DNA from: an uncultured Flavobacteriaceae bacterium
GTDB lineage: Bacteria; Bacteroidota; Bacteroidia; Flavobacteriales; Flavobacteriaceae
Reading direction: 5' to 3'
Assembly: GCA_947502975.1 (NCBI GenBank)
Contig: CANNBV010000003.1
Coordinates: 558,001 to 622,000 of the forward strand
Length of the DNA: 64,000 bases
The stretch's first letter is position 1, and each line of letters begins with the position of its first letter. Under the pieces are notes generated by a model that was given only the letters and a program-made list of their open reading frames with translations, did no database searches and was not told where the DNA came from. Positions 1 to 64,000 of this stretch are shown one piece after another. The position numbers and the translations under genes were made by a program.

Positions 1-782
1 GTGTTTATGCTAGACATCTAGGCAGTGAGCAGCATAACAATATTGAAGATTGTAGAATACAACATTTTACTGGGTCTGGTATTCGTTTAGAACGCTCATG
101 GGTGTTTTCTGTACGTCGTTGCCTTTTAATGTTTAATAAAGAACATGGTGTAGATATTACTGGCGGATACGATGGTTGGATTATAGACAATCAACTTACA
201 GCTAACAAAGGTTTTGGTCTATTTGCAAGAGGGGAGCCACATCCTGATAAAACTGAAGATGAAGTTAAAGATTTAAAGTTTTTTGGTGGTGCATCAGTGA
301 TGGTCACTGCAAATCGTATTGAGTGGAATAAATCTGGAGGTATTTCTTTAAATCGCTCAAATTCTATGCAAATTACTGGGTCGGCTATTGATCATAACTT
401 TGGCCCTGGTATTAAAATTACAAACGGTACAGCACATACCATCTCAGGCAATTTACTGAGAAGCAATGGTGTAGATGCTAAAGGAGATGCTTGCTCCCAG
501 ATATGGCTCGAAAATGCAAAAGGTGTTTCGGTAACTGGCAACTCCATTTGGGGTTGGTATAATCGTAAAGAATATAAGTTTGAATTTCCATACCCATTTT
601 ATGGTATCATAGCTAAAAACCTAGAAGGAAGTATAATTTCACAAAATGCCATGTATCATAGTTCAAGCAAAGAAGGCGTTAGCGATAGAGGCGGTAATGA
701 ATCTTCCATCATTAAAGATAATGCCTATGTAAAACCAAAAATCAAAAAACTTGAAGGTGGAGGTTTTAGCATTGTAAACTAA
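1..782 (+). CDS. Right-handed beta-helix repeat protein, 5' truncated by window edge
   Basis: The reading frame is open from base 3, so the true start lies left of the window; the GTG at 102 is only an internal valine. The visible 259 residues show the short repeating pattern of pectate-lyase-like beta-helices: runs such as NRIEWNKSGGISL, GSAIDHNFGPGIKI and NLLRSNG, each about 22 to 25 residues with a buried asparagine/glycine turn. Such proteins bind or cleave acidic polysaccharides in the periplasm or outside the cell. The sulfatase gene begins 16 bases downstream, which fits a polysaccharide-utilisation operon for a sulfated glycan. Which reaction it performs, if any, cannot be told from this C-terminal part, and no catalytic triad was recognised. 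Confidence 0.8.
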   Translation, partial: VYARHLGSEQHNNIEDCRIQHFTGSGIRLERSWVFSVRRCLLMFNKEHGVDITGGYDGWIIDNQLTANKGFGLFARGEPHPDKTEDEVKDLKFFGGASVMVTANRIEWNKSGGISLNRSNSMQITGSAIDHNFGPGIKITNGTAHTISGNLLRSNGVDAKGDACSQIWLENAKGVSVTGNSIWGWYNRKEYKFEFPYPFYGIIAKNLEGSIISQNAMYHSSSKEGVSDRGGNESSIIKDNAYVKPKIKKLEGGGFSIVN

Positions 783-798
783 AAGAGTATAAGTATAA

Positions 799-2571
799 AT
801 GACAAGATTAACTCTTCTTCTAATCCTTTGTATCAGTTATAATCTTTCTGGTCAAAATAAAAAACCAAATGTAGTTTTAATTTTAACAGACGATTTGGGA
901 ATTGGTGACTTGGGATGCCAAGGCAATCCGTGGCTAAAAACACCAGAAATTGATGCGTTCTATAAAAATGCTGTTAGATTAACAAACTTTCATGTAAGTC
1001 CGCTTTGCACCCCTACTAGAGCAGCAATCATAACTGGACAATATCCTATTAATAACGGAGCTTGGGCAACATACAAAGGTAGAGATGCATTGTCTCCAAA
1101 CACTAAAACTTTAGCACATCTTTTTAAAGAAAATAGCTATAAAACAGCATTGTTTGGCAAATGGCATTTAGGTGATAATTACCCTTCAAGACCTACAGAT
1201 TTAGGTTTTGACAATGCAATTCATCATCTAGCAGGAGGTATTGGAGAGCTATCAGATTATTGGGGAAACAGCTATTTTGATGATACGTATTATGTAAATA
1301 ATGAGCCAAAACAATTTGAAGGTTACTGCACTGATATTTGGTTTAATGAAACTAAAAAATTTATAGATAAAAATAAAGACAATCCTTTCTTTGTTTACTT
1401 ACCTACGAATGCACCACATGATCCTTTGATAGTTGCCGAAAAATATGCCGAACCATACAAAAAATTTGAGGGAAAGGAAATCATAGATGCCAATCTATAT
1501 GGTATGATTGCCAATATTGATGAAAATTTTGGAAGGCTCTATCACTTTCTTGAAAATAAAAACCTATTAGACAATACAATACTCATTTTCATGAGTGATA
1601 ATGGCACACGCTTTGGCTATTCTAGAGATGGAGTTTTAGGATATAACAAAGGCTTTGAAGGCATAAAAGGCGATAAACTTGACGGTGGTCACCGCGTTCC
1701 TTTTTTTATCCGCTGGCCTAATGGTAAAATAGATGGCGGAATTGACATTAATATACTTGCCGAACATGTCGATTTACTACCAACATTAGCAAGTTTGTGT
1801 AATCTTGATGTTTCAAATATTGATGATTTAGATGGCTCTGATTTTTCAAGCATATTTCAAAATAAAGAATTCTATTTAAAAGAAAAGATTGGTTTCATAC
1901 ATAACAATCAAGATTGGAGACCTCCTTCAGATGTTGCCAAAAGTTGTATTATGATGAATGAATGGCGATTGATAGATGGCCATAAACTTTATAATGTTGA
2001 AAAAGATCCTAAACAGCAAACCAATATTACAGAAAACCATCCAGAAATCGCAGCAAAACTATTTAAGGAAAACGCTTCGTTTATTAGTAAAGCAAAACAA
2101 AATCCTGAATATTACGAACTCCCTGTTACTGTAATTGGTAATAAATCCCAAAAAGAAATAAAACTCACAATACAACATGCCATCGGAGAAGATAATGGCA
2201 TCTGGAAATGTGAACAGGTAGCTACTGGAATGAAAAACAAAAATAATACACATGCTATTAGCGTAGAACGTACAGGGGGTTATAAGATATCTTGCAGGCG
2301 TTGGCCTAAAGAATGCCCTGGACCTATTTTAAGTACTCCAATTAAGAATCCAAAAAAGTTGTTTACTTATAAGGCTATTTCACCTGAAAAAGTACGTATT
2401 AGTATCGCTAATCAAATTTTTGAGAAGCCTATTTTAAAAGATGATACTGCCGTAGTATTTAAAGTCTTTTTAGAGAAAGGGAAAACACTTTTAGTAAACG
2501 ATTTTATTGAGGGAAGTAAGACGTATGGTGTGTATTACACCTATATTACTTTTCTAGACGATAATAAATAA
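799..2571 (+). CDS. Secreted sulfatase (type I, formylglycine-dependent)
   Basis: This 590-residue protein has an N-terminal signal peptide (about residues 1-18, ending LSG). The alkaline-phosphatase-fold sulfatase domain then follows: the metal-binding aspartates in LILTDDLGIGDLG (D31, D32), the active-site signature CTPTR with Cys70 converted to formylglycine in the family, the GKWHLG motif, and the second metal site in FMSDNGT. The class hydrolyses sulfate esters; here the substrate is probably a glycan, given the beta-helix gene just upstream. A C-terminal extension of about 150 residues (from roughly 440) is of beta-rich character and is not part of the standard core. An anaerobic or FGE-type maturase is needed but is not in the window. 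Substrate specificity cannot be read from sequence alone. Confidence 0.93.
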   Translation: MTRLTLLLILCISYNLSGQNKKPNVVLILTDDLGIGDLGCQGNPWLKTPEIDAFYKNAVRLTNFHVSPLCTPTRAAIITGQYPINNGAWATYKGRDALSPNTKTLAHLFKENSYKTALFGKWHLGDNYPSRPTDLGFDNAIHHLAGGIGELSDYWGNSYFDDTYYVNNEPKQFEGYCTDIWFNETKKFIDKNKDNPFFVYLPTNAPHDPLIVAEKYAEPYKKFEGKEIIDANLYGMIANIDENFGRLYHFLENKNLLDNTILIFMSDNGTRFGYSRDGVLGYNKGFEGIKGDKLDGGHRVPFFIRWPNGKIDGGIDINILAEHVDLLPTLASLCNLDVSNIDDLDGSDFSSIFQNKEFYLKEKIGFIHNNQDWRPPSDVAKSCIMMNEWRLIDGHKLYNVEKDPKQQTNITENHPEIAAKLFKENASFISKAKQNPEYYELPVTVIGNKSQKEIKLTIQHAIGEDNGIWKCEQVATGMKNKNNTHAISVERTGGYKISCRRWPKECPGPILSTPIKNPKKLFTYKAISPEKVRISIANQIFEKPILKDDTAVVFKVFLEKGKTLLVNDFIEGSKTYGVYYTYITFLDDNK

Positions 2572-2573
2572 TA

Positions 2574-3041
2574 TTAACTTCTTGGTTTAGCAACTCCCCT
2601 ATCATACATTACGATACTTCCTGCTACTGAAACATTCAAGCTTAATTGAGATTTAAATTTTACTAAAAAGTGTGATTTTTCAATTGCTAGCTTTGATAAT
2701 CCGTGGTCTTCTGCTCCTAGCAAGTACACACATCGTCTGGGGTGATGAAATGTTTCTAAAGGCTCTGCATCTTCAGTAAGTTCAACACCTACTAGCCTTG
2801 CTCCTTTTGGTAAATTATTGAAAAATTCTTCAAAAGTATCATAATGAAAATACGGCATTGAATTCACTGCATTATGAGTATCACAGGCCTGTTTTGCATA
2901 TCTGTTTCCGATTGTGAAAATAAAACTTGCACCTAAATTTTGAGCAGAACGCCATAAAACACCTAAATTCTCTGGTGTTTTTCCATTTTGAATCCCAATC
3001 CCAAAAAATTCATTTGTAAAGTTATCATTCATAGCCTTCAA
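2574..3041 (-). CDS. TrmH/SpoU-family RNA 2'-O-methyltransferase
   Basis: At 155 residues this is a single SPOUT domain without the substrate-binding extension of larger SpoU enzymes. The three SpoU motifs are visible: motif 1 NGKTPENLGVLWRSAQNLGA, motif 2 YLLGAEDHGLS and motif 3 SLNVSVAGSIVMYDR. The trefoil knot these form binds S-adenosylmethionine, and family members methylate the 2'-hydroxyl of a tRNA or rRNA nucleotide in the cytoplasm. The target nucleotide is unknown. A second in-frame methionine at residue 4 (base 3032) could be the real start. The gene converges with the sulfatase gene, with only two bases between stop codons. Confidence 0.88.
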   Translation of the reverse strand: MKAMNDNFTNEFFGIGIQNGKTPENLGVLWRSAQNLGASFIFTIGNRYAKQACDTHNAVNSMPYFHYDTFEEFFNNLPKGARLVGVELTEDAEPLETFHHPRRCVYLLGAEDHGLSKLAIEKSHFLVKFKSQLSLNVSVAGSIVMYDRGVAKPRS

Positions 3042-3062
3042 AAATAGAAAAGTATTTTAAAC

Positions 3063-3095
3063 AAAAAATCCTCACCAGAATTGATGAGGATTTTT
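3063..3095 (-). terminator. Hairpin with U-run downstream of tRNA-Arg
   Basis: An inverted repeat ATCCTCA / TGAGGAT with a ten-base loop is flanked by A and T runs. It starts one to two bases beyond the tRNA 3' end on the minus strand, so it should terminate the tRNA transcript. Confidence 0.75.
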
Positions 3096-3096
3096 G

Positions 3097-3170
3097 TGAG
3101 CCCTGAAGGATTCGAACCTTCGACCGCCTCCTTAGAAGGGAGGTGCTCTATCCAGCTGAGCTAAGAGCCC
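3097..3170 (-). tRNA. tRNA-Arg (anticodon UCU)
   Basis: On the minus strand the sequence begins GGGCTCT and ends AGGGCTC plus discriminator A, giving a seven-pair acceptor stem with two G-U pairs. The D arm is GCTC-AGCTGGATA-GAGC. The anticodon arm is CCTCC-CTTCTAA-GGAGG, so the anticodon is TCT reading AGA/AGG. The T arm is GAAGG-TTCGAAT-CCTTC. Length is 74 nt and CCA is not encoded. It is followed directly by a hairpin terminator. Confidence 0.97.
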
Positions 3171-3270
3171 TTAAACCAAAAACAAAATATTTTTGTTTTA
3201 CGGTGTGCAAATATAAAACATCTTCATAATAAAACAAGATAAATGTTTTTTAATTTACACTAAACTTTAG

Positions 3271-4377
3271 TTATTCAAAATAACTAAAACTATCACCGTC
3301 TTTAATCTTTAAAACAGTCTCATATATTAATTTAATTACATTTTCTACATCATCTCTATGTACCATTTCTACAGTAGTATGCATGTAACGCAATGGCAAT
3401 GAGATTAATGCAGATGCCACACCTCCATTACTATATGCAAAAGCATCAGTATCTGTACCCGTAGCTCTAGATAAGGCCGAACGCTGAAATGGTATTTTTT
3501 TCGCCTCAGCAGTATCTGTAATTAAGTCTCTTAATTTTTGTTGTACTGCGGGTGCGTAGGCAACCACTGGCCCCTTACCTATCTCTAAATGCCCTGCTTT
3601 TTTCTTATCTATCATGGGCGTTGTGGTATCATGTGTTACATCCGTAACGATAGCCACATTAGGCTTAATGGTTTCTGTAATCATTTCTGCACCACGCAGT
3701 CCTATTTCTTCTTGTACTGCATTTGTGATGTATAATCCAAAAGGCAACTTTTTCTTATTTTCTTTTAATAAACGTGCTACCTCAGCGATCATAAAGCCAC
3801 CCATACGATTATCGATGGCACGGCAAACGAATTTATCTTTATTTAAAATATGAAACTCATCTGGATATGTTATCACACAACCCACATGTACTCCTAGTTT
3901 TTCAACTTCTTCCTTATTTGCACAACCACAATCAATAAAAATATTATCAGGCTTTGGTGGTTCTTCTTTCACCCTACTTCTTGTATGAATTGCGGGCCAT
4001 CCAAAAACACCTTTTACAATGCCGTTTTTGGTATGAATATTAACTACTTTACTTGGTGCTATTTGATGGTCGCTTCCTCCATTTCTAATCACATAGATTA
4101 ATCCGTTATCGCTAATATAGTTAACATACCAGGAGATTTCGTCAGCATGCCCTTCAATAACTACTTTGTATTTGGCTTTTGGATTTATAACACCTACTGC
4201 AGATCCATATGTATCTGTAATAAACTCGTCTACATAAGGTTTTAGGTAGTCCATCCAGAGTTTTTGCCCATCCCACTCATAGCCAGTAGGAGCTGCATTA
4301 TTTAAATATTTTTCTAAAAATTGTAATGATTTTTTGTTTAAAATCGTCTTTTTCGTCATGTGTTCAAGATTTTGCAC
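3271..4377 (-). CDS. M42-family metallopeptidase (glutamyl/aminopeptidase type)
   Basis: The 368-residue protein matches cytoplasmic co-catalytic metal aminopeptidases of family M42. Visible ligand motifs in order are VIEGHADEISW (first metal His/Asp), CRAIDNRMGG (bridging Asp), VQEEIGLRGA (catalytic Glu pair), VTDVTHDT and, near the C terminus, LPLRYMHTTVEMVHRDD (last metal His). The motif order and length fit self-compartmentalising tetrahedral aminopeptidases. The methionine at residue 7 (base 4359, MTKKTIL) is an equally plausible start. It stands alone, divergent from the DUF4294 gene. Confidence 0.92.
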   Translation of the reverse strand: MQNLEHMTKKTILNKKSLQFLEKYLNNAAPTGYEWDGQKLWMDYLKPYVDEFITDTYGSAVGVINPKAKYKVVIEGHADEISWYVNYISDNGLIYVIRNGGSDHQIAPSKVVNIHTKNGIVKGVFGWPAIHTRSRVKEEPPKPDNIFIDCGCANKEEVEKLGVHVGCVITYPDEFHILNKDKFVCRAIDNRMGGFMIAEVARLLKENKKKLPFGLYITNAVQEEIGLRGAEMITETIKPNVAIVTDVTHDTTTPMIDKKKAGHLEIGKGPVVAYAPAVQQKLRDLITDTAEAKKIPFQRSALSRATGTDTDAFAYSNGGVASALISLPLRYMHTTVEMVHRDDVENVIKLIYETVLKIKDGDSFSYFE

Positions 4378-4463
4378 TAAAATAATAATATATATGTTAA
4401 ATGAATGTTTAAGAGAATGTAAATTATTAATTTTGGAACCATAATTGCTCCAAGAAGTTTAGC

Positions 4464-5144
4464 ATGAATTACTTAAAATACATATTCATCCTTTTACCAC
4501 TTTTAGCTTTCACGCAAGTGAATGAAGTTGAACAGGATTCTACTGATGTGACTTATATTGTAATAGAAGGCGATTCCATACCAAAAACTGCGATAGATTT
4601 GGATGAAGTCATGCTACTCCATAAATTAGAATTTGATAGTAAGCAAGATAGAATTCGGTATCTAATTTTACGTCGAAAAACTATTAAAGTATATCCTTAT
4701 GCTAAAATGGCTGCAGAACGTCTGGATTCGCTAACCAAACGTTTACAAACCATTACTAAAAAGCGTCAAAAGAAGCGCTACACTAAGAAAGTTCAGAAAT
4801 ATATTGAGGGTGAGTTTTCAGATGAATTAAAGAAACTAACGCGTACTGAAGGGCAAATATTAGTAAAACTAATTCACAGGCAAACTGGACGTACAGCTTT
4901 TGATTTAGTAAAGGAATTACGAAATGGTTGGAGAGCTTTTTGGTACAACACTACGGCAAATGTTTTTGATATTAAGTTGAAAAAGGAATATGATCCTTGG
5001 CACGACAAAGAAGATTATTTGATTGAAGATATTTTACAACGTAATTTTCAAAGCGGACGTTTAGAACGGCAAAAATCGGCACTAGATATTAGTTTTTTAG
5101 ATTTAACTGATAAGTGGATTTACGGTAAAACTAAAGCCAAATAA
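4464..5144 (+). CDS. DUF4294 secreted/periplasmic protein
   Basis: This 226-residue protein begins with a signal peptide (MNYLKYIFILLPLLAFTQ) followed by a short acidic linker. The rest is a highly charged helical DUF4294 domain, including the conserved block IKVYPYAKMAAERLD, a Lys/Arg-rich stretch KKRQKKRYTKKVQKYIEGEF, and GQILVKLIHRQTGRTAFDLVKELRNGWRAFWYN. The family is confined to Bacteroidota and I know of no assigned function. Just two bases separate it from the hemolysin-III-type gene, suggesting co-transcription. Confidence 0.85.
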   Translation: MNYLKYIFILLPLLAFTQVNEVEQDSTDVTYIVIEGDSIPKTAIDLDEVMLLHKLEFDSKQDRIRYLILRRKTIKVYPYAKMAAERLDSLTKRLQTITKKRQKKRYTKKVQKYIEGEFSDELKKLTRTEGQILVKLIHRQTGRTAFDLVKELRNGWRAFWYNTTANVFDIKLKKEYDPWHDKEDYLIEDILQRNFQSGRLERQKSALDISFLDLTDKWIYGKTKAK

Positions 5145-5146
5145 GC

Positions 5147-5773
5147 ATGCGTATTCAATCTGCTTTTGAAGAAAAACTAAATACTGCAAGTCATGCCATT
5201 GGTGCTCTTTTTGGAATTGCAGCCCTTATTCTTCTTATTGTTTTTGAAACAAAAAAAACAGAATACAGCCTTGGAAGTATTATTATTTATGGGATTTCTA
5301 TAATTGTACTTTTTGCAGCTTCTACACTATATCACGCCGCTAAAAGTGAATCTAATAAACATTATTTTAGAATTATAGACCATATTAGTATTTACCTTTT
5401 AATTGCTGGTACTTACTCACCTGTATTACTCATTACACTAGAACAGAGTTTAGGATGGACACTTTTTTACGTGGTTTGGGGTATTGCTGCATTTGGTGTT
5501 ATTCTTAAAGTATTTTTTACGGGTAAATTTGAAATTTTTTCAACGCTACTGTATTTAGCAATGGGCTGGTTAATTGTTTTTGATTTTACTAATTTATCTA
5601 ATCTTATACATAGCAATGGCATACTATTATTGTTTGCTGGTGGTTTAGCATATACTGTAGGTATTCTTTTTTATGCTATTGAAAAGATACCTTATAACCA
5701 TGTGATATGGCATCTTTTTGTTTTGGCAGGCGCCATATTCCATTTCTTTATGATATTTTTATATGTGATATGA
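5147..5773 (+). CDS. trhA: Hemolysin III / PAQR-family membrane protein
   Basis: The 208 residues contain seven predicted hydrophobic segments. They also carry the PAQR zinc-site pattern: a serine/histidine group SASTLYHAAKS near residues 58-66, an aspartate in IIDHISIYLLIAGTYSP, and the paired histidines near the C terminus (HVIWHLFVLAGAIFHF). Family members are integral inner-membrane proteins; bacterial ones are annotated as hemolysin III or TrhA and are implicated in membrane lipid homeostasis rather than true lysis. The gene overlaps the next one by four bases (ATGA). Confidence 0.9.
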   Translation: MRIQSAFEEKLNTASHAIGALFGIAALILLIVFETKKTEYSLGSIIIYGISIIVLFAASTLYHAAKSESNKHYFRIIDHISIYLLIAGTYSPVLLITLEQSLGWTLFYVVWGIAAFGVILKVFFTGKFEIFSTLLYLAMGWLIVFDFTNLSNLIHSNGILLLFAGGLAYTVGILFYAIEKIPYNHVIWHLFVLAGAIFHFFMIFLYVI

Positions 5774-6261
5774 TTAGTTTCTTAAAAGCTTCTAAAAACG
5801 AACACTTTAAAACTATTGAAATTTTAGCTGATACCATTTGGCGGGAGCACTATATACCTATTATTGGGAAACCACAGGTAGACTACATGTTGGATAAATT
5901 TCAATCTGCAACAACAGTAGAACAGCAAGTTTCTGAAGGCTACCAATATTATATTTTAAAGTCTGAAACTAAATATGTTGGATATGTTTCAATTAAAAAA
6001 GAGGCTCAGGATTTATTCCTGAGCAAGCTATACCTTTTGAAATCTGAACGTGGTAAAGGTTTTGGTAAAAACGCCATGAGTTTTGTTGAAAATAAAGCAA
6101 AAGAATTAGCGTGTGATAGCATTTCGCTTACTGTAAATAAAGGAAATACAAACTCCATAAAAGCCTATAAAAACTTAGGTTTTGAAAATTTGTGTGCTAT
6201 TGTAATTGATATTGGTAATGGCTTTGTGATGGATGATTATAAGATGAGGAAACAGGTTTAA
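5770..6261 (+). CDS. GNAT-family N-acetyltransferase
   Basis: The ATG at 5770 overlaps the preceding stop as ATGA and gives a 163-residue GNAT protein; a longer frame from 5707 would run through the upstream gene and is not used. The acetyl-CoA-binding motif A is seen in LYLLKSERGKGFGKNAMSFVENKAKE (R/Q-x-x-G-x-G/A), followed by the motif B region VNKGNTNSIKAYKNLGFE. The enzyme would transfer an acetyl group from acetyl-CoA to an unidentified small molecule or protein amine. Translational coupling to the PAQR gene is likely. Confidence 0.88.
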   Translation: MISFLKASKNEHFKTIEILADTIWREHYIPIIGKPQVDYMLDKFQSATTVEQQVSEGYQYYILKSETKYVGYVSIKKEAQDLFLSKLYLLKSERGKGFGKNAMSFVENKAKELACDSISLTVNKGNTNSIKAYKNLGFENLCAIVIDIGNGFVMDDYKMRKQV

Positions 6262-6270
6262 TGCAAATGC

Positions 6271-6301
6271 TTATCATTCTGAACTTGTTTCAGAATGATA
6301 A
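6271..6301. terminator. Perfect 13-bp stem hairpin between convergent genes
   Basis: The arms at 6271-6283 and 6289-6301 (TTATCATTCTGAA) are perfectly complementary around the loop CTTGT. It lies between the acetyltransferase (+) and the truncated haemoglobin gene (-) and probably acts as a bidirectional terminator. Its core TTCTGAA-n-TTCAGAA resembles the ends of the repeat at 35393-35458, so it may derive from that repeat family. Confidence 0.6.
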
Positions 6302-6380
6302 TACAAAAGGTTATAACAATAGAGATTCTTCAGTCGTTCCTCATTTCGACAAGCTCAATGCATCGCCTTCTGAATAACAA

Positions 6381-6764
6381 TTATCCCCTAGCCTCAAAAA
6401 TCTTTAAATGGATAAATGTTCCCATTTTTCTGGCACGCCGTTTCGCATTTTCTGCATAATCTCCTTCAAATAGCTCGTTTATAGTTTCAAACCACAGATT
6501 TAACCATATACCAAAATGCATTTCTGAAATACTATGGTTAAATTTTTTATCCACTTCCACATGTGCTTGTAAAGGATCTCCAATATATCGCGTCTTTAAA
6601 AATAAACTAGATTCCCAAAAGGTGGTTAGCAATTCTAAATGTGAATCCCAATCCTCAATAGTTTTATTAAAAAATGGCCCTAAAGTCTTATCGACTCTTA
6701 CCTTATCATAAAATGTATTTACGAGTAGAAAGACATCTTCTCTATTTGATATATCTTTTTTCAT
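6381..6764 (-). CDS. Group III truncated haemoglobin
   Basis: This 127-residue protein has the shortened 2-on-2 globin fold: FYDKVRVDKTLGPFFN at the helix B/C region, WDSHLELLTTFWESSL for helix E, and the proximal histidine in the HSISEMHFGIWLNLWFETI segment of helix F/G. Group III truncated haemoglobins bind haem, oxygen or nitric oxide in the cytoplasm; the physiological role is often unclear. The gene is transcribed alone, divergent from the DUF2520 gene, with a copy of the GCGTTA-type dispersed element between them. Confidence 0.9.
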   Translation of the reverse strand: MKKDISNREDVFLLVNTFYDKVRVDKTLGPFFNKTIEDWDSHLELLTTFWESSLFLKTRYIGDPLQAHVEVDKKFNHSISEMHFGIWLNLWFETINELFEGDYAENAKRRARKMGTFIHLKIFEARG

Positions 6765-6867
6765 GTGTCACAAATTTAGTGCTAAACTCTTTAATTTATA
6801 TTCTTTTAGAAAAGAAAACTACAAACTAGCACAGAAATTTTTACTGCACTGGCGCTAGCAAGCAGAT

Positions 6868-6951
6868 GCGCAAGGGATAGTAGTGGAAAGCCCACAGCGG
6901 AGGTACGGAGCGAGGACTTGGAGCGGATAGCCCGACCCGATAGGGATGCGC
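6868..6951 (+). repeat. Dispersed GCGTTA element, copy A
   Basis: This copy opens with GCGCA-AGGGATAGTAGTGG and closes with AGCCCGACCC...TGCGC. The terminal arms GCGCA and TGCGC pair with each other. In the other three copies the arms are GCGTTA and TAACGC, so both sides have changed together. The centre is a variable G-rich arm. It lies in the divergent spacer between the haemoglobin and DUF2520 genes. See copies at 12932, 20297 and 21425. Confidence 0.75.
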
Positions 6952-7006
6952 CCAAAAAATAATACATCTCTGTTTTTAATTCATATTTCATTAGTATTTT
7001 AGCATT

Positions 7007-7774
7007 ATGATTTCTGTAACACTTCTTGGTGCTGGCAATGTTGGCACGCATTTATTTAAAGCTTTTAATAACAATAGTCAAGTTTCTGTAAAACAATGGT
7101 TTAACAGAAGTGTTGACAAGATTTCACATTATAAAAATGATGTTTCTATTACCGATGATATGAATATGCTGGAGGAAGCCGATATTTATATTATAACGGT
7201 GAGCGATGATGCCGTAGCAAGTATTTCTTCTGCTATACCTTTTGAAAATAGATTGGTTGTGCATACTGCAGGAAGCGTGAATATTCATGATTTAGATAAA
7301 AAGCATAAACGCGGTGTGTTTTATCCGTTACAATCGTTTTCGAAAACGGCAAATTTAGATTTTTCAGACATTCCTGTTTGTATTGAAACTTTAGACAAAA
7401 GCGATTATCAGCTATTAAAGTCTTTAGCGTTAGCATTAGGAGGTCCTGTAAAAAAAGTGAATAGTGATCAACGTAAAGTTCTGCATTTGGCTGCGGTGTT
7501 TGTAAATAATTTTACAAACCAGATGTATCGTGTTGCCCATGAAATTGTGGAGTCTGAAGCTGCTGAATTTGATTTGCTAAAACCATTGATTATAGAAACA
7601 GCAAGAAAGGTTCAGGACATGTCTCCATACATGGCACAAACGGGACCTGCAAAACGTAATAATACGAAAACAATTAAAAAACATTTGGCACTTTTAAAAA
7701 ACGATCAGCATAAAGCTATTTATAAGTTACTAACCAAATCAATTCAAGATACTCATGGTGCTTCATCACGTTAA
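7007..7774 (+). CDS. DUF2520 Rossmann-fold oxidoreductase-like protein
   Basis: The N-terminal half of the 255 residues is an NAD(P)-binding Rossmann domain starting with VTLLGAGNVGTHLFKAF (GxGxxG), with the second strand at SVKQWFNRS. The C-terminal half is the helical DUF2520 domain, resembling the dimerisation domain of 6-phosphogluconate and ketopantoate reductases (VFVNNFTNQMYRVAHEIVE). The conserved PLQSFSK motif is typical of this family. Substrate is unknown. It is followed 25 bases later by the KdsC-like phosphatase gene, a common Bacteroidota pairing that runs on through the prenyltransferase and maf genes. Confidence 0.85.
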   Translation: MISVTLLGAGNVGTHLFKAFNNNSQVSVKQWFNRSVDKISHYKNDVSITDDMNMLEEADIYIITVSDDAVASISSAIPFENRLVVHTAGSVNIHDLDKKHKRGVFYPLQSFSKTANLDFSDIPVCIETLDKSDYQLLKSLALALGGPVKKVNSDQRKVLHLAAVFVNNFTNQMYRVAHEIVESEAAEFDLLKPLIIETARKVQDMSPYMAQTGPAKRNNTKTIKKHLALLKNDQHKAIYKLLTKSIQDTHGASSR

Positions 7775-7799
7775 GTGACCATATCCAAAACGCAAAATA

Positions 7800-8330
7800 A
7801 TGGAAGATAAAAGTTATAAAGAATACCTAAACCAAATCACCACGTTTATTTTTGATATAGATGGTGTACTTACCGACGGCACTGTACATATAACATCTAC
7901 AGGAGATATGCTACGTACCATGAATATAAAAGATGGCTATGCGTTAAAAACAGCGGTAGATAAAGGTTATAACGTTTGTATTATTTCTGGTGGTAGTAAT
8001 GAAGGGGTTCGTATACGTCTTGAAGGTTTGGGAATTACTGATATATATCTAGGAGCACACAATAAAATTGAACAATTAGACGATTATTTTACTAAAAAGA
8101 AAATTACGTCTGATAATGTTTTATACATGGGTGATGATATTCCTGATTATCCCGTAATGAAAGGTATTGGCTTGCCTTGTTGTCCGCAAGATGCTGTTCC
8201 AGAAATTAAAGCCATTTCTAAATATGTATCTCATAAGGGGGGCGGTAAAGGCGCTGTGCGTGATGTCATTGAGCAGGTATTGAAAGTACAAGGCAAATGG
8301 AGTGGTAATTTTGATGCGAAGTATGATTAA
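7800..8330 (+). CDS. KdsC-like HAD-superfamily phosphatase
   Basis: At 176 residues this is a capless C0-type HAD hydrolase of the KdsC type. Motif I is FIFDIDGVLTDG (nucleophile and acid/base aspartates), motif II is the serine in CIISGGS, and motifs III/IV lie in KIEQLDDYF and VLYMGDDIPDYPVM. In Gram-negatives KdsC removes phosphate from KDO-8-phosphate in lipopolysaccharide synthesis; other members act on related sugar acid phosphates such as N-acylneuraminate-9-P. With no KDO genes next to it, the exact substrate is inferred only. It is probably co-transcribed with the DUF2520 gene. Confidence 0.87.
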   Translation: MEDKSYKEYLNQITTFIFDIDGVLTDGTVHITSTGDMLRTMNIKDGYALKTAVDKGYNVCIISGGSNEGVRIRLEGLGITDIYLGAHNKIEQLDDYFTKKKITSDNVLYMGDDIPDYPVMKGIGLPCCPQDAVPEIKAISKYVSHKGGGKGAVRDVIEQVLKVQGKWSGNFDAKYD

Positions 8331-8383
8331 TATTAGTTAACAGTCGCAGTCACAGTTTTTAGTTAAAATTTAGTCTTGAGGTT

Positions 8384-8719
8384 ATGAGACGCAAAAGTAG
8401 ACGTATTAGCATTGGTTTTGGTTATATAGGTTTTGGCAACAAACAAAGTAATTTTAATCAGAAAAATGATAATCCGTTTTCGACTGCAAAAGACAGACTT
8501 CACAAGGAGTCTCATTATCATTTTCAGTTAGATTTTAAAAATAAAAAGCTCTCAAAAGCAGATAAAGCACTAATCAAAAACAAAATTAGAAAAGCTGAAA
8601 AACATAAGGTTATAATAGCTGCAGTGTTAACATTACTTGTAATAGTGATATTGTTCTTCTTGATAAAAGCCTATATCTTTACTCTTATAGATAACCACAA
8701 CACACCGATAGAATATTGA
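8384..8719 (+). CDS. Small basic protein with one C-terminal membrane segment
   Basis: This is a 111-residue hypothetical protein. The N-terminal 75 residues are strongly basic (MRRKSRRISIG) and low in hydrophobics. A single transmembrane helix follows (about residues 78-96, VIIAAVLTLLVIVILFFLI), then a short tail. I do not recognise the family. Its stop codon overlaps the TTG start of the prenyltransferase, so it is likely a translated member of this operon. Confidence 0.65.
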   Translation: MRRKSRRISIGFGYIGFGNKQSNFNQKNDNPFSTAKDRLHKESHYHFQLDFKNKKLSKADKALIKNKIRKAEKHKVIIAAVLTLLVIVILFFLIKAYIFTLIDNHNTPIEY

Positions 8720-9630
8720 ACTTCCTAAACCTCATTCGCTACAAAAACTTAATAATGATTGCACTAGTGCAATTATTAATTAAATATGCTTTACTAGAAC
8801 CGTTTGCCGTGCAAACTGCTTTGGATAGATTTGGCATTACTTTATTGATTCTTGCTACGGTTTGCATTGCTGCAGCTGGGAATATTATTAATGATATTTA
8901 TGATGTTGACACCGATATTATCAATAAACCTGATAAACTCATCATTGGTAAAACCATTTCAGAAAAAACAGCATATAACCTTTTTATCGTCTTTAATGTT
9001 ATAGGTGTCGCCATTGGATTCTACCTATCGCATCGTGTAGGTAAAAGTCCGTTCTTCACTATTTTCGTAGTAATTTCAGCATTGCTGTACATTTATGCTT
9101 CTTATTTAAAGGGCATTGTTATCATCGGAAATGTTGTGATTTCTATTTTGGTAGCTTCTACTATTTTAATCGTAGGCCTCTTTGAATTAACGCCTAATTT
9201 AACTCAACTCAATAGAGATATTCAGCTTACGTTTTTCAACATACTTGTAGATTATGCGCTATTTGCATTTATGATTAACCTGTTAAGAGAAATGACAAAA
9301 GACATTGAAGATATTGATGGTGATTACAAAGCTGGCATCAATACCTTACCTATAGCTATTGGCAGAGAACGTGCCAAATATGTAGTTACACTCCTAAATA
9401 CTATACCTTTAGTTATTCTTATTTTTTATGTGGTTTCAGAATTCTACAGACAACAAATCGTATTGATATATTTCCTAACATTGGTAATTGCACCATTAAT
9501 CTACATCAGTATAAAATTGTTAAGTGCTAAAACCAAACAAGACTTTCATCATATTTCATCACTTTACAAATTAGTGATGCTATCTGGAATGCTTTCGCTA
9601 CTTTTATACACCCTAGTAATACTTAATTAG
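8716..9630 (+). CDS. UbiA-family prenyltransferase (geranylgeranylglycerol-phosphate type)
   Basis: The 304-residue protein has eight to nine membrane helices and the two aspartate-rich motifs of UbiA prenyltransferases, NDIYDVDTDIINKPDK (about residues 60-75) and DIEDIDGDYKAGINTLPI. These bind the prenyl diphosphate through magnesium. This subgroup is usually annotated as geranylgeranylglycerol-phosphate geranylgeranyltransferase, but in bacteria the acceptor is not firmly known, and a quinone or lipid acceptor is possible. The start is a TTG overlapping the preceding stop; starting at the ATG at 8755 would cut the conserved NFLNLIRYKNLIM opening. It overlaps maf by one base. Confidence 0.88.
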   Translation: MNFLNLIRYKNLIMIALVQLLIKYALLEPFAVQTALDRFGITLLILATVCIAAAGNIINDIYDVDTDIINKPDKLIIGKTISEKTAYNLFIVFNVIGVAIGFYLSHRVGKSPFFTIFVVISALLYIYASYLKGIVIIGNVVISILVASTILIVGLFELTPNLTQLNRDIQLTFFNILVDYALFAFMINLLREMTKDIEDIDGDYKAGINTLPIAIGRERAKYVVTLLNTIPLVILIFYVVSEFYRQQIVLIYFLTLVIAPLIYISIKLLSAKTKQDFHHISSLYKLVMLSGMLSLLLYTLVILN

Positions 9631-10223
9631 TGCTCAACGCAAAACTCAAAAATCACAATATCATTTTAGCTTCTGGTTCTCCAAGAAGACAGACCTTCTT
9701 TAAGGAACTAGGTTTAGATTTTGAAATTCGACTAAAACCAGTAAAAGAAGAATATCCTACACGATTAACACATTTTGAAATAAGCAACTACCTGGCACAA
9801 CTAAAGGCATTGCCTTTTAAAGAAGAACTACAATCAAAAGACATATTAATAACCAGCGACACAATCGTTTGGCATCAAAACAAAGCTTTAGGTAAACCTA
9901 GAGATACAGATGAAGCCATTAGCATACTAAAGTCATTAAGTGATGCCACACACGAAGTGATAACATCAGTCTGCTTTACAACAACAGATTTTGAAAAAAC
10001 CATTCACAACACTACCAAAGTCACTTTTAAAGCATTAACAGACAAAGAAATAGAATATTACATCACCAATTACAAGCCTTATGATAAGGCTGGAGCCTAT
10101 GGTATTCAGGATTGGATTGGGCAAATTGGCGTGACTAAAATTGAAGGTTCATATTTTAATGTTATGGGACTGCCAGTACATGTTGTTTATAAAACGTTAA
10201 ATACTATTGCAGACCTTAGTTAA
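9630..10223 (+). CDS. maf: Maf-family nucleotide pyrophosphatase
   Basis: The 197 residues follow the Maf pattern: ILASGSPRRQTFFKELG at the N terminus, the catalytic aspartate region SDTIVWHQNKALGKP, and the C-terminal GSYFNVMGLPV block. Maf proteins hydrolyse nucleoside triphosphates, often modified or non-canonical ones, to monophosphates (house-cleaning) and were first linked to septum inhibition. The GTG start shares its first base with the stop of the prenyltransferase gene, so translation is coupled. Confidence 0.93.
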   Translation: MLNAKLKNHNIILASGSPRRQTFFKELGLDFEIRLKPVKEEYPTRLTHFEISNYLAQLKALPFKEELQSKDILITSDTIVWHQNKALGKPRDTDEAISILKSLSDATHEVITSVCFTTTDFEKTIHNTTKVTFKALTDKEIEYYITNYKPYDKAGAYGIQDWIGQIGVTKIEGSYFNVMGLPVHVVYKTLNTIADLS

Positions 10224-10252
10224 GTTTGTAATTTTATAAAAAATCCACCATC

Positions 10253-11176
10253 ATGAAAAAGACTTATAAATCTCTGATTTTTGTATTTACAATAGTTTTA
10301 GGCTTAACTACATCTTATAGTTGCAAACAAGATACAAAATCTAATAACCTTTTAGCGGCAAATACTACATCGCAAAACACTAAACCTACCGAACCCTTAT
10401 CTCAAGAATTTAAAGACTATTGGTATGCTGGAGAAGCAGAAATTTCGTCATACAAACTAGAACAAGCACGCTATGGCGAAATGCGAGAAGGTAACGCCGT
10501 TTTAATTTTTGTAACCGAAGATTTTCTTCCTGAAGTTCAAGTTAAGGCAGACAACCAAAGTAGTTCTAACATTCCAGTGCTAAAATTAAATGCCACTAAA
10601 AACTTTAATACTGGCATTTATCCGTATTCCATCATGCAAAGTACGTTTTATCCAGTTGCTAACAATCAACATGCATTGAAGGTATCCAGTTCTATGCAAG
10701 AATGGTGCGGACATGTATACGCGCAACTAAACAATAAAGACAAATTCAATATCATGTCGCACTCCTATTTTCAAGGTGAAGCTGATGAAAATTTCAAACT
10801 GGATAAAGCTATTCTAGAAAACGAATTGTGGGCACAATTGCGTATCAATCCAAAATCTTTACCAACAGGTAGTATAAGTGTTATCCCATCATTTGAATTT
10901 TCACGTTTAAAGCATGTTGATATTAAACCCTATTTTGTAGACGCTACCCTATCAGACGGCTTATATACATTAACATATCAAAATCTTAATAGATCCTTAG
11001 TTATAAAATTCAATCCAGAATTTCCACACGATATTTTAGAATGGGAAGAAATGTTTCAAAGTGGCACAAAAGTTATGTCAACAAAAGCTACAAAATTAAA
11101 AACCATTAAATCGCCTTACTGGCAAAAAAACGATAATGCCAGCGCAATTTTAAGAGACACATTACAACTAAACTAA
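10253..11176 (+). CDS. Lipoprotein of unknown function downstream of maf
   Basis: The 307-residue protein has a lipoprotein signal with the lipobox cysteine at residue 24 (TTSYSC), then a serine/threonine/asparagine-rich linker and a globular part with conserved-looking blocks YWYAGEAEISSYKLEQARYG and SSMQEWCGHVYAQLN. It presumably sits in the periplasm or outer membrane. I recognise it as a conserved flavobacterial family without a defined role. Related sequences may carry the label septum-formation inhibitor Maf, but there is no resemblance to Maf, and such a label would have come from the neighbouring gene. It starts 29 bases after maf. Confidence 0.75.
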   Translation: MKKTYKSLIFVFTIVLGLTTSYSCKQDTKSNNLLAANTTSQNTKPTEPLSQEFKDYWYAGEAEISSYKLEQARYGEMREGNAVLIFVTEDFLPEVQVKADNQSSSNIPVLKLNATKNFNTGIYPYSIMQSTFYPVANNQHALKVSSSMQEWCGHVYAQLNNKDKFNIMSHSYFQGEADENFKLDKAILENELWAQLRINPKSLPTGSISVIPSFEFSRLKHVDIKPYFVDATLSDGLYTLTYQNLNRSLVIKFNPEFPHDILEWEEMFQSGTKVMSTKATKLKTIKSPYWQKNDNASAILRDTLQLN

Positions 11177-11184
11177 TTTGGGCG

Positions 11185-11192
11185 TATCTTTG
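11185..11192 (+). promoter_or_regulatory. TAnnTTTG -7 element before the mechanosensitive channel gene
   Basis: TATCTTTG matches the Bacteroidota sigma-A -7 consensus and lies 23 bases before the ATG at 11215. No clear -33 TTTG could be placed at 19 to 21 bases, so this is a half-supported promoter. Confidence 0.4.
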
Positions 11193-11214
11193 TATCATAA
11201 TTAACCAATTGATT

Positions 11215-11772
11215 ATGATTGCGAATTTTTTTGAAACCTATCAAAACGAACTTATCCAAACTGGTTTTATTATTGGTATACTTTTAGTTATTGGGATAAT
11301 CACCAATGTTCTGATAAAAAAAATAGGTAGCAAAAGTGGTATTAATGATGCACGGATTAGACTTATGCGACGGTATGTAACCGTATCTCTATTTATTATC
11401 GGCATTCTACTAGAGTCTTTCGTTTTTGGAGCGCAATTCGAAGATATCGCTGTAATATTTTCCTCAGTATTTGCAATTATAGGTATTGCGCTTTTCGCCA
11501 TTTGGTCTATTTTAAGTAATGTTACTTCTGGAATCATTATGTTTTTTAACTTCCCCTATAAAGTAGGCGATAAAATAGAAATTCATGATAAAGATTTCCC
11601 TATTAAAGCAATTATAGAAGACATTCGCGCCTTTCAATTACATCTACGTTTAGACAATGGAGATTTAGTCACATACCCCAATAATTTAATGCTACAAAAA
11701 GCAGTAACCCTAGTAGAAAAAGATGCCATTGAATCTGATCATAGTGATGATGATGGTGCAGACGCCGTTTAA
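11215..11772 (+). CDS. Short MscS-type mechanosensitive channel protein
   Basis: From the ATG at 11215 the protein is 185 residues, with three hydrophobic segments (about residues 10-32, 58-78, 85-107). The third carries the pore-lining alanine/glycine-poor helix running into the beta domain FFNFPYKVGDKIEIHDKDFP. The MscS core motif SNVTSGIIMFF is present. The C-terminal alpha/beta vestibule domain of E. coli MscS is missing, so the protein stops soon after the beta domain and ends in an acidic tail (ESDHSDDDGADAV). It would be a small channel releasing solutes on hypo-osmotic shock. The CorA gene follows 34 bases later. Confidence 0.85.
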   Translation: MIANFFETYQNELIQTGFIIGILLVIGIITNVLIKKIGSKSGINDARIRLMRRYVTVSLFIIGILLESFVFGAQFEDIAVIFSSVFAIIGIALFAIWSILSNVTSGIIMFFNFPYKVGDKIEIHDKDFPIKAIIEDIRAFQLHLRLDNGDLVTYPNNLMLQKAVTLVEKDAIESDHSDDDGADAV

Positions 11773-11806
11773 ATATTTTCTATATATTTAAAAGAAATAA
11801 ATAATC

Positions 11807-12874
11807 ATGTCAAGAAAAAGAGTTTACCGCTCTAAAAAGAAACTAGGGCAGATACCTGGAAGCATAGTTTACACAGGCGAGCGTACTAAACCTAAACTAT
11901 TTCTAGAAGCCTTTGATTATACCAAACAAAACTGTACCGAAAAAGAGCTCGATAACATCGAAGAAAGCTTTGAATTTAAACTCACCGACTCCGTAACTTG
12001 GATTAACATCAATGGACTCAACTATGTTAACGAAATAGAAAAATTAGGGAAGCACTATGAATTACACCCACTCGTTCTGGAAGACATTGTAAATATTGCT
12101 CAACGCCCTAAAATAGATGAGTATGAGAACTACCTATTTATAGTGTTAAAAATGCTGTATTACGATAAAAGTCAAACTATCGTATCAGAGCAAGTCAGTT
12201 TTGTTTTAGGCAAAAACTACGTATTGTCATTTCAAGAAGCAGAAGGCGATGTATTTAATGCTGTAAGAGATCGCATTCGCCAAGCAAAAGGACGAGTGCG
12301 GAGTATGCAATCAGACTATTTATTGTACACGCTTATAGATGCTATAGTAGACCATTATTTTAGCGTTATAGAAATTTTAGGTGATAAAATAGAAGACTTC
12401 GAAACCGAAATATTTTCGGGCCAAATCGAAGAAGATGCCAGCAGAAAAATCCAAGACCTTAAACGAGAAATTTTAAGAGTACGCCGTGCCATATTCCCAC
12501 TGCGCGAAGTATTAAATCGCATAGAAAAAAACGAAAGCGATCTCATACAACAAAAAACCATCACATATTATCGAGATATATACGACCACCTGATACAAGT
12601 CACAGAAAACATCGACATCTATCGCGAAATGATATGGAGTTTAATGGATATGTACATGACCACCATTAGCAACAAAATGAACGAAGTCATGAAAGTCCTC
12701 ACCATAATGGCCTCTATTTTCATCCCGCTCACTTTCATTGCAGGTATTTATGGCATGAATTTCGAGTACATTCCAGAATTGCAACACAGAAACGGCTACT
12801 TTGTAGTTTGGGGTGTCATGATTTTAATTTTCTTAGGCATGCTCTACTATTTCAAACGGAAAAAGTGGTTATAA
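11807..12874 (+). CDS. corA: CorA-family magnesium/cobalt transporter
   Basis: The 355 residues show a long alpha/beta cytoplasmic domain. This is followed by the stalk helix (about 240-290) and two C-terminal membrane helices carrying the invariant GMN selectivity motif in FIAGIYGMNFEYIPEL and the basic tail KRKKWL. CorA pentamers in the inner membrane import Mg2+ and, less well, Co2+ or Ni2+. Length and motif position are normal for the family. It closes the run of co-directional genes that starts at 7007. Confidence 0.95.
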   Translation: MSRKRVYRSKKKLGQIPGSIVYTGERTKPKLFLEAFDYTKQNCTEKELDNIEESFEFKLTDSVTWININGLNYVNEIEKLGKHYELHPLVLEDIVNIAQRPKIDEYENYLFIVLKMLYYDKSQTIVSEQVSFVLGKNYVLSFQEAEGDVFNAVRDRIRQAKGRVRSMQSDYLLYTLIDAIVDHYFSVIEILGDKIEDFETEIFSGQIEEDASRKIQDLKREILRVRRAIFPLREVLNRIEKNESDLIQQKTITYYRDIYDHLIQVTENIDIYREMIWSLMDMYMTTISNKMNEVMKVLTIMASIFIPLTFIAGIYGMNFEYIPELQHRNGYFVVWGVMILIFLGMLYYFKRKKWL

Positions 12875-12881
12875 ACACTGT

Positions 12882-12926
12882 CACTTCGAGTGATTCTAAT
12901 TTTTTAAATCAGAATTGTATTGAGAA
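12882..12926. repeat. Dispersed repeat relic (TTCGAGTG / GTATTGAGAA type)
   Basis: This stretch shows CACTTCGAGTG, then a hairpin ATTCTAATTTTTTAAATCAGAAT (arms ATTCT and AGAAT), then TTGTATTGAGAA. The same TTGTATTGAGAA block and a similar ATTCTGAT hairpin occur in the element at 27751-27854. It directly follows the corA stop and may serve as its terminator. Confidence 0.45.
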
Positions 12927-12931
12927 GTTGG

Positions 12932-13079
12932 GCGTTACCCTCAAGGGGTCGGGCTATCCACTATATCTTTTGTTTTATCATTCTTGAGTAGGCAGGAATC
13001 CACAAGATATATTAGCCTTAAATATGAAGTCAGTCTACTTCTAAATAAAACAAAAGGATGCCGCTTCTATCCCTAACGC
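12932..13079 (-). repeat. Dispersed GCGTTA element, copy D (longest)
   Basis: The terminal arms GCGTTA (12932-12937) and TAACGC (13074-13079) pair. Next to them are the conserved blocks GGGTCGGGCT (12946-12955) and ATCCC. An inner inverted repeat, ATCTTTTGTTTTAT at 12965-12978 against ATAAAACAAAAGGAT at 13045-13059, extends this copy to 148 bases. It lies downstream of corA in the opposite orientation to copies A and B. Confidence 0.8.
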
Positions 13080-13184
13080 ACATCCGTCTTATCAAGACTA
13101 TTCTTTAGTGGCATGAAATTTTGACTTTGTCAGAAAAATTGTTGAAATTCGTTTAGTGATAGATGATTTTTTTAAAAAGGATTT

Positions 13185-13326
13185 ATGAACCACAATCAAC
13201 AGATTGAACAAATGATGAAACGCATGGATTCTATTCAGCAACTCTTTTTTTAGCGACAGGCGTCAAATGATAATTCCGCCAGAACCAGAGAAAAAGGCTC
13301 AACCAAAAAACATGAAACAAATCTAA
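13185..13326 (+). pseudogene. Small frameshifted reading frame
   Basis: An AAGGA-type ribosome site precedes the ATG at 13185. The frame encodes a helical, glutamine/methionine-rich start (MNHNQQIEQMMKRMDSIQQL) and stops at 13251 right after a run of seven T. Shifting by one base at the T run lets it continue as SDRRQMIIPPEPEKKAQPK to a stop at 13326, giving a 47-residue protein. It could be a decayed remnant, a sequencing error in the homopolymer, or a slippage site. I do not recognise a family. The rest of the spacer, 13327-13447, shows nothing further; 13080-13184 also holds no recognisable feature. Confidence 0.35.
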
Positions 13327-13447
13327 AAGAATTCGTCATTACAATAAGATCCCAATAATTATTGAGTAGCTAAGAATTTAAGTAAGTAAAATAACTATTC
13401 TTATATTGGACGTTATTGATAGTATTGCGATCACGAAAACAAAACAT

Positions 13448-14053
13448 ATGAAAATACTAGTTATAGGCGGACAAGGCACTATTGGGAAACCAGTTACAAA
13501 ATACTTCCAAAATAATCATGAAGTTATCATTGCAGGAAGAAATAGCGGAGAACTTGAAATTGACATAGCAGATAGTAGCTCTATAAAAAATGGATTGGAA
13601 ACACTTAAAAAAGTAGACGCTATTATTTGCATAGCAGGAGAAGCAAAATGGGCCAACTTTAATGAACTTACAGAAGATGATTACTACATTGGACTTAGAA
13701 GTAAATTAATGGGGCAAGTAAATTTGGTTAGAATTGGTCAAAACTATTTAACTCCTGGTGGTTCTATAACCCTCTCAACAGGAATACTAGCTGACGATCC
13801 TGTAGTTAAAACAACAAGTGCAGCAATGGTAAATGGAGCCATTCATAGTTTCGTACAAGCAGTAGCATTAGAAATTGAAAATGGAATTAGAGTTAATGCG
13901 GTATCTTTAGGAATGGTAGAAGATGCTTACGACAAGTATAAGGATTATTTTCCAGGGCACAATCCAGTTCCGATGAGCAAAGCAGTCAACGCCTTTGTAA
14001 GAAGTGTTTGTGGAAAAGGTAACGGGGAGATTATTCGAGTGTATGAAAAATAG
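13448..14053 (+). CDS. Short-chain dehydrogenase-like protein lacking the YxxxK motif
   Basis: The ATG at 13448 (MKILVIGGQGTIGK) starts a 201-residue Rossmann protein; the upstream TTG at 13406 adds residues with no family support. The nucleotide-binding GxxGxxG is complete and the serine of the usual triad may be in SITLSTGILAD. However, the position where the Tyr-x-x-x-Lys pair should be reads TSAAMVNGAIHSFVQA, with no tyrosine or lysine. This matches a known subgroup of small SDR-like proteins with altered active site. Substrate is unknown. It stands alone and is followed by a strong terminator. Confidence 0.85.
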   Translation: MKILVIGGQGTIGKPVTKYFQNNHEVIIAGRNSGELEIDIADSSSIKNGLETLKKVDAIICIAGEAKWANFNELTEDDYYIGLRSKLMGQVNLVRIGQNYLTPGGSITLSTGILADDPVVKTTSAAMVNGAIHSFVQAVALEIENGIRVNAVSLGMVEDAYDKYKDYFPGHNPVPMSKAVNAFVRSVCGKGNGEIIRVYEK

Positions 14054-14113
14054 AGCGTCTTTAATCGTATTTGCAATGACAACGTAAAATTTGGTTACGT
14101 TAAATAAAAATTA

Positions 14114-14140
14114 AAACCAGCACACCCGCTGGTTTCTTTA
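14114..14140 (+). terminator. Rho-independent terminator after SDR gene
   Basis: The arms AAACCAGC (14114-14121) and GCTGGTTT (14128-14135) enclose a six-base loop and are followed by CTTTATTT. It separates the SDR gene from the PIG-L operon. Confidence 0.8.
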
Positions 14141-14171
14141 TTTATATTTGGCTCATATCTAACCGCTAGTT

Positions 14172-16697
14172 ATGCAAAAACATGTACTTTACGTATTGAT
14201 AGCCGTATTTTCGCTATCTATTATTCAAGCACAAAAACCCAAAACCCCTTCATCTTCAGAAATTTATGAATCTATTCAAAAATTAAACTTTTTGGGTTCG
14301 GTTTTATATGTCGCTGCACATCCCGATGATGAAAACACACGCTTAATTTCATATATGGCCAACCAAGTGAAGGCGCGTACTGCTTATCTATCGTTAACTA
14401 GAGGTGATGGTGGACAAAACCTAATTGGACCAGAAATAAGAGAATTATTAGGTGTAATTAGAACTCAAGAACTTCTAGCTGCAAGACGAGTAGACGGTGG
14501 TGAACAATTATTTACCAGAGCAAATGATTTTGGGTATTCTAAACATCCAGATGAGACTTTAGAAATTTGGGATAAAGATAAAGTTCTAAGTGATGTAGTT
14601 TTAGCCATAAGACAGTTTAAACCAGATGTTATTATCAATAGGTTTGATCACAGAAGAGCTGGGCGTACTCATGGACACCATACTACATCTGCCATGTTAA
14701 GCATAGAGGCTTTTGATTTAGCTAATGATAATTCTGCATATCCATCACAACTAAAACAAGCTGAACTATGGCAACCAAAGCGCTTATTTTACAATACTAG
14801 TTGGTGGCGCTATGGCAGCAGAGAAGCTTTTGACAAAATAGATAAAAGTAATATGATTAGCTTTGATATTGGCACCTATTACCCATTAAAAGGCATGTCT
14901 AATAACGAGCTAGCTTCATTAGCAAGTAGTCAACATTTGTGTCAAGGATTTGGTCGCGTTTCCACTAGAGGAACTCAAGATGAATATATCGAATTTTTGA
15001 AAGGGAAACCTCTTGAAGGTGCCATAGATGTTTTTGATGGTATCGATACGTCTTGGAGCCGCGTAAAAGGCGGAAAAGCAATTGGCGAAATTTTAGAGAA
15101 CGTAGAAAACAACTTCAACTTTCAAAACCCTTCAGTGCATATTTCAGATTTATTAAAAGCTTATAAATTACTGCAAAACATTGATGATAAACATTGGAAA
15201 GCTCAAAAGACAGAGGAGTTGAAAGCCATTATAGAAATGTGTGCTGGTTTGTATCTAGAAGCTTCTGCTGATTCAAATTGGGCTACCGCTGGTGATATGA
15301 CTAATGTTGCTTTAGAAGTTTTAAATCGTAGCGAATTGGCAATAACCTTGGTTAGCATTGGAAATATCAGCAATATGACGATTTCTAAAAATATCAATCT
15401 TGAAAACAATACAAGATTCACATTTAAAGAAGTTCTAAAAATTGATGATACTGCTACACCAACAACACCATATTGGCTAGACAAAAAAGGAACTTTGGGT
15501 ATGTATCAAGTAGATGACAAGACACTTATTGGAAAACCAGAAACGCCACGAGTTTATAATGTAGATTTCAACCTCTTAATTGAAAACACTCCTATTACAT
15601 TTACGAAATCAGTAATTCAGCGTTTTTCAAAACCAGATAAGGGCGAATTATATCGTCCGTTTGAAATTATCCCTGAAGCCTCGGCTAAAATCAAGGAAAA
15701 GGTTATCATTTTTGATAATAATAATCAACAAGACATTACCGTGATTGTAAAAGCTGGACGTGATAACTTAGAAGGAGACGTTGAAGTGTGCCATCCTAAC
15801 GATTGGAATGTCTACCCAAAAAAACAAAAGGTATCCATTGCACATAAAGGTGAAGAACAAACCTTGGTATTTACAGTAATTCCGCCAACAAATCAGAGTG
15901 AAGGATTGATTGGGCCAATTGTTCATATTGGAGAAAAAGATTATTCAAAAGAATTAATCGAAATAGATTATGAGCATATCCCATTTCAAACGGTGTTATT
16001 ACCTAGTGAAAGTAAAGTGGTGCGTTTAGACATTAAAAAGCGAGGTGAAAACATTGGTTACATTCAAGGTGCTGGCGATGTAGTTCCTGAGAGTTTACAA
16101 CAGATTGGATATAACGTTCGTGTCATTTCAACTAACGACATCAATCCAGAAACTTTAAGTAGGTTTGATGCAGTGGTTGTTGGTATTAGAGCCTACAACA
16201 CCCTTGAAGATTTACAATTTAAACAACAACAACTATTTGATTTTGTGCAGAATGGCGGTAATATGATTGTACAATATAACACGTCATACCGTTTAAAAGC
16301 AGATAATTTAGCACCTTTTGATTTGAAGTTATCTCGTGATCGCGTTACCGATGAAAATGCAGAAGTTCGTTTTTTAAATCCAGATCATGAGGTGTTAAAT
16401 TTTCCAAATAAAATCTCGCAAAAAGACTTTGAAGGATGGACCCAAGAACGCGGTTTGTATTTTGCCAATAGTTGGGGCAGTGAATTCACTCCTATCCTAT
16501 CCATGAACGACAAGGGTGAAACTCCAAAAGAAGGGAGCTTACTGATCGCCAAACACGGTAAAGGACATTACATCTATACAGGATTGAGTTTCTTTAGAGA
16601 ATTCCCTGCTGGTGTTTCTGGGGCTTATCGCCTATTTGCTAATATGCTATCCATTGGAAAGGATGATATAAAGTCTGAACTTAAATTAGAAGATTAA
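14172..16697 (+). CDS. Large PIG-L-family deacetylase (LmbE-like N-terminal domain)
   Basis: The 841 residues begin with a signal peptide (ending IIQAQ), so the protein is exported. The PIG-L/LmbE domain (about residues 30-290) shows the zinc-binding AAHPDDENTRLIS motif and the later histidine pair in RAGRTHGHHTTSAML. These enzymes remove N-acetyl groups from GlcNAc-type amines. The remaining 550 residues form a beta-sandwich middle section and a C-terminal domain (from about 620) resembling a class I glutamine-amidotransferase-like or ThuA-like fold (RFDAVVVGIRAYNT, NGGNMIVQYN). It leads an operon with a tiny membrane peptide, a sodium symporter and an oxidoreductase, suggesting uptake and processing of an amino sugar or related compound. 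Confidence 0.88.
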   Translation: MQKHVLYVLIAVFSLSIIQAQKPKTPSSSEIYESIQKLNFLGSVLYVAAHPDDENTRLISYMANQVKARTAYLSLTRGDGGQNLIGPEIRELLGVIRTQELLAARRVDGGEQLFTRANDFGYSKHPDETLEIWDKDKVLSDVVLAIRQFKPDVIINRFDHRRAGRTHGHHTTSAMLSIEAFDLANDNSAYPSQLKQAELWQPKRLFYNTSWWRYGSREAFDKIDKSNMISFDIGTYYPLKGMSNNELASLASSQHLCQGFGRVSTRGTQDEYIEFLKGKPLEGAIDVFDGIDTSWSRVKGGKAIGEILENVENNFNFQNPSVHISDLLKAYKLLQNIDDKHWKAQKTEELKAIIEMCAGLYLEASADSNWATAGDMTNVALEVLNRSELAITLVSIGNISNMTISKNINLENNTRFTFKEVLKIDDTATPTTPYWLDKKGTLGMYQVDDKTLIGKPETPRVYNVDFNLLIENTPITFTKSVIQRFSKPDKGELYRPFEIIPEASAKIKEKVIIFDNNNQQDITVIVKAGRDNLEGDVEVCHPNDWNVYPKKQKVSIAHKGEEQTLVFTVIPPTNQSEGLIGPIVHIGEKDYSKELIEIDYEHIPFQTVLLPSESKVVRLDIKKRGENIGYIQGAGDVVPESLQQIGYNVRVISTNDINPETLSRFDAVVVGIRAYNTLEDLQFKQQQLFDFVQNGGNMIVQYNTSYRLKADNLAPFDLKLSRDRVTDENAEVRFLNPDHEVLNFPNKISQKDFEGWTQERGLYFANSWGSEFTPILSMNDKGETPKEGSLLIAKHGKGHYIYTGLSFFREFPAGVSGAYRLFANMLSIGKDDIKSELKLED

Positions 16698-16699
16698 TC

Positions 16700-16804
16700 A
16701 TGGACGACACACCAAAACAGAAATGGAATAAACTGTACACAGTCGTTTTGGTAGCTAACGCATTGTACTTCATCATCTTTTATATCATTACACAAGCCTT
16801 TTAA
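16700..16804 (+). CDS. 34-residue single-pass membrane peptide in symporter operon
   Basis: This short frame starts two bases after the PIG-L stop and ends three bases before the symporter ATG. It encodes a charged N terminus (MDDTPKQKWNKLYT) followed by one hydrophobic helix (VVLVANALYFIIFYIITQAF). The tight spacing on both sides supports real translation. By position it resembles the small subunits found beside some sodium:solute symporters, but I cannot assign it to a named family. Confidence 0.7.
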   Translation: MDDTPKQKWNKLYTVVLVANALYFIIFYIITQAF

Positions 16805-16807
16805 TAT

Positions 16808-18517
16808 ATGCAGCTAAATTGGGTAGATTGGACAGTACTCACCATTACATTAATTGCCATAGTTGCCTATGGAACACTACAAACACGTGGCAGTAAAAAT
16901 GTAAAAGACTATCTACGTGGTGGTAACACCTCTAAATGGTGGACAATTGGCTTGTCCGTAATGGCAACTCAAGCCAGTGCTATTACCTTTTTATCTACGC
17001 CAGGGCAAGCTTTTAATGACGGCATGGGGTTCGTTCAGTTTTATTTTGGGTTACCAATAGCGATGATCGTCATTTGTATGGTTTTTATACCGCTATACCA
17101 TCGCTTAAAAGTGTATACTGCCTACGAATTTTTAGAGAATAGATTTGATTTAAAAACTAGGACTCTAGCAGCCATTTTATTTTTAATTCAACGTGGTTTA
17201 GCAGCTGGTATTACCATTTTTGCACCTGCTATTATTTTATCAGTTGTTTTAGGTTGGGACTTACTCACCCTAAATATTGTTATTGGGTTTTTAGTAATTA
17301 TCTATACGGTTTCGGGGGGTACAAGAGCAGTAAATGTGACTCAAAAACATCAAATGGTAGTTATTTTTATCGGAATGCTAGTGGCGTTCTTTTTAATTGT
17401 TGACAAATTACCACAAGATATTACGTTTACCAAAGCATTAGAAATTGCTGGGGCCAGTGGAAAAATGGAAGTTTTAGATTTTTCGTTTAGTTTGAATAAT
17501 CGTTACACCTTTTGGAGTGGTATTATTGGTGGTACCTTTTTAATGCTCTCCTATTTTGGTACAGATCAAAGTCAAGTACAGCGTTATCTTTCAGGAAAAT
17601 CGGTAAAAGAAATGCAATTAGGTTTGATATTTAATGGCCTATTAAAAGTGCCAATGCAATTTTTTATTCTTCTGGTTGGTGTTATGGTGTTTGTCTTCTA
17701 TCAGTTTAATGAAGCGCCTGTAAATTTTAATCCTACTGCAACTGAGGTGGTTTTAGATTCTGAATATGCTGATGACTACAAAAAACTACAAGTAGAACAA
17801 CAACAAATATTTAGAGATAAACAAAAGATTATAGAAGCATATACCAAATCCGGCACTCCTGATGCGGCAAAATATATTTCGGCTGCCAATGCTGCTAGTG
17901 AAGAGCTACGACAAGAAGCCAGAGATTTAATTGATAAAGCTGGAGAACTTCAGGATATAAAAGTAGAAAGCAACGATAAAGATTATGTGTTTATTCATTT
18001 TATTTTGAATAATCTTCCTCGCGGACTCATCGGTTTATTATTAGCAGTTATTTTAAGCGCTGCTATGTCCAGTACTGCGAGTGAATTAAATGCTTTGGGG
18101 TCAACAACCACTATGGATTTATATAAGAGAAATGTCTCCGAAAAGACAGAGGAAGAGATGGTAAAAGCTTCAAGATGGTTCACATTTGGCTGGGGAATTA
18201 TGGCTATAGGTGTAGCTTGTGTTGCAAATCTTGCAGAGAATTTAATTCAACTTGTAAATATTATCGGATCTATATTTTACGGGAATGTCCTTGGCATATT
18301 TCTATTAGCGTTCTTCTTTAAATTCGTGAAAGGCAATGCTGTTTTTATTGGAGCTTTAATTACACAATTTTTAGTAATTGGACTTTATTTACTTGATGAA
18401 TACGACTATATTAACCTTCCTTTTTTATGGTTAAACTTTGTTGGTTGTATTATTGTTATTTTTATAGCATGTTTACTTCAAACACTATTTAAAAATGACC
18501 AACCAACAACTACCTAA
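16808..18517 (+). CDS. Sodium:solute symporter (SSS/SLC5 family)
   Basis: The 569-residue protein has 13 or so membrane helices and SSS signatures. These are WWTIGLSVMATQASAITFLSTPGQAF in helix 1/2, the GGTRAVNVTQKHQMVVIF region, and AVILSAAMSSTASELNALGSTTTMDLYKR in helix 8, whose serine/threonines form the sodium site. A hydrophilic, coiled-coil-like insert of about 75 residues (roughly 310-390, rich in Gln/Lys/Glu) interrupts the helices and is characteristic of the Bacteroidota subgroup. It would couple sodium entry to uptake of a sugar or other organic solute. The 3' end overlaps the oxidoreductase gene by 23 bases. Confidence 0.93.
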   Translation: MQLNWVDWTVLTITLIAIVAYGTLQTRGSKNVKDYLRGGNTSKWWTIGLSVMATQASAITFLSTPGQAFNDGMGFVQFYFGLPIAMIVICMVFIPLYHRLKVYTAYEFLENRFDLKTRTLAAILFLIQRGLAAGITIFAPAIILSVVLGWDLLTLNIVIGFLVIIYTVSGGTRAVNVTQKHQMVVIFIGMLVAFFLIVDKLPQDITFTKALEIAGASGKMEVLDFSFSLNNRYTFWSGIIGGTFLMLSYFGTDQSQVQRYLSGKSVKEMQLGLIFNGLLKVPMQFFILLVGVMVFVFYQFNEAPVNFNPTATEVVLDSEYADDYKKLQVEQQQIFRDKQKIIEAYTKSGTPDAAKYISAANAASEELRQEARDLIDKAGELQDIKVESNDKDYVFIHFILNNLPRGLIGLLLAVILSAAMSSTASELNALGSTTTMDLYKRNVSEKTEEEMVKASRWFTFGWGIMAIGVACVANLAENLIQLVNIIGSIFYGNVLGIFLLAFFFKFVKGNAVFIGALITQFLVIGLYLLDEYDYINLPFLWLNFVGCIIVIFIACLLQTLFKNDQPTTT

Positions 18518-19484
18518 AACCATTAACTGGGGCATCATAGGCCTTGGGAATATCGCTCATAAATTTGCAACCGATTTATTAACTGTTGAAGGTGCAAAAT
18601 TATATGCAGTCGCTTCCAGAAATCAAGACAAAGCTGATACATTCGCCACAAAATATAATGCAATAACAGCTTTTGATAGTTATGAAGTTTTAGCTAAAGA
18701 TCCAAATATCGATGCTGTATATATTGCTACACCCCATGCGCTTCACATGGAAAACACTTTGCTTTGTTTAGAACATGGTATTGCCGTTTTATGCGAAAAG
18801 CCTTTTGCTATGGATTATGATGAAGTATCGAAAATGATTTCAAAAGCTAAAGCGAAAAACGTATTGCTTATGGAAGCACTTTGGACATACTTTCTCCCAC
18901 ACTACCAATATGTTTTAAAAGCTTTAGAAGATAAAATATTTGGAGCCGTTATAAAATTAGAAGCAGATTTTGGGTTTTACCGCGCTTTTGATGATGCGTC
19001 CCGTTTATTCAATAAATCGCTTGGAGGTGGTAGCTTATTAGATATTGGCATCTACCCTATTTTTTCAGCCCTATCCACTCTTGGAATCCCTAAAAATATA
19101 GAAGCCAAAGCCTCTTATTTTGAAAATGGTGCTGATGCCTCATGTGATATGGTTTTTAAATATGATAATAATGTAAAAGCCTATTTAAAAAGTACTCTTC
19201 TAGAAGATACACCTGGGGAAGCAATTTTTCAATGTGAAAATGGCACAATTAAAATCAATAGTGGGTTTCATGGACCAACAACGGTTACGCTACTGCCAAA
19301 TAATGGAACAGCTGAACACCTAGATTTTGGTTATAATTCGATTGGTTACAAATACGAAATCATCCATTTCAATACACTTTTAAGGCAAGAAAAAACACAA
19401 AGCGATGTGATGACATTTGCCTTTAGTGAACAGCTTATCAAGACACTAGACCAGGTTCGGTCACTTATCAATTTACAGTATTAA
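18495..19484 (+). CDS. Gfo/Idh/MocA-family NAD(P)-dependent oxidoreductase
   Basis: The 329 residues open with the Rossmann motif NWGIIGLGNIAHKFATDL and contain the family hallmark CEKPFA (catalytic lysine) near residue 98. A C-terminal alpha/beta domain follows with the LGGGSLLDIGIYPIFSA block. Members oxidise or reduce sugars, inositols or dihydrodiols; this branch resembles glucose-fructose oxidoreductase or trans-dihydrodiol dehydrogenase types. The start overlaps the symporter gene by 23 bases, tying it to the same transport operon. Confidence 0.92.
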   Translation: MTNQQLPKTINWGIIGLGNIAHKFATDLLTVEGAKLYAVASRNQDKADTFATKYNAITAFDSYEVLAKDPNIDAVYIATPHALHMENTLLCLEHGIAVLCEKPFAMDYDEVSKMISKAKAKNVLLMEALWTYFLPHYQYVLKALEDKIFGAVIKLEADFGFYRAFDDASRLFNKSLGGGSLLDIGIYPIFSALSTLGIPKNIEAKASYFENGADASCDMVFKYDNNVKAYLKSTLLEDTPGEAIFQCENGTIKINSGFHGPTTVTLLPNNGTAEHLDFGYNSIGYKYEIIHFNTLLRQEKTQSDVMTFAFSEQLIKTLDQVRSLINLQY

Positions 19485-19538
19485 AAACACTTAAAAGTCT
19501 AAAATTTACGACTTAAAGTAATTTTTATTTGTCTAAAT

Positions 19539-19554
19539 GTAAAGTTTGTTTTAC
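19539..19554 (+). promoter_or_regulatory. Inverted repeat operator candidate before membrane protein/XRE pair
   Basis: GTAAA-GTTTGT-TTTAC is a perfect 5-bp inverted repeat overlapping the likely promoter (CTTTTGTATTATC follows). It lies 45 bases before the ATG at 19599. It could be the binding site of the XRE regulator encoded second in this pair, an autoregulatory arrangement common for such pairs. Confidence 0.45.
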
Positions 19555-19598
19555 TTTTGTATTATCAATCTTAATAATCAATTTTAAAACGAACAGTT

Positions 19599-20078
19599 AT
19601 GACAACAAATTATTTATTACCGCACAAGTATAAAAAATGGGGTTGGATTCTATTTATAATTGGAGTTATATCCGGTATATTACTACGAATTATAGAAGGC
19701 GATTATAACTCAAACTTATCTACTATCCAAACTTTGGCATTATATAACTCAGATAGTATAATTGATAACTTCAATGGTTTTTTTAAAATAATTGAAAATG
19801 ATCTTACAGATGAGCTAATCACTTTAGCAATAATAATTGGAGGCTTACTTATTGCTTTTACAAAAGAGAAAATTGAAGATGAATTTATCTATAAACTAAG
19901 AACGGAATCACTAATATGGTCTGTAATAGTAAACTATATTATTTTGATACTAGCTACTATATTTATTTTTGGTATGACTTTTTTTGATGTTCTAGTCTTT
20001 AATATGTTTACTCCCCTATTATTCTTTATTTTTCGCTTTAACTTTTTGAAACTTAAATCTAGAAGCGATGAAGAATAA
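19599..20078 (+). CDS. Four-helix membrane protein paired with XRE regulator
   Basis: The 159 residues contain four hydrophobic segments (about 15-33, 73-90, 106-128, 130-150) and no other recognisable domain. I do not recognise a family with certainty. Short membrane proteins translated just ahead of a 65-residue XRE regulator, as here with an 11-base overlap, are common in Bacteroidota and Firmicutes and are often autoregulated. Function unknown. Confidence 0.7.
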   Translation: MTTNYLLPHKYKKWGWILFIIGVISGILLRIIEGDYNSNLSTIQTLALYNSDSIIDNFNGFFKIIENDLTDELITLAIIIGGLLIAFTKEKIEDEFIYKLRTESLIWSVIVNYIILILATIFIFGMTFFDVLVFNMFTPLLFFIFRFNFLKLKSRSDEE

Positions 20079-20268
20079 TATAAAAGTACACCGCGCCATC
20101 CACGATATGACACAGGCAGATTTAGCTAAAAAAATCGGTGTAAGTAGGCAGACTATAAACGCCATGGAGAAAAACAAATATGTACCGTCTACGGTACTTT
20201 CTCTAAAAATAGCAAAGCTTTTTAACCAGCCAGTGGAGAGACTGTTTTTTCTGGAAGACACTGACTAA
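20068..20268 (+). CDS. Small XRE/Cro-type helix-turn-helix regulator
   Basis: This 66-residue protein is essentially one HTH_3 domain: MTQADLAKKIGVSRQTINAMEK contains helices 2 and 3, followed by the conserved PSTVLSLKIAKLFNQPVERLFF helix 4/5 block. It resembles YozG-type minimal repressors. It overlaps the preceding membrane protein gene by 11 bases and probably controls that gene and itself through the inverted repeat at 19539. Confidence 0.9.
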   Translation: MKNNIKVHRAIHDMTQADLAKKIGVSRQTINAMEKNKYVPSTVLSLKIAKLFNQPVERLFFLEDTD

Positions 20269-20296
20269 AATTAAAAAAAGACATTGGCAAACAAGT

Positions 20297-20381
20297 GCGT
20301 TAGGGATTGTAGTGGTAGCTTTTGGCGAGGCGAGCATCGAGCCAAAACTTTTAGCGGAAAGCCCGACCCGCAGGGTAACGC
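20297..20381 (+). repeat. Dispersed GCGTTA element, copy B
   Basis: GCGTTAGGGATTGTAGTGG opens the element and AGCCCGACCC...TAACGC closes it. An inner stem TTTTGGC / GCCAAAA forms the variable arm. It lies between the convergent ends of the XRE and DUF2911 genes, and is the mirror-oriented partner of copy C at 21425 on the other side of the DUF2911 gene. Confidence 0.8.
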
Positions 20382-20461
20382 CCAAAATAAAAGAGCGCAA
20401 CCATAATAAGTTGCGCTCTTCTAAATTTCTAGTAATCTAAAATTCTAAGACGTCTAAAGAA

Positions 20462-21310
20462 TTACATTGCTCCCCATTCCTTCAAAGATTCTTCATTCAT
20501 TTGTATGTACCCTTTATTACCTGCTTTTTTAGCATGCTCTAAAGACGACTTAGCTGCTGCTATTGCACCTTTAGTATCTCCTGCTTTAGCATGAATTAAA
20601 GATTGTTGTCTTAAAATCCAAAAACGTGGTTTATCCTTAGTCATTTCAACAGCCTTATCAATCCACTCTGTGGCTTGTTTCATATCCTTGTTCTCTTGTA
20701 GGTAATACACCGCAGCAGAATAGTAATCATTAACACTTGGTCCGCTCATTACTTTATTAATATTGGCTAAAACACCATTATCTGTAGGTACTGTAAAAGG
20801 AACCGCTACATAGGTTTTTTCCCAAATAAACTCTAAAGAACCACCATTATTAGTGATGTTGTTAATATCCATAGCATAGGTCTCAACATTAAAAGGCACT
20901 GGGTAAGACTTAACAGTTGTTTTAGCAGCTACTTTACTATCATCCCAATTTTGTGGTGCACCCCAATTGTTAGTGTCAGAGTAAAAATACACTTCCCAAG
21001 ATTCCTCACCAGGCTTGCTAAAAATTGCATATGTACCTGCTTTTAGAGTCTGTCCATCTACTGTAGCATCAGTACTAAAAGTAATCATAGTGTTTTTATT
21101 CGCACCAGTACGCCAAATTTCTCCATAAGGCACTAATCCACCAAATATTTTTCTGCCTTTTACACCAGGTCTAGAATATTCAATAGTGATATCTGTTAAA
21201 CCCACTTTTTGCTCCAATTTTGCCGAAGGGCTCGGTTGTGGGGTTTCCAATTGCGCTTGTACCGAATAAACTGTAGCGCAAGTCATAAAAAGTAACAGTA
21301 ATTTTTTCAT
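20462..21310 (-). CDS. DUF2911 secreted protein with helical C-terminal repeats
   Basis: The 282-residue protein has a signal peptide (ending YSVQAQ) and the DUF2911 domain: PSPSAKLEQKVGLTDITIEYSRPGVKGRKIFGGLVPYGEIWRTGANKNT is the opening signature. A region of helical, TPR-like repeats follows from about residue 195 (EWIDKAVEMTKDKPRFWILRQQSLIHAKAGDTKGAIAAAKSS). The family is common in Bacteroidota and lacks an assigned function; it probably acts in the periplasm. The gene is flanked by inverted copies of the GCGTTA element. Confidence 0.88.
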   Translation of the reverse strand: MKKLLLLFMTCATVYSVQAQLETPQPSPSAKLEQKVGLTDITIEYSRPGVKGRKIFGGLVPYGEIWRTGANKNTMITFSTDATVDGQTLKAGTYAIFSKPGEESWEVYFYSDTNNWGAPQNWDDSKVAAKTTVKSYPVPFNVETYAMDINNITNNGGSLEFIWEKTYVAVPFTVPTDNGVLANINKVMSGPSVNDYYSAAVYYLQENKDMKQATEWIDKAVEMTKDKPRFWILRQQSLIHAKAGDTKGAIAAAKSSLEHAKKAGNKGYIQMNEESLKEWGAM

Positions 21311-21401
21311 TTTGTGTAGTTATTTATATTAGGTTTTATGAGGCTAAAATTAACCATTATAAAATCGGGAATTGTTAACAAAAGCTTAAAATAAGACGTT
21401 G

Positions 21402-21409
21402 TATCTTTG
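21402..21409 (+). promoter_or_regulatory. TAnnTTTG -7 element upstream of aquaporin gene
   Basis: TATCTTTG fits the -7 consensus. It lies upstream of element copy C, so a transcript from here would carry copy C in its leader before the aquaporin ATG. A -33 box at the usual distance is not evident. Confidence 0.4.
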
Positions 21410-21424
21410 CACCAAATAATTTGG

Positions 21425-21504
21425 GCGTTACCACAAGGGTCGGGCTTTCGGCAGTCCTCCCTCCTAGGTCGGGGAGCTTCAACAAATGCCTCTATCCCTA
21501 ACGC
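21425..21504 (-). repeat. Dispersed GCGTTA element, copy C
   Basis: GCGTTA at 21425-21430 pairs with TAACGC at 21499-21504. The conserved GGGTCGGGCT is at 21437-21446 and ATCCC precedes the right arm. Orientation is opposite to copy B. The central arm is GC-rich, with CTCCCTCCTAGG and GTCGGGGAGC. Confidence 0.8.
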
Positions 21505-21533
21505 AAAGCCGTCAGAATTTTGAAAATTAAGTT

Positions 21534-22190
21534 ATGAAACAATACATATCAGAAACTATAGGAACCTTCGCCATGATATTCTGCGGCTGTGGTGCTATGA
21601 CTATTAATGAAGTTACAGGTGGAGACATTAGCCATGTAGGTGTTGCCATTACTTGGGGACTTATCGTTATGGCAATGATTTATGCTTTTGGTGAAATTTC
21701 AGGGGCACATTTTAACCCTGCAGTAACCATAGGCTTTGCATTTGCTAAAAAATTTGCTTGGAATAAGGTCCCGAAGTATATACTAGCGCAAGCAATTGGG
21801 GCTGTTTTTGCCGCATTTTTACTATGGTTTCTATTCCCAGAAAGTCAATTTTTAGGAGAAACTACGCCTGCAGATGGATTTCCTGCATACAAAGCCGCCA
21901 TTTTAGAATTTCTACTAACCTTTTTTCTAATGGTAGTCATTATTAATGTTTCTACAGGAAGTAAAGAAACTGGTACTATGGCCGCAATTGCTGTTGGTGG
22001 TGTTATACTTTTAGAAGCTATGTTTGCAGGCCCAATGACAAAAGCATCTATGAACCCAATTCGCTCCATTGCTCCTGCCCTTTTTACTGGTAATTTTCAA
22101 TATTTGTGGCTCTACATTACTGCACCTATTTTAGGAGCTCTAACTGCTGTCTCAAGCTGTAAATTAGTGAAAGATGAGCAGTGTTGTTAA
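21534..22190 (+). CDS. Aquaporin / MIP-family channel with variant second NPA box
   Basis: The 218 residues hold six membrane helices and two half-helices. The first box is canonical (GAHFNPAVTIGFAF) while the second reads SMNPIRSIAPAL, so NPA is replaced by NPI with the selectivity-filter arginine retained. The protein ends in a double cysteine (DEQCC). MIP channels conduct water, glycerol or small neutral solutes such as arsenite. No arsenic genes are visible nearby, so substrate is open. A hairpin follows the stop. Confidence 0.9.
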   Translation: MKQYISETIGTFAMIFCGCGAMTINEVTGGDISHVGVAITWGLIVMAMIYAFGEISGAHFNPAVTIGFAFAKKFAWNKVPKYILAQAIGAVFAAFLLWFLFPESQFLGETTPADGFPAYKAAILEFLLTFFLMVVIINVSTGSKETGTMAAIAVGGVILLEAMFAGPMTKASMNPIRSIAPALFTGNFQYLWLYITAPILGALTAVSSCKLVKDEQCC

Positions 22191-22210
22191 GCTTTAATAG
22201 GCAAAGCTTA
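22188..22210 (+). terminator. Hairpin after aquaporin gene
   Basis: TAAGCTTT (22188-22195) and AAAGCTTA (22203-22210) form a perfect 8-bp stem with a seven-base loop. It starts at the stop codon of the aquaporin gene and is followed by a T-rich but interrupted tract. Confidence 0.5.
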
Positions 22211-22225
22211 TAGTTGTATATTTTA

Positions 22226-22271
22226 TTTTGTTTAACTTTTTTTATTATTCGTTAAACATTTTGTATCTTTA
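22226..22271 (+). promoter_or_regulatory. Bipartite regulon motif, site 1, with promoter of photolyase operon 1
   Basis: TTTTGTTTA at 22226-22234 is followed after 17 bases by TTAAACA at 22252-22258, and the -7 element TATCTTTA lies at 22264-22271. The halves GTTTAAC and GTTAAAC form an imperfect inverted repeat. The ATG of the TetR-like gene is at 22289. Site 2 (30930) has the same halves, spacing and -7 position; site 3 is at 56304. Confidence 0.75.
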
Positions 22272-22288
22272 CCATAAATAACAACATT

Positions 22289-22945
22289 ATGGCGAAGAAA
22301 AAATCAGTTTCTAAAAACAATATCCTTACATGGTACATGGATTATGTGTTGGAACACAACGCTAATCCCAAAACAGTATTTGCTTTTGCTAAAATGCACA
22401 ATTTTGAAGAAGCAAAATTCTATGAGTATTTCGCTTCATTTGAAGCGATTGAGAAAGGCATTTTTGAAGCGTTTTTTACCAACTCAATCAATGTATTACA
22501 TAAAAGTGAGGACTATAAAATTTTTGATGCCAGGAATAAACTCTTAAGTTTTTACTACACATTTTTTGAAAACCTTACAGCAAACAGAAGTTATGTAAAT
22601 CATGTTTTAGATAAATATAAAAAAGATCTAAAAGGGTTAAAAATGCTTTCTGGATTAAAAAAACACTTCACACATTATGTTAGTGAACTGGGTATTCAAA
22701 TGTTGGATATTAAGCAAGAGCAGCTAGAAAAAATTCAAGACAACGCTTTGAAAGAATCAGCGTGGTTACAATTATTATTAACCATGAAATTCTGGCTGGA
22801 TGATACATCCGCATCATTCGAGAAAACCGATATATTCATTGAAAAATCAGTGAACACTACTTTTGATGTCTTAGATATCGCACCTTTAAAAAGTGTGCTA
22901 GACTTAGGCAAATTCCTATTTAAAGAAAAGTTTCAAATGAACTAA
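22289..22945 (+). CDS. TetR-like protein heading the photolyase operon
   Basis: The 218-residue all-helical protein has an N-terminal segment that fits a TetR helix-turn-helix (NPKTVFAFAKMHNFEEAKFYEYFASFEAIEKGIF, about residues 28-62) and a longer ligand-domain-like C-terminal part without conserved catalytic features. The HTH is less canonical than in typical TetR repressors. It starts operon 1 and is directly followed by the ABC1 kinase gene, an arrangement I know from photolyase/carotenoid regions of Flavobacteriaceae. It could regulate the operon, perhaps through the TTTTGTTTA motif, or have lost DNA binding. Confidence 0.75.
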   Translation: MAKKKSVSKNNILTWYMDYVLEHNANPKTVFAFAKMHNFEEAKFYEYFASFEAIEKGIFEAFFTNSINVLHKSEDYKIFDARNKLLSFYYTFFENLTANRSYVNHVLDKYKKDLKGLKMLSGLKKHFTHYVSELGIQMLDIKQEQLEKIQDNALKESAWLQLLLTMKFWLDDTSASFEKTDIFIEKSVNTTFDVLDIAPLKSVLDLGKFLFKEKFQMN

Positions 22946-22954
22946 AATCGATCA

Positions 22955-24268
22955 ATGAAAACCATAGATAACATACCTACATCAAAAATTAAACGCGCTA
23001 CTAAGCTAGTATCTACAGGTGCTAAAGTAGGCGTTAATTATTTAAAATATTATGGTGATAAACTTATAAACACCGAAGAAGAAGCTAAAGAGCGTTTAAA
23101 TAAAAATAACGCTACAGATATATATGATGGACTAAAACAATTAAAAGGAAGTGCTCTAAAAGTTGCACAAATGCTAAGTATGGAGAAGAGTATTCTACCT
23201 CAAGCCTATGTAGAAAAGTTTTCTTTAGCTCAGTTTTCTGTACCACCTTTATCACCTCCACTAGTTATAAAAACATTTAAAAAATATTTCGGAAAACACC
23301 CTAACGATTTGTTTGATACTTTCAATGCAACTTCTGTTAACGCTGCTAGCATCGGTCAGGTGCATATTGCAACTAAAAATGGGAAAAAACTTGCTGTGAA
23401 AATCCAATATCCAGGAGTTGCAGAAAGTATTGCTTCAGATTTAGCCATGGTAAAACCTGTGGCAATGAGCATGTTTAATATCAAAGGAAAGGATTCCGAT
23501 AAATATTTTAAAGAAGTAGAACACAAATTGGTTGAGGAGACTAATTATATTCTAGAAGTAGAGCAAAGCAAAGAAATATCAAAAGCTTGTGCTCATATTT
23601 CAAATTTAAAATTCCCTCAGTATTACGAAGACTTATCTTCTGAACGTATCATCACCATGGATTATATGGAAGGTGAGCATCTTTCTGAATTTACCGCGCA
23701 CAATACAAACATCAAAACAGCACAAAAATTAGGACAAGCCCTTTGGGATTTTTACATGTACCAAATTCATAATTTAAAAAAGGTACACGCAGACCCTCAT
23801 CCTGGTAACTTTCTAATTTCTGAAAAAGGAGAATTAATTGCTTTAGATTTTGGGTGTATGAAATCCATTCCACAGGAATTTTATACGCCCTATTTTGAGC
23901 TAGCAAAACCTGAAAATGTGAACAATAGAGATTATTTTGTCTCTAAACTATACGAGCTTGAAATTCTTAAAGAAGATGACACTAAAGAAGAATTATCCTT
24001 TTTTACAGATATGTTTCACGAAATGTTAAGCCTATTCACGCAACCATTTCATCAAGAAAATTTCGATTTTTCTGATGCTGGTTTCTTTGGAAAAATTGCT
24101 GAACTAGGAGAGCGCTATTCTAAAAGCACAGACTTAAAAAAAATGAACGGGAATCGTGGTTCCAAACATTTTATTTATATCAATAGAACATTTTTTGGAC
24201 TATATAATTTAATGTTTGACTTAAAAGCTAAGAACATAAAAATAAACAATTACCTAAGGTTGTCGTAA
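22955..24268 (+). CDS. ABC1/UbiB (AarF) atypical kinase-like protein
   Basis: The 437 residues show the ABC1 family signatures in order. They are the modified KxGQ-type motif LKGSALKVAQMLSME (about residues 64-78), an alanine-rich nucleotide loop NAASIGQVHIA, the lysine in AVKIQYPG, the catalytic loop VHADPHPGNFLI, and the metal-binding ALDFGCM. These proteins bind ATP and support isoprenoid quinone synthesis or, in plastids, lipid and photo-oxidative stress responses. The KxGQ motif reads KVAQ here, with alanine for glycine. Position between the regulator and flavin reductase suggests a photoprotective role (inference). Confidence 0.9.
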   Translation: MKTIDNIPTSKIKRATKLVSTGAKVGVNYLKYYGDKLINTEEEAKERLNKNNATDIYDGLKQLKGSALKVAQMLSMEKSILPQAYVEKFSLAQFSVPPLSPPLVIKTFKKYFGKHPNDLFDTFNATSVNAASIGQVHIATKNGKKLAVKIQYPGVAESIASDLAMVKPVAMSMFNIKGKDSDKYFKEVEHKLVEETNYILEVEQSKEISKACAHISNLKFPQYYEDLSSERIITMDYMEGEHLSEFTAHNTNIKTAQKLGQALWDFYMYQIHNLKKVHADPHPGNFLISEKGELIALDFGCMKSIPQEFYTPYFELAKPENVNNRDYFVSKLYELEILKEDDTKEELSFFTDMFHEMLSLFTQPFHQENFDFSDAGFFGKIAELGERYSKSTDLKKMNGNRGSKHFIYINRTFFGLYNLMFDLKAKNIKINNYLRLS

Positions 24269-24269
24269 T

Positions 24270-24902
24270 ATGAAATATTTCAGTGAACAAGACATACAAA
24301 ATCTTAATCATCTTTATAAGATCAACCTGATCAACAGCTGCTCTGGATATAAATCGGCAAATTTAATAGGTTCTATTTCTAAAGATGGCATTGAGAATGT
24401 TGCTGTTTTTAGCTCCATGACGCATATAGGCTCAAGTCCTGCTATGCTTGGTTTCTTCCTAAGACCAACTACAGTAATTAGAAACACCTATGAAAATTTA
24501 AAAGCAACAGGTTTCTACACTGTTAATCATATACACAAAGCAATTTTAAGTGACGCACATCATACATCAGCGAAATACGATAGTAATATATCAGAATTTG
24601 ATGTTACCAATTTAGAAGCAGAGTACAAAACCGAATTCTCCGCCCCTTTTGTAAAAAATGCACCAATTCAATTAGCAATGCAATTTGTTGAAGAATATGA
24701 GATTAAGGCTAATAATACCATTCTTGTTATAGGCAAAGTAGTTGGATTATATGTTAATGATGAACTCATCGAAGATGATGGATTTATAAACCTTTCCAAA
24801 GCTGAAGTTGCTGCTATTAATGGCTTAGACGGGTATGCCGTTCCACAAACAAAAACACGCTATGGGTATCAAAGACCAAAAGCGCTAATACATAACTCAT
24901 GA
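24270..24902 (+). CDS. Flavin reductase-like, FMN-binding protein
   Basis: The 210-residue protein is a split-barrel flavin-binding domain of the flavin reductase/DIM6-NTAB type: CSGYKSANLIGSISKDGIENVAVFSSMTHIGSSPAMLGFFLRP is the FMN-contact region. It would bind FMN and reduce it with NAD(P)H, or use it as cofactor. In this operon it may feed reduced flavin to FAD-dependent photolyases, an inference from context. It begins one base after the ABC1 gene and overlaps the epimerase gene by four bases (ATGA). Confidence 0.87.
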   Translation: MKYFSEQDIQNLNHLYKINLINSCSGYKSANLIGSISKDGIENVAVFSSMTHIGSSPAMLGFFLRPTTVIRNTYENLKATGFYTVNHIHKAILSDAHHTSAKYDSNISEFDVTNLEAEYKTEFSAPFVKNAPIQLAMQFVEEYEIKANNTILVIGKVVGLYVNDELIEDDGFINLSKAEVAAINGLDGYAVPQTKTRYGYQRPKALIHNS

Positions 24903-26368
24903 ATATACTTGTAACTGGAGCAACAGGCTATATTGGAAAACGATTAATTCCTTTTTTATTAAATCAAGGACATACTGTCGTGTGTGTGGTAAGAGATAGA
25001 TTAAGAGCCGAAAAAAGTTATTTAGAAGATGATAAAGTCTTCGTAATTGAAGCTGATTTTTTAAAACCAGAATCCCTAGAAAATATTCCTAAAAAAATTG
25101 ATGTTGCATATTATCTCATTCATTCTATGTCGAATTCTTCAAAAGATTTTGAATCTCTTGAAGAGCGCTGTGCCATTAATTTTAAAAATTACATAGAAAC
25201 TACAGATACGGAACAAGTAATTTACTTAAGTGGTATTACTAATGAAGATGAACTTTCTAAACATTTACGTTCAAGAAAAAACGTAGAAGAACAATTAAAA
25301 TCAGACAGGTATGCATTAACCATTTTTAAGGCAGGTATCATTGTAGGCTCTGGTAGCTCTTCATTCGAAATAATTAGAGATCTTGTTGAAAAACTTCCTT
25401 TTATGATAGCGCCAAAATGGTTAAATACTAAAAGTCAACCTTTAGCTGTAAGGGATGTTTTAGCATTTTTATCAAAAGCAGCAGGAAATGTAGAGGTTTA
25501 CAACAAATCGTATGATGTTTTTGGCCCAGAGATTATTACATACAAGGACATGTTATTGCAATTTGCCGAAGTAAGAGGATTAAAACGCTACATTCTTACA
25601 GTTCCAGTTATGACACCAAAATTATCATCGTATTGGTTGTATTTTGTAACATCAACATCTTACAAATTAGCAACGTCTTTGGTGGACAGCATGGGAATTC
25701 AAATCATAGGCAAAAAGAGTGATATCAACAATCTACTAAAAGTAAAGCCAATTACCTACAAAGCAGCTGTAGAATTAGCGTTTGAAAAAATTGAACAAAA
25801 TAGCATTGTATCTAGCTGGAAGGATTCTATGGTTAGCAGCGGTAGACTTGCAAACCGTATACATAAATATGTAAATGTGCCAAAGTTTGGCTGTTTTAAA
25901 GATTATAAAGAACGTCAAATAATTGATGCAGACGAAACCATAGAAAAAATTTGGCGTATTGGTGGAGAGAACGGATGGTACTATGGTACATTTTTATGGC
26001 GTATTAGAGGTTATGTTGATAAGCTTTTTGGAGGGATAGGTTTAAGACGTGGGCGCACAAGCCCAACTGAACTAGATGCTGGAGACGCTCTGGATTTCTG
26101 GCGTGTGATATATGCAGACAAAACTAAAAGAAAATTGTTGCTGTATGCAGAGATGCGATTGCCTGGAGAAGCCTGGTTAGAATTTAAAATAGAAGACAAC
26201 AAATTAAAACAAACAGCAACATTTAGACCTCGTGGACTTTGGGGTAGATTATATTGGTATGCTGTACTACCATTTCATGGATTTATTTTTTCTGGAATGA
26301 TTAATAAACTCGTTAATGTTGAGTCACAAGAAACAATATTTACCACAGAAAACGTGTCCAATATGTAA
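24899..26368 (+). CDS. NAD(P)-binding epimerase-like protein with DUF2867 domain
   Basis: The 489 residues consist of an extended-SDR Rossmann domain ([18 protein letters not shown], GxxGxxG; about residues 1-290) fused to a C-terminal DUF2867 domain (about 330-475, with [20 protein letters not shown] and [12 protein letters not shown]). The architecture is the YbjT/complex-I-assembly-like type fused to an SRPBCC-like lipid-binding fold. The substrate is unknown. The last 53 bases overlap the small DUF2256 gene in another frame. Confidence 0.88.
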
Positions 26369-26465
26369 TCGCCCTTTTTCATGGAGAAAGAAATGGGAAA
26401 AGAATTGGGAACATGTAAAATATTGTAGTGAGCGATGCAGAAGAAACAAAACAATATTGGTTTAG
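26316..26465 (+). CDS. DUF2256 zinc-ribbon mini-protein overlapping both neighbours
   Basis: A 49-residue frame begins at ATG 26316 inside the epimerase gene and ends at 26465 inside the CRY-DASH gene, in a frame distinct from each. It encodes [20 protein letters not shown] followed by [14 protein letters not shown], the DUF2256 pattern with two Cys pairs (C14/C17 and C37/C41) that should hold a zinc ion, and a Trp/Lys-rich centre. The family is usually found next to photolyase or cryptochrome genes. The overlaps (53 and 31 bases) imply translational coupling. Function is unknown; RNA or DNA binding is conceivable. Confidence 0.88.
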
Positions 26466-27745
26466 TTTGGTTTAGAAACAATTTAAGAGTTAATGATAAT
26501 GTGGTTTTAAATAAAGCCATAATGCAACACAAGCACCTTATTGCTGCTTACTGCTTTGACCCTAGACATTTTGAAGTTGATACGTTTGGTTTCAAAAAAA
26601 CAAAAAAATTTAGAGCTAAGTTTCTCATAGAAGCCATCCAAGATTTAAAGAAAAGCCTTAACGATATTAATATTGAATTGTTTATTTATCAAAACAAACC
26701 AGAACATACAATTCCAAACCTGGTTAAGCAATTCAATATAAATTCTATATATCTGCAAAAGGAATGGACAAATGAAGAAGTTCAAGTTTTAGAACGTGTT
26801 AAATCAAATAGTCCAGAGAATACCTCATTCCATGAATGCTATGACCAGTTTCTATTTCATCCAGAAGATGTAGACATATCTTTTAATGAAATCCCACAGA
26901 TATTTACCAATTTTAGAAAAAAGGTTGAAAAATATAGTGTGATAAGACCAGAGAGCTATCCGTTACCTTCAGAACCCATTCAAAAGATTTCTAATCCTAC
27001 AAAAATCCCAACGCTTGAAGATTTAGGATTTGAAAATTTCGCCCTCAATCCTAATTCAGCATTTCCATTTGAAGGCGGCGAAAATTCAGCTTTAAGTCGT
27101 TTGGATGATTATTGCTTTCAAACTAAAAAATTAGGGTTTTATAAAAAAACAAGAAATGGCTTGATTGGTACTGATTATAGCTCCAAATTTTCGCCATGGC
27201 TAGCTAATGGTAGTATTTCGGCAAGAACAATTTATTGGAACGTTAAAAGGTTTGAAAAAGAACATTATAAAAATCAATCTACTTATTGGTTGATTTTTGA
27301 ACTCATCTGGAGAGATTATTTTAAATATATTTCATTAAAACACGGTAATAGAATTTTCAAAATTGGAGGTATTCTAAGTAAAGACTATAAATGGGAAACT
27401 GATAACGTTCTAGTTAAGCAATGGATAAATGGGCAAACCATATCATCATTTGTAAATGCAAACATGATAGAGCTCAAAAAAACGGGGTGGATGAGCAATA
27501 GAGGACGACAGAACACAGCCTCTTTTTTTGCAAAGGATTTAAAATTAGATTGGAGAATAGGTGCAGCTTATTTTGAGTCTATACTAATAGACTATGATGT
27601 GCACAGCAATTATGGTAATTGGATGTATGTTTCTGGAGTTGGTAACGATCCAAGAGATAGAAAATTTAATGTGAATTTGCAAGCTGAGCGGTATGATGCT
27701 AGTGGTAAGTTTCAAAATTTATGGCTGCAAAAAACCTTGTTTTAA
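26435..27745 (+). CDS. CRY-DASH-type cryptochrome/photolyase
   Basis: The 436 residues contain the N-terminal antenna domain ([23 protein letters not shown]) and the helical FAD domain. The DASH subfamily is recognised by [25 protein letters not shown] and, in the FAD loop, [21 protein letters not shown] followed by a terminal WL motif. CRY-DASH proteins bind FAD and an antenna pterin, repair cyclobutane dimers mainly in single-stranded DNA, and may signal blue light. The start used here lies inside the DUF2256 gene; there is no better one downstream. It is the first of four paralogous genes in 10 kb. Confidence 0.92.
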
Positions 27746-27750
27746 TACCA

Positions 27751-27854
27751 TGTCTGTTCAAGTGATTTGTGAATAACGAGCTAATTGTATTGAGAACAAT
27801 TTAAGGATCTCGATATAATTCTGATAAAAAAAATCAGAATTACTAGATGTGACA
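27751..27854. repeat. TGTC...GACA-bounded repeat in the photolyase operon
   Basis: The 104-base spacer element starts TGTCTGTTCAAGTG and ends ACTAGATGTGACA. It contains TTGTATTGAGAA and a perfect hairpin with arms AATTCTGAT (27817-27825) and ATCAGAATT (27833-27841). It shares blocks with 12882-12926. It separates the CRY-DASH gene from the FeS-type gene and may attenuate or stabilise the transcript. Confidence 0.45.
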
Positions 27855-27866
27855 ATAACTTTAAAA

Positions 27867-29399
27867 ATGAAAACACTAAGACTCATATTAGGTGACCAAC
27901 TCAATATAAAACACTCATGGTTTAAGGAAACTGATGCTAATGTCACCTATTGCCTTTTTGAAATGAGACAAGAAACGGATTATGTAACCCATCATATTCA
28001 AAAAGTGATTGGTTTTTTTGCTGCTATGCGTCAGTTTTCAGAACATCTAAAATCTAGTGGACAAAAGGTTATCTACTTCAAAATTAATGATGAAAATAAT
28101 GTGCATAGTTTAACTAACAACATTTCAAAATTAATAGAAGAACATCATATCGAAAACTTCGAATATATTTTTCCAGATGAATACAGATTAGATCAGCAAC
28201 TGCAAAGCTTTTGTAAATCGATAAATATTACTTACAAAGTATACACAGCAGAACATTTTTACACAAAACGCGAAGATTTAGACATCTTCTTTAAAGGCAA
28301 AAAACAGTATCTCATGGAAAATTTCTATAGAGATATGCGCAAGAAGCATAATATTTTGATGGTTGCTGATCAGCCAGAAGGCGGCAAATGGAATTACGAT
28401 AAAAGCAACAGAAATAAATGGAAAGGTGATGTTGAAATCCCTCCTTATAAATTATTCAAAAATGGTGTTTCTGAAATCGTAAAGGATATTGAAAATGCTA
28501 AAATCGATACTATCGGTAAGTTTGAAACTAAAACATTCTCCTACCCTATTTCTCGTTCTCAGGCCTTAGAGCAGCTAAAATACTTTTGTGAGCATTTATT
28601 GAAATATTTTGGGGATTATCAAGATGCCATGCATACCGAACAGGAGTATCTATTTCACTCTAGATTATCTTTTGCCATGAATATAAAATTAGTATCTCCA
28701 AAAGATGTTGTAACTACTGTTATGAATTACTACAGAAAACATGGAAAAGATATTAACATTTCGCAAGTAGAAGGTTTTATTCGCCAAATTATTGGTTGGC
28801 GTGAATATATGCGTGGGATGTATTGGGCCTTTATGCCAGAATACAAATCTAAAAACGAATTAAATAATCATAATAATTTGCCTGACTTTTTCTGGACAGG
28901 AAATACAAAAATGAATTGCTTAAAACATGCAATAACTAATTCATTAGATAATGGGTATGCGCACCACATTCAACGTTTAATGATTACTGGTAATTATGCG
29001 CTGTTAACCCAAACTAATCCGGACGAAGTCGATGATTGGTATTTAGGCATTTATGTAGACGCTGTAGAATGGGTACAACTTACCAATACAAGAGGCATGA
29101 GCCAGTTTGCTGATGGTGGGAAAATTGCAACTAAACCTTATGTGTCGTCTGGATCTTACATTAATAAAATGAGTAACTATTGTGGAGATTGCACATACAA
29201 CAGAAATAAAAAAGTAGGAGAAGACGCTTGCCCTTTTAATAGTTTATATTGGAATTTTTTGAATCAAAAAAGAGAACAACTGGGAAACAACTTCAGAATG
29301 AAAATGATGTACAGCTTATTAGATAAAATGGATAAGCAAAATATACAAGATATTAAAGAAAAAGCACAACATATAATTGCGAATCAAGATGACTACTAA
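27867..29399 (+). CDS. FeS-type bacterial cryptochrome/photolyase (PhrB-like, (6-4) repair)
   Basis: Starting at ATG 27867 (MKTLRLILGDQLN) the protein is 510 residues. The RLILGDQLN opening and the C-terminal cysteine-rich segment define the FeS-BCP subfamily. Four cysteines at about residues 351 (MNCLKHA), 439 and 442 (YCGDC) and 455 (DACPFN) fall at nearly the same numbers as the 4Fe-4S ligands I recall for Agrobacterium PhrB (350, 438, 441, 454). Such enzymes bind FAD and a lumazine antenna and repair (6-4) photoproducts. An upstream GTG at 27849 would add six residues without family support. It overlaps the next gene by 11 bases. Confidence 0.94.
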   Translation: MKTLRLILGDQLNIKHSWFKETDANVTYCLFEMRQETDYVTHHIQKVIGFFAAMRQFSEHLKSSGQKVIYFKINDENNVHSLTNNISKLIEEHHIENFEYIFPDEYRLDQQLQSFCKSINITYKVYTAEHFYTKREDLDIFFKGKKQYLMENFYRDMRKKHNILMVADQPEGGKWNYDKSNRNKWKGDVEIPPYKLFKNGVSEIVKDIENAKIDTIGKFETKTFSYPISRSQALEQLKYFCEHLLKYFGDYQDAMHTEQEYLFHSRLSFAMNIKLVSPKDVVTTVMNYYRKHGKDINISQVEGFIRQIIGWREYMRGMYWAFMPEYKSKNELNNHNNLPDFFWTGNTKMNCLKHAITNSLDNGYAHHIQRLMITGNYALLTQTNPDEVDDWYLGIYVDAVEWVQLTNTRGMSQFADGGKIATKPYVSSGSYINKMSNYCGDCTYNRNKKVGEDACPFNSLYWNFLNQKREQLGNNFRMKMMYSLLDKMDKQNIQDIKEKAQHIIANQDDY

Positions 29400-30870
29400 G
29401 CCTCATATCACTATCGTTTGGTTAAAACGTGATTTACGTTTGTATGACAATGAAGCGATTTATAATGCTTTAAAAACTGGAAAACCTACACTTCTACTCT
29501 ATAGTTTTGAACCTCTTTTAATGAACGACCCGCATTATAGCGAACGTCATTGGAATTTTATAAAAGAATCTATTGTTGATTTAAACAAGGCATTAGAAAC
29601 TTACAATTCTAAAATACTTGCCGTACAATCAGATATAATAGCAGCAATTAACCAGTTGCAAACACATTATCATATTACAGATATTTATTCACATCAGGAA
29701 ACTGGAATTTTAGTCACTTTTGAAAGAGATAAAAACTTTAAACGCTTCTGTAAAAACAACTTGATTAATTGGCATGAAAATACAAATAATGGTGTGCAAC
29801 GCGGATTAAAAAACAGAAACGGTTGGACTGAAATGGTAGATGCCTTTTATGCCGTAGAACCATTGTCGTTCAATCCAAGCAATAATCAGCTATTAAACAT
29901 TCAGGAAATTAATATGCTTGAAAAACATTTTAATCTTCCTACTTTAAACACACCCGAATTTACACCATTCCAAAAAGGTGGGCGCTCCATAGGTCTAAGG
30001 TATTTAAAATCATTTTTTGAAGAACGTTACTCTAATTATATGTTCAATATTTCAAAACCTGAACTTGCACGAATCAGTTGTAGTAGAATTTCTCCATACA
30101 TAGCTTGGGGAAACTTATCGGTAAGGGAAGTGTATCATAAAGCCTATCATTTAAAGAAAACATCAAAGCACAAAAAAGCATTAGAAGCTTTTATGTCTCG
30201 CTTAAGATGGCAAACTCATTTCATACAAAAATTCGAAATGGAACATACTATGGAAGAAGCTAGTGTAAACAAAGGCTTTCATAAATTAAAAAAAAGTATT
30301 TCTAAACAATACCAAAACGCATGGAAAACTGGGCAAACTGGATATCCACTTGTAGATGCATCTATGCGTTGCTTAAATGAGACTGGATATCTTAATTTTA
30401 GAATGCGCGCTCTTGTTGTTTCTTTTTTTACACATAATTTGTGGCAACCTTGGCAAGAAGCCACTACATATCTATCTCAAATGTTTTTAGATTTTGAACC
30501 TGGTATACATTTTCCACAACTACAAATGCAGGCTGGAGAAACTGGGATAAACATGTTACGCATCTATAATCCTATAAAAAATAGTTTAGAACACGATCCT
30601 GAAGCATCCTTTATAAAAAAATGGGTGCCAGAACTTGATACTTTAGATATACCTTTTGTACATCAGCCTTACTTAATGACTGAAATGGAACAACAGTTCT
30701 ATAATTTTCAATTAGGCAAAGATTACCCAAAACCTATTGTAGATTTAGAAACTACAAGAAAAAAGGCTGGAGATACACTTTGGAAACTCCGTCAAGATAA
30801 ATCGGTTATGGAAGAAAGTAAGCGAATCCTTAAAAAGCACACACTTAAAAAGCGACTTCACAACACTTAA
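29389..30870 (+). CDS. Unusual cryptochrome/photolyase-family FAD protein
   Basis: The ATG at 29389 gives 493 residues. The antenna domain is normal (ITIVWLKRDLRLYDNEAIYNAL). The FAD domain keeps RLRWQTHFIQKFE and GYPLVDASMRCLNETGYLNFRMR. In place of the usual N-W-Q-W-x-x-G-T/S-G loop it has FEPGIHFPQLQMQAGETGIN followed by MLRIYNPIKNSLEHDP. This marks a separate branch often found beside FeS-type photolyase genes. FAD binding is likely; whether it repairs DNA or senses light is not known to me. Translation is coupled to the FeS-type gene by an 11-base overlap. Confidence 0.88.
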   Translation: MTTKPHITIVWLKRDLRLYDNEAIYNALKTGKPTLLLYSFEPLLMNDPHYSERHWNFIKESIVDLNKALETYNSKILAVQSDIIAAINQLQTHYHITDIYSHQETGILVTFERDKNFKRFCKNNLINWHENTNNGVQRGLKNRNGWTEMVDAFYAVEPLSFNPSNNQLLNIQEINMLEKHFNLPTLNTPEFTPFQKGGRSIGLRYLKSFFEERYSNYMFNISKPELARISCSRISPYIAWGNLSVREVYHKAYHLKKTSKHKKALEAFMSRLRWQTHFIQKFEMEHTMEEASVNKGFHKLKKSISKQYQNAWKTGQTGYPLVDASMRCLNETGYLNFRMRALVVSFFTHNLWQPWQEATTYLSQMFLDFEPGIHFPQLQMQAGETGINMLRIYNPIKNSLEHDPEASFIKKWVPELDTLDIPFVHQPYLMTEMEQQFYNFQLGKDYPKPIVDLETTRKKAGDTLWKLRQDKSVMEESKRILKKHTLKKRLHNT

Positions 30871-30929
30871 ATACTGATTTACAAGGAATTGCAATACATT
30901 ATAAATTTTTTTGATAGCTCGATGTTAAA

Positions 30930-30975
30930 TTTTGTTTAACTTATTTATAAAAAACTTAAACATTTTGTATATTTG
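30930..30975 (+). promoter_or_regulatory. Bipartite regulon motif, site 2, with promoter of photolyase operon 2
   Basis: TTTTGTTTA at 30930-30938, 17 bases, TTAAACA at 30956-30962, then TTTTGTAT running into the -7 element TATATTTG at 30968-30975. Spacing is identical to site 1 at 22226. Of the 41 positions from the first T to the -7 box the two sites agree at most, including 13 contiguous at the left and 15 at the right. The ATG of the next gene is at 30993. Confidence 0.8.
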
Positions 30976-30992
30976 AGTAACAAAAAGAGATA

Positions 30993-31421
30993 ATGGTATT
31001 AAACTCAACACATCATATTAAAGAACAAAAGCAAATTATATCTGATTTGGTTGGGCGTTCATTTACACTTTTAGAGTCGTTAAAAATGAAGGGGATTGGC
31101 TCAAAACGCATGATAATTGGTGAAGTAAGTCCAAATTTAAAAAATTACATGAACAATATTGCAGATATCAACTATGCTAACATTGAATTACGCACAGGTG
31201 GTATACTTATTTTCATTAACAAAGGTTTACAAAACTTTACTTGGGCAATTCCTTATTATCAATTAGTAATGTACAAAACTAATGGGGCTAGCATTCATGC
31301 TCAAGGAAAGTTTATTCATTTTAAAAACAACAAAACATTTAAAGAGAATAAAAGATTCTTTGCAAAGATGTTAGACCAAAAAATAAAATACGACGAACAA
31401 TATAATTTTCAAGGTATATGA
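30993..31421 (+). CDS. Conserved hypothetical protein, first gene of photolyase operon 2
   Basis: The 142-residue protein has no recognised domain. It begins with a helical stretch (THHIKEQKQIISDLVGRSFTLLES), then alternates strands and helices (ANIELRTGGILIFINKGLQNFTWAIPYYQLVMYKTNGASIHAQGKFIHF), suggesting a small alpha/beta or PH-like fold. It lacks signal peptide and membrane segments, so it is cytoplasmic. It overlaps the TIGR03643 gene by four bases (ATGA) and is driven by regulon site 2. I know of similar proteins beside photolyase genes in flavobacteria, but no function. Confidence 0.75.
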   Translation: MVLNSTHHIKEQKQIISDLVGRSFTLLESLKMKGIGSKRMIIGEVSPNLKNYMNNIADINYANIELRTGGILIFINKGLQNFTWAIPYYQLVMYKTNGASIHAQGKFIHFKNNKTFKENKRFFAKMLDQKIKYDEQYNFQGI

Positions 31422-31690
31422 TATTATCTAATAATGACATAGATAGAGTTATAGAAATGGCCTGGGAAGATCGTACAACATTTGAAGCCATAGAATATCA
31501 GTTTGGGTTAAAAGAACAAGATGTTATTAAACTAATGCGAAGAGAAATGAAACTCAACAGTTTCAAAATGTGGCGTAAACGTGTTCAAGGACGTTCAACC
31601 AAACATGAAAAATTAAGAGTTTACGAAAAAGGACGCTTTAAATGTAGCAGACAAAAGCAAATAACACATAATAAAATTTCAAAACGTTAA
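31418..31690 (+). CDS. TIGR03643 (DUF2805) family protein
   Basis: This 90-residue basic protein matches TIGR03643/DUF2805: LSNNDIDRVIEMAWEDRTTFEAIEYQFGLKEQDVIKLMRREMKLNSFKMWRKRVQGRSTKH. The first half looks like a helix-turn-helix of sigma-factor-like type; the second is strongly basic, so nucleic-acid binding is plausible. The family is typically linked to photolyase/cryptochrome genes. Start codon overlaps the stop of the preceding gene. Confidence 0.88.
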   Translation: MILSNNDIDRVIEMAWEDRTTFEAIEYQFGLKEQDVIKLMRREMKLNSFKMWRKRVQGRSTKHEKLRVYEKGRFKCSRQKQITHNKISKR

Positions 31691-31739
31691 CGTGCTTTGA
31701 TTAATTCAAAATATTAAGACAGCACACAAAAAAGATGAC

Positions 31740-32435
31740 ATGCAATTAGAAAAATTAAAGACAAAAACTAACGGACACAAATTAAACGGGTTTACTGTAG
31801 AAGATATTGGAGATGATCATCTCTACACAGGATTAGAAACTCCAATGAAAGCTGATGCTTTCAAACTATCAGATATTGAGAAAAAAGAACGCATTGCCAT
31901 TTTATTTGAAGAAATCATGGATGTTATGGGTTTAGATTTAACGGATGATTCTCTTCAAGGTACTCCAAAACGTGTGGCCAAAATGTATATAGATGAAATT
32001 TTCTCTGGATTAAATCCAGAAAACAAACCCAAAGTGGCGTTGTTTGATAATAAATACCAATACAATCAGATGTTGGTTGAGAAAAACATTACTTTCTATT
32101 CAAATTGCGAACATCATTTTGTTCCAATCATAGGAAAAGCTCATGTAGCTTATATTTCATCTGGAAAAGTTATTGGACTTTCAAAATTGAATAGAATCGT
32201 GCAATATTATGCCAAACGTCCTCAGGTTCAAGAGCGCTTAACTAACCAAATTGCAAACGAATTAAAAACAATTTTAGATACAGAAGATGTTGCTGTCATC
32301 ATTGACGCAAAACACCTATGCGTATCTTCTAGAGGTATAAAAGATGATACCTCATCAACAGTTACCGCGTTTTACGGCGGACAATTTAATACTTCAGAAA
32401 AAATTACAGAATTACAAAATTATTTAAATAGTTAA
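31740..32435 (+). CDS. folE: GTP cyclohydrolase I
   Basis: The 231-residue enzyme converts GTP to 7,8-dihydroneopterin triphosphate, the first step of folate and pterin synthesis. Zinc ligands are C123 and H126 in SNCEHHFVPI, and C194 in KHLCVSSRG, with H192 nearby. TPKRVAKMYIDEIF and the terminal TVTAFYGGQF are also conserved. An N-terminal extension of about 40 residues is present. In this operon it probably supplies the pterin antenna or another pterin for photolyases (inference), perhaps as a second folE copy. This can be tested by looking for a further folE elsewhere. Confidence 0.95.
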   Translation: MQLEKLKTKTNGHKLNGFTVEDIGDDHLYTGLETPMKADAFKLSDIEKKERIAILFEEIMDVMGLDLTDDSLQGTPKRVAKMYIDEIFSGLNPENKPKVALFDNKYQYNQMLVEKNITFYSNCEHHFVPIIGKAHVAYISSGKVIGLSKLNRIVQYYAKRPQVQERLTNQIANELKTILDTEDVAVIIDAKHLCVSSRGIKDDTSSTVTAFYGGQFNTSEKITELQNYLNS

Positions 32436-32439
32436 CATC

Positions 32440-32664
32440 ATGGAATTGGAATTAATAAATAGAGCTTTAGAGTTTGAACAAAGAAAAATGAGATCATTAT
32501 CTACAAGTGATCGTGTAAAACTTTCAAGAGAAGCAAAAGCTTTGATCTTAGATTTAAATCAAATCTATAAGCAAAGAAAAGATGATAATATTATGGATAT
32601 CATGAAACGTTTAACCGTAATAAAAAGAAAAGTAGAAAAACGCTTGAAAGGGCGTCTATTATAA
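32440..32664 (+). CDS. Small basic helical protein, paralogue 1
   Basis: The 74-residue protein, starting four bases after folE, is all-helical and charged (NRALEFEQRKMRSLSTSDRV, LILDLNQIYKQRKD, IMKRLTVIKRKVEKRLKGR). It is about 55 percent identical by eye to the 71-residue product of the gene at 32820, a tandem duplication. I do not recognise the family. No cysteine or metal motif is present. Confidence 0.75.
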   Translation: MELELINRALEFEQRKMRSLSTSDRVKLSREAKALILDLNQIYKQRKDDNIMDIMKRLTVIKRKVEKRLKGRLL

Positions 32665-32819
32665 TAGCATAACTATTAATAATAAGACCTAAATCTTATA
32701 AAATATTAAATTTTATCTAATAAATCACTATAAAAATAGGTAATCTTCTATATTTTATTATATTGCGAAACTGTCCAAAACTGGATAGTTAATACAAAAT
32801 ATAGTAAGGTTAGAAAATT

Positions 32820-33035
32820 ATGGAGATTATTGACAAAGCTTTAGAATTCGAGCAACGCAGACATACGTTTAAAACAACGAGTGAGCGTATCGAATCTTCT
32901 AGAGAAGTAAAAAGTTTAATATTAGGTTTAAACGATATCTACAAAGTAGAAAAAGATCCAGAAATTATGGATTTGATGAAACGTTTAACAGTAATTAAAC
33001 AGAAAATAGAAAAGCGGCTAAAGGGCAGGCCATAA
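32820..33035 (+). CDS. Small basic helical protein, paralogue 2
   Basis: This 71-residue protein repeats the pattern of the gene at 32440: IDKALEFEQRR, SSREVKSLILGLNDIYK, MDLMKRLTVIKQKIEKRLKGR. The C-terminal 20 residues are almost identical between the two. The 155-base AT-rich spacer between the paralogues contains a weak hairpin (AACTGTCC / GGATAGTT) at about 32768-32789 and no clear promoter. Function unknown. Confidence 0.75.
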   Translation: MEIIDKALEFEQRRHTFKTTSERIESSREVKSLILGLNDIYKVEKDPEIMDLMKRLTVIKQKIEKRLKGRP

Positions 33036-33056
33036 AAACTAAATGCCCTGAAACCC

Positions 33057-33740
33057 ATGAAAACAATAATAGTAGTTGGTGGAAGTAAGGGCATTGGAAA
33101 AGCTTTAGTTGAGAAACTATTAGCAACTTGTAATGTAATAAACATTAGTAGAAGTATTCCAGAGACATCGCACAACAACCTAACTTACCACCAATGCGAT
33201 GTTACACAAGACGAATTACCAGAAATTGATAGTGCCGACGGACTTGTATACTGTCCAGGCAGTATAAACTTAAAACCTATAGGGCGTTTAAGTATTGATG
33301 ATTTTAAAAACGATTTTGAAATTAATGTCCTTGGTGCAGTTAAGGTGATTCAAAAATACCTTTCAGTTCTTAAGAACGGAAGCACACCCTCTATTGTCTT
33401 GTTTAGCACGGTTGCAGCTAAATTGGGGATGCCCTATCATGCGAGTATCGCTGTTGCGAAATCTGGTGTTGAAGGTTTAGTAAAATCATTAGGCGCAGAG
33501 TTAGCTCCTACCCTACGCATCAATGCTATTGCCCCTACTGTTACTGATACAGATTTAGCCTCAAAGTTACTACGTAATGATAAAATGATTGAAAATATCA
33601 CGGAGCGTCATCCTTTGAAAAAATTCTTATCACCAGAAGAAGTTGCAGATATGGCAGAGTTTCTGCTATCTGAAAAAGCCTTGTCTGTTTCTGGACAAGT
33701 ATTTGAAATGGATTGCGGTATTGTAAGTTTTAAAATTTAA
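33057..33740 (+). CDS. Classical short-chain dehydrogenase/reductase
   Basis: The 227 residues have the SDR cofactor motif IIVVGGSKGIGKALVEKL, the NAG-like segment LVYCPGSINLKP, a catalytic serine in VLFSTVAAKLGMPYHASIAVAKSGVEG, and a C-terminal SGQVFEMDCG. In the position of YxxxK the sequence reads HASIAVAKSG, so tyrosine is replaced by histidine while the lysine is kept; tyrosine at PYHAS is one residue away and could serve. The substrate is unknown. The gene is embedded in photolyase operon 2. Confidence 0.88.
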   Translation: MKTIIVVGGSKGIGKALVEKLLATCNVINISRSIPETSHNNLTYHQCDVTQDELPEIDSADGLVYCPGSINLKPIGRLSIDDFKNDFEINVLGAVKVIQKYLSVLKNGSTPSIVLFSTVAAKLGMPYHASIAVAKSGVEGLVKSLGAELAPTLRINAIAPTVTDTDLASKLLRNDKMIENITERHPLKKFLSPEEVADMAEFLLSEKALSVSGQVFEMDCGIVSFKI

Positions 33741-33745
33741 ATAAC

Positions 33746-34297
33746 ATGAATCCCTTCAAAGCATTTATAGCCACAATGGGTAATAAAAACGAATCATTTA
33801 AAGTAGATGTTGAATCAATTTACGATATATCTATAAATGGGCTAAGTGGCGCCCCAATTGATTTATTTGATTTTAAAGGAAAGTATATAATCTTTGTAAA
33901 TGTAGCCTCTAAATGTGGTTTTACACCTCAATATAAAGATTTACAAAAGCTACATGAAGTTTATGGTGATGTCTTACAAGTTATAGGTGTACCATGCAAT
34001 CAATTTGGTAACCAAGAACCAGGTAATGCTAATGAGATTGAAAACTTTTGCCAAGTAAATTATGGTGTTGATTTTTTAATCACAGAAAAAATTGATGTAA
34101 AAGGAAAACATCAACATCCACTTTATACATGGTTGACACAAAAAGTAAACAATGGTGTTAAGGATTCTTCAGTAAAGTGGAATTTTCAAAAATACTTAGT
34201 TGACCCTAAAGGGAATTTAATAGATTATTATTTTTCTACAACAATCCCAATGAGTTCAAAAATCGTAAAACATTTAAAAGAAAATAGCTATGTTTAG
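33746..34297 (+). CDS. Glutathione peroxidase-like thiol peroxidase
   Basis: The 183-residue protein shows the peroxidatic cysteine in FVNVASKCGFTPQY, the glutamine-bearing GVPCNQFGNQEPG motif and the tryptophan/asparagine pair in VKWNFQKYLV, so the Cys-Gln-Trp-Asn tetrad is intact. It uses cysteine, not selenocysteine, and probably thioredoxin as reductant. It detoxifies hydroperoxides, which fits photo-oxidative stress. It lacks a signal peptide. The last eight bases overlap the next gene. Confidence 0.92.
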   Translation: MNPFKAFIATMGNKNESFKVDVESIYDISINGLSGAPIDLFDFKGKYIIFVNVASKCGFTPQYKDLQKLHEVYGDVLQVIGVPCNQFGNQEPGNANEIENFCQVNYGVDFLITEKIDVKGKHQHPLYTWLTQKVNNGVKDSSVKWNFQKYLVDPKGNLIDYYFSTTIPMSSKIVKHLKENSYV

Positions 34298-34466
34298 TCT
34301 TTTTAAAAGAAAATCTAAAAGAGAAAAATTAGAAGAAAAGTTTAAAAAATTGATGCAAGAGTGGCATGAATTATCTTCAATAAATAGATCTGCTAGTGAT
34401 AAAAAATATGCAGAAGCACAAGAAATTGCCAAAATATTGAACGATATGAAACATGAAGCTGCTTAA
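34290..34466 (+). CDS. Lacal_2735-type (DUF6435) small protein
   Basis: A 58-residue frame starts at ATG 34290, eight bases inside the peroxidase gene, and ends inside the TspO gene. The protein begins MFSLFKRKSKREKLEEKFKK and is a charged helical hairpin ending in EAQEIAKILNDMKHEAA. The MFxLFKxKS opening and length match the Lacal_2735 family of Flavobacteriia, which has no known function. Overlaps of 8 and 14 bases with neighbours argue for coupled translation. Confidence 0.8.
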   Translation: MFSLFKRKSKREKLEEKFKKLMQEWHELSSINRSASDKKYAEAQEIAKILNDMKHEAA

Positions 34467-34914
34467 ATACATCATTATTTTCCTGGTTATTAATTTTGGA
34501 GCATTAGCTATTGGTAGTTGGCTTATGGCAGATGGTCCACAAACAGATTGGTATATGGGCCTTAGTAAAGCCCCTTGGACACCTCCTGGCTGGGTTTTCG
34601 GAACCGCTTGGACTACAATCATGGTTTGCTTTTCTATTTATATGGCTTTACTATATAAAAAAACAAATAATACAACTGTTATAACCTTGTTTAGTATTCA
34701 ATTTGTACTTAATGTTATTTGGAATTATATTTTTTTCAATCAACATTATGTTGGCTTAGGCCTAACAGTAATCCTACTTTTAACATTTACAGTAGGAGCT
34801 TTTATCATACTGTTTAACAAGCAAATGAAATTAAAAACCATACTAATCCTTCCTTACTTAATTTGGTTGTGTATTGCTACATCACTAAATGCATATATCT
34901 TACTGAATAATTAA
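34453..34914 (+). CDS. tspO: TspO/MBR-family tryptophan-rich sensory protein
   Basis: The 153-residue protein has five membrane helices with the TspO pattern: YMGLSKAPWTPPGWVFGTAWTTIMV (signature P-x-W-x-P-P between helices 1 and 2) and FVLNVIWNYIFFNQH in helix 3. TspO binds porphyrins and cholesterol-like ligands; in Rhodobacter it modulates photopigment expression in response to light and oxygen. Its place between photolyase-operon genes supports a light or porphyrin stress role. It overlaps the preceding small gene by 14 bases. Confidence 0.93.
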   Translation: MKLLKYIIIFLVINFGALAIGSWLMADGPQTDWYMGLSKAPWTPPGWVFGTAWTTIMVCFSIYMALLYKKTNNTTVITLFSIQFVLNVIWNYIFFNQHYVGLGLTVILLLTFTVGAFIILFNKQMKLKTILILPYLIWLCIATSLNAYILLNN

Positions 34915-34916
34915 AT

Positions 34917-35378
34917 ATGAAAATATACAGACTGCATAAAAAACAAAACTTACCCATAACTATTGAAAAAGCATGGGATTTTTTGTCAGATCCCAAAAAC
35001 CTAAAAACCATTACTCCAGACTATATGGGATTTCATATTTTATCTGGTGCAGACAGACCCATGTTTGCTGGACAAATTATCCAATATATCGTTACTCCAG
35101 TTTTAGGTATAAAAACTAAATGGGTTACAGAAATAACGCATAGTGTAGACAAACAATATTTTGTAGATGAACAACGCTTTGGACCTTATGCTTTATGGCA
35201 TCACAAACACTTTATTAAAGCGATTGATGGTGGTGTAGAAATGGAAGATATTATTGATTATAAAGTTCCTTTTGGCTGGCTAGGACAACTTGTTCATCCT
35301 ATTTTAGTAAAACCAAAACTTGAAGAAATTTTTAAGTATAGAGCTCAAAAGCTAGAAGAGCTTTTTGGTAAATATTAA
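34917..35378 (+). CDS. SRPBCC (START-like) ligand-binding protein
   Basis: The 153 residues have the SRPBCC helix-grip pattern: IEKAWDFLSDPKNLKTITPDYMGFHIL at the N terminus, KTKWVTEITHSVDKQYFVDEQRFGPYALWHHKHFI in the middle and a long C-terminal helix (KPKLEEIFKYRAQKLEELF). Relatives are annotated as cell-division inhibitor-like or cyclase/dehydrase. A hydrophobic small molecule is the likely ligand. It begins two bases after tspO. Confidence 0.85.
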   Translation: MKIYRLHKKQNLPITIEKAWDFLSDPKNLKTITPDYMGFHILSGADRPMFAGQIIQYIVTPVLGIKTKWVTEITHSVDKQYFVDEQRFGPYALWHHKHFIKAIDGGVEMEDIIDYKVPFGWLGQLVHPILVKPKLEEIFKYRAQKLEELFGKY

Positions 35379-35392
35379 TATTATCTAAAATC

Positions 35393-35458
35393 TGTCTTTC
35401 TGAATTTGTTTAAGAATCTAATAAAATTATAAGACGCTGAAACAAATTTAGCGTGACA
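35393..35458. repeat. 66-bp MITE-like inverted repeat element
   Basis: The left end, TGTCTTTCTGAATTTGTTTA, and the inverted right end, TGTCACGCTAAATTTGTTTC, match at most positions over 27 bases. Each end is itself a small hairpin (TTCTGAA.TTAAGAA; CGCTGAA.TTTAGCG). No coding capacity. It lies before the CPD-type photolyase gene. The hairpin at 6271-6301 carries the same core. Confidence 0.65.
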
Positions 35459-35476
35459 AAATAATGTCTATATAAG

Positions 35477-36781
35477 ATGAAACAACACATAAATATTTTT
35501 TGGTTTAGACGGGATTTAAGATTAGACGATAATGTCGGATTCTACGAAGCCCTAAAAGGAAATCTCCCTATACTACCAATTTTTATTTTTGATTCTGAAA
35601 TTTTAGACAAACTACCTAAAGATGATGCACGCGTAACATTTATACATGAAATGCTCCAGAGCATGTGTCAGATTTTACAAGATGAATACAACAGCAGTAT
35701 TGCTATATACCATGGAAAACCTATTGAAATTTATAAAACATTAATTGAAGAATATAATATTAATGCGGTTTATACAAACCATGATTACGAACCTTATGCA
35801 AAAGAACGTGATGACAGTATCAAATCGTATTTAAGTGAAAATAATATTGAATTTATAACATTCAAAGACCAAGTTATTTTTGAGAAAGACGAAGTTGTAA
35901 AGGGAGATGGAACCCCTTATGTGGTGTATACACCTTACATGAAAACATGGAAAGAAAAGTTTAAAACTTACACTTTAGAAATTTTTCATACCAAATCATA
36001 TTTTGGTAATTTAATTCAAGATAGTCATTTACATAGTTTAAGTTTATCAGATATCGGTTTTACAAAATCATCTCAAAAAATTATACACTATACAGTAACG
36101 CCAACATTGATACAAGAGTATGAAGCTACTCGAAATTTTCCAGCGCAAGACGCTACCTCTAAATTAGGTCCACATTTACGATTTGGAACTGTTAGTATTC
36201 GTAAAATGATAAAAAAGGCTATTGCCGAAAAAAATGAAATTTTTTGGCAAGAACTCATTTGGCGTGAATTTTTCATGCAAATTCTTTGGCATTTTCCACA
36301 TACTGCAGAGAAAAGTTTCAAATCGAAATATGATCGTATCCAATGGCGTAATAATGAAGAAGAGTTTAAATTTTGGTGTGAAGGTAAAACTGGCTATCCA
36401 TTAGTAGATGCAGGCATGCGTCAATTAAATGCCACTGGATTTATGCACAACCGTGTGCGCATGTTAGTAGGTAGTTTTTTATGTAAACACTTACTTATAG
36501 ATTGGCGTTGGGGCGAAGCTTATTTTGCAGAAAAATTACACGACTATGAAATGGCCAGTAATATTGGTAATTGGCAATGGGTTGCTGGTAGTGGTGTTGA
36601 TGCAGCTCCTTATTTTAGAATTTTTAATCCAACCACACAAATACAAAAGTTTGATAAGGATTTGAACTACATAAAACAATGGGTACCAGATTTTCAGGAA
36701 TTAACATACCCTAAACCTATTGTAGACCATAAGTATGCTCGCGAACGTTGTTTAGAAACTTATAAAAGTGCTGTAAGTTAA
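35477..36781 (+). CDS. phrB: Class I CPD-type deoxyribodipyrimidine photolyase
   Basis: The 434-residue protein has the N-terminal antenna domain (INIFWFRRDLRLDDNVGFYEAL) and the full FAD domain: ELIWREFFMQILWHFP, GYPLVDAGMRQLNATGFMHNRVRM, and the canonical loop ASNIGNWQWVAGSGVDAAPYFRIFNP, including the NWQW active-site residues. It repairs cyclobutane pyrimidine dimers in double-stranded DNA using blue light and FADH-. It is shorter than E. coli PhrB but within the range of class I enzymes. It probably closes operon 2, 98 bases after the SRPBCC gene, with a MITE-like repeat between. Confidence 0.93.
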   Translation: MKQHINIFWFRRDLRLDDNVGFYEALKGNLPILPIFIFDSEILDKLPKDDARVTFIHEMLQSMCQILQDEYNSSIAIYHGKPIEIYKTLIEEYNINAVYTNHDYEPYAKERDDSIKSYLSENNIEFITFKDQVIFEKDEVVKGDGTPYVVYTPYMKTWKEKFKTYTLEIFHTKSYFGNLIQDSHLHSLSLSDIGFTKSSQKIIHYTVTPTLIQEYEATRNFPAQDATSKLGPHLRFGTVSIRKMIKKAIAEKNEIFWQELIWREFFMQILWHFPHTAEKSFKSKYDRIQWRNNEEEFKFWCEGKTGYPLVDAGMRQLNATGFMHNRVRMLVGSFLCKHLLIDWRWGEAYFAEKLHDYEMASNIGNWQWVAGSGVDAAPYFRIFNPTTQIQKFDKDLNYIKQWVPDFQELTYPKPIVDHKYARERCLETYKSAVS

Positions 36782-36863
36782 TATAAAAGCCTATTAGTAG
36801 AGTTTTCACTTAATTAGTCTGTCTGTGTTTTTTAAATCTTCCTCAACATACAAAGATTTTGAG

Positions 36864-37643
36864 CTATTTACTCTTAAAAATGGTTTCTCCACGAACTAAC
36901 CAAGAAAATCCAAAAGCTTCAACAGCTATAGCTTCCATCCAAAAGGTAAGGTTGTTTCTAGTATAAAATTCCTCAAAACTTTCGATAGTGGAACCTGCAA
37001 CAATTACCAATAGAGCTACCACCATAATAATACCACAAATTTGGTATACTATATTTTGGCGTTTAACCTTATATGGGTCGCAAATTTTTAAGGTTTCTTC
37101 CTCTATTTGCTCATTTTGTATCATACGTATAGCATTCTCTCGAGGAAAAATAAATAAACTCATTATCGCTAAACTCCCTAAAAAAACAGCCGCACTTACA
37201 TAATGAAACGTATTTCTAAAACCATTACCTTCAACATGAGCAATGCTTACTGAATTGCATATGTCACAACATTGACTAACTAATGCATTAGTAGGAAACA
37301 AAAGTAATAACAATGCACCAATAGCAGCTATGGTAGACCATAGAAAACCTTTTCTACTACTTTTATATACAAGTAAAAAAATAGCGATTAAGCTCACCAC
37401 AATAATCAAGATAACATTAGAGCGTGTAAAATAATAATGGCTTATGGATGGCAACTCTCTTAAATGCCCATTAATAAGAAGTAAAAATCCCCACAACAAA
37501 ACTGGAAGCAACATACCCAAAACACCGATTAAACGACTTAAAGTATTAGCATTTTGCAACCAAATATCGTCTTGGGAAGAATGAAAATCTACTTTTAACA
37601 TTTCGCCCATTTTATCTTGTATACTTTTATTATGTTCCGCCAT
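36864..37643 (-). CDS. Polytopic membrane protein of unknown function
   Basis: The 259 residues include seven hydrophobic segments (about 37-56, 72-90, 97-115, 137-160, 194-218, 235-250 and a weaker one). A cysteine cluster SQCCDICNS sits between helices 3 and 4, probably on the outside and possibly disulfide-bonded. I do not recognise the family; it resembles DUF998-like proteins only in topology. It converges with the photolyase gene, with 82 bases between. Confidence 0.7.
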   Translation of the reverse strand: MAEHNKSIQDKMGEMLKVDFHSSQDDIWLQNANTLSRLIGVLGMLLPVLLWGFLLLINGHLRELPSISHYYFTRSNVILIIVVSLIAIFLLVYKSSRKGFLWSTIAAIGALLLLLFPTNALVSQCCDICNSVSIAHVEGNGFRNTFHYVSAAVFLGSLAIMSLFIFPRENAIRMIQNEQIEEETLKICDPYKVKRQNIVYQICGIIMVVALLVIVAGSTIESFEEFYTRNNLTFWMEAIAVEAFGFSWLVRGETIFKSK

Positions 37644-37766
37644 GATATTATGTTTAATAACAGAAAAGCAAATTCACCTGTAAGTACAAGGTAATAATTT
37701 TACTTCAAAAAAATAGGGCTGATTATTTAAGAAAAATATTGAGTTTATTAAATATCATTAAACAAA

Positions 37767-37799
37767 AACTCAACCTTAATTAAGATTGAGTTTTTTTAC
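37767..37799. terminator. Bidirectional terminator hairpin
   Basis: AAAAACTCAACCTT and AAGATTGAGTTTTTT form a long stem (one G-U-type mismatch) with flanking A and T runs on both sides. It is placed to end the TlpA-like transcript on the minus strand. Confidence 0.7.
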
Positions 37800-37906
37800 T
37801 GAAAGTTTGGTTTGATTGATGTTTAATAAAACTGCTTGTTTTAGCTATTAGCAAATTAAAATCAATTTGCACACATCAATGTTACTGTTTTGTTAATTTA
37901 CTTAGA

Positions 37907-37928
37907 AAAACTGTTAATTAACAGTTTT
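37907..37928. terminator. Perfect 22-bp palindrome just after the TlpA-like gene
   Basis: AAAACTGTTAA is followed directly by its exact complement, 24 bases beyond the stop of the TlpA-like gene on the minus strand. On that strand it is followed by TTCTAAG. It could be a weak terminator or a protein-binding palindrome. Confidence 0.45.
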
Positions 37929-37951
37929 AACAAATTCATCGAAAAAGGGAC

Positions 37952-39166
37952 CTATTCATCAAGTAATTGATTTATAAAATCATTAAACTCTTTCTTAAAT
38001 TCTAAATATTTTTCGCCAGTCGCAGGACCGTTAAAACCAGTATGTACTTTTCTAACGACTCCTTTTTTATCAATAAAAATTGTAGTAGGATACGATAAAA
38101 CATGATTTAGCATTGGCAATTTTTCTTGTGCTTTTACTTTACTAGACGAACCGTATTGTGCAAGTAGTATTGGATAATTAATTCCAGTATTATCTTTTAA
38201 ACGTTTTATATTTTTGAAGGCGCGCTTTTCTGTCTTTACGTATTCAAAAGCTAATGCTACGATTTCTAAATCTTTATTAGCATTTTTATTGTAATAATCC
38301 GCATAAAATTTACTTTCGTCCAAACAATTTGGGCACCATGTACCCATTATTTGAATTAAAACGATCTTATCTTTAAATCTGTTATCTTCTAAAGATACGA
38401 GCTTCCCTGTCTCATCAGGAAACGAAAACGCGACTCTATCATAACCTTTCTTCAAAAAAGTTAGTGAATTGGCATCAGGCAACTCATAATCTTCATTACG
38501 AATTGCAGTAAATGGTTCTTTCCAATGGTTTCCAGAATAAAACATACCATTCATAACACTATCATTTACTTCTGCAGTAAATAAAAACGCATGAGCACCA
38601 TCGAAAGTAGATAGTTGTAATTGATTTCCATTTAAAACACCTTCCAAATACCTGTAATCACCTGTTGTTGTTCTAAATGTGCCTCTAACTGTATTACCTT
38701 GTTGTTTAAATATACCTTTAGCAATGTATTTGTCTGCTTCAGAATTAGGGCTAAATACTGTTTCCCAGTTTCCAGAAATATCATATTTAGAAATACCTTC
38801 ATAAATATCAAATCTTGAAGTATTTTTTTCAGCTTTAAAATCCATAACTCGATTTAAACCCGCCTTAATAAAACTTCCATACAGTACACTATTTTCAATT
38901 TTGGCAGCAATAAATCCTTCAAAAACTGGTGTTTGTATATAAACTGAATCGTTCTTATAACTGATATCTGTAACTTCGATTACCTCTTCAGCATTATATA
39001 TCTTTAATACGCTATCAGAAATCACTTCAAAATTAAAAGGTAAACTTAGTGTATCATTCACCTTTAATTCTGCTCTATATGCTCCAATATCTAGTTTAGT
39101 AGTATTTTTTTCTTCTTTACATCCAGAAATTAAAACTAGTAAAACAAGTAAATATTTAATTTTCAT
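37952..39166 (-). CDS. TlpA-like thioredoxin-domain lipoprotein
   Basis: The 404-residue protein has a lipobox cysteine at residue 16 (VLISGC). An N-terminal beta-rich region of about 240 residues follows, then a thioredoxin fold with the redox motif GTWCPNCLDE and a cis-proline later in LSYPTTIFIDKKG. It should be anchored in a periplasm-facing membrane. There it reduces or resolves disulfides, for example in cytochrome c maturation, but the exact partner is unknown. The N-terminal part is larger than in classical TlpA/ResA. Confidence 0.9.
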   Translation of the reverse strand: MKIKYLLVLLVLISGCKEEKNTTKLDIGAYRAELKVNDTLSLPFNFEVISDSVLKIYNAEEVIEVTDISYKNDSVYIQTPVFEGFIAAKIENSVLYGSFIKAGLNRVMDFKAEKNTSRFDIYEGISKYDISGNWETVFSPNSEADKYIAKGIFKQQGNTVRGTFRTTTGDYRYLEGVLNGNQLQLSTFDGAHAFLFTAEVNDSVMNGMFYSGNHWKEPFTAIRNEDYELPDANSLTFLKKGYDRVAFSFPDETGKLVSLEDNRFKDKIVLIQIMGTWCPNCLDESKFYADYYNKNANKDLEIVALAFEYVKTEKRAFKNIKRLKDNTGINYPILLAQYGSSSKVKAQEKLPMLNHVLSYPTTIFIDKKGVVRKVHTGFNGPATGEKYLEFKKEFNDFINQLLDE

Positions 39167-39254
39167 AAGTCTTAAAATGAGTTAGTCGAATTTAAAGCAA
39201 GATACTGAACAACTTCTAAACTTTTATTTTTACTTTACAAAATAGAAGGCTTTG

Positions 39255-39285
39255 TTTGAATACTAACCTCAAAAAATTATCTTTG
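39255..39285 (+). promoter_or_regulatory. Sigma-A-type promoter of pheT
   Basis: TTTG at 39255-39258 is separated by exactly 19 bases from TATCTTTG at 39278-39285, the Bacteroidota -33/-7 consensus. The pheT ATG follows at 39310. This is the best complete housekeeping promoter in the window. Confidence 0.75.
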
Positions 39286-39309
39286 CCATCTCTAATAGGA
39301 CAATGATTT

Positions 39310-41739
39310 ATGAAGATTTCTTACAATTGGTTAAAGCAATTTATCAATATTGACTGGACACCAGAACAAACCAGTGAATTACTTACAGATTTAGGACTTG
39401 AAGTTGAAGGTTTGGAAAAATACCAATCTATTAAAGGTGGTCTAGAAGGTGTTGTAGTTGGAAAAGTTGTGACATGTAAAAAGCATCCTAATGCCGATAA
39501 ACTAAAAGTTACTACTGTTGATTTAGGTGGAGAAACACCCTTACAAATTGTATGTGGCGCGCCAAATGTAGCTGTTGGACAAAAAGTACCAGTTGCTACA
39601 ATTGGTACAACATTGTACACAGAAGAAGGTGAAGCTTGGACTATTAAAAAAGGTAAGATTAGAGGTGAAGAAAGCCATGGAATGATTTGTGCGGAAGATG
39701 AACTAGGTATAGGAACATCTCATGATGGCATTATGGTTTTAGACGACTCTATTAAAATAGGAACTCCTGCAGTTGATATTTTTGATATTGAAGATGATAG
39801 TGTTTTTGAAATTGGTTTAACACCTAATAGAGCCGATGCAATGAGCCACTATGGTACTGCTCGCGATCTTAAGGCTGGATTACTACAAAAAGAAGTGAAA
39901 GTTGAGTTAATTACACCTTCTGTAAGTGCTTTTAACATAGAAAATCGAACATTAAAAATTGATGTAGACGTTATTAACAAAGCATTGGCACCTCGCTATT
40001 GTGGTGTTACTATTTCTGGCATTAAAGTTGCTGAATCTCCAGACTGGTTAAAACATAGATTACAGGCCATAGGTTTAAGCCCAATAAATAATATAGTGGA
40101 CGTTACTAATTACGTACTACATGAGTTAGGACAACCATTACACGCTTTTGATGCCAGTAAAATTGAAGGAGATAAAGTTGAAATTAAAACATTGGAAAAG
40201 GGCACAAAATTCATAACACTAGATGGTATTGAACGTGAATTACATGAGGAAGATTTAATGATATGTGATGCCGAAAAACCAATGTGCATTGCTGGTGTTT
40301 TTGGTGGTATTGATTCTGGTGTTACAGAAAAGACACGCAATATTTTTTTAGAAAGTGCTTATTTTAATCCTGTAAGCATCAGAAAAACTGCAAAACGTCA
40401 TGGATTAAATACAGACGCGTCTTTCCGTTTTGAACGCGGTATCGATCCAAATATTACCGAATATGCGTTAAAACGTGCAGCATTACTCATTCAGGAGTTG
40501 GCTGGCGGTGATATTACCAGTGATATTATTGATATTTATCCCAAAAAGATTGAAGATTTTCAAGTGCGTTTAAGTTTTGAAAATGCTAAAAAAATTATAG
40601 GTGAAGAAATTCCAAAGGAAACCATTAAAAGTATTCTAACATCACTTGATATAAAAGTGAATAATGTTACTGAAGCTGGATTAGGTTTAACGGTTCCTGC
40701 ATTTCGAAATGATGTCCAAAGAGAAGCTGATATTATTGAAGAAATATTAAGAGTTTACGGCTATAATAACATCAATATTTCAGAAAAACTGAATGCGTCT
40801 ATATCAAGTATGTCGCGCTTTGAGGATTTTAAATTACAAAATACTGTTGGCAACCAATTAGCTGGACAAGGGTTTTATGAAATTTTATCTAATTCGTTAA
40901 CAACTCCAAATTATGCTGCATTAAGTGCACAGTTAAAAGAAGCACATAATGTAGAAATGCTCAACCCTCTAAGTAACGATTTATCAGTATTAAGGCAATC
41001 TTTAATTTTCTCAGGCTTAGAAGCTATATCTTATAATATCAATAGAAAACGCCAAGATTTAAAGCTTTTTGAATTTGGTAAAACCTATCATAATTATTCT
41101 GATAGTAGAACAGAAAATAAACACCTAAGCTTATTAGCTACAGGTAACCAGAATACTGATACGTGGAATTCTTCTGGAACGTATAAAAGTGATTATTTCT
41201 TTATAAAAGGAATTGTAATCTCTATATTAGAACGTCTAGGTATTACCCGATTTAATGAATCCCCTATCAAAAATGATGTATTTAGTGAAGGGGTATCTTT
41301 TAGTTTAGGAAAAATGAAGTTGGTAGATTTTGGTTTAGTTACTAAAAGTGTTTTAAAACATTTCGATATTTCTCAAGAAGTTGTGTGTGCTGACTTTAAT
41401 TGGGATACCATCTTAGAAGTTGTGAAACGAAATAAAATCACATTTAAAGCGATTCCCAAATACCCTGAAGTTCGTAGAGATTTTGCTTTACTTTTGGATG
41501 ATGACGTAACATTTGATGCTATTTATCAAATAGCAAAAAAGACAGAAAAACAACTGCTAAAGCAAGTAAATCTTTTTGACGTATATCAAGGTAAAAATCT
41601 ACCTAAAGGCAAAAAAAGTTATGCAATAAGTTTTACGCTTCAAGATGAAAACAAAACGCTTAATGATAAGCAGATTGATAAAATAATGAATAAGCTACAA
41701 TCTAATTTTGAAAAACAGCTTGGAGCTGAGTTGAGATAA
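39310..41739 (+). CDS. pheT: Phenylalanyl-tRNA synthetase beta subunit
   Basis: The 809-residue protein is full length for the bacterial beta subunit. Order of domains: an opening MKISYNWLKQFINID, the tRNA-binding OB-fold (about residues 45-150, VVGKVVTCKKHPNADKLKVTTVDLG), the B3/B4 editing domain (about 215-385, SPINNIVDVTNYVLHELGQPLHAFDA), the B5 domain, the catalytic-like core, and the ferredoxin-like anticodon-binding domain (from about 715, KAIPKYPEVRRDFALLLD). It pairs with PheS, not in the window, to charge tRNA-Phe. It has its own promoter and a strong terminator. Confidence 0.97.
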   Translation: MKISYNWLKQFINIDWTPEQTSELLTDLGLEVEGLEKYQSIKGGLEGVVVGKVVTCKKHPNADKLKVTTVDLGGETPLQIVCGAPNVAVGQKVPVATIGTTLYTEEGEAWTIKKGKIRGEESHGMICAEDELGIGTSHDGIMVLDDSIKIGTPAVDIFDIEDDSVFEIGLTPNRADAMSHYGTARDLKAGLLQKEVKVELITPSVSAFNIENRTLKIDVDVINKALAPRYCGVTISGIKVAESPDWLKHRLQAIGLSPINNIVDVTNYVLHELGQPLHAFDASKIEGDKVEIKTLEKGTKFITLDGIERELHEEDLMICDAEKPMCIAGVFGGIDSGVTEKTRNIFLESAYFNPVSIRKTAKRHGLNTDASFRFERGIDPNITEYALKRAALLIQELAGGDITSDIIDIYPKKIEDFQVRLSFENAKKIIGEEIPKETIKSILTSLDIKVNNVTEAGLGLTVPAFRNDVQREADIIEEILRVYGYNNINISEKLNASISSMSRFEDFKLQNTVGNQLAGQGFYEILSNSLTTPNYAALSAQLKEAHNVEMLNPLSNDLSVLRQSLIFSGLEAISYNINRKRQDLKLFEFGKTYHNYSDSRTENKHLSLLATGNQNTDTWNSSGTYKSDYFFIKGIVISILERLGITRFNESPIKNDVFSEGVSFSLGKMKLVDFGLVTKSVLKHFDISQEVVCADFNWDTILEVVKRNKITFKAIPKYPEVRRDFALLLDDDVTFDAIYQIAKKTEKQLLKQVNLFDVYQGKNLPKGKKSYAISFTLQDENKTLNDKQIDKIMNKLQSNFEKQLGAELR

Positions 41740-41742
41740 GTA

Positions 41743-41769
41743 AAAAGCCCTTTTAATAAAAGGGCTTTT
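41743..41769. terminator. Bidirectional terminator between pheT and lipoprotein gene
   Basis: AAAAGCCCTTTT (41743-41754) and AAAAGGGCTTTT (41758-41769) form a perfect 12-bp stem with a three-base loop, ending in T runs on both strands. It serves both convergent genes. Confidence 0.85.
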
Positions 41770-41773
41770 AATA

Positions 41774-43486
41774 TTATTCTACTCGCGTGATCTTTAAAAT
41801 TCCTTGGCAACGTTTTGTTTGACCTCCAGTAGTAAAATGTCGCCATTCATAGCTAAATTCCCCTTCATATGTATTACTTTGATCATCATAATCACCCTCG
41901 AAACTAAATGTTCTGGTAACATTATCTGGTCCAGCCATATATCTTGTTTTTAAATCAATTATTAATTTATCTCCAACCAATTCGAAACTTTGATTTTCGT
42001 AAGTATCTCCTGTATTTGGATTAAAATTAAAACTAATAGTACCTTTAGTTTCATCTTCTTCTGAAGTCTCAAAAAGCCATTCTTTATTATTTATAAATAC
42101 TGAATTACAAATCGTAGTAGAAACATATTCTGTTTTCCAAACACCATCTATACCCGTTTCACATTGCTTAATGTCATCTCCGCTTTTAGAAACACAAAAT
42201 TCAACTTCATTAGAATATTTTATCCAATCAAAAACAAGTACACCAGAATTTGCTCCACTTTCTATTTGACCAAGTACATCAATAAATTTCAAGAATTTAC
42301 CAAAAGACGTAGCATCTATTTTATCCATACCATAAGTCTCAATACCTTCTTTTGCACAATCAACTATAACATCTTTAACACTTCCAAATCTAGAATTGAG
42401 GAAACCTGTAATATTTTGTGTTAATTGAAAACCTGTAATTTTACTATTACCAAAATCCTTAAAACTACTTGCCAATCCTATACCATTTGATGGGCCTTCA
42501 AATATTAATTTACCCAATGAAATATAGCATTTATCTAATTTTAACAATGTTTTCAAATTACTTGATATTATGCCCAAAATATTTGCTGCTAAGGTTTTAG
42601 CATTATAAAAAGCAGCTTGCTCATTTTCAACACTATCATCAAAAGATAAACCGCTTTTAGCAATTAAAATGTAATCACCATCTGCAGCAGGTAATTCTAG
42701 AGTTATTGGAGCTTCTCGATTTTGTGGTTGTCTAAAAATCTGACCAATAATATCTGAAAAATCAAAATGGAGCTTTTCATCTCCTTTACATAATTGATGT
42801 CCAAAAGAATTCATTTTATCTTCATCATAAATAGCCACAGAATAATGCGCACTACTCTTTGCATTTTTTACTGTAATATCCCCATTATCTAAAACTTCAA
42901 AAACTAGTGGTTCTTTTTCTACTGATGGGCCCCTACTAAATAAATTAGCTTGTAACGTGCTAATCTCTGAAATTACTTCACTAGCGAAAAGCGGGTTTAC
43001 AGCTCCAGAGGTGATACTATTTTCTATAGCTTTCAAATAAGGTTCAAATTCTGGTAAAGTTTCAATAGCATCCATAGCTTGTTTCTTGGCATCATCAGTT
43101 AAATCGAATGTCCAAGGATGCATCATGACCAATGCAATGGCAGTCGTTTTGGGAGTTAACTCGACCTCATTATCTTCATTTGGATCAAAATAACTTAACA
43201 ATACTAATTCATCTTGCGAATTAGTGGCAAACGCAAGTTCTATTGAACTTGTGTCAAATGTATCAACATCTGCCTTACCATTAGTTACATCTGCTTTATC
43301 AGTAAACAATGTTGATACTTTCAAATCGTCAGAAGAGTAAGAAGTACCATCTGGTAATTTTATTGTAGTATTTACTTTTTTAATGTCTGTTGAGAGGGTT
43401 TCTTCAGTATCATCACCAAACTGCTCTATATTATTACAATTAAAAATTAAAAGAGCCAGTAAAATGAATAAATGTATTTTTTTCAT
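41774..43486 (-). CDS. Large lipoprotein of unknown function with lipocalin-like C terminus
   Basis: The 570-residue protein carries a lipobox cysteine at residue 17 (LLIFNC). The N-terminal 120 residues are acidic and beta-rich, with a pattern typical of exported carboxypeptidase-regulatory-like domains. A helical middle section has no recognised domain. The last 110 residues (from about CETGIDGVWKTEYVSTTIC) look like a lipocalin-type beta-barrel with a paired cysteine. I do not recognise the full-length family. It shares no operon with its neighbours. Confidence 0.75.
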   Translation of the reverse strand: MKKIHLFILLALLIFNCNNIEQFGDDTEETLSTDIKKVNTTIKLPDGTSYSSDDLKVSTLFTDKADVTNGKADVDTFDTSSIELAFATNSQDELVLLSYFDPNEDNEVELTPKTTAIALVMMHPWTFDLTDDAKKQAMDAIETLPEFEPYLKAIENSITSGAVNPLFASEVISEISTLQANLFSRGPSVEKEPLVFEVLDNGDITVKNAKSSAHYSVAIYDEDKMNSFGHQLCKGDEKLHFDFSDIIGQIFRQPQNREAPITLELPAADGDYILIAKSGLSFDDSVENEQAAFYNAKTLAANILGIISSNLKTLLKLDKCYISLGKLIFEGPSNGIGLASSFKDFGNSKITGFQLTQNITGFLNSRFGSVKDVIVDCAKEGIETYGMDKIDATSFGKFLKFIDVLGQIESGANSGVLVFDWIKYSNEVEFCVSKSGDDIKQCETGIDGVWKTEYVSTTICNSVFINNKEWLFETSEEDETKGTISFNFNPNTGDTYENQSFELVGDKLIIDLKTRYMAGPDNVTRTFSFEGDYDDQSNTYEGEFSYEWRHFTTGGQTKRCQGILKITRVE

Positions 43487-43732
43487 AAAGTAATTATTGG
43501 TTGTTTAATAGCATTTTAAAGGTATAACTAAGTTTACATAAATAAATACCAGATAGCAGGTATTTCTATCAAATGCAAGGTTTTTAAGTTAAAGTGAAAA
43601 TTCAAAAGTTAATTTATTTCGCAAAAAAAGCATTGAGCAATAAACTTTTGGATATTTCCAAACTAAGAAACATGAATAAAGTAAAATAGAATTGATTTTA
43701 TTACTTTTGATAGGTTTTTAAAGTATAATTAT

Positions 43733-44605
43733 ATGTCAAAATTTATGAGGTTATGGAAATTCATGTTACAGATAATTCTCATAAATATGATAATGAACGT
43801 AAATGCTCAATCTATAAAATTAAAAGATTCTTTAAATACCAGTAAAGACCTTTCCACATTGTCGCTTTTAAAACACGATACAAAACAAACACTAAAAGGT
43901 ATAGGGCATAGCTTTACAAGACCTTTACATTGGAAAGGGAAGGATTTTAAAAAATTAGGAGGTTTACTTATAGGAACGATGGCATTATCTACCTTGGATA
44001 ATGAAACTAATCGTTTTTTTGAGAGAAACAGTGAAGATTTCCCAAAAGGAATTCGTGATTTTGGATGGTATTTTGGTAGTCCTCAAAACTATTTCATAGC
44101 TAACGCTGGATTGTATGGCTTTGGCGTGATCACTAAAAATGAAAAAATTAGAAAAACAAGTGTACTCATTATTTCATCGTCAGTAACTAGTGGTGTTATA
44201 AGTAGTTTATTAAAAGGAAGTGTTGGACGCTCAAGACCAAATCATACAGGCGATCCTTATGATTTTAAGTTATTCTCTTCGGAAGCAGGATACCACTCTT
44301 TTCCATCTGGTCATACTACCCTATCCATAACTATGTCTCATGCTATTGCAAAACAGTTTGATAATACTTGGGTTAAAGTTGGTATTTATAGTGTAGGTGC
44401 CATTGCTCCTATTTCTAGATTAGTAGATGGTGCTCATTGGTTAACAGATATTGCTTTTTCTGCTGCGGTAAGCATTATAGTTGTAGATAGTATTGATAAA
44501 TTTCTTTTTAAATCTAATGCTTACGAATACACTAGAGCTCCAAAAAAAATTTCATGGAATCTTAATTTTTCAGCCAACCAAATTGGTTTAATTGGAAGCT
44601 TCTAA
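43733..44605 (+). CDS. PAP2-superfamily phosphatase
   Basis: The 290-residue protein has a signal peptide or first membrane helix (about residues 8-26) and the three PAP2 motifs: KGSVGRSRPN, PSGHTT and SRLVDGAHWLTDIAFS, containing the catalytic histidines and arginines. Family members hydrolyse lipid phosphates such as undecaprenyl pyrophosphate or phosphatidate at the periplasmic face. Fewer membrane helices than usual suggest a secreted or outer-membrane form. Several methionines cluster at the start, and the exact one is uncertain. Confidence 0.88.
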   Translation: MSKFMRLWKFMLQIILINMIMNVNAQSIKLKDSLNTSKDLSTLSLLKHDTKQTLKGIGHSFTRPLHWKGKDFKKLGGLLIGTMALSTLDNETNRFFERNSEDFPKGIRDFGWYFGSPQNYFIANAGLYGFGVITKNEKIRKTSVLIISSSVTSGVISSLLKGSVGRSRPNHTGDPYDFKLFSSEAGYHSFPSGHTTLSITMSHAIAKQFDNTWVKVGIYSVGAIAPISRLVDGAHWLTDIAFSAAVSIIVVDSIDKFLFKSNAYEYTRAPKKISWNLNFSANQIGLIGSF

Positions 44606-44664
44606 ATTTGCAATATTCGTGTTTTTTTCCTATCTTAATGAAGAATTCACAAAATATTGCAGCT

Positions 44665-44895
44665 ATGTCTAATTATATCAAAGTTTTTTCAGGCAACTTT
44701 ATTGAAGTTCAGCGAATGTTCCAAGCTCTCGAAGCAGAAAATATATGTGCAATAATTAAAGATGAATCAGAATCTGGACGACTTGCTGGTTTTGGATCGA
44801 GTATTCATGGATTTCAAGAAATTCATGTACATAAGGATGAACTTAATAGAACAACTCCAATCATAGAAAATTTATCTTCAGAACAAGAAGCCTGA
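44665..44895 (+). CDS. DUF2007 small protein
   Basis: The ATG at 44665 (MSNYIKVFSGNFIEVQRM) gives 76 residues; the TTG at 44608 would add a poorly conserved leader. The DUF2007 pattern is seen as a ferredoxin-like fold of two beta-alpha-beta units (EVQRMFQALEAENICAIIKDE, GFQEIHVHKDELNRTTPII). Such proteins are thought to be signal-transducing or PII-like in shape but have no defined function. It follows the PAP2 gene by 59 bases. Confidence 0.8.
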   Translation: MSNYIKVFSGNFIEVQRMFQALEAENICAIIKDESESGRLAGFGSSIHGFQEIHVHKDELNRTTPIIENLSSEQEA

Positions 44896-44896
44896 A

Positions 44897-46531
<1,635 letters not shown>

Positions 46532-46708
46532 TTAAATTTCGGCAAAAGTAAAAAAATCTTAGCATTACTTAGAACATAATAGATTTTAATTTTTAACGTG
46601 CCTTTAACGATAATACAACATTTAACAACGCATTAACAGGGTATTATATATGCAAAATTTATTTTTGTGTTGGTAGATGATGCTATCTACTGTTTTGAAG
46701 AGGGATTT

Positions 46709-48118
46709 ATGAAATTATATATATACATTTTATGTATTGCTCTCACTCTAATTAGCTGTGGAAATGACTCCTGTAAATATGCTATTATTGGAGGAGAAAT
46801 TATCAATAAGAACACTGACTATGTGGTTCTTTTTGATGCTAATACTGTTATTGATACTATAAAACTTGATGGTAATAGTCGATTTTCTTATAAAATTGAA
46901 GATTTTACTCCTGGGTTCTACACATTTCGACATGGAGGAGAGATTCAAATGGTTTTATTAGAACCTGGTGATAGTCTCATGTTTAGACTAAATACATTTG
47001 ATTTTGATGAGTCTTTAGTATATACTGGTAAGGGCGCTAAAAAAAACAACTATTTAATTAATGATTTTCTTCAAAGTGAAAAAGAAGAAAAACAGGTATT
47101 TAAACTTTGCCAGCTAAACCCTGATGACTTTGAAAGCCAAATTGATTCCATAAGAGTTAGAAAAACTAAAAATCTTAAAAAGTATCAAGAGAAGCATAAC
47201 ACTTCTATACTTTTCAACAAAATAGCGCAAGCTAACATTGACTATGATTATTACACTAGCAAAGAGGTATATCCTTTTGTGCATTATGGGCGTAAAAAGA
47301 AAAAAATTATAGATGCAATACCAAATGGTTTTTATGATTATAGAAACGCCATAAACTATAACGATGATTTCTTAAAAGATTATTTTAATTACAAGTCGTT
47401 TTTAAAACGAAGTTTTAATAACATAGCATTAGAAAAGCATTTAGAGCATGCCGCAAGAGATGATTATTTCTGGACAGATTGTTGTTACAACCTTGATAAA
47501 ATGGCTGCCATTGATAGCTTGGTTCATAATACAGATATAAAAAATGAATTACTCTATCATTATGGTATGGTATTCCTATCTAAAAACAAGAAAGTAGAAG
47601 AAAACGATAAGGTCATAAAATATTTACTATCAAAAAGCACTAATCAGAAGAATAATGATTTAATAGTTAATTACAATAATTCTGTAACAAAATTGAAGCC
47701 TGGAGAAAATTTCCCCGATGTACATGTACGAAATATAAAAAATGATGTGATTAATATGAATAGCATCATTAACAAACCTAGTGTAGTATATTTTTGGTCG
47801 CATCTCTATAGAGACTATTTTGAAACAAGTCATAAACGCGTAAAAGAACTTATTGTAAAATATCCGGAAGTTGAATTTATCTCAGTTAATATCGACGATT
47901 GCAGTAAAGAACGTTGGCTCTCTACCATCAAAAGTAAAAAGCAGGTACTTTACCATGAATATATTTTTGAGTCTCCTGAAGAATCGGTTCAAAAATTAGC
48001 AGTTTATCCTTTAAATAAGGTAATTTTAGTTGATAAAGAAAGTAAAATTGTTAATGGTCATACTAACATGTTTGCCAATGGTTTTGAGGAAGAATTATTA
48101 GGACTCCTCAACCACTAG
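46709..48118 (+). CDS. Thioredoxin-like lipoprotein with DUF4369-like N terminus
   Basis: The ATG at 46709 is preferred to 46667 because it begins a clear lipoprotein signal (MKLYIYILCIALTLISC, lipobox Cys17). The 469-residue protein has an N-terminal DUF4369-like beta domain (about 20-110). A helical linker and a C-terminal thioredoxin-like fold follow from about 340, in which the usual WCxxC position reads VVYFWSHLYRDYF, with no cysteines. It is therefore probably redox-inactive as a thiol oxidoreductase. Function unknown. Confidence 0.8.
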   Translation: MKLYIYILCIALTLISCGNDSCKYAIIGGEIINKNTDYVVLFDANTVIDTIKLDGNSRFSYKIEDFTPGFYTFRHGGEIQMVLLEPGDSLMFRLNTFDFDESLVYTGKGAKKNNYLINDFLQSEKEEKQVFKLCQLNPDDFESQIDSIRVRKTKNLKKYQEKHNTSILFNKIAQANIDYDYYTSKEVYPFVHYGRKKKKIIDAIPNGFYDYRNAINYNDDFLKDYFNYKSFLKRSFNNIALEKHLEHAARDDYFWTDCCYNLDKMAAIDSLVHNTDIKNELLYHYGMVFLSKNKKVEENDKVIKYLLSKSTNQKNNDLIVNYNNSVTKLKPGENFPDVHVRNIKNDVINMNSIINKPSVVYFWSHLYRDYFETSHKRVKELIVKYPEVEFISVNIDDCSKERWLSTIKSKKQVLYHEYIFESPEESVQKLAVYPLNKVILVDKESKIVNGHTNMFANGFEEELLGLLNH

Positions 48119-48209
48119 AAAACTACAGGTACAATTTAAGAGTTCTTGAAAAGCACAAACCAACACTAGTTACTATTCCTTTTTATAATTCCATATAGAA
48201 CAATTACTA

Positions 48210-48217
48210 TATCTTTG
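48210..48217 (+). promoter_or_regulatory. TAnnTTTG -7 element before trmD
   Basis: TATCTTTG lies 17 bases upstream of the trmD ATG, implying a short leader. The -33 region is AT-rich (TTTTATAATT) without a clear TTTG at the standard distance. Confidence 0.5.
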
Positions 48218-48233
48218 TACTAATACGATTATT

Positions 48234-48911
48234 ATGAGAATTGATATTATTACGGTACTCCCAGAATTACTTAAAAGCCCTTTTGAAGCTTCTATTTTAA
48301 AGCGGGCCATTGATGCAAAATTAGTTGAGATCCATTTTCATAATTTAAGAGATTATACCACTGATAATTACAAATCCATTGATGACACCCAGTTTGGTGG
48401 CGGTGCTGGTATGGTAATGATGGTAGAGCCTATTCATAAATGTATAGATAGCTTAAAATCTCAGCGAGATTATGATGAAGTTATTTATATGACACCAGAT
48501 GGAGAAACACTTAACCAAGGTATTGCCAATCAAATTTCAATTAAAAAAAATATCATAATCCTTTGCGGACATTATAAAGGCGTAGACCAACGCGTAAGAG
48601 ATCATTTAATTACTCGTGAAATATCCATTGGTGATTTTGTACTATCTGGCGGAGAATTGGCTGCTGCGGTACTCTGCGATGCAATTATTAGGTTGATACC
48701 TGGGGTTTTAGGAAATGAAACTTCTGCCCTAACCGATTCTTTTCAAGACAACTTATTAGCACCACCAATTTATACAAAGCCAAGAGAATACAATGGATGG
48801 AAAGTACCAGAGCTATTGTTTAGCGGTAACCTACCCAAAATAGAAACATGGCGTGAGGAACAAGCCTATAAAAGAACTAAAGAACGTCGTCCTGATTTGT
48901 TAGACGACTAA
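48234..48911 (+). CDS. trmD: tRNA (guanine-37-N1)-methyltransferase
   Basis: The 225-residue protein is a full-length TrmD. It shows the opening [13 protein letters not shown], the AdoMet-binding trefoil knot with [11 protein letters not shown] and [12 protein letters not shown], and the catalytic-domain sequence [14 protein letters not shown]. It methylates N1 of G37 in tRNAs reading CNN and some others to prevent +1 frameshifting. Here it is not next to rpsP/rplS as in many bacteria, a normal situation for this phylum. A strong terminator follows. Confidence 0.97.
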
Positions 48912-48923
48912 CTATAAAATAAA

Positions 48924-48956
48924 AAAGCGGTTGATTTTTATGAAATCAACCGCTTT
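48924..48956. terminator. Strong bidirectional terminator between trmD and M61 peptidase
   Basis: AAAGCGGTTGATTT (48924-48937) and AAATCAACCGCTTT (48943-48956) form a perfect 14-bp stem with a five-base loop. It sits between convergent genes. Confidence 0.85.
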
Positions 48957-48984
48957 GTATTATTCTCATGATATTGTAATTAGC

Positions 48985-50880
48985 CTAGCTTTTAATCCAA
49001 GCTTTTCTCAACGCAATTTGTGCATCAGTAGCATCTTCACTTTCTATTAAACCTTCACCGGTAGTATACCCTTGCGTAGTGGTAGTTTTTATTGAGATTT
49101 CTTCTTCATTTCTACCTAAAACAACATCTATTTCCTTTCCTGGTTTCCACATAAACACTTCTTGTAATACTTGATTTGCATTCATTAGTGTTAACGCAGT
49201 ACCATTCACTGATTTTATAACATCATTTGGTTTTGCGCCTTGCTCTACCCAAAAGCTATTTTTTAAGACAGCATCTGTAAAGAAAATGGTACCCTTTTGC
49301 CCATCACCGCTAACAATTGGAGCATTATTCATCATAATATAGTTCGCCTTAATTTTAGTTTCTCCAGTTTCTAAACCAACTTTTTCAAAAAACTCATTAT
49401 AGTCAATCGGTAAATCACCTACTACATGGGTATTTAAAAATTCCCCAACTGATGGATAGGTCATTTCTGTAATTTCAGCAATTAACTTATCGTCTTCAAA
49501 AGGCTTATTTTTTCCATATTTATTAGACAATTCTTTCATTAAAGATAAAACACCTCTGTTACCATCACTTTCCTCACGCATCAAAATATCAATACACATA
49601 CCTATTAAAGCGCCTTTTTGATAGACATTAATATATTCATCTTTATAGGTGTCTTTCAATACATTTTCACTCATAATAGTAAAACTCATGGCATCATTGT
49701 AATTTTTTGATGCTTTGATTTTGCCCATTACTTTATTATAAAAATCTTCTTTTTCAACCAAACCTTGGTCTACTTGAAATAATGTTGCAAAATATTCAGT
49801 AACGCCTTCATACATCCATAAGTGTTTTGAAAATGTTGGTTGATTATAATCAAAATAGTGCACATCCTCAGAATGAACACTTAATGGTGTAACGATATGG
49901 AAAAACTCATGAGACACTACATCTATCATACTTTCAGCTAAAGCATCTTTATCTAAAGATTCAGGCAAAACAACAACTGTAGATGTGTGATGTTCTAAAG
50001 CACCAAATCCTTTTGGAGAATCTTCTTTTCCTTCTGATAAATACAAATAAATATCATAACGAGATGTTGAATTGATATCGCCTAAATAAGCTTTTTGAGC
50101 TTTCATCATATTAAAAATTGTTTCTTTTAGAGAAGCTGCAGTATGTATATTGTTAGGGGAATACACACTTAATACAATTTTAATATCTCCTACTTGAAAT
50201 TCTTCAACATCTAAATTACCATACATCATTGGGTTGTCTGTAATATCAAAATAGCGAGGCGCTGCATAACTAGTTGTGATATATTTACCATCTTCACTGG
50301 TCCTTGATGATATATTTTGTAACGCAGAAGTACGCACAAAATCTACAGGTGCAGTTACATCAAGTTTGTATTGATTATTCTTAAGAGCATCAAAATAGCC
50401 TATAAATCCATGCAAATTCAGTAAATAATTTTCTGATTCAATATTAGTACCTGAAGGTGAAAATGGCTGTTCTCCCCCAATACCTCCTTTGGTTTCGATA
50501 TCATAAGTATCATTAACACTGTAAGTTATTTTATCAAGAGATTTTGCGTTTTCTATACGCCATGTATTGTCATCTACTTCAGTTACAGGCATTTCATTAC
50601 CATCATAATCGATAGCTTTAAAATTGTCAACATATTTTCCGAAATCACTAACAGAGTATGTCCCTTGTATAACTCTTGGTAATCTATAAGTAACTGTTTC
50701 AACAGTAAATCTTCCTGGGTTTATAATAACGGGAGCCTTATCTTCTACAACTTTAGATAAATCTATGTGAGAATCAATTGGTAAATTAACCGCTAAATCG
50801 TTCATCTTGTTTTTTCCTGCTCCACAACTAAAAAGCACTGCACATAAACAAGCAGATGCCACAAAAACTCTAATATTCAT
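48985..50880 (-). CDS. M61-family glycyl aminopeptidase-like lipoprotein with PDZ domain
   Basis: The 631-residue protein has a lipobox cysteine at residue 19 (VLFSCG). An N-terminal beta-rich M61 domain leads to the zinc motif VSHEFFHIVTPLSVHS with the third ligand in WMYEGVTEYFATLF, a gluzincin active site. A PDZ domain lies near the C terminus (about 500-600, KPNDVIKSVNGTALTLMNANQVLQEV). It is presumably a periplasmic or surface aminopeptidase. Active-site residues are complete. Confidence 0.92.
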   Translation of the reverse strand: MNIRVFVASACLCAVLFSCGAGKNKMNDLAVNLPIDSHIDLSKVVEDKAPVIINPGRFTVETVTYRLPRVIQGTYSVSDFGKYVDNFKAIDYDGNEMPVTEVDDNTWRIENAKSLDKITYSVNDTYDIETKGGIGGEQPFSPSGTNIESENYLLNLHGFIGYFDALKNNQYKLDVTAPVDFVRTSALQNISSRTSEDGKYITTSYAAPRYFDITDNPMMYGNLDVEEFQVGDIKIVLSVYSPNNIHTAASLKETIFNMMKAQKAYLGDINSTSRYDIYLYLSEGKEDSPKGFGALEHHTSTVVVLPESLDKDALAESMIDVVSHEFFHIVTPLSVHSEDVHYFDYNQPTFSKHLWMYEGVTEYFATLFQVDQGLVEKEDFYNKVMGKIKASKNYNDAMSFTIMSENVLKDTYKDEYINVYQKGALIGMCIDILMREESDGNRGVLSLMKELSNKYGKNKPFEDDKLIAEITEMTYPSVGEFLNTHVVGDLPIDYNEFFEKVGLETGETKIKANYIMMNNAPIVSGDGQKGTIFFTDAVLKNSFWVEQGAKPNDVIKSVNGTALTLMNANQVLQEVFMWKPGKEIDVVLGRNEEEISIKTTTTQGYTTGEGLIESEDATDAQIALRKAWIKS

Positions 50881-50971
50881 TCGTAAATAATTTTAAAATA
50901 AGTAGCCCAAAAATAAGATTATGTTACTCCATGTTTTCATAAGATTCTGTTAAAAGATGCTATATTCGCTT

Positions 50972-51979
50972 ATGCAAAAATCATTAGTGAGCATATTAAC
51001 ACCATTTAAAAACACAGAACGTTTTTTAAGTGAATGCCTAGAATCAATTATACAACAATCTTATACCTATTGGGAATTATTGATTATTGACGATCATTCT
51101 ACAGATGATAGTTATGAATTAGTGAAAAAATTTGCTAAAAACGACAATAGAATTAAGCTATTAAAAAATGATGGTATCGGTATTATTGATGCTCTAAAAC
51201 TTGCCTATAAACATAGTTCTGGCGAATTCATAACTAGAATGGATAGTGACGATATTATGCTTCCTAACAAACTTGATGTTTTGGTTAGTAATTTAAAAAT
51301 GCATGGCAAAAAACATGTAGCGCTTGGTTTAGTAGAATATTTTAATGCTAATGGTGTTGGACCTGGCTATAAAAGTTATGAACTTTGGCTAAATAAATTA
51401 ACCAAAACCGGGAACAATTATGATGAAATCTATAAAGAATGTGTGGTCCCTTCTCCTTGTTGGATGCTACATCGAGAAGATTTAGAAGCTTGTGGTGCTT
51501 TTAATCCCAATATCTATCCAGAAGATTACGATTTAACCTTTAGGTTCTATAAACATGGATTTATATGTATTCCGTGTGATACTGTTATTCATAAATGGCG
51601 AGATTATAGTACGCGAACATCAAGAACTCATGTACATTATGCCCAAAATCACTTTACAACTTTAAAAATTGAACATTTTTTAGATATTGATTATGATACT
51701 TCAAAAAACTTAGTGATTTGGGGTGCTGGAACCAAAGGAAAACTTATGGCAAGTATTTTTATAAAACGTAACATCCCTTTTGATTGGATTTGTGACAACC
51801 CAAATAAAATAGGTAAAGATATTTACGGAAAACAACTATTGAATTTTGAGGCATTAGATACAATTGAAAACCCTCAAAGTTTGATAACAGTTGCAAACAA
51901 AGAGGCGCAAAAAGATATAAGGCAATATTTAAAAAAACTAAATTTAGTTCCTTTTAAAGACTATATTTTCTTTTGTTAG
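50972..51979 (+). CDS. Family 2 glycosyltransferase with C-terminal Rossmann-like extension
   Basis: The ATG at 50972 (MQKSLVSILTPFKNTE) fits the GT2 start better than 50957. The 335 residues carry the GT-A fold with the nucleotide-sugar DxD in ITRMDSDDIML and an acceptor-side acidic region IYPEDYDLTFRFYKHG. After the GT domain (to about 245) comes an extra 90-residue segment LVIWGAGTKGKLMASIFIKR, which looks like a dinucleotide-binding GxGxxG unit. The sugar and acceptor are unknown; no other surface-glycan genes are adjacent. Confidence 0.87.
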   Translation: MQKSLVSILTPFKNTERFLSECLESIIQQSYTYWELLIIDDHSTDDSYELVKKFAKNDNRIKLLKNDGIGIIDALKLAYKHSSGEFITRMDSDDIMLPNKLDVLVSNLKMHGKKHVALGLVEYFNANGVGPGYKSYELWLNKLTKTGNNYDEIYKECVVPSPCWMLHREDLEACGAFNPNIYPEDYDLTFRFYKHGFICIPCDTVIHKWRDYSTRTSRTHVHYAQNHFTTLKIEHFLDIDYDTSKNLVIWGAGTKGKLMASIFIKRNIPFDWICDNPNKIGKDIYGKQLLNFEALDTIENPQSLITVANKEAQKDIRQYLKKLNLVPFKDYIFFC

Positions 51980-52030
51980 ACTTTAAGAAACTCAAAAAAA
52001 ATACGTAGGTTTGATAAACGAAAAAAATAA

Positions 52031-53953
52031 ATGCAGTTTAAATACCCCGAACTTCTCTACGCTTTATTTTTACTGATAATTCCTATAATTGTTCACTTAT
52101 TTCAGCTTAGAAAATTTAAAAAAGTGGCTTTTACAAATGTGGCTTTTTTAAAAAATGTAGCAATTCAAACACGTAAAAGTGCGCTGCTAAAAAAATGGCT
52201 TACGCTTATCACTAGAATGCTATTGTTTGCAGCTCTTATTTTTGCCTTTGCGCAACCTTATTTTTCAAAAAACAACACCTTAAACAAAACAACTGAAACG
52301 GTTATATATCTCGACAATTCGTTTAGTATGCAAGCCAAAGGAGAAAACGGTGTATTATTAAAACGAGCTGTACAAGATATCATCACTAATATACCAGAAA
52401 ACGAAAAGATTACTATACTTACAAATTCTGAAACATTTAAAAATACAACGTTAAATACAGTAAGAAACAATTTATTACAGCTTGATTATACATCTAGTAG
52501 TCAGTCGCATAAAACGTCATTACTTAAAAGTAAAAGCTTATTTAGTAAAAATGATAATTCTTTAAAAAACCTAATCTATATTTCAGACTTTCAGGACACT
52601 AATGAAGATTTTGCTCCCGATAAGGATTCACTTATTAACTTACATGTAGTAAAATTAACTCCAATTAATACACAAAACATTGCTATAGATTCTGCGTATA
52701 TTTCAAATATAAATCCAACGAAACTAGAGTTGACTGTTTCATTATTAAATAATGGAAACGCAATTGAAAATCTACCTATTTCATTATTGAATGACAACAA
52801 GCTTATTGCAAAAACTTCAACAAAAATTGAAGATGTTGCCAACGTAACTTTTGATTTACCTTCAAATGAAATTATAAATGGAGAATTAAAAATAAATGAT
52901 GCGCATCTGCAATTTGACAATACGCTTTTTTTCAGTATCAATGCTACTGAAAAGATAAATGTACTTGCAATTGGAGCTAAAAACTCCAACTTTTTAAAGC
53001 GTATTTTTACTAACGATGAATTTCAATTTAGTAATTACAGTCTCAAAAATCTTGACTATAATCAAATTAACAATCAAAATCTAATTGTTTTAAATGAAAT
53101 AGAAACTCTGCCTAACGCTTTAAGTACTGTTTTAAGAACTTTTGCAGCAGATGGTGGAAGTGTTTTAGTGATACCATCAAAAAATGCCAATATCAATTCC
53201 TATAATAATCTACTTTCAAACTACAGATTAGGTCTAAAAACTAAAACCACATCTAATAAGAGAATTACCAACATAAATTACAGCCATCCTCTTTATAGCA
53301 ATGGTGTTTTTGAAAAGCGTATTACTAATTTTCAGTATCCAAAAGTAAATACATTTTATAATTTAAATTATCAAAACGCCTCCATTTTGTCTTTTGAGGA
53401 TGACAAACCATTTTTGACATCAAATAATACCATTTATCTATTTACTGCAGCATTAAATGATGAAAACTCTAATTTTAAGAGCTCTCCATTAATTGTTCCT
53501 ACACTTTACAATATTGCCAAAAACAGTTTTAAAATACCAAAACTATATTATAACGTTGGTAAAGAAAATAGCTTTGAAATTAAAGCAAAGATGCAACAAG
53601 ATGGCGTATTAAAGCTTCAGTATAAAGAAGAAAGTATTATCCCAAAACAGCAAAGTTTTAATAACAAAGTAATTGTAACTACTGATGAAACACCTATACA
53701 TTCTGGGATATTCAGTGTTATTCATGGGGAAACAATTATTAAAAACATTAGTTATAACTATAGCAGAGCAGAAAGTGATTTAACATATCAAAACATACAA
53801 AGTTTGCCTAATGTGACCATAAGTAGTTCCCTAGCTGAGCTATTTGACACATTAAAAAGTGAGACTAAAGTTGATGCCTTATGGAAATGGTTTGTTATTT
53901 TTGCACTAATTCTGTTACTGATAGAAATGCTCATCTTAAAATATTTTAAATGA
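52031..53953 (+). CDS. BatA-type membrane protein with double transmembrane N terminus
   Basis: The 640-residue protein opens with the N-terminal double-transmembrane domain (MQFKYPELLYALFLLIIPIIVHLFQLRKFKKVAFTNVAFLKNV; second helix LITRMLLFAALIFAFAQPYF). It then has a von Willebrand A-like region whose metal motif is partial (VIYLDNSFSMQAKGE, DxSxS intact), and a C-terminal membrane helix (WKWFVIFALILLLIEMLIL). Relatives are encoded in aerotolerance-like operons, but the other Bat genes are absent here. The gene overlaps the dihydroorotase-like gene by four bases. Confidence 0.85.
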   Translation: MQFKYPELLYALFLLIIPIIVHLFQLRKFKKVAFTNVAFLKNVAIQTRKSALLKKWLTLITRMLLFAALIFAFAQPYFSKNNTLNKTTETVIYLDNSFSMQAKGENGVLLKRAVQDIITNIPENEKITILTNSETFKNTTLNTVRNNLLQLDYTSSSQSHKTSLLKSKSLFSKNDNSLKNLIYISDFQDTNEDFAPDKDSLINLHVVKLTPINTQNIAIDSAYISNINPTKLELTVSLLNNGNAIENLPISLLNDNKLIAKTSTKIEDVANVTFDLPSNEIINGELKINDAHLQFDNTLFFSINATEKINVLAIGAKNSNFLKRIFTNDEFQFSNYSLKNLDYNQINNQNLIVLNEIETLPNALSTVLRTFAADGGSVLVIPSKNANINSYNNLLSNYRLGLKTKTTSNKRITNINYSHPLYSNGVFEKRITNFQYPKVNTFYNLNYQNASILSFEDDKPFLTSNNTIYLFTAALNDENSNFKSSPLIVPTLYNIAKNSFKIPKLYYNVGKENSFEIKAKMQQDGVLKLQYKEESIIPKQQSFNNKVIVTTDETPIHSGIFSVIHGETIIKNISYNYSRAESDLTYQNIQSLPNVTISSSLAELFDTLKSETKVDALWKWFVIFALILLLIEMLILKYFK

Positions 53954-55203
53954 ACATACTTATAAAATCTGCCACAATCCTTGATTCTAAAAGTGATTTT
54001 CATAATACTAATCAAGATATTTTAGTTGAAGGCGGATTAATCACTAAAATAGGCACCAACCTTAAAAATCCTAAAAAATATTCAGAAATTACTTTTGAAA
54101 ACCTTCACATATCACAAGGATGGTTTGATAGTAGTGTTAGTTTTGGAGAACCTGGGTTAGAAGAACGAGAAACTATTGAAAATGGTATTAAAACTGCAGC
54201 ACTATCAGGTTTTACTACAGTAGCGTTAAACCCTAATACTAATCCTGTAATTGATACTAGTACTGATGTATCTTTCGTAAAATCTAAAGCTATAGATAAA
54301 GCCGTTGAAATATTACCAATTGGTGCTTTAACTAAGGGGAGCGAAGGTCTGGATTTAGCCGAGTTATTTGATATGAAAAATGCTGGAGCTACAGCATTTT
54401 ACGATTATAAAAAACCTGTTTCTAACCCAAATCTGTTAAAAATAGCATTGCAGTATACTAGTAATTTTGATGGATTGGTGTGCTCTTATCCTCAAGAAAA
54501 TAAAATTGCAGGTTTAGGAGTGATGAATGAAAATGTGACAAGCACATCCATAGGACTTAAAGGAAATCCTGCCCTTGCCGAAGAATTACAGATAGTAAGA
54601 GATTTATTTTTACTAGAATATGCTGGTGGCAAACTGCACATTCCTACAATTTCAACGGCAAAAAGTGTGGCTTTAATTCGCGAAGCAAAATCAAAAAAAC
54701 TAGACGTTAGTTGTAGTGTCTCTGTGCACAATCTGTATTTTACGGATGAGTACTTAACCGATTTTGATACTAATTTTAAAGTAAAACCACCATTGCGAAC
54801 GCAAGATGATATTAATGCTTTAGTGGAAGGTGTAAAAGATGGTACAATTGATATGGTCACAACCGACCACAACCCCTTGGATATTGAATTGAAAAAAGTA
54901 GAATTTGATTATGCTGAGTATGGTACAATAGGTTTGGAAAGTGCTTTCGGTGTATTACAGCAAAAATTCACCTTAAAGAAAACAATAGATATTCTTACTC
55001 GAGGAAGAAATCGTTTTGGAGCTAAACAAACTTCAATAAATATAGGAGAAAAAATTAATGTTACACTCTTTAATCCTGCTCCAAAATACACGTTTTCAAA
55101 GTCTCATATCCAATCAAAATCTCATAATGCTATTTTTCAAGATATCGTTTTAAAAGGCAAAGTTTATGGAGTTATAGCAAATAATATTTCAGTTTTAAAA
55201 TAA
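53950..55203 (+). CDS. Dihydroorotase-like amidohydrolase lacking metal ligands
   Basis: The 417-residue protein follows the class I dihydroorotase sequence but has lost the metal site. The conserved D-x-HxH-FREPG block reads WFDSSVSFGEPGLEERE, with serines at residues 62 and 64 in place of both histidines and glycine for the substrate arginine. The later histidine before STA reads IPTISTAKS. TTDHNPLD keeps the aspartate. The enzyme is therefore probably inactive, like the PyrC' subunits that support aspartate carbamoyltransferase in some bacteria. Two active copies elsewhere would be expected. Confidence 0.87.
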   Translation: MNILIKSATILDSKSDFHNTNQDILVEGGLITKIGTNLKNPKKYSEITFENLHISQGWFDSSVSFGEPGLEERETIENGIKTAALSGFTTVALNPNTNPVIDTSTDVSFVKSKAIDKAVEILPIGALTKGSEGLDLAELFDMKNAGATAFYDYKKPVSNPNLLKIALQYTSNFDGLVCSYPQENKIAGLGVMNENVTSTSIGLKGNPALAEELQIVRDLFLLEYAGGKLHIPTISTAKSVALIREAKSKKLDVSCSVSVHNLYFTDEYLTDFDTNFKVKPPLRTQDDINALVEGVKDGTIDMVTTDHNPLDIELKKVEFDYAEYGTIGLESAFGVLQQKFTLKKTIDILTRGRNRFGAKQTSINIGEKINVTLFNPAPKYTFSKSHIQSKSHNAIFQDIVLKGKVYGVIANNISVLK

Positions 55204-55204
55204 A

Positions 55205-55534
55205 ATGACACAACAAGATATACAAGACGGAAAAGGGCTATCTGTCGTTAGTTACTTAGGAATTATTGGTATCATTATTGCCTATTTCATGAATAATGAT
55301 AAAAAAAACCCATTTATTAGTTTCAATATCAGACAATCCTTAGGCTTATGGATCATGTTTCATTTATTCGCATTCATAGCCAGCTCGTTTGACAGCTGGA
55401 TGATAACATCTGCATTTTACTTATCTTTTGCTATTCTTATTATTTATGCGCTAATAAATGTGGTTAGTGGAAAAATGCAAACAGTACCTATAGTTGGTGA
55501 TTTTTTTCAAAGAATTTTCTCAAACGTTGGTTAA
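55205..55534 (+). CDS. DUF4870/Tic20-like small membrane protein
   Basis: The 109 residues contain three hydrophobic helices (about 15-31, 46-62, 68-88) with the pattern GLSVVSYLGIIGIIIAYFMNNDKKNPFISFNIRQSLGLWI shared by DUF4870/Tic20-like proteins. The function in bacteria is unknown. It starts one base after the dihydroorotase-like gene and four bases before the esterase gene, so it is part of the same operon. Confidence 0.82.
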   Translation: MTQQDIQDGKGLSVVSYLGIIGIIIAYFMNNDKKNPFISFNIRQSLGLWIMFHLFAFIASSFDSWMITSAFYLSFAILIIYALINVVSGKMQTVPIVGDFFQRIFSNVG

Positions 55535-55538
55535 TTAA

Positions 55539-56195
55539 ATGTTACAAACTTCACTTTCTCTAGATTTCGTACAGAAACCTTCGACATTAAAGGAAAACAT
55601 TCCTTTACTCATCATGTTTCATGGGTATGGTAGCGATGAAAATGATTTATTCTCATTTTCTAGTGAACTTCCAGATGAACTTTTAATAATATCTGCCAGA
55701 GCCCCATACAAAATGCAACCTTTTGGTAATGCATGGTATGCCATTAATTTTGATGCTGAAAAAGGGAAATGGAATGATAACGAGCAAGCTAAAACTTCAG
55801 TAGAATTAATATCAAAATTTATTGATGAAATTATTGAAATGTATGATGTTGATTCAAAAAACATTACACTCTTGGGCTTTAGTCAAGGCAGTATTCTAAG
55901 TTATGCAGTAGCATTAACTTATCCCGAAAAAGTAAAAAATATTATTGCGCTTAGTGGATATATAAATAAAGATATTCTACCTAAAAACACAGCAAATAAA
56001 GATTATTCTAACCTAGATTTTTATTGTTCACATGGAAGTGTAGATCAGGTAATTCCTCCTGATTGGGCAAGACAGACTCAGCCATTTTTAAATTCACTCC
56101 ACATAAAAAACACGTATTCTGAATTTCCTGTAGGCCATGGTGTTGCACCTCAAAACTTTTATGAGTTTAAAGATTGGTTAAATAAGAGAATTTAA
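55539..56195 (+). CDS. Phospholipase/carboxylesterase-type alpha/beta hydrolase
   Basis: The 218-residue protein has the serine-hydrolase fold with an oxyanion segment LLIMFHGYGSDENDLFSF, the nucleophile elbow ITLLGFSQGSILSYAVAL (Ser in GFSQG), an aspartate in HGSVDQVIPPDWA and the final histidine in EFPVGHGVAPQNF. It belongs to the acyl-protein thioesterase/carboxylesterase 2 family and hydrolyses small acyl esters in the cytoplasm. It is the last gene of the operon that begins at 52031. Confidence 0.92.
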   Translation: MLQTSLSLDFVQKPSTLKENIPLLIMFHGYGSDENDLFSFSSELPDELLIISARAPYKMQPFGNAWYAINFDAEKGKWNDNEQAKTSVELISKFIDEIIEMYDVDSKNITLLGFSQGSILSYAVALTYPEKVKNIIALSGYINKDILPKNTANKDYSNLDFYCSHGSVDQVIPPDWARQTQPFLNSLHIKNTYSEFPVGHGVAPQNFYEFKDWLNKRI

Positions 56196-56303
56196 TCTTC
56201 ATTATTTCGTTGAAATCGTACACTTTATCCCTATTTTACGATTAACATACAAATTAGAGTAGATATCAGCGAGAAATTTAGCAAATCGTAGATTAAATTA
56301 GTT

Positions 56304-56335
56304 TTTTGTTTATTTTTTTTGTTTTTTTGTTAAAC
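56304..56335 (+). promoter_or_regulatory. Bipartite regulon motif, site 3, before carotenoid ketolase gene
   Basis: TTTTGTTTA at 56304-56312 is followed after 17 bases by TTAAACA at 56330-56336, the spacing of sites 1 and 2. The right half also sits in a near-perfect palindrome (TTTTTTGTTAAACAAAAAA). No TAnnTTTG is found at the -7 position seen in the other two sites, and the region is rich in T runs, so this site is less certain. The ketolase ATG is at 56356. Confidence 0.55.
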
Positions 56336-56355
56336 AAAAAAATTACAAACGAGAG

Positions 56356-57054
56356 ATGCAAACCAACAAACTCTTACACAAAGATATTGATCCATTAGGT
56401 GTAATTATCGGTATTGCGATGATAGTTATATGGACTATTGCACTTCTCTATTTTTTAAAATGGGACTTCAGTTATCTTAACCCATTAGTGTATTTAGCTA
56501 TTTTACTTCAAACACATTTGTTCACTGGGCTTTTTATTACTGCACACGACGCTATGCATGGTTCTATTTCCAGAAATAAAAAAATAAACCATCTTATGGG
56601 ATGGGTAACTTCTATTTTATTTGCATTTAATTTTTATAACAGATTAATCGTTAAACACCATGAGCACCATAAGTTTGTGGCTTCAGAAAATGATCCAGAT
56701 TATCATGAATCTGGTAACTTTTGGTTATGGTATTGGACCTTTATAAAAAAATATACAACGCTGAAACAACTAATTTTAATGACAATCAGCCTTCAGCTCT
56801 TAAGGTTAGTTTTTCCTTTAGATAATCTCTTACTATTTTGGATTTTACCTGGTATCTTGTCTACTTTCCAATTGTTTTATTTCGGAACGTATATTCCTCA
56901 TAAAGATGGACATGAACACCATAATAAACACAAATCTAACTCTCTAAAAAAGAACCATCTTTGGGCTTTTATAAGCTGTTATTTTTTTGGGTATCATTAT
57001 GAACACCATGACGCTCCAGGCGTCCCTTGGTGGAGGCTTTGGCAAACAAAATAG
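56356..57054 (+). CDS. crtW: Beta-carotene ketolase (CrtW-like, fatty acid desaturase fold)
   Basis: The 232-residue membrane protein has four hydrophobic helices and the histidine boxes of the di-iron desaturase superfamily in CrtW arrangement: TAHDAMHGSIS, HHEHHKFVASENDPDYHESG, and the C-terminal YIPHKDGHEHHNKHKS plus GYHYEHHDAPGVPWWRL. It introduces keto groups at C4/C4' of beta-carotene or zeaxanthin, giving canthaxanthin- or astaxanthin-type pigments that quench singlet oxygen. Other carotenoid genes are not adjacent. Its upstream motif links it to the photolyase operons. Confidence 0.93.
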   Translation: MQTNKLLHKDIDPLGVIIGIAMIVIWTIALLYFLKWDFSYLNPLVYLAILLQTHLFTGLFITAHDAMHGSISRNKKINHLMGWVTSILFAFNFYNRLIVKHHEHHKFVASENDPDYHESGNFWLWYWTFIKKYTTLKQLILMTISLQLLRLVFPLDNLLLFWILPGILSTFQLFYFGTYIPHKDGHEHHNKHKSNSLKKNHLWAFISCYFFGYHYEHHDAPGVPWWRLWQTK

Positions 57055-57060
57055 ATTTTA

Positions 57061-57762
57061 TTAATTTACTACAAGTCTAAAACCTTCTCCGTGTATATTT
57101 AATATTTCTACTTTTTCATCAGGTTTAAGATACTTGCGTAATTTCGCAATGTATACATCCATACTCCTAGATGTGAAATAGTTATCATCTCTCCAAATTT
57201 TGGTTAATGCTAATTCACGAGGCATTAAATCGTTTTCATGTAATGCTAATAAACGCAGCAACTCATTTTCTTTTGGTGATAATTTTACAGGATCGCTACC
57301 ATCAAATCGTAAAAAACGAAGTTTAGAATTTAAATGAAAACGTCCTATTTCGAATTCAAATTGTTTACTATCTGCAATAGTTTCAGTAGCTTTACGCTGC
57401 ATTATAGCCTTTATTTTCATAAGTAAAACTTCACTATCAAAAGGCTTGTTTAAATAATCATCTGCGCCAACTTTATACCCCTTAAGCACATCTTCTTTCA
57501 TGGCCTTAGCTGTTAAAAACACAATAGGTACATCAGTATTTTTTTCACGAATTTCTTTAGCTAGAGTAAAGCCGTCTTTATAAGGCATCATTACATCAAG
57601 GATACATAAATCGTAATCGTCTTTCTTAAATTTTTCAAAACCTTCCATACCATTTTTGGCATGTACTACATCATAATCATTCATCATTAAATAATCTCTA
57701 AGTACAGTCCCAAAATTCGGGTCATCTTCAACTAATAAAATTTTCTTGTTTTGTTCTTCCAT
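57061..57762 (-). CDS. OmpR/PhoB-type response regulator
   Basis: The 233-residue protein has a receiver domain (KILLVEDDPNFGTVLRDYL, phosphoacceptor aspartate in LCILDVMMPYKDGF, lysine in DDYLNKPFDSE) and a C-terminal winged helix (LSPKENELLRLLALHENDLMPRELAL...SMDVYIAKLRKYL). It is RprY-like. It is the second gene of the sensor pair, starting five bases after the kinase gene. Targets unknown. Confidence 0.95.
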   Translation of the reverse strand: MEEQNKKILLVEDDPNFGTVLRDYLMMNDYDVVHAKNGMEGFEKFKKDDYDLCILDVMMPYKDGFTLAKEIREKNTDVPIVFLTAKAMKEDVLKGYKVGADDYLNKPFDSEVLLMKIKAIMQRKATETIADSKQFEFEIGRFHLNSKLRFLRFDGSDPVKLSPKENELLRLLALHENDLMPRELALTKIWRDDNYFTSRSMDVYIAKLRKYLKPDEKVEILNIHGEGFRLVVN

Positions 57763-57767
57763 AATTT

Positions 57768-59339
57768 TTATGATATTAAGGGAAGCCTAACTATAAATGT
57801 ACTTCCTTTACCTTTTTCACTTTCTACTGATACAAATCCTTGATGGTCGTCAACAATACGCTTTACATATGCCAATCCTAAACCATGACCTTTTACATTA
57901 TGTATATCTCCTGTGTGTTCTCTATAAAACTTCTCGAAAACACGTTTAGCAGCAGTTTTACTCATACCACTACCTTGATCTTTTATTTTTAATAAAATAT
58001 TAGTGCCAACATTTTCAGTAAACACATCTATTTTTGGAGCTTCTGGAGAATACTTAATGGCATTATCCAAAATATTTACAATTACATTGGTAAAATGGGT
58101 GTCATTAGCTAAAACCGATGTTTGTACTGCATCCAAATGTGTTTTTATATACCCTTTCCTATCTTCGACAATCAATTCCACATGTGTAACAGCATCCTCA
58201 ACTAGGTCGTTTAAATCAACTCTATCCTTACTAATATTTAACTCATTTTTTTCTAGTTTAGATATCCTCAATACGTTTTCTACCTGTGCATGCATGCGTT
58301 TATTTTCTTCACGTATCATCCTAATATATCTCAATATTTTATCCTTATCATCAATAATTTTCGGGTTCTTTATCGCATCTAAAGCTAAATTAATTGTAGC
58401 TATTGGCGTTTTAAACTCGTGTGTCATATTATTGATAAAATCTGTTTTAATCTGTGAAATTTTCCTTTGTTTTATTAATTGAAATAAAGCGCTAGAATAA
58501 GCTACGATTATAATAGATGTAAATACAATTGATAATAGAACCATTCCTAATATAGTGGAGAATATAAACTTATTATCTCCAGGGAAATTCACCAATAATT
58601 TATAGTTACTTTGATTGTTTTCATCATAAAAAATTGGAATACTATAGGTTGATTTCTCTATTTTTTCGAACCCATCACTATATACTTTTGTTGCCAAATC
58701 TCTACTATAAATTGCAAATTCAAAAGCTATATCTATACCATTTTGTTTTAATTTTGACTCGAGTAAGTTAGACACTTCTTCTTTTGAAACTCTCTTATGT
58801 ACAGGGATAGTTTTTGCGTAAGCTTTAAAATTTTTATTAAACGAATTTCGCTCAGCATCTTTTAATACACCACTATTTACAATATTAAGAATCGGTGATT
58901 TATCTATATCTTTATCTGAAAAGCCAGAACCTTTTATAACCTGCATTTCAGAATTACCAATAATTCGTTTAATATCTATACTATCTAAACCAATGTCAAA
59001 GAGCGATGAAGACAACTTATAGTTTTCTTCTAAAACATCACTTTTATAAATAAGCATGTCTTTAGTGCTGTTATTTCTTTGATAAATAAATAACTGAGAA
59101 ACCGCAGCTGAGTCTTTTTTCTTTTCGCTATCTAGTTGCTGAAAACGTTCAAAATAATTATCTAATTCATTACCTTCAATAGCATTAGACACATAACTTA
59201 AAGCACTTTTTACATTAAATTTAAATCGTGTCTTTTCGTTTTCATAAGCATCATTTATAAAATAGGCTTGAACAAAAATAATTCCTATAAGCGACAGACT
59301 CATTAAAATGATCGATAGAACGAATACTTTTTTGCTCAT
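57768..59339 (-). CDS. Sensor histidine kinase (RprX-like)
   Basis: The 523-residue kinase has one N-terminal membrane helix (about 5-27), an extracytoplasmic sensor region of about 240 residues, a second helix (about 262-284), and the transmitter. The phosphoacceptor histidine is in NNMTHEFKTPIATINLAL, the N box in TNVIVNILDNAIKYSP, with G boxes KDQGSGMS and GHGLGLAYVKRIV. The sensor domain matches no recognised ligand-binding family. It precedes and is co-transcribed with the response regulator. Confidence 0.95.
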   Translation of the reverse strand: MSKKVFVLSIILMSLSLIGIIFVQAYFINDAYENEKTRFKFNVKSALSYVSNAIEGNELDNYFERFQQLDSEKKKDSAAVSQLFIYQRNNSTKDMLIYKSDVLEENYKLSSSLFDIGLDSIDIKRIIGNSEMQVIKGSGFSDKDIDKSPILNIVNSGVLKDAERNSFNKNFKAYAKTIPVHKRVSKEEVSNLLESKLKQNGIDIAFEFAIYSRDLATKVYSDGFEKIEKSTYSIPIFYDENNQSNYKLLVNFPGDNKFIFSTILGMVLLSIVFTSIIIVAYSSALFQLIKQRKISQIKTDFINNMTHEFKTPIATINLALDAIKNPKIIDDKDKILRYIRMIREENKRMHAQVENVLRISKLEKNELNISKDRVDLNDLVEDAVTHVELIVEDRKGYIKTHLDAVQTSVLANDTHFTNVIVNILDNAIKYSPEAPKIDVFTENVGTNILLKIKDQGSGMSKTAAKRVFEKFYREHTGDIHNVKGHGLGLAYVKRIVDDHQGFVSVESEKGKGSTFIVRLPLIS

Positions 59340-59416
59340 TACCCAAAATTAACATTTTAACATATAGCCAACTTATCATTTAACCTTACATTAACAAAAA
59401 TGTTAAAATTTAAGAT

Positions 59417-60004
59417 TTATTGTATTTTTTGAAGAATCTTTTTGTGCACATTATTAACCTGAAGCCTTGTGTTATCTAGAGTTTCATTAACTATTACAAA
59501 ATCTGAAAGTTCTACTTTTTTACTATCATCCCACTGGTTTTGCATAATAGCTTCAATTTTATCTTTTGTAGTATTATCTCTTTTTAATAACCGCTCTATT
59601 CTCAATGCTTTTGGAGCCGTTACAGTGATTATATAATCACATTGCTCATTACTACCATTTTCGAACAAAATTGCCACCTCCTTTATTACGTATGATGCGT
59701 CTTGTTTAGTGACCCATTTTTCGAAATGTCTCGCCACTTTTGGATGTACAATCGCATTCATTCTTTCTAGATAACTTTTATCATTGAAAATAATATTTGC
59801 TATGTATGACCTATTGAGTTTGCCGTCACAATAAGCATCATCTCCTAATAATGCTTTTAGCTTTCGCTTTATAACTTTTGAGCGGTTCATCAATTTTTTA
59901 GCCTCAATATCAGCAATATACACAGGAACACCTAATGCCTTAAAAGCCTTAGCTACTGTAGTTTTCCCACTACCAATGCCACCTGTTAAGCCAACTATTA
60001 TCAT
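59417..60004 (-). CDS. coaE: Dephospho-CoA kinase
   Basis: The 195-residue enzyme phosphorylates dephospho-CoA to coenzyme A, the last step of CoA synthesis. The P-loop VGLTGGIGSGKTTVAKAF is at residues 4-21, followed by the substrate block ADIEAKKLM, the LERMNAIVHPKVARHFEKW segment and the lid-region basics LRIERLLKRD. Length is normal. It overlaps the YbbR-like gene by four bases. Confidence 0.95.
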   Translation of the reverse strand: MIIVGLTGGIGSGKTTVAKAFKALGVPVYIADIEAKKLMNRSKVIKRKLKALLGDDAYCDGKLNRSYIANIIFNDKSYLERMNAIVHPKVARHFEKWVTKQDASYVIKEVAILFENGSNEQCDYIITVTAPKALRIERLLKRDNTTKDKIEAIMQNQWDDSKKVELSDFVIVNETLDNTRLQVNNVHKKILQKIQ

Positions 60005-60966
60005 TTCAAAATTATAAATTCTATGCGTTGTTGTTTCAATTTTATATGCTTAACATTCTCTGGAACTTTAGTCAATTCTGGAATAAGTACAGATTGATCA
60101 TTATTCACTTTTTTAAAATCGCATCTCACCTTAAAATCCTTTACACTAATGTTTTTAAAGTTCTTTAAACTTGTGTAATATGAAACCTTTACTTCTTTTG
60201 GGAAATATTTTATAGATGTATTCTGCGGTAGATTAATAATTTGAACGGGAATAGTAACCGTCCCTTCAGTAAACTTCTCAACACTGGCAGTAAATTGAAC
60301 ATCCTCAGATGAAAACTTTAAATCGGAGGCATTTTTAGGAAGGTCTAACTTTGATTGAATCGAAATATTACTTTTAACACCAGTTAGAACTATTTTTTTA
60401 GTTTTTATAAAATCAATAGTGCTAACCATCTCATGAGGTCCTATTATAGTAATAGAATCAGGAATTGTTTTATAACTATTTACGATATCAAAACCTGGAA
60501 AAAATGTAATATCGGTTTCTGTTTGCACTGCTACTTTTTTCACTAAATTGGAGTCATATCTAAAAACCAATGTGTCTGGACTTATATCTAATAATTTAGC
60601 TTCATTTTGAAATGGCTCTTTTTCATTTAAATAAGATACCGACTTTGTGTATACATAAGTATTTTGCTTCTTATAAACTTCACTCGAGAAATCTATACTA
60701 ATATCCGGTTTAGTAAAATAATACTTTAACCACTTGAAACCATGTGTTTTAAGTGTAACTTGTAATTTATGACTAGAATCGTTTAATATCACATTATCTT
60801 GCGGCACATTTACTTTTTCAATATTAAAAGCAATAGTATTGGTATAATCTTTTGAAAGTTTAGTAAAAATTAAAATCACAAAAGCAGAAAAAAGAAATAA
60901 CAGGAATACATTAAGACGTTTATTCTTAATGGAAGTTAATAACTCTGATTTAAGCTTTTTTATCAT
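60001..60966 (-). CDS. YbbR/CdaR-like membrane-anchored protein
   Basis: The 321 residues have one N-terminal membrane helix (about 20-38, VFLLFLFSAFVILIF) and then repeated beta-rich YbbR-type domains of about 80 residues (VPIDSITIIGPHEMVSTIDFIKTKKIVLTGV is a typical segment). CdaR in Firmicutes regulates the diadenylate cyclase CdaA, but no cyclase gene is next to this one, so the role is uncertain. It lies between coaE and a glycosyltransferase gene, overlapping both by four bases. Confidence 0.82.
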   Translation of the reverse strand: MIKKLKSELLTSIKNKRLNVFLLFLFSAFVILIFTKLSKDYTNTIAFNIEKVNVPQDNVILNDSSHKLQVTLKTHGFKWLKYYFTKPDISIDFSSEVYKKQNTYVYTKSVSYLNEKEPFQNEAKLLDISPDTLVFRYDSNLVKKVAVQTETDITFFPGFDIVNSYKTIPDSITIIGPHEMVSTIDFIKTKKIVLTGVKSNISIQSKLDLPKNASDLKFSSEDVQFTASVEKFTEGTVTIPVQIINLPQNTSIKYFPKEVKVSYYTSLKNFKNISVKDFKVRCDFKKVNNDQSVLIPELTKVPENVKHIKLKQQRIEFIILK

Positions 60967-61967
60967 TTCAATTTAAAAAACAATTTTGGAAAATGTGTTT
61001 CTGGATTTTTATTTTGAATATTAATAACAAACGTGGACTCTAAAAAACCTAATCCGTACCCTAAAAACTGGATGCAGATTGCCCACAAAGCCATTACTGC
61101 TACCTTAATACTTTTTGTGGTATAAAGTGCTAAAATAAAAGCAACTGCGAAATATAATGCATAAATACTTATTAACCAGCTATAACCCAATATTACCAAT
61201 ATTATAGACACATCAAAACCTACAATAAATATACTAGGAAACCAATATGTTAGCTTTTTAGTACTTGGGTGCCATTTGTTTAAAATAGGACGCACTAAAC
61301 CAAATTTACGCACTTGTTGTTGAAATTTACGCCAAGAAATACGACGTTTATGATACACAATAGCTTCAGGAATTAGCTTTGTTTGAAATCCTAAGTCCCA
61401 TAAACGTATTGATAAATCTGGGTCTTCACCAGGATGGATGCGTCCAAATCCTTTTGAAGCTAAAAATGCAGTTTTAGAAAGTCCCATATTAAAACTTCTT
61501 GGTTGAAATTTATCTACCGCATTTTTATTTCCCCTAATGCCTCCTGTCGTTATAAAAGAAGTCATTGCAAAATTAATCGCCTTTTGCAAATCACTGAAAG
61601 ACTCGTGTGCTGCATCAGGACCGCCAAAACAATCTACATATTCAGTCTTAAGACTTTTATCAATTTCATCCAAATAAGTTGCAGGCAAAATTACATCGCT
61701 ATCTAAAATGATAAAATAATTACCTTTTGCATGTTGCATACCATAATTTCTAGAAGCTCCTGGGCCTGTGTTTTCTTTAAAGAAATAAGAAATATTTAAA
61801 TCAGAATATTTTTTGATTACTGCCTCCGAAGTTTCTGTAGAGCCATCTTCAACAATAACAATTTCATAATCCAATAAGGTTTCCATAGCTTTAAAACTAG
61901 ACAATAACTCGTCCACTTCATCTGGACGGTTATATACTGGAATAATAAATGAATATTGCAACTGCAT
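60963..61967 (-). CDS. Family 2 glycosyltransferase with C-terminal membrane helices
   Basis: The 334-residue protein has a GT-A domain (YSFIIPVYNRPDEVDELLSS, DxD equivalent YFIILDSDVILP, later PGEDPDLSIRLWDLGF with Q/RxxRW-like KRRISWRKFQQQVRKFG). Two to three hydrophobic segments follow from about residue 245. It is therefore inner-membrane bound and likely transfers sugars to a lipid or polymer. It is the first gene of a three-gene operon with the YbbR-like gene and coaE. Confidence 0.9.
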   Translation of the reverse strand: MQLQYSFIIPVYNRPDEVDELLSSFKAMETLLDYEIVIVEDGSTETSEAVIKKYSDLNISYFFKENTGPGASRNYGMQHAKGNYFIILDSDVILPATYLDEIDKSLKTEYVDCFGGPDAAHESFSDLQKAINFAMTSFITTGGIRGNKNAVDKFQPRSFNMGLSKTAFLASKGFGRIHPGEDPDLSIRLWDLGFQTKLIPEAIVYHKRRISWRKFQQQVRKFGLVRPILNKWHPSTKKLTYWFPSIFIVGFDVSIILVILGYSWLISIYALYFAVAFILALYTTKSIKVAVMALWAICIQFLGYGLGFLESTFVINIQNKNPETHFPKLFFKLK

Positions 61968-61985
61968 AACACAAAAGTAACAAAA

Positions 61986-62009
61986 AAGCCACCGTTTTAC
62001 GGGTGGCTT
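61986..62009 (-). terminator. Rho-independent terminator of fabI
   Basis: AAGCCACC (61986-61993) and GGTGGCTT (62002-62009) form an 8-bp stem. On the minus strand it is followed by six T, giving a classical terminator just beyond the fabI stop. Confidence 0.85.
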
Positions 62010-62030
62010 CTTAGTGTATATTTTAAATTC

Positions 62031-62849
62031 CTACTCTTCTCCAGTAAATGTACTCATAACAGCATCACTTACACCCATATTACTAAAACCACCGTCATTG
62101 TAGAGGTTTTGTAATGTTACTCTTTTGGTTAGATCACTAAATAACGTAACGGTATAATTAGCACAGTCCATTGCTGTAGCATTACCAAGTGGCGACATTT
62201 TTTCGGCATAAGAAATAAAGCCATCAAAACCTTTTACACCACTACCTGCCGTTGTTGGTGTAGGCGATTGCGAAATGGTATTTACACGAACTTTTTTATC
62301 TCTTCCGAAGAAGTACCCAAAACTACGTGCTATACTCTCTAAATAGGCCTTATTATCTGCCATATCATTATAATCAGGAAATACACGTTGGGCCGCCATA
62401 TACGTTAAAGCGACGATACTTCCCCACTCGTTCATTGCGTCAGCTTTATAAAGCGTTTGCATTACTTTATGAAACGACATTGCTGACACATCAGTACCTT
62501 TTTGTGTCCATGCATAATTTTGATCCGTATAGTGTTTACCTTTTCTAACATTAATAGACATACCTATAGAATGCAAAACGAAATCAATTTTTCCTCCTAA
62601 AATCTCCATAGATTTTTCAACCAAATTCTGCAAATCTTCTTCTGAAGTGGCATCAGCTGGAATAATTTGTGAACCTGTCTTTACAGCCAATTCATTAATT
62701 TGCCCCATACGCATTGCTACTGGAGCGTTCGTCAGCACAAACTGCCCTCCTTCTTCATGTACACGTTCTGCCGTTTTCCAAGCGATAGAATTTGAATCTA
62801 ACGCCCCAAAAATGATTCCTTTTTTTCCTTTTAATAAATTATAAGCCAT
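62031..62849 (-). CDS. fabI: Enoyl-[acyl-carrier-protein] reductase (NADH)
   Basis: The 272-residue enzyme reduces enoyl-ACP in the final step of fatty-acid elongation. The FabI type is recognised by the cofactor motif GIIFGALDSNSIAW, the active-site Tyr150 (VALTYMAAQR), and Tyr160 with Lys167 (PDYNDMADNK, Y-x6-K), equivalent to E. coli Tyr146/Tyr156/Lys163. It is the triclosan-target class. It stands alone with its own terminator. Confidence 0.96.
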   Translation of the reverse strand: MAYNLLKGKKGIIFGALDSNSIAWKTAERVHEEGGQFVLTNAPVAMRMGQINELAVKTGSQIIPADATSEEDLQNLVEKSMEILGGKIDFVLHSIGMSINVRKGKHYTDQNYAWTQKGTDVSAMSFHKVMQTLYKADAMNEWGSIVALTYMAAQRVFPDYNDMADNKAYLESIARSFGYFFGRDKKVRVNTISQSPTPTTAGSGVKGFDGFISYAEKMSPLGNATAMDCANYTVTLFSDLTKRVTLQNLYNDGGFSNMGVSDAVMSTFTGEE

Positions 62850-62924
62850 AATATTAGTCAGTTATATTTTTTATATAATATGATGCGCCAAAAGTACTAA
62901 ACTTTCAACTTTATATCGAATGTT

Positions 62925-64000
62925 TTAATTAAGTAATTCCTTAGCGTGTGCTATTGCAGAAGTTGACAATTCTGAACCTCCCAGCATTTGAGCAATTTCT
63001 ACAATACGGTCATCGTGATTTAATTTAACCAAATTAGTTTGGGTAACATTATCCACATCTTCTTTGTAAACTTTAAAATGTGAATGTCCCTTAGCTGCAA
63101 TCTGGGGCAAATGCGTTATAGAAAATACTTGCATGTTTTTACTCATTTGCAACATTATATCTCCCATTTTATTTGAAATTTCACCAGACACACCTGTATC
63201 TATTTCATCAAACATAATGGTAGGCAGCTTTGTATATTTTGATAACACCAATTTAATTGCCAACATAATTCGAGATAATTCGCCTCCAGAAGCTGCTTTT
63301 TTAAGCTCATTAAAATTGCCTCCTTTATTTGCTGAGAACAAAAACAGCAATTCATCTTTTCCGTTCGAGAAATAATCCTCCGTTTTAGACAATTCTATGT
63401 TGAATTGTGCATTTGTCATTCCTAAATCTGATAAAATAGACTGCAGTTTATGTATCAAGTCAGGAATAGCTTTACTACGATTTGTGTGGATGATATCCGC
63501 AATATTATCAAGCAGTACTTCTGATTTAGAAACTTCATCCTGCTTATTTTGAATGGCGCTATCTAAATTCTCGGTTACCTCAACTTTTTTAGCTAAGTCT
63601 TCTCTAACGCCTATTAATTCTGAAATTGTAGCAACTTGATGTTTTTGTAATAAATTATTTAATATTTGAAGTTTTGAATTTACGGCTTCTAATCTGTTAG
63701 GATCTGCCTCTACTTCACCTTGCAGTGCATCAACTTCATTAAAAAGATCATCAATTTCAATTAAACAGCTATTTATTCTTTCATATAAATCTTGATATTT
63801 GGTAGAAACATCAGATAACTTCTGAAAGCTATTTTTCAAATTAGTAATTGTGGTAATGGCACCAACCTGATCATCACTCAACAAATGATATGCCTCAGAT
63901 AAACGCTCCTTAACATCTTCAACATTATTTAAGGTTTCATACTCTTCTTCTAAAGACTCTAATTCTCCATCAATTAATGCTGCTTCTTCCAATTCATTCA
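62925..64000 (-). CDS. recN: DNA repair protein RecN, C-terminal part, cut by window edge
   Basis: The frame is open to base 64000, so the start is outside the window; the TTG at 63992 is internal. The visible 358 residues hold the end of the coiled coil (rich in Glu/Leu/Asp, about the first 200) and the C-terminal ATPase lobe: the signature AASGGELSRIMLAIKLVL, Walker B LPTIMFDEIDTGVSGE and the D-loop/H-loop SKNMQVFSITHLPQIA. RecN is an SMC-like protein that organises DNA ends in double-strand break repair. Confidence 0.95.
   Translation of the reverse strand, partial: NELEEAALIDGELESLEEEYETLNNVEDVKERLSEAYHLLSDDQVGAITTITNLKNSFQKLSDVSTKYQDLYERINSCLIEIDDLFNEVDALQGEVEADPNRLEAVNSKLQILNNLLQKHQVATISELIGVREDLAKKVEVTENLDSAIQNKQDEVSKSEVLLDNIADIIHTNRSKAIPDLIHKLQSILSDLGMTNAQFNIELSKTEDYFSNGKDELLFLFSANKGGNFNELKKAASGGELSRIMLAIKLVLSKYTKLPTIMFDEIDTGVSGEISNKMGDIMLQMSKNMQVFSITHLPQIAAKGHSHFKVYKEDVDNVTQTNLVKLNHDDRIVEIAQMLGGSELSTSAIAHAKELLN

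Follow-up and report, generated by a model that had tools for sequence, protein, structure and literature searches.

A conserved inverted-repeat motif at two flavobacterial photolyase operons as candidate operator of a LitR/CarH-type regulator

The DNA analysed here (the window) is a stretch of 64 kb from an uncultured Flavobacteriaceae bacterium. Two gene runs, whose first genes begin with start codons at 22289 and 30993, hold photolyase/cryptochrome genes, and each run would be read as one transcript (Table 1). Both are preceded by the 41-bp motif TTTTGTTTAACTT-N13-TTAAACATTTTGTAT. The original prediction had described a bipartite promoter motif shared by the photolyase operons: we found the motif exact at both sites, without a further match in the 64 kb when up to 3 mismatches were allowed, and in 0 of 100 dinucleotide shuffles. 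The N13 centres are indeed unlike between the two sites and the -7-like boxes lie at equal offset, as had been proposed. The core of the motif is an inverted repeat, TGTTTAAC-N14-GTTAAACA. A search for the half-sites only, with an N16 spacer that is one base too short and 3 mismatches, found 42 matches in the window vs 51 expected; a pattern with the spacer one base too short gave 148 and 133 matches vs 161 and 141 in the reversed control, which is background.

Table 1. Positions of the putative operators, -7-like boxes and associated genes in the window.
Feature	Position	Strand	Details
Operator 1 (photolyase operon 1)	22226..22266	+	dyad core 22229-22258; R1 E = 8.8e-7, site in training set
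-7-like box TATCTTTA	22264..22271	+	35 bp past first base of operator 1 dyad
Operon 1	22289..30870	+	TetR_C_23 protein, ABC1 kinase-like, flavin reductase-like, SDR-DUF2867, DASH cryptochrome, DPRP, photolyase/cryptochrome
Operator 2 (photolyase operon 2)	30930..30970	+	dyad core 30933-30962; R1 E = 8.5e-6, site in training set
-7-like box TATATTTG	30968..30975	+	register equal to operator 1 box
Operon 2	30993..36781	+	142-aa protein, DUF2805/TIGR03643, FolE, two small paralogues, SDR, glutathione peroxidase, TspO, SRPBCC-like (by eye), photolyase
Weaker third operator copy in window	56307..56336	+	2 mismatches in 16-base core; R1 E = 0.0245
CrtW-like beta-carotene ketolase gene, 3′ of third copy	56356..57054	+	NF045690 E = 1.4e-68, 231 bits vs cut-off 350

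Outside the window, a third genomic copy with a perfect core lies between crtI and a gene for a MerR + B12-binding protein of the LitR/CarH type (litR). When the sites of the genome are ranked by R1, a model of the motif, those at crtI, operon 1 and operon 2 come first, followed by those of a GLPGLI gene and a mevalonate-kinase-like gene; the first three sites were part of the R1 training set, the latter two were not. The weaker copy within the window, which was not picked up in its first reading, precedes a CrtW-like gene, and in the relative G008 the motif likewise stands before a CrtW homologue. The leader of litR itself carries a site that is weak by R1 (E = 0.5) and whose second half overlaps the Met-Asn codons; it is probably a copy of the operator. 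Sites without a known light link score at least as well in the same genome, for example C5:342994 (E = 0.004), C2:309081 and C6:164579.

The motif is kept at orthologous positions in relatives: for operon 1, 24 of 30 loci have it ahead of the same gene, for operon 2, 18 of 28, and 22 of 30 litR loci have it in the crtI-litR intergenic region. At the start of litR, TTTTGTTTAAC...TGAACA spans the start codon in 24/30 loci. A homologue from the same target set adjoins the site in 30 of 50 further loci of relatives. The photolyase-type pattern occurred in 108 stretches across 84,980 species; among the 80 of these that were listed, all are Bacteroidota by title and 74 precede genes of the operon 1 or operon 2 type. 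Strong matches lie in front of genes for photolyases, for carotenoid or isoprenoid synthesis and for LitR. Not every target is a known light gene, since those for fasciclin and GLPGLI proteins are often found too, but here the same orthologues come up repeatedly, unlike a scatter of unrelated genes. Neither of the two outcomes named at the outset as counter-evidence, many matches at unrelated genes or loss of the motif from the corresponding operons of sister species, was thus observed. The earlier description as a promoter motif of photolyase operons holds for the motif itself; it is better read as an operator than as a promoter, and its targets extend beyond photolyases.

A LitR/CarH-type regulator had been suggested before, none being encoded in the window. 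We located the gene on another contig, directly upstream of the carotenoid operon. The best solved relatives of the protein are CarH chains, and its best NCBIfam model is TransRegCarH (NF052513; E = 3e-18), with 66 bits far under the cut-off of 400. It bears a MerR helix-turn-helix domain (PF13411, E = 3.5e-14) with the recognition helix RIWEKRY, of the RxWERRY type, in which R25, W27, E28, R30 and Y31 are invariant over 30 aligned sequences, and a four-helix B12-binding_2 domain (PF02607, E = 8.5e-9). In the same alignment W143 and E153 of the Wx9EH motif are invariant and H154 nearly so. Of the Rossmann B12-domain signature D/ExHx2G...SxT/V...GG, E191 and H193 are invariant and G196 varies little; the SxT/V and GG elements look degenerate by eye. 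The CarH proteins of Thermus thermophilus and Bacillus megaterium share the MerR domain with its RxWE.RY recognition helix, Wx9EH and ExHxxG. MliR of Bizionia, also considered as regulator, is a 109-residue protein according to the available text of PMC9478572 and not the LitR found here.

Judged from these sequence features, the motif is very probably the operator of a LitR/CarH-type regulator of a flavobacterial regulon. We infer LitR binding, repression, and light and B12 as the signal, whereas motif, conservation, target set, litR linkage and preferred -7 box registers are seen directly in the sequences. Two half-sites TTAAACA, each with the TnnACA of CarH, point towards one another at a distance of about two helical turns. 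In the dark, LitR with adenosylcobalamin, probably in dimeric or higher oligomeric form, would bind the same DNA face of the promoter as RNA polymerase and block it; illumination, or cofactor loss, would release LitR and so allow joint production of photolyases/cryptochromes, FolE, carotenoid and isoprenoid gene products and envelope proteins. We lean, with some reserve, towards this whole chain of operator, dark repression, light and adenosylcobalamin.

The signal is the step at which a variant has to be weighed. LitR could bind the motif and yet respond to something other than B12 photolysis: its use of the cofactor may have been lost or changed, as in class II LitR with its LOV partner, so that redox state, corrinoid supply or a partner protein is sensed. 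This would be a variant within the operator reading and does not exclude it. Many CarH proteins carry a His after the Trp of Wx9EH (His132 of T. thermophilus CarH, TtCarH), as described in the accessible part of PMC9304148. In the LitR studied here the position is occupied by Gln (Q144), which is invariant in all 30 aligned LitRs and speaks for the variant; two distant motif-bearing relatives have T or R. The Pfam search reported no Rossmann B12-binding domain (PF02310) for LitR, which points in the same direction, as does the finding of one study that the TtCarH H132A protein mostly remains tetrameric in light; the same paper notes that its disassembly had been observed in earlier work (PMC10442372, accessible part). 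Class II LitR provides the precedent, being thought not to bind B12 and acting together with a LOV protein (PMC9758184, available text). However, unlike in class II LitR, Wx9EH and ExH are kept here, with no variation at W143, E153 and H193 and hardly any at H154; the genome has an adenosyltransferase gene and many of the predicted targets are photoprotective. We consider a signal other than B12 photolysis rather unlikely.

Repression by LitR is the preferred reading also with regard to where the operator sits in the promoter. The distance from operator to -7 box mostly takes one of three registers, -6, +15 and +35/36, about two helical turns apart. The box TAnnTTT[GA] is found at +35 in 23 of 24 operon 1 sites, a -7 box at +35 in 16 of 18 operon 2 sites, and at litR itself the operator lies downstream of the box. 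A MerR activator working by distortion of an over-long spacer requires a fixed site position. LitR as such a classical activator would fit its MerR-type helix-turn-helix and the arrangement at both photolyase operons, where the right half-site lies inside the promoter spacer and no TTTG is seen by eye at the usual -33 distance; with three main registers and one site downstream of the box it is improbable, the more so as the characterised CarH and class II LitR proteins are repressors.

R1 matches at E <= 0.001, counted under stricter filters that lose weak matches, were present in 32 of 43 genomes with litR and in 0 of 17 without it; the remaining 11 litR-positive genomes gave no match at this threshold. 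Fisher's test yielded 5.5e-8 by genome and 1.2e-5 by genus, for genomes that share ancestry. This association is largely confounded because litR and crtI co-occur (crtI in 42/43 litR-positive vs 3/17 litR-negative genomes), so that targets are absent as well. The clean subset consists of the only 4 of 17 litR-negative genomes that keep crtI and/or the operon 2 photolyase (G015, G040, G045, G053), and the motif was found in none of these four. The recognition-helix segment of LitR is altered in four litR-positive genomes without the motif; G018 keeps most of the segment, yet lacks the motif, and in G036 the motif occurs together with a LitR of only 34% identity. The TetR-like product of the first gene of operon 1, proposed earlier as another candidate, could bind the motif as a local autoregulator: its gene is the first under operator 1 and its TetR C-terminal domain is present. 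Pfam reported no TetR N-terminal helix-turn-helix family at E <= 0.001, though, and the protein is the weaker candidate because 6 of 32 motif-bearing genomes (G022, G029, G030, G032, G038, G049) have no homologue at E <= 1e-20. As litR is present in all 32, while G040 and G053 have the TetR-like protein but no motif, we regard this role as very improbable. Even less credible is an alternative sigma factor promoter element in place of a repressor site, as two conserved blocks, one close to a -7-like box, would allow, given the inverted-repeat symmetry, the three main distances to the TAnnTTTG box and the standard -7-like box that is also there.

The putative LitR operator resembles known sites of the family in part. 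CarH likewise controls crt genes from operators that overlap promoter elements and contain the half-site TnnACA, which we found in 87/88 left and 85/88 right halves, counts that are partly given by construction because the sites were chosen by their match to TGTTTAA/TTAAACA. However, known CarH operators consist of 11-bp direct repeats in tandem, nnnnTnnACAn (PMC9304148, accessible part), whereas the two half-sites found here are inverted, with N14 separating the 8-mers; an extra TGTnnA 10 bp upstream occurs only at operon 2 (9/18). The predicted targets also differ from those of CarH in including photolyase, FolE, mevalonate-kinase-like, GLPGLI and fasciclin genes. Class II LitR of Pseudomonas (PplR1, PmlR2), a member of the same LitR/CarH family, is a repressor with light-inducible PhrB, CryB, FolE and SDR, and its paired half-sites cover the promoter region of a light-inducible operon with phrB (PMC9758184, available text). 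These features recur in the regulon predicted here, but the class II operator is TGTACA-N12-TGTACA and the spacing is longer here. In Chryseobacterium lacus, also of the Flavobacteriales, a crt cluster is light-induced and a LitR-like regulator has been guessed; operator and regulon are not described in the accessible part of PMC7064467. No title on this operator appeared among the literature matches listed, mostly from outside subscription journals, in a search that did not use the motif letters.

One LitR/CarH-type B12 photoreceptor may, as a tentative proposal that we hold at somewhat less than even chances, govern a global photoprotection regulon in Flavobacteriales. It would switch without the bis-His chemistry of Thermus (Gln for His132) and use an inverted operator geometry of its own, at three places in the promoter that differ by steps of two helical turns, which would keep repressor and RNA polymerase on one face of the DNA. 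This would add an operator type absent from the CarH/LitR descriptions compared, in the parts accessible. A natural CarH-like family without the light-state ligand His of Thermus would make the need for bis-His ligation directly testable. Flavobacteria are abundant in the sea, and their light response would become a readable code, with predictable regulon members that include, besides photolyases and carotenoids, mevalonate-kinase-like, fasciclin and GLPGLI proteins without known light link. Kimura et al. (2011, ISME J) reportedly compared the transcriptomes of a marine flavobacterium in light and dark. A site at C8:23129 is followed by no long reading frame; a small RNA was considered and dropped because, on visual inspection, the 3′ sequence looks like a short reading frame in decay. 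This decayed frame has a relative beside a fasciclin gene in G009.

A 41-bp pattern occurs exactly in front of both photolyase operons of the window and in none of 100 dinucleotide shuffles, in agreement with the original prediction that one bipartite motif precedes the two. No further copy with up to three mismatches was found elsewhere in the 64-kb window; half-site matches from a loose search with an incorrect spacer length were set aside as background. The motif core is an inverted repeat (dyad), TGTTTAAC-N14-GTTAAACA, which is perfect at 22229 and carries one mismatch at 30933. From gene spacing, each operon is inferred to form a single transcript. Operon 2 also encodes two tandem paralogous small proteins: neither has a Pfam match, the 74-aa protein has none in NCBIfam, and a relative was seen by eye 3′ of a motif site in genome G030 (L249).

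Operons, operator copies and sites of the motif model R1; E-values are rough, and the crtI, operon 1 and operon 2 sites were in the training set
Feature	Position	R1 E-value	Content or context
Operon 1 pattern	22226-22266	8.8e-7	before operon 1
Operon 1	22289-30870		TetR_C_23 protein, ABC1 protein, flavin reductase-like, SDR-DUF2867, DASH cryptochrome, DPRP, photolyase/cryptochrome
Operon 2 pattern	30930-30970	8.5e-6	before operon 2
Operon 2	30993-36781		142-aa protein, DUF2805, FolE, SDR, glutathione peroxidase, TspO, SRPBCC-like (by eye), photolyase
Small paralogue, 74 aa	32440-32664		operon 2
Small paralogue, 71 aa	32820-33035		operon 2
Weaker operator copy	56307-56336	0.0245	directly 5′ of crtW
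CrtW-like beta-carotene ketolase gene	56356-57054		unlinked to crt operon
crtI site		2.6e-7
GLPGLI gene site		2.0e-5
Mevalonate-kinase-like gene site		4.5e-5
Other sites	C8:547, C8:21509 (fasciclin gene), C8:23129, C5:342994	7e-4 to 4e-3
YceI gene site		0.155
litR leader site		0.5

PF02607 (B12-binding_2) is found in two places of the 4.55-Mb genome, whose contig C3 holds the window (558001-622000): a 914-aa open frame, putatively methionine synthase judging by its length, and a 300-aa MerR protein (LitR), whose gene lies directly 5′ of crtI-crtB-crtZ-crtY (crtZ named by eye). A core-perfect copy of the dyad stands between litR and crtI. The best solved relatives of LitR are CarH chains (E ~3e-14), which we take to be those from Thermus; the protein falls under the cut-off of the NCBI CarH model, and a Pfam search did not report PF02310 in it. 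Across 30 aligned homologues W143, Q144, E153 and H193 never vary and H154 hardly does. The Wx9EH motif and the lower-ligand His are retained, whereas Gln takes the place of His132, the upper ligand in Thermus CarH. According to the excerpted text of PMC10442372, this His132 forms the bis-His ligation of the light state; one study found H132A mostly tetrameric in light, and an earlier report cited there saw disassembly. The genome also carries a cobalamin adenosyltransferase gene. Judged from its sequence, the regulator is placed in or adjoining the CarH/LitR family and likely uses B12.

The dyad with up to two mismatches occurs in 19 places of the genome, against 9 for a reversed control. Sites were ranked with R1, a sequence-only model trained on 63 sites from relatives and from the genome itself. 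Against the mevalonate kinase model, the mevalonate-kinase-like protein scores far under the cut-off. Places without a known light link, for example C2:309081 (0.17) and C6:164579 (0.18), score among the crtW, YceI and litR leader sites, so that the R1 score alone does not support the latter two. Site C8:23129 (L174:4131-4480) has an operator with the promoter box between its half-sites and lies behind the fasciclin gene with no intact long ORF downstream; the sequence that follows resembles a degraded short ORF that has a relative in L226.

Of 60 genomes searched, own genome included, 43 have LitR and 31 have the TetR-like protein (both E ≤ 1e-20), and 28 encode the 142-aa protein (E ≤ 1e-10). 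The motif is kept at the orthologous operons, as had been proposed for checking: of 30 TetR-like loci 24 have the dyad within 250 bp 5′ of the gene, and of 28 142-aa loci 18 do (match to at least 12 of 14 core positions); all ten 142-aa loci lacking it hold homologues of at most 43% identity. Among 30 LitR loci, the dyad lies at the crtI directly 3′ of litR in 22 (at least 13/14), and a weaker form, TTTTGTTTAAC...ATGAACA, spans the litR start codon in 24 (at least 11/14). In the litR leader at L039:9439-9468 the second half overlaps the start (ATGAACA), which ties the operator to Met-Asn codons.

Scanning 84,980 species for a photolyase-type pattern with 27 fixed bases yielded 108 stretches. 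The 80 of these that were listed, with several contigs twice and the own genome maybe left out, all bear Bacteroidota titles, their genera being presumably mostly Flavobacteriaceae. As first gene, 33 carry the TetR-like one, 32 the 142-aa one, 8 SRPBCC and 1 SDR-DUF2867; of the other six, four encode a Lacal_2735/DUF6435-type small protein (one scanned), one looks by eye like a cut 142-aa gene and one is cut at the end. Inside 51 of the 80 lies a photolyase/cryptochrome homologue; within the remaining 29 stretches, 26 hold other reference-set proteins and 3 none.

R1 matches at E ≤ 0.001, searched with stricter filters, were present in 32 of the 60 genomes: 32/43 with litR versus 0/17 without (Fisher 5.5e-8; by genus 21/31 versus 0/14, 1.2e-5). 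This association calls for caution, since crtI (E ≤ 1e-60) travels with litR (42/43 versus 3/17 genomes) and most litR-negative genomes therefore lack the main targets. Four litR-negative genomes that retain crtI and/or the operon 2 photolyase (G015, G040, G045, G053) allow a cleaner test, and none of them has an R1 match. Eleven litR-positive genomes have no match either; recognition helices were compared in these apart from G054 and G056. The segment reads ..LRTWENRY-like instead of GIKAHTIRIWEKRY in G041, G043, G046 and G050 and is intermediate in G025 and G048; G021 and G055 keep it and carry related sequences before litR under the cut-off, and G018 is an exception to the altered-helix pattern.

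The promoter box TAnnTTT[G/A] keeps a small number of registers, numbered relative to the dyad's first T (L240 and the own-genome fasciclin site left out). It lies at +35 in 23/24 operon 1 and 16/18 operon 2 sites, at +36 in both DUF2452 sites and the sole SRPBCC site, at +15, between the half-sites, in crtI (20/22), mevalonate-kinase-like (7/7), GLPGLI (7/7), fasciclin (7/12) and crtW (1/2) sites, and at -6 in 24/24 litR leaders. Part of the -6 register falls on the TTTTG of the motif itself, so that an extra TA suffices; this register is also seen in 4/24 operon 1 and 5/22 crtI sites. Outside the rule fall 4/12 fasciclin sites (a fifth is at +36), the window's own crtW site, three C8:547-type sites and a CIA30-type site; ECF and TspO sites have boxes in several positions. 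The steps of ~21 bp, two turns of B-DNA, recur across ~10 gene families. An activator would be expected to hold a fixed spacer; the several registers would be better explained by a repressor blocking RNA polymerase from one face.

In Thermus and B. megaterium, CarH binds tandem 11-bp direct repeats, nnnnTnnACAn, and CarH operators are termed plastic across myxobacteria (PMC9304148, in excerpt); a class II LitR site, TGTACA-N12-TGTACA, lies in the promoter of a light-inducible operon including phrB (PMC9758184, in excerpt). The half-site TnnACA is shared with CarH and kept in 87/88 left and 85/88 right halves (partly by construction, sites being chosen on core match), but is inverted here. No tandem 11-bp array was found at the motif sites apart from a possible extra half-site at operon 2, TGTnnA 10 bp 5′ of the dyad in 9 of 18 sites (TGTTAA at 30923-30928 in the window), possibly a direct-repeat extension. 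The motif would thus work like a CarH/LitR operator yet falls outside the direct-repeat definition, and it is very probably the LitR operator of this regulon. Among the matches listed, with most subscription journals outside the search, no title or abstract start named a flavobacterial LitR operator; the nearest published hint is a Chryseobacterium lacus gene guessed to act like CarA/LitR (PMC7064467, in excerpt).

When 50 further loci around R1 sites of relatives were compared by BLAST with own-genome proteins, a homologue from the predicted target set adjoined the site in 30: fasciclin 13, mevalonate-kinase-like 6, GLPGLI 6, and one each of CrtW, SDR-DUF2867, SRPBCC, TspO and CrtI. To our knowledge, fasciclin and GLPGLI genes have no link to light. 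Among the remaining 20 loci are two with DUF2452-type genes (assigned once by Pfam and once by eye), three with a relative of the C8:547 secreted protein and others with large outer-membrane-receptor-like genes (these last two groups by eye), places without a clear gene, and L233, whose R1 site lies outside the examined part. This group also takes in G039 (L255), where litR is followed by what looks like an ECF-like sigma factor gene (by eye) and two R1 sites (C3:36585, C3:36637) lie in the gap, an arrangement that recalls the LitR-sigma pairs existing elsewhere. R1 sites also adjoin an HSP90-like gene (by eye) in G022 (L239) and G029 (L245), and perhaps in G012 (L233).
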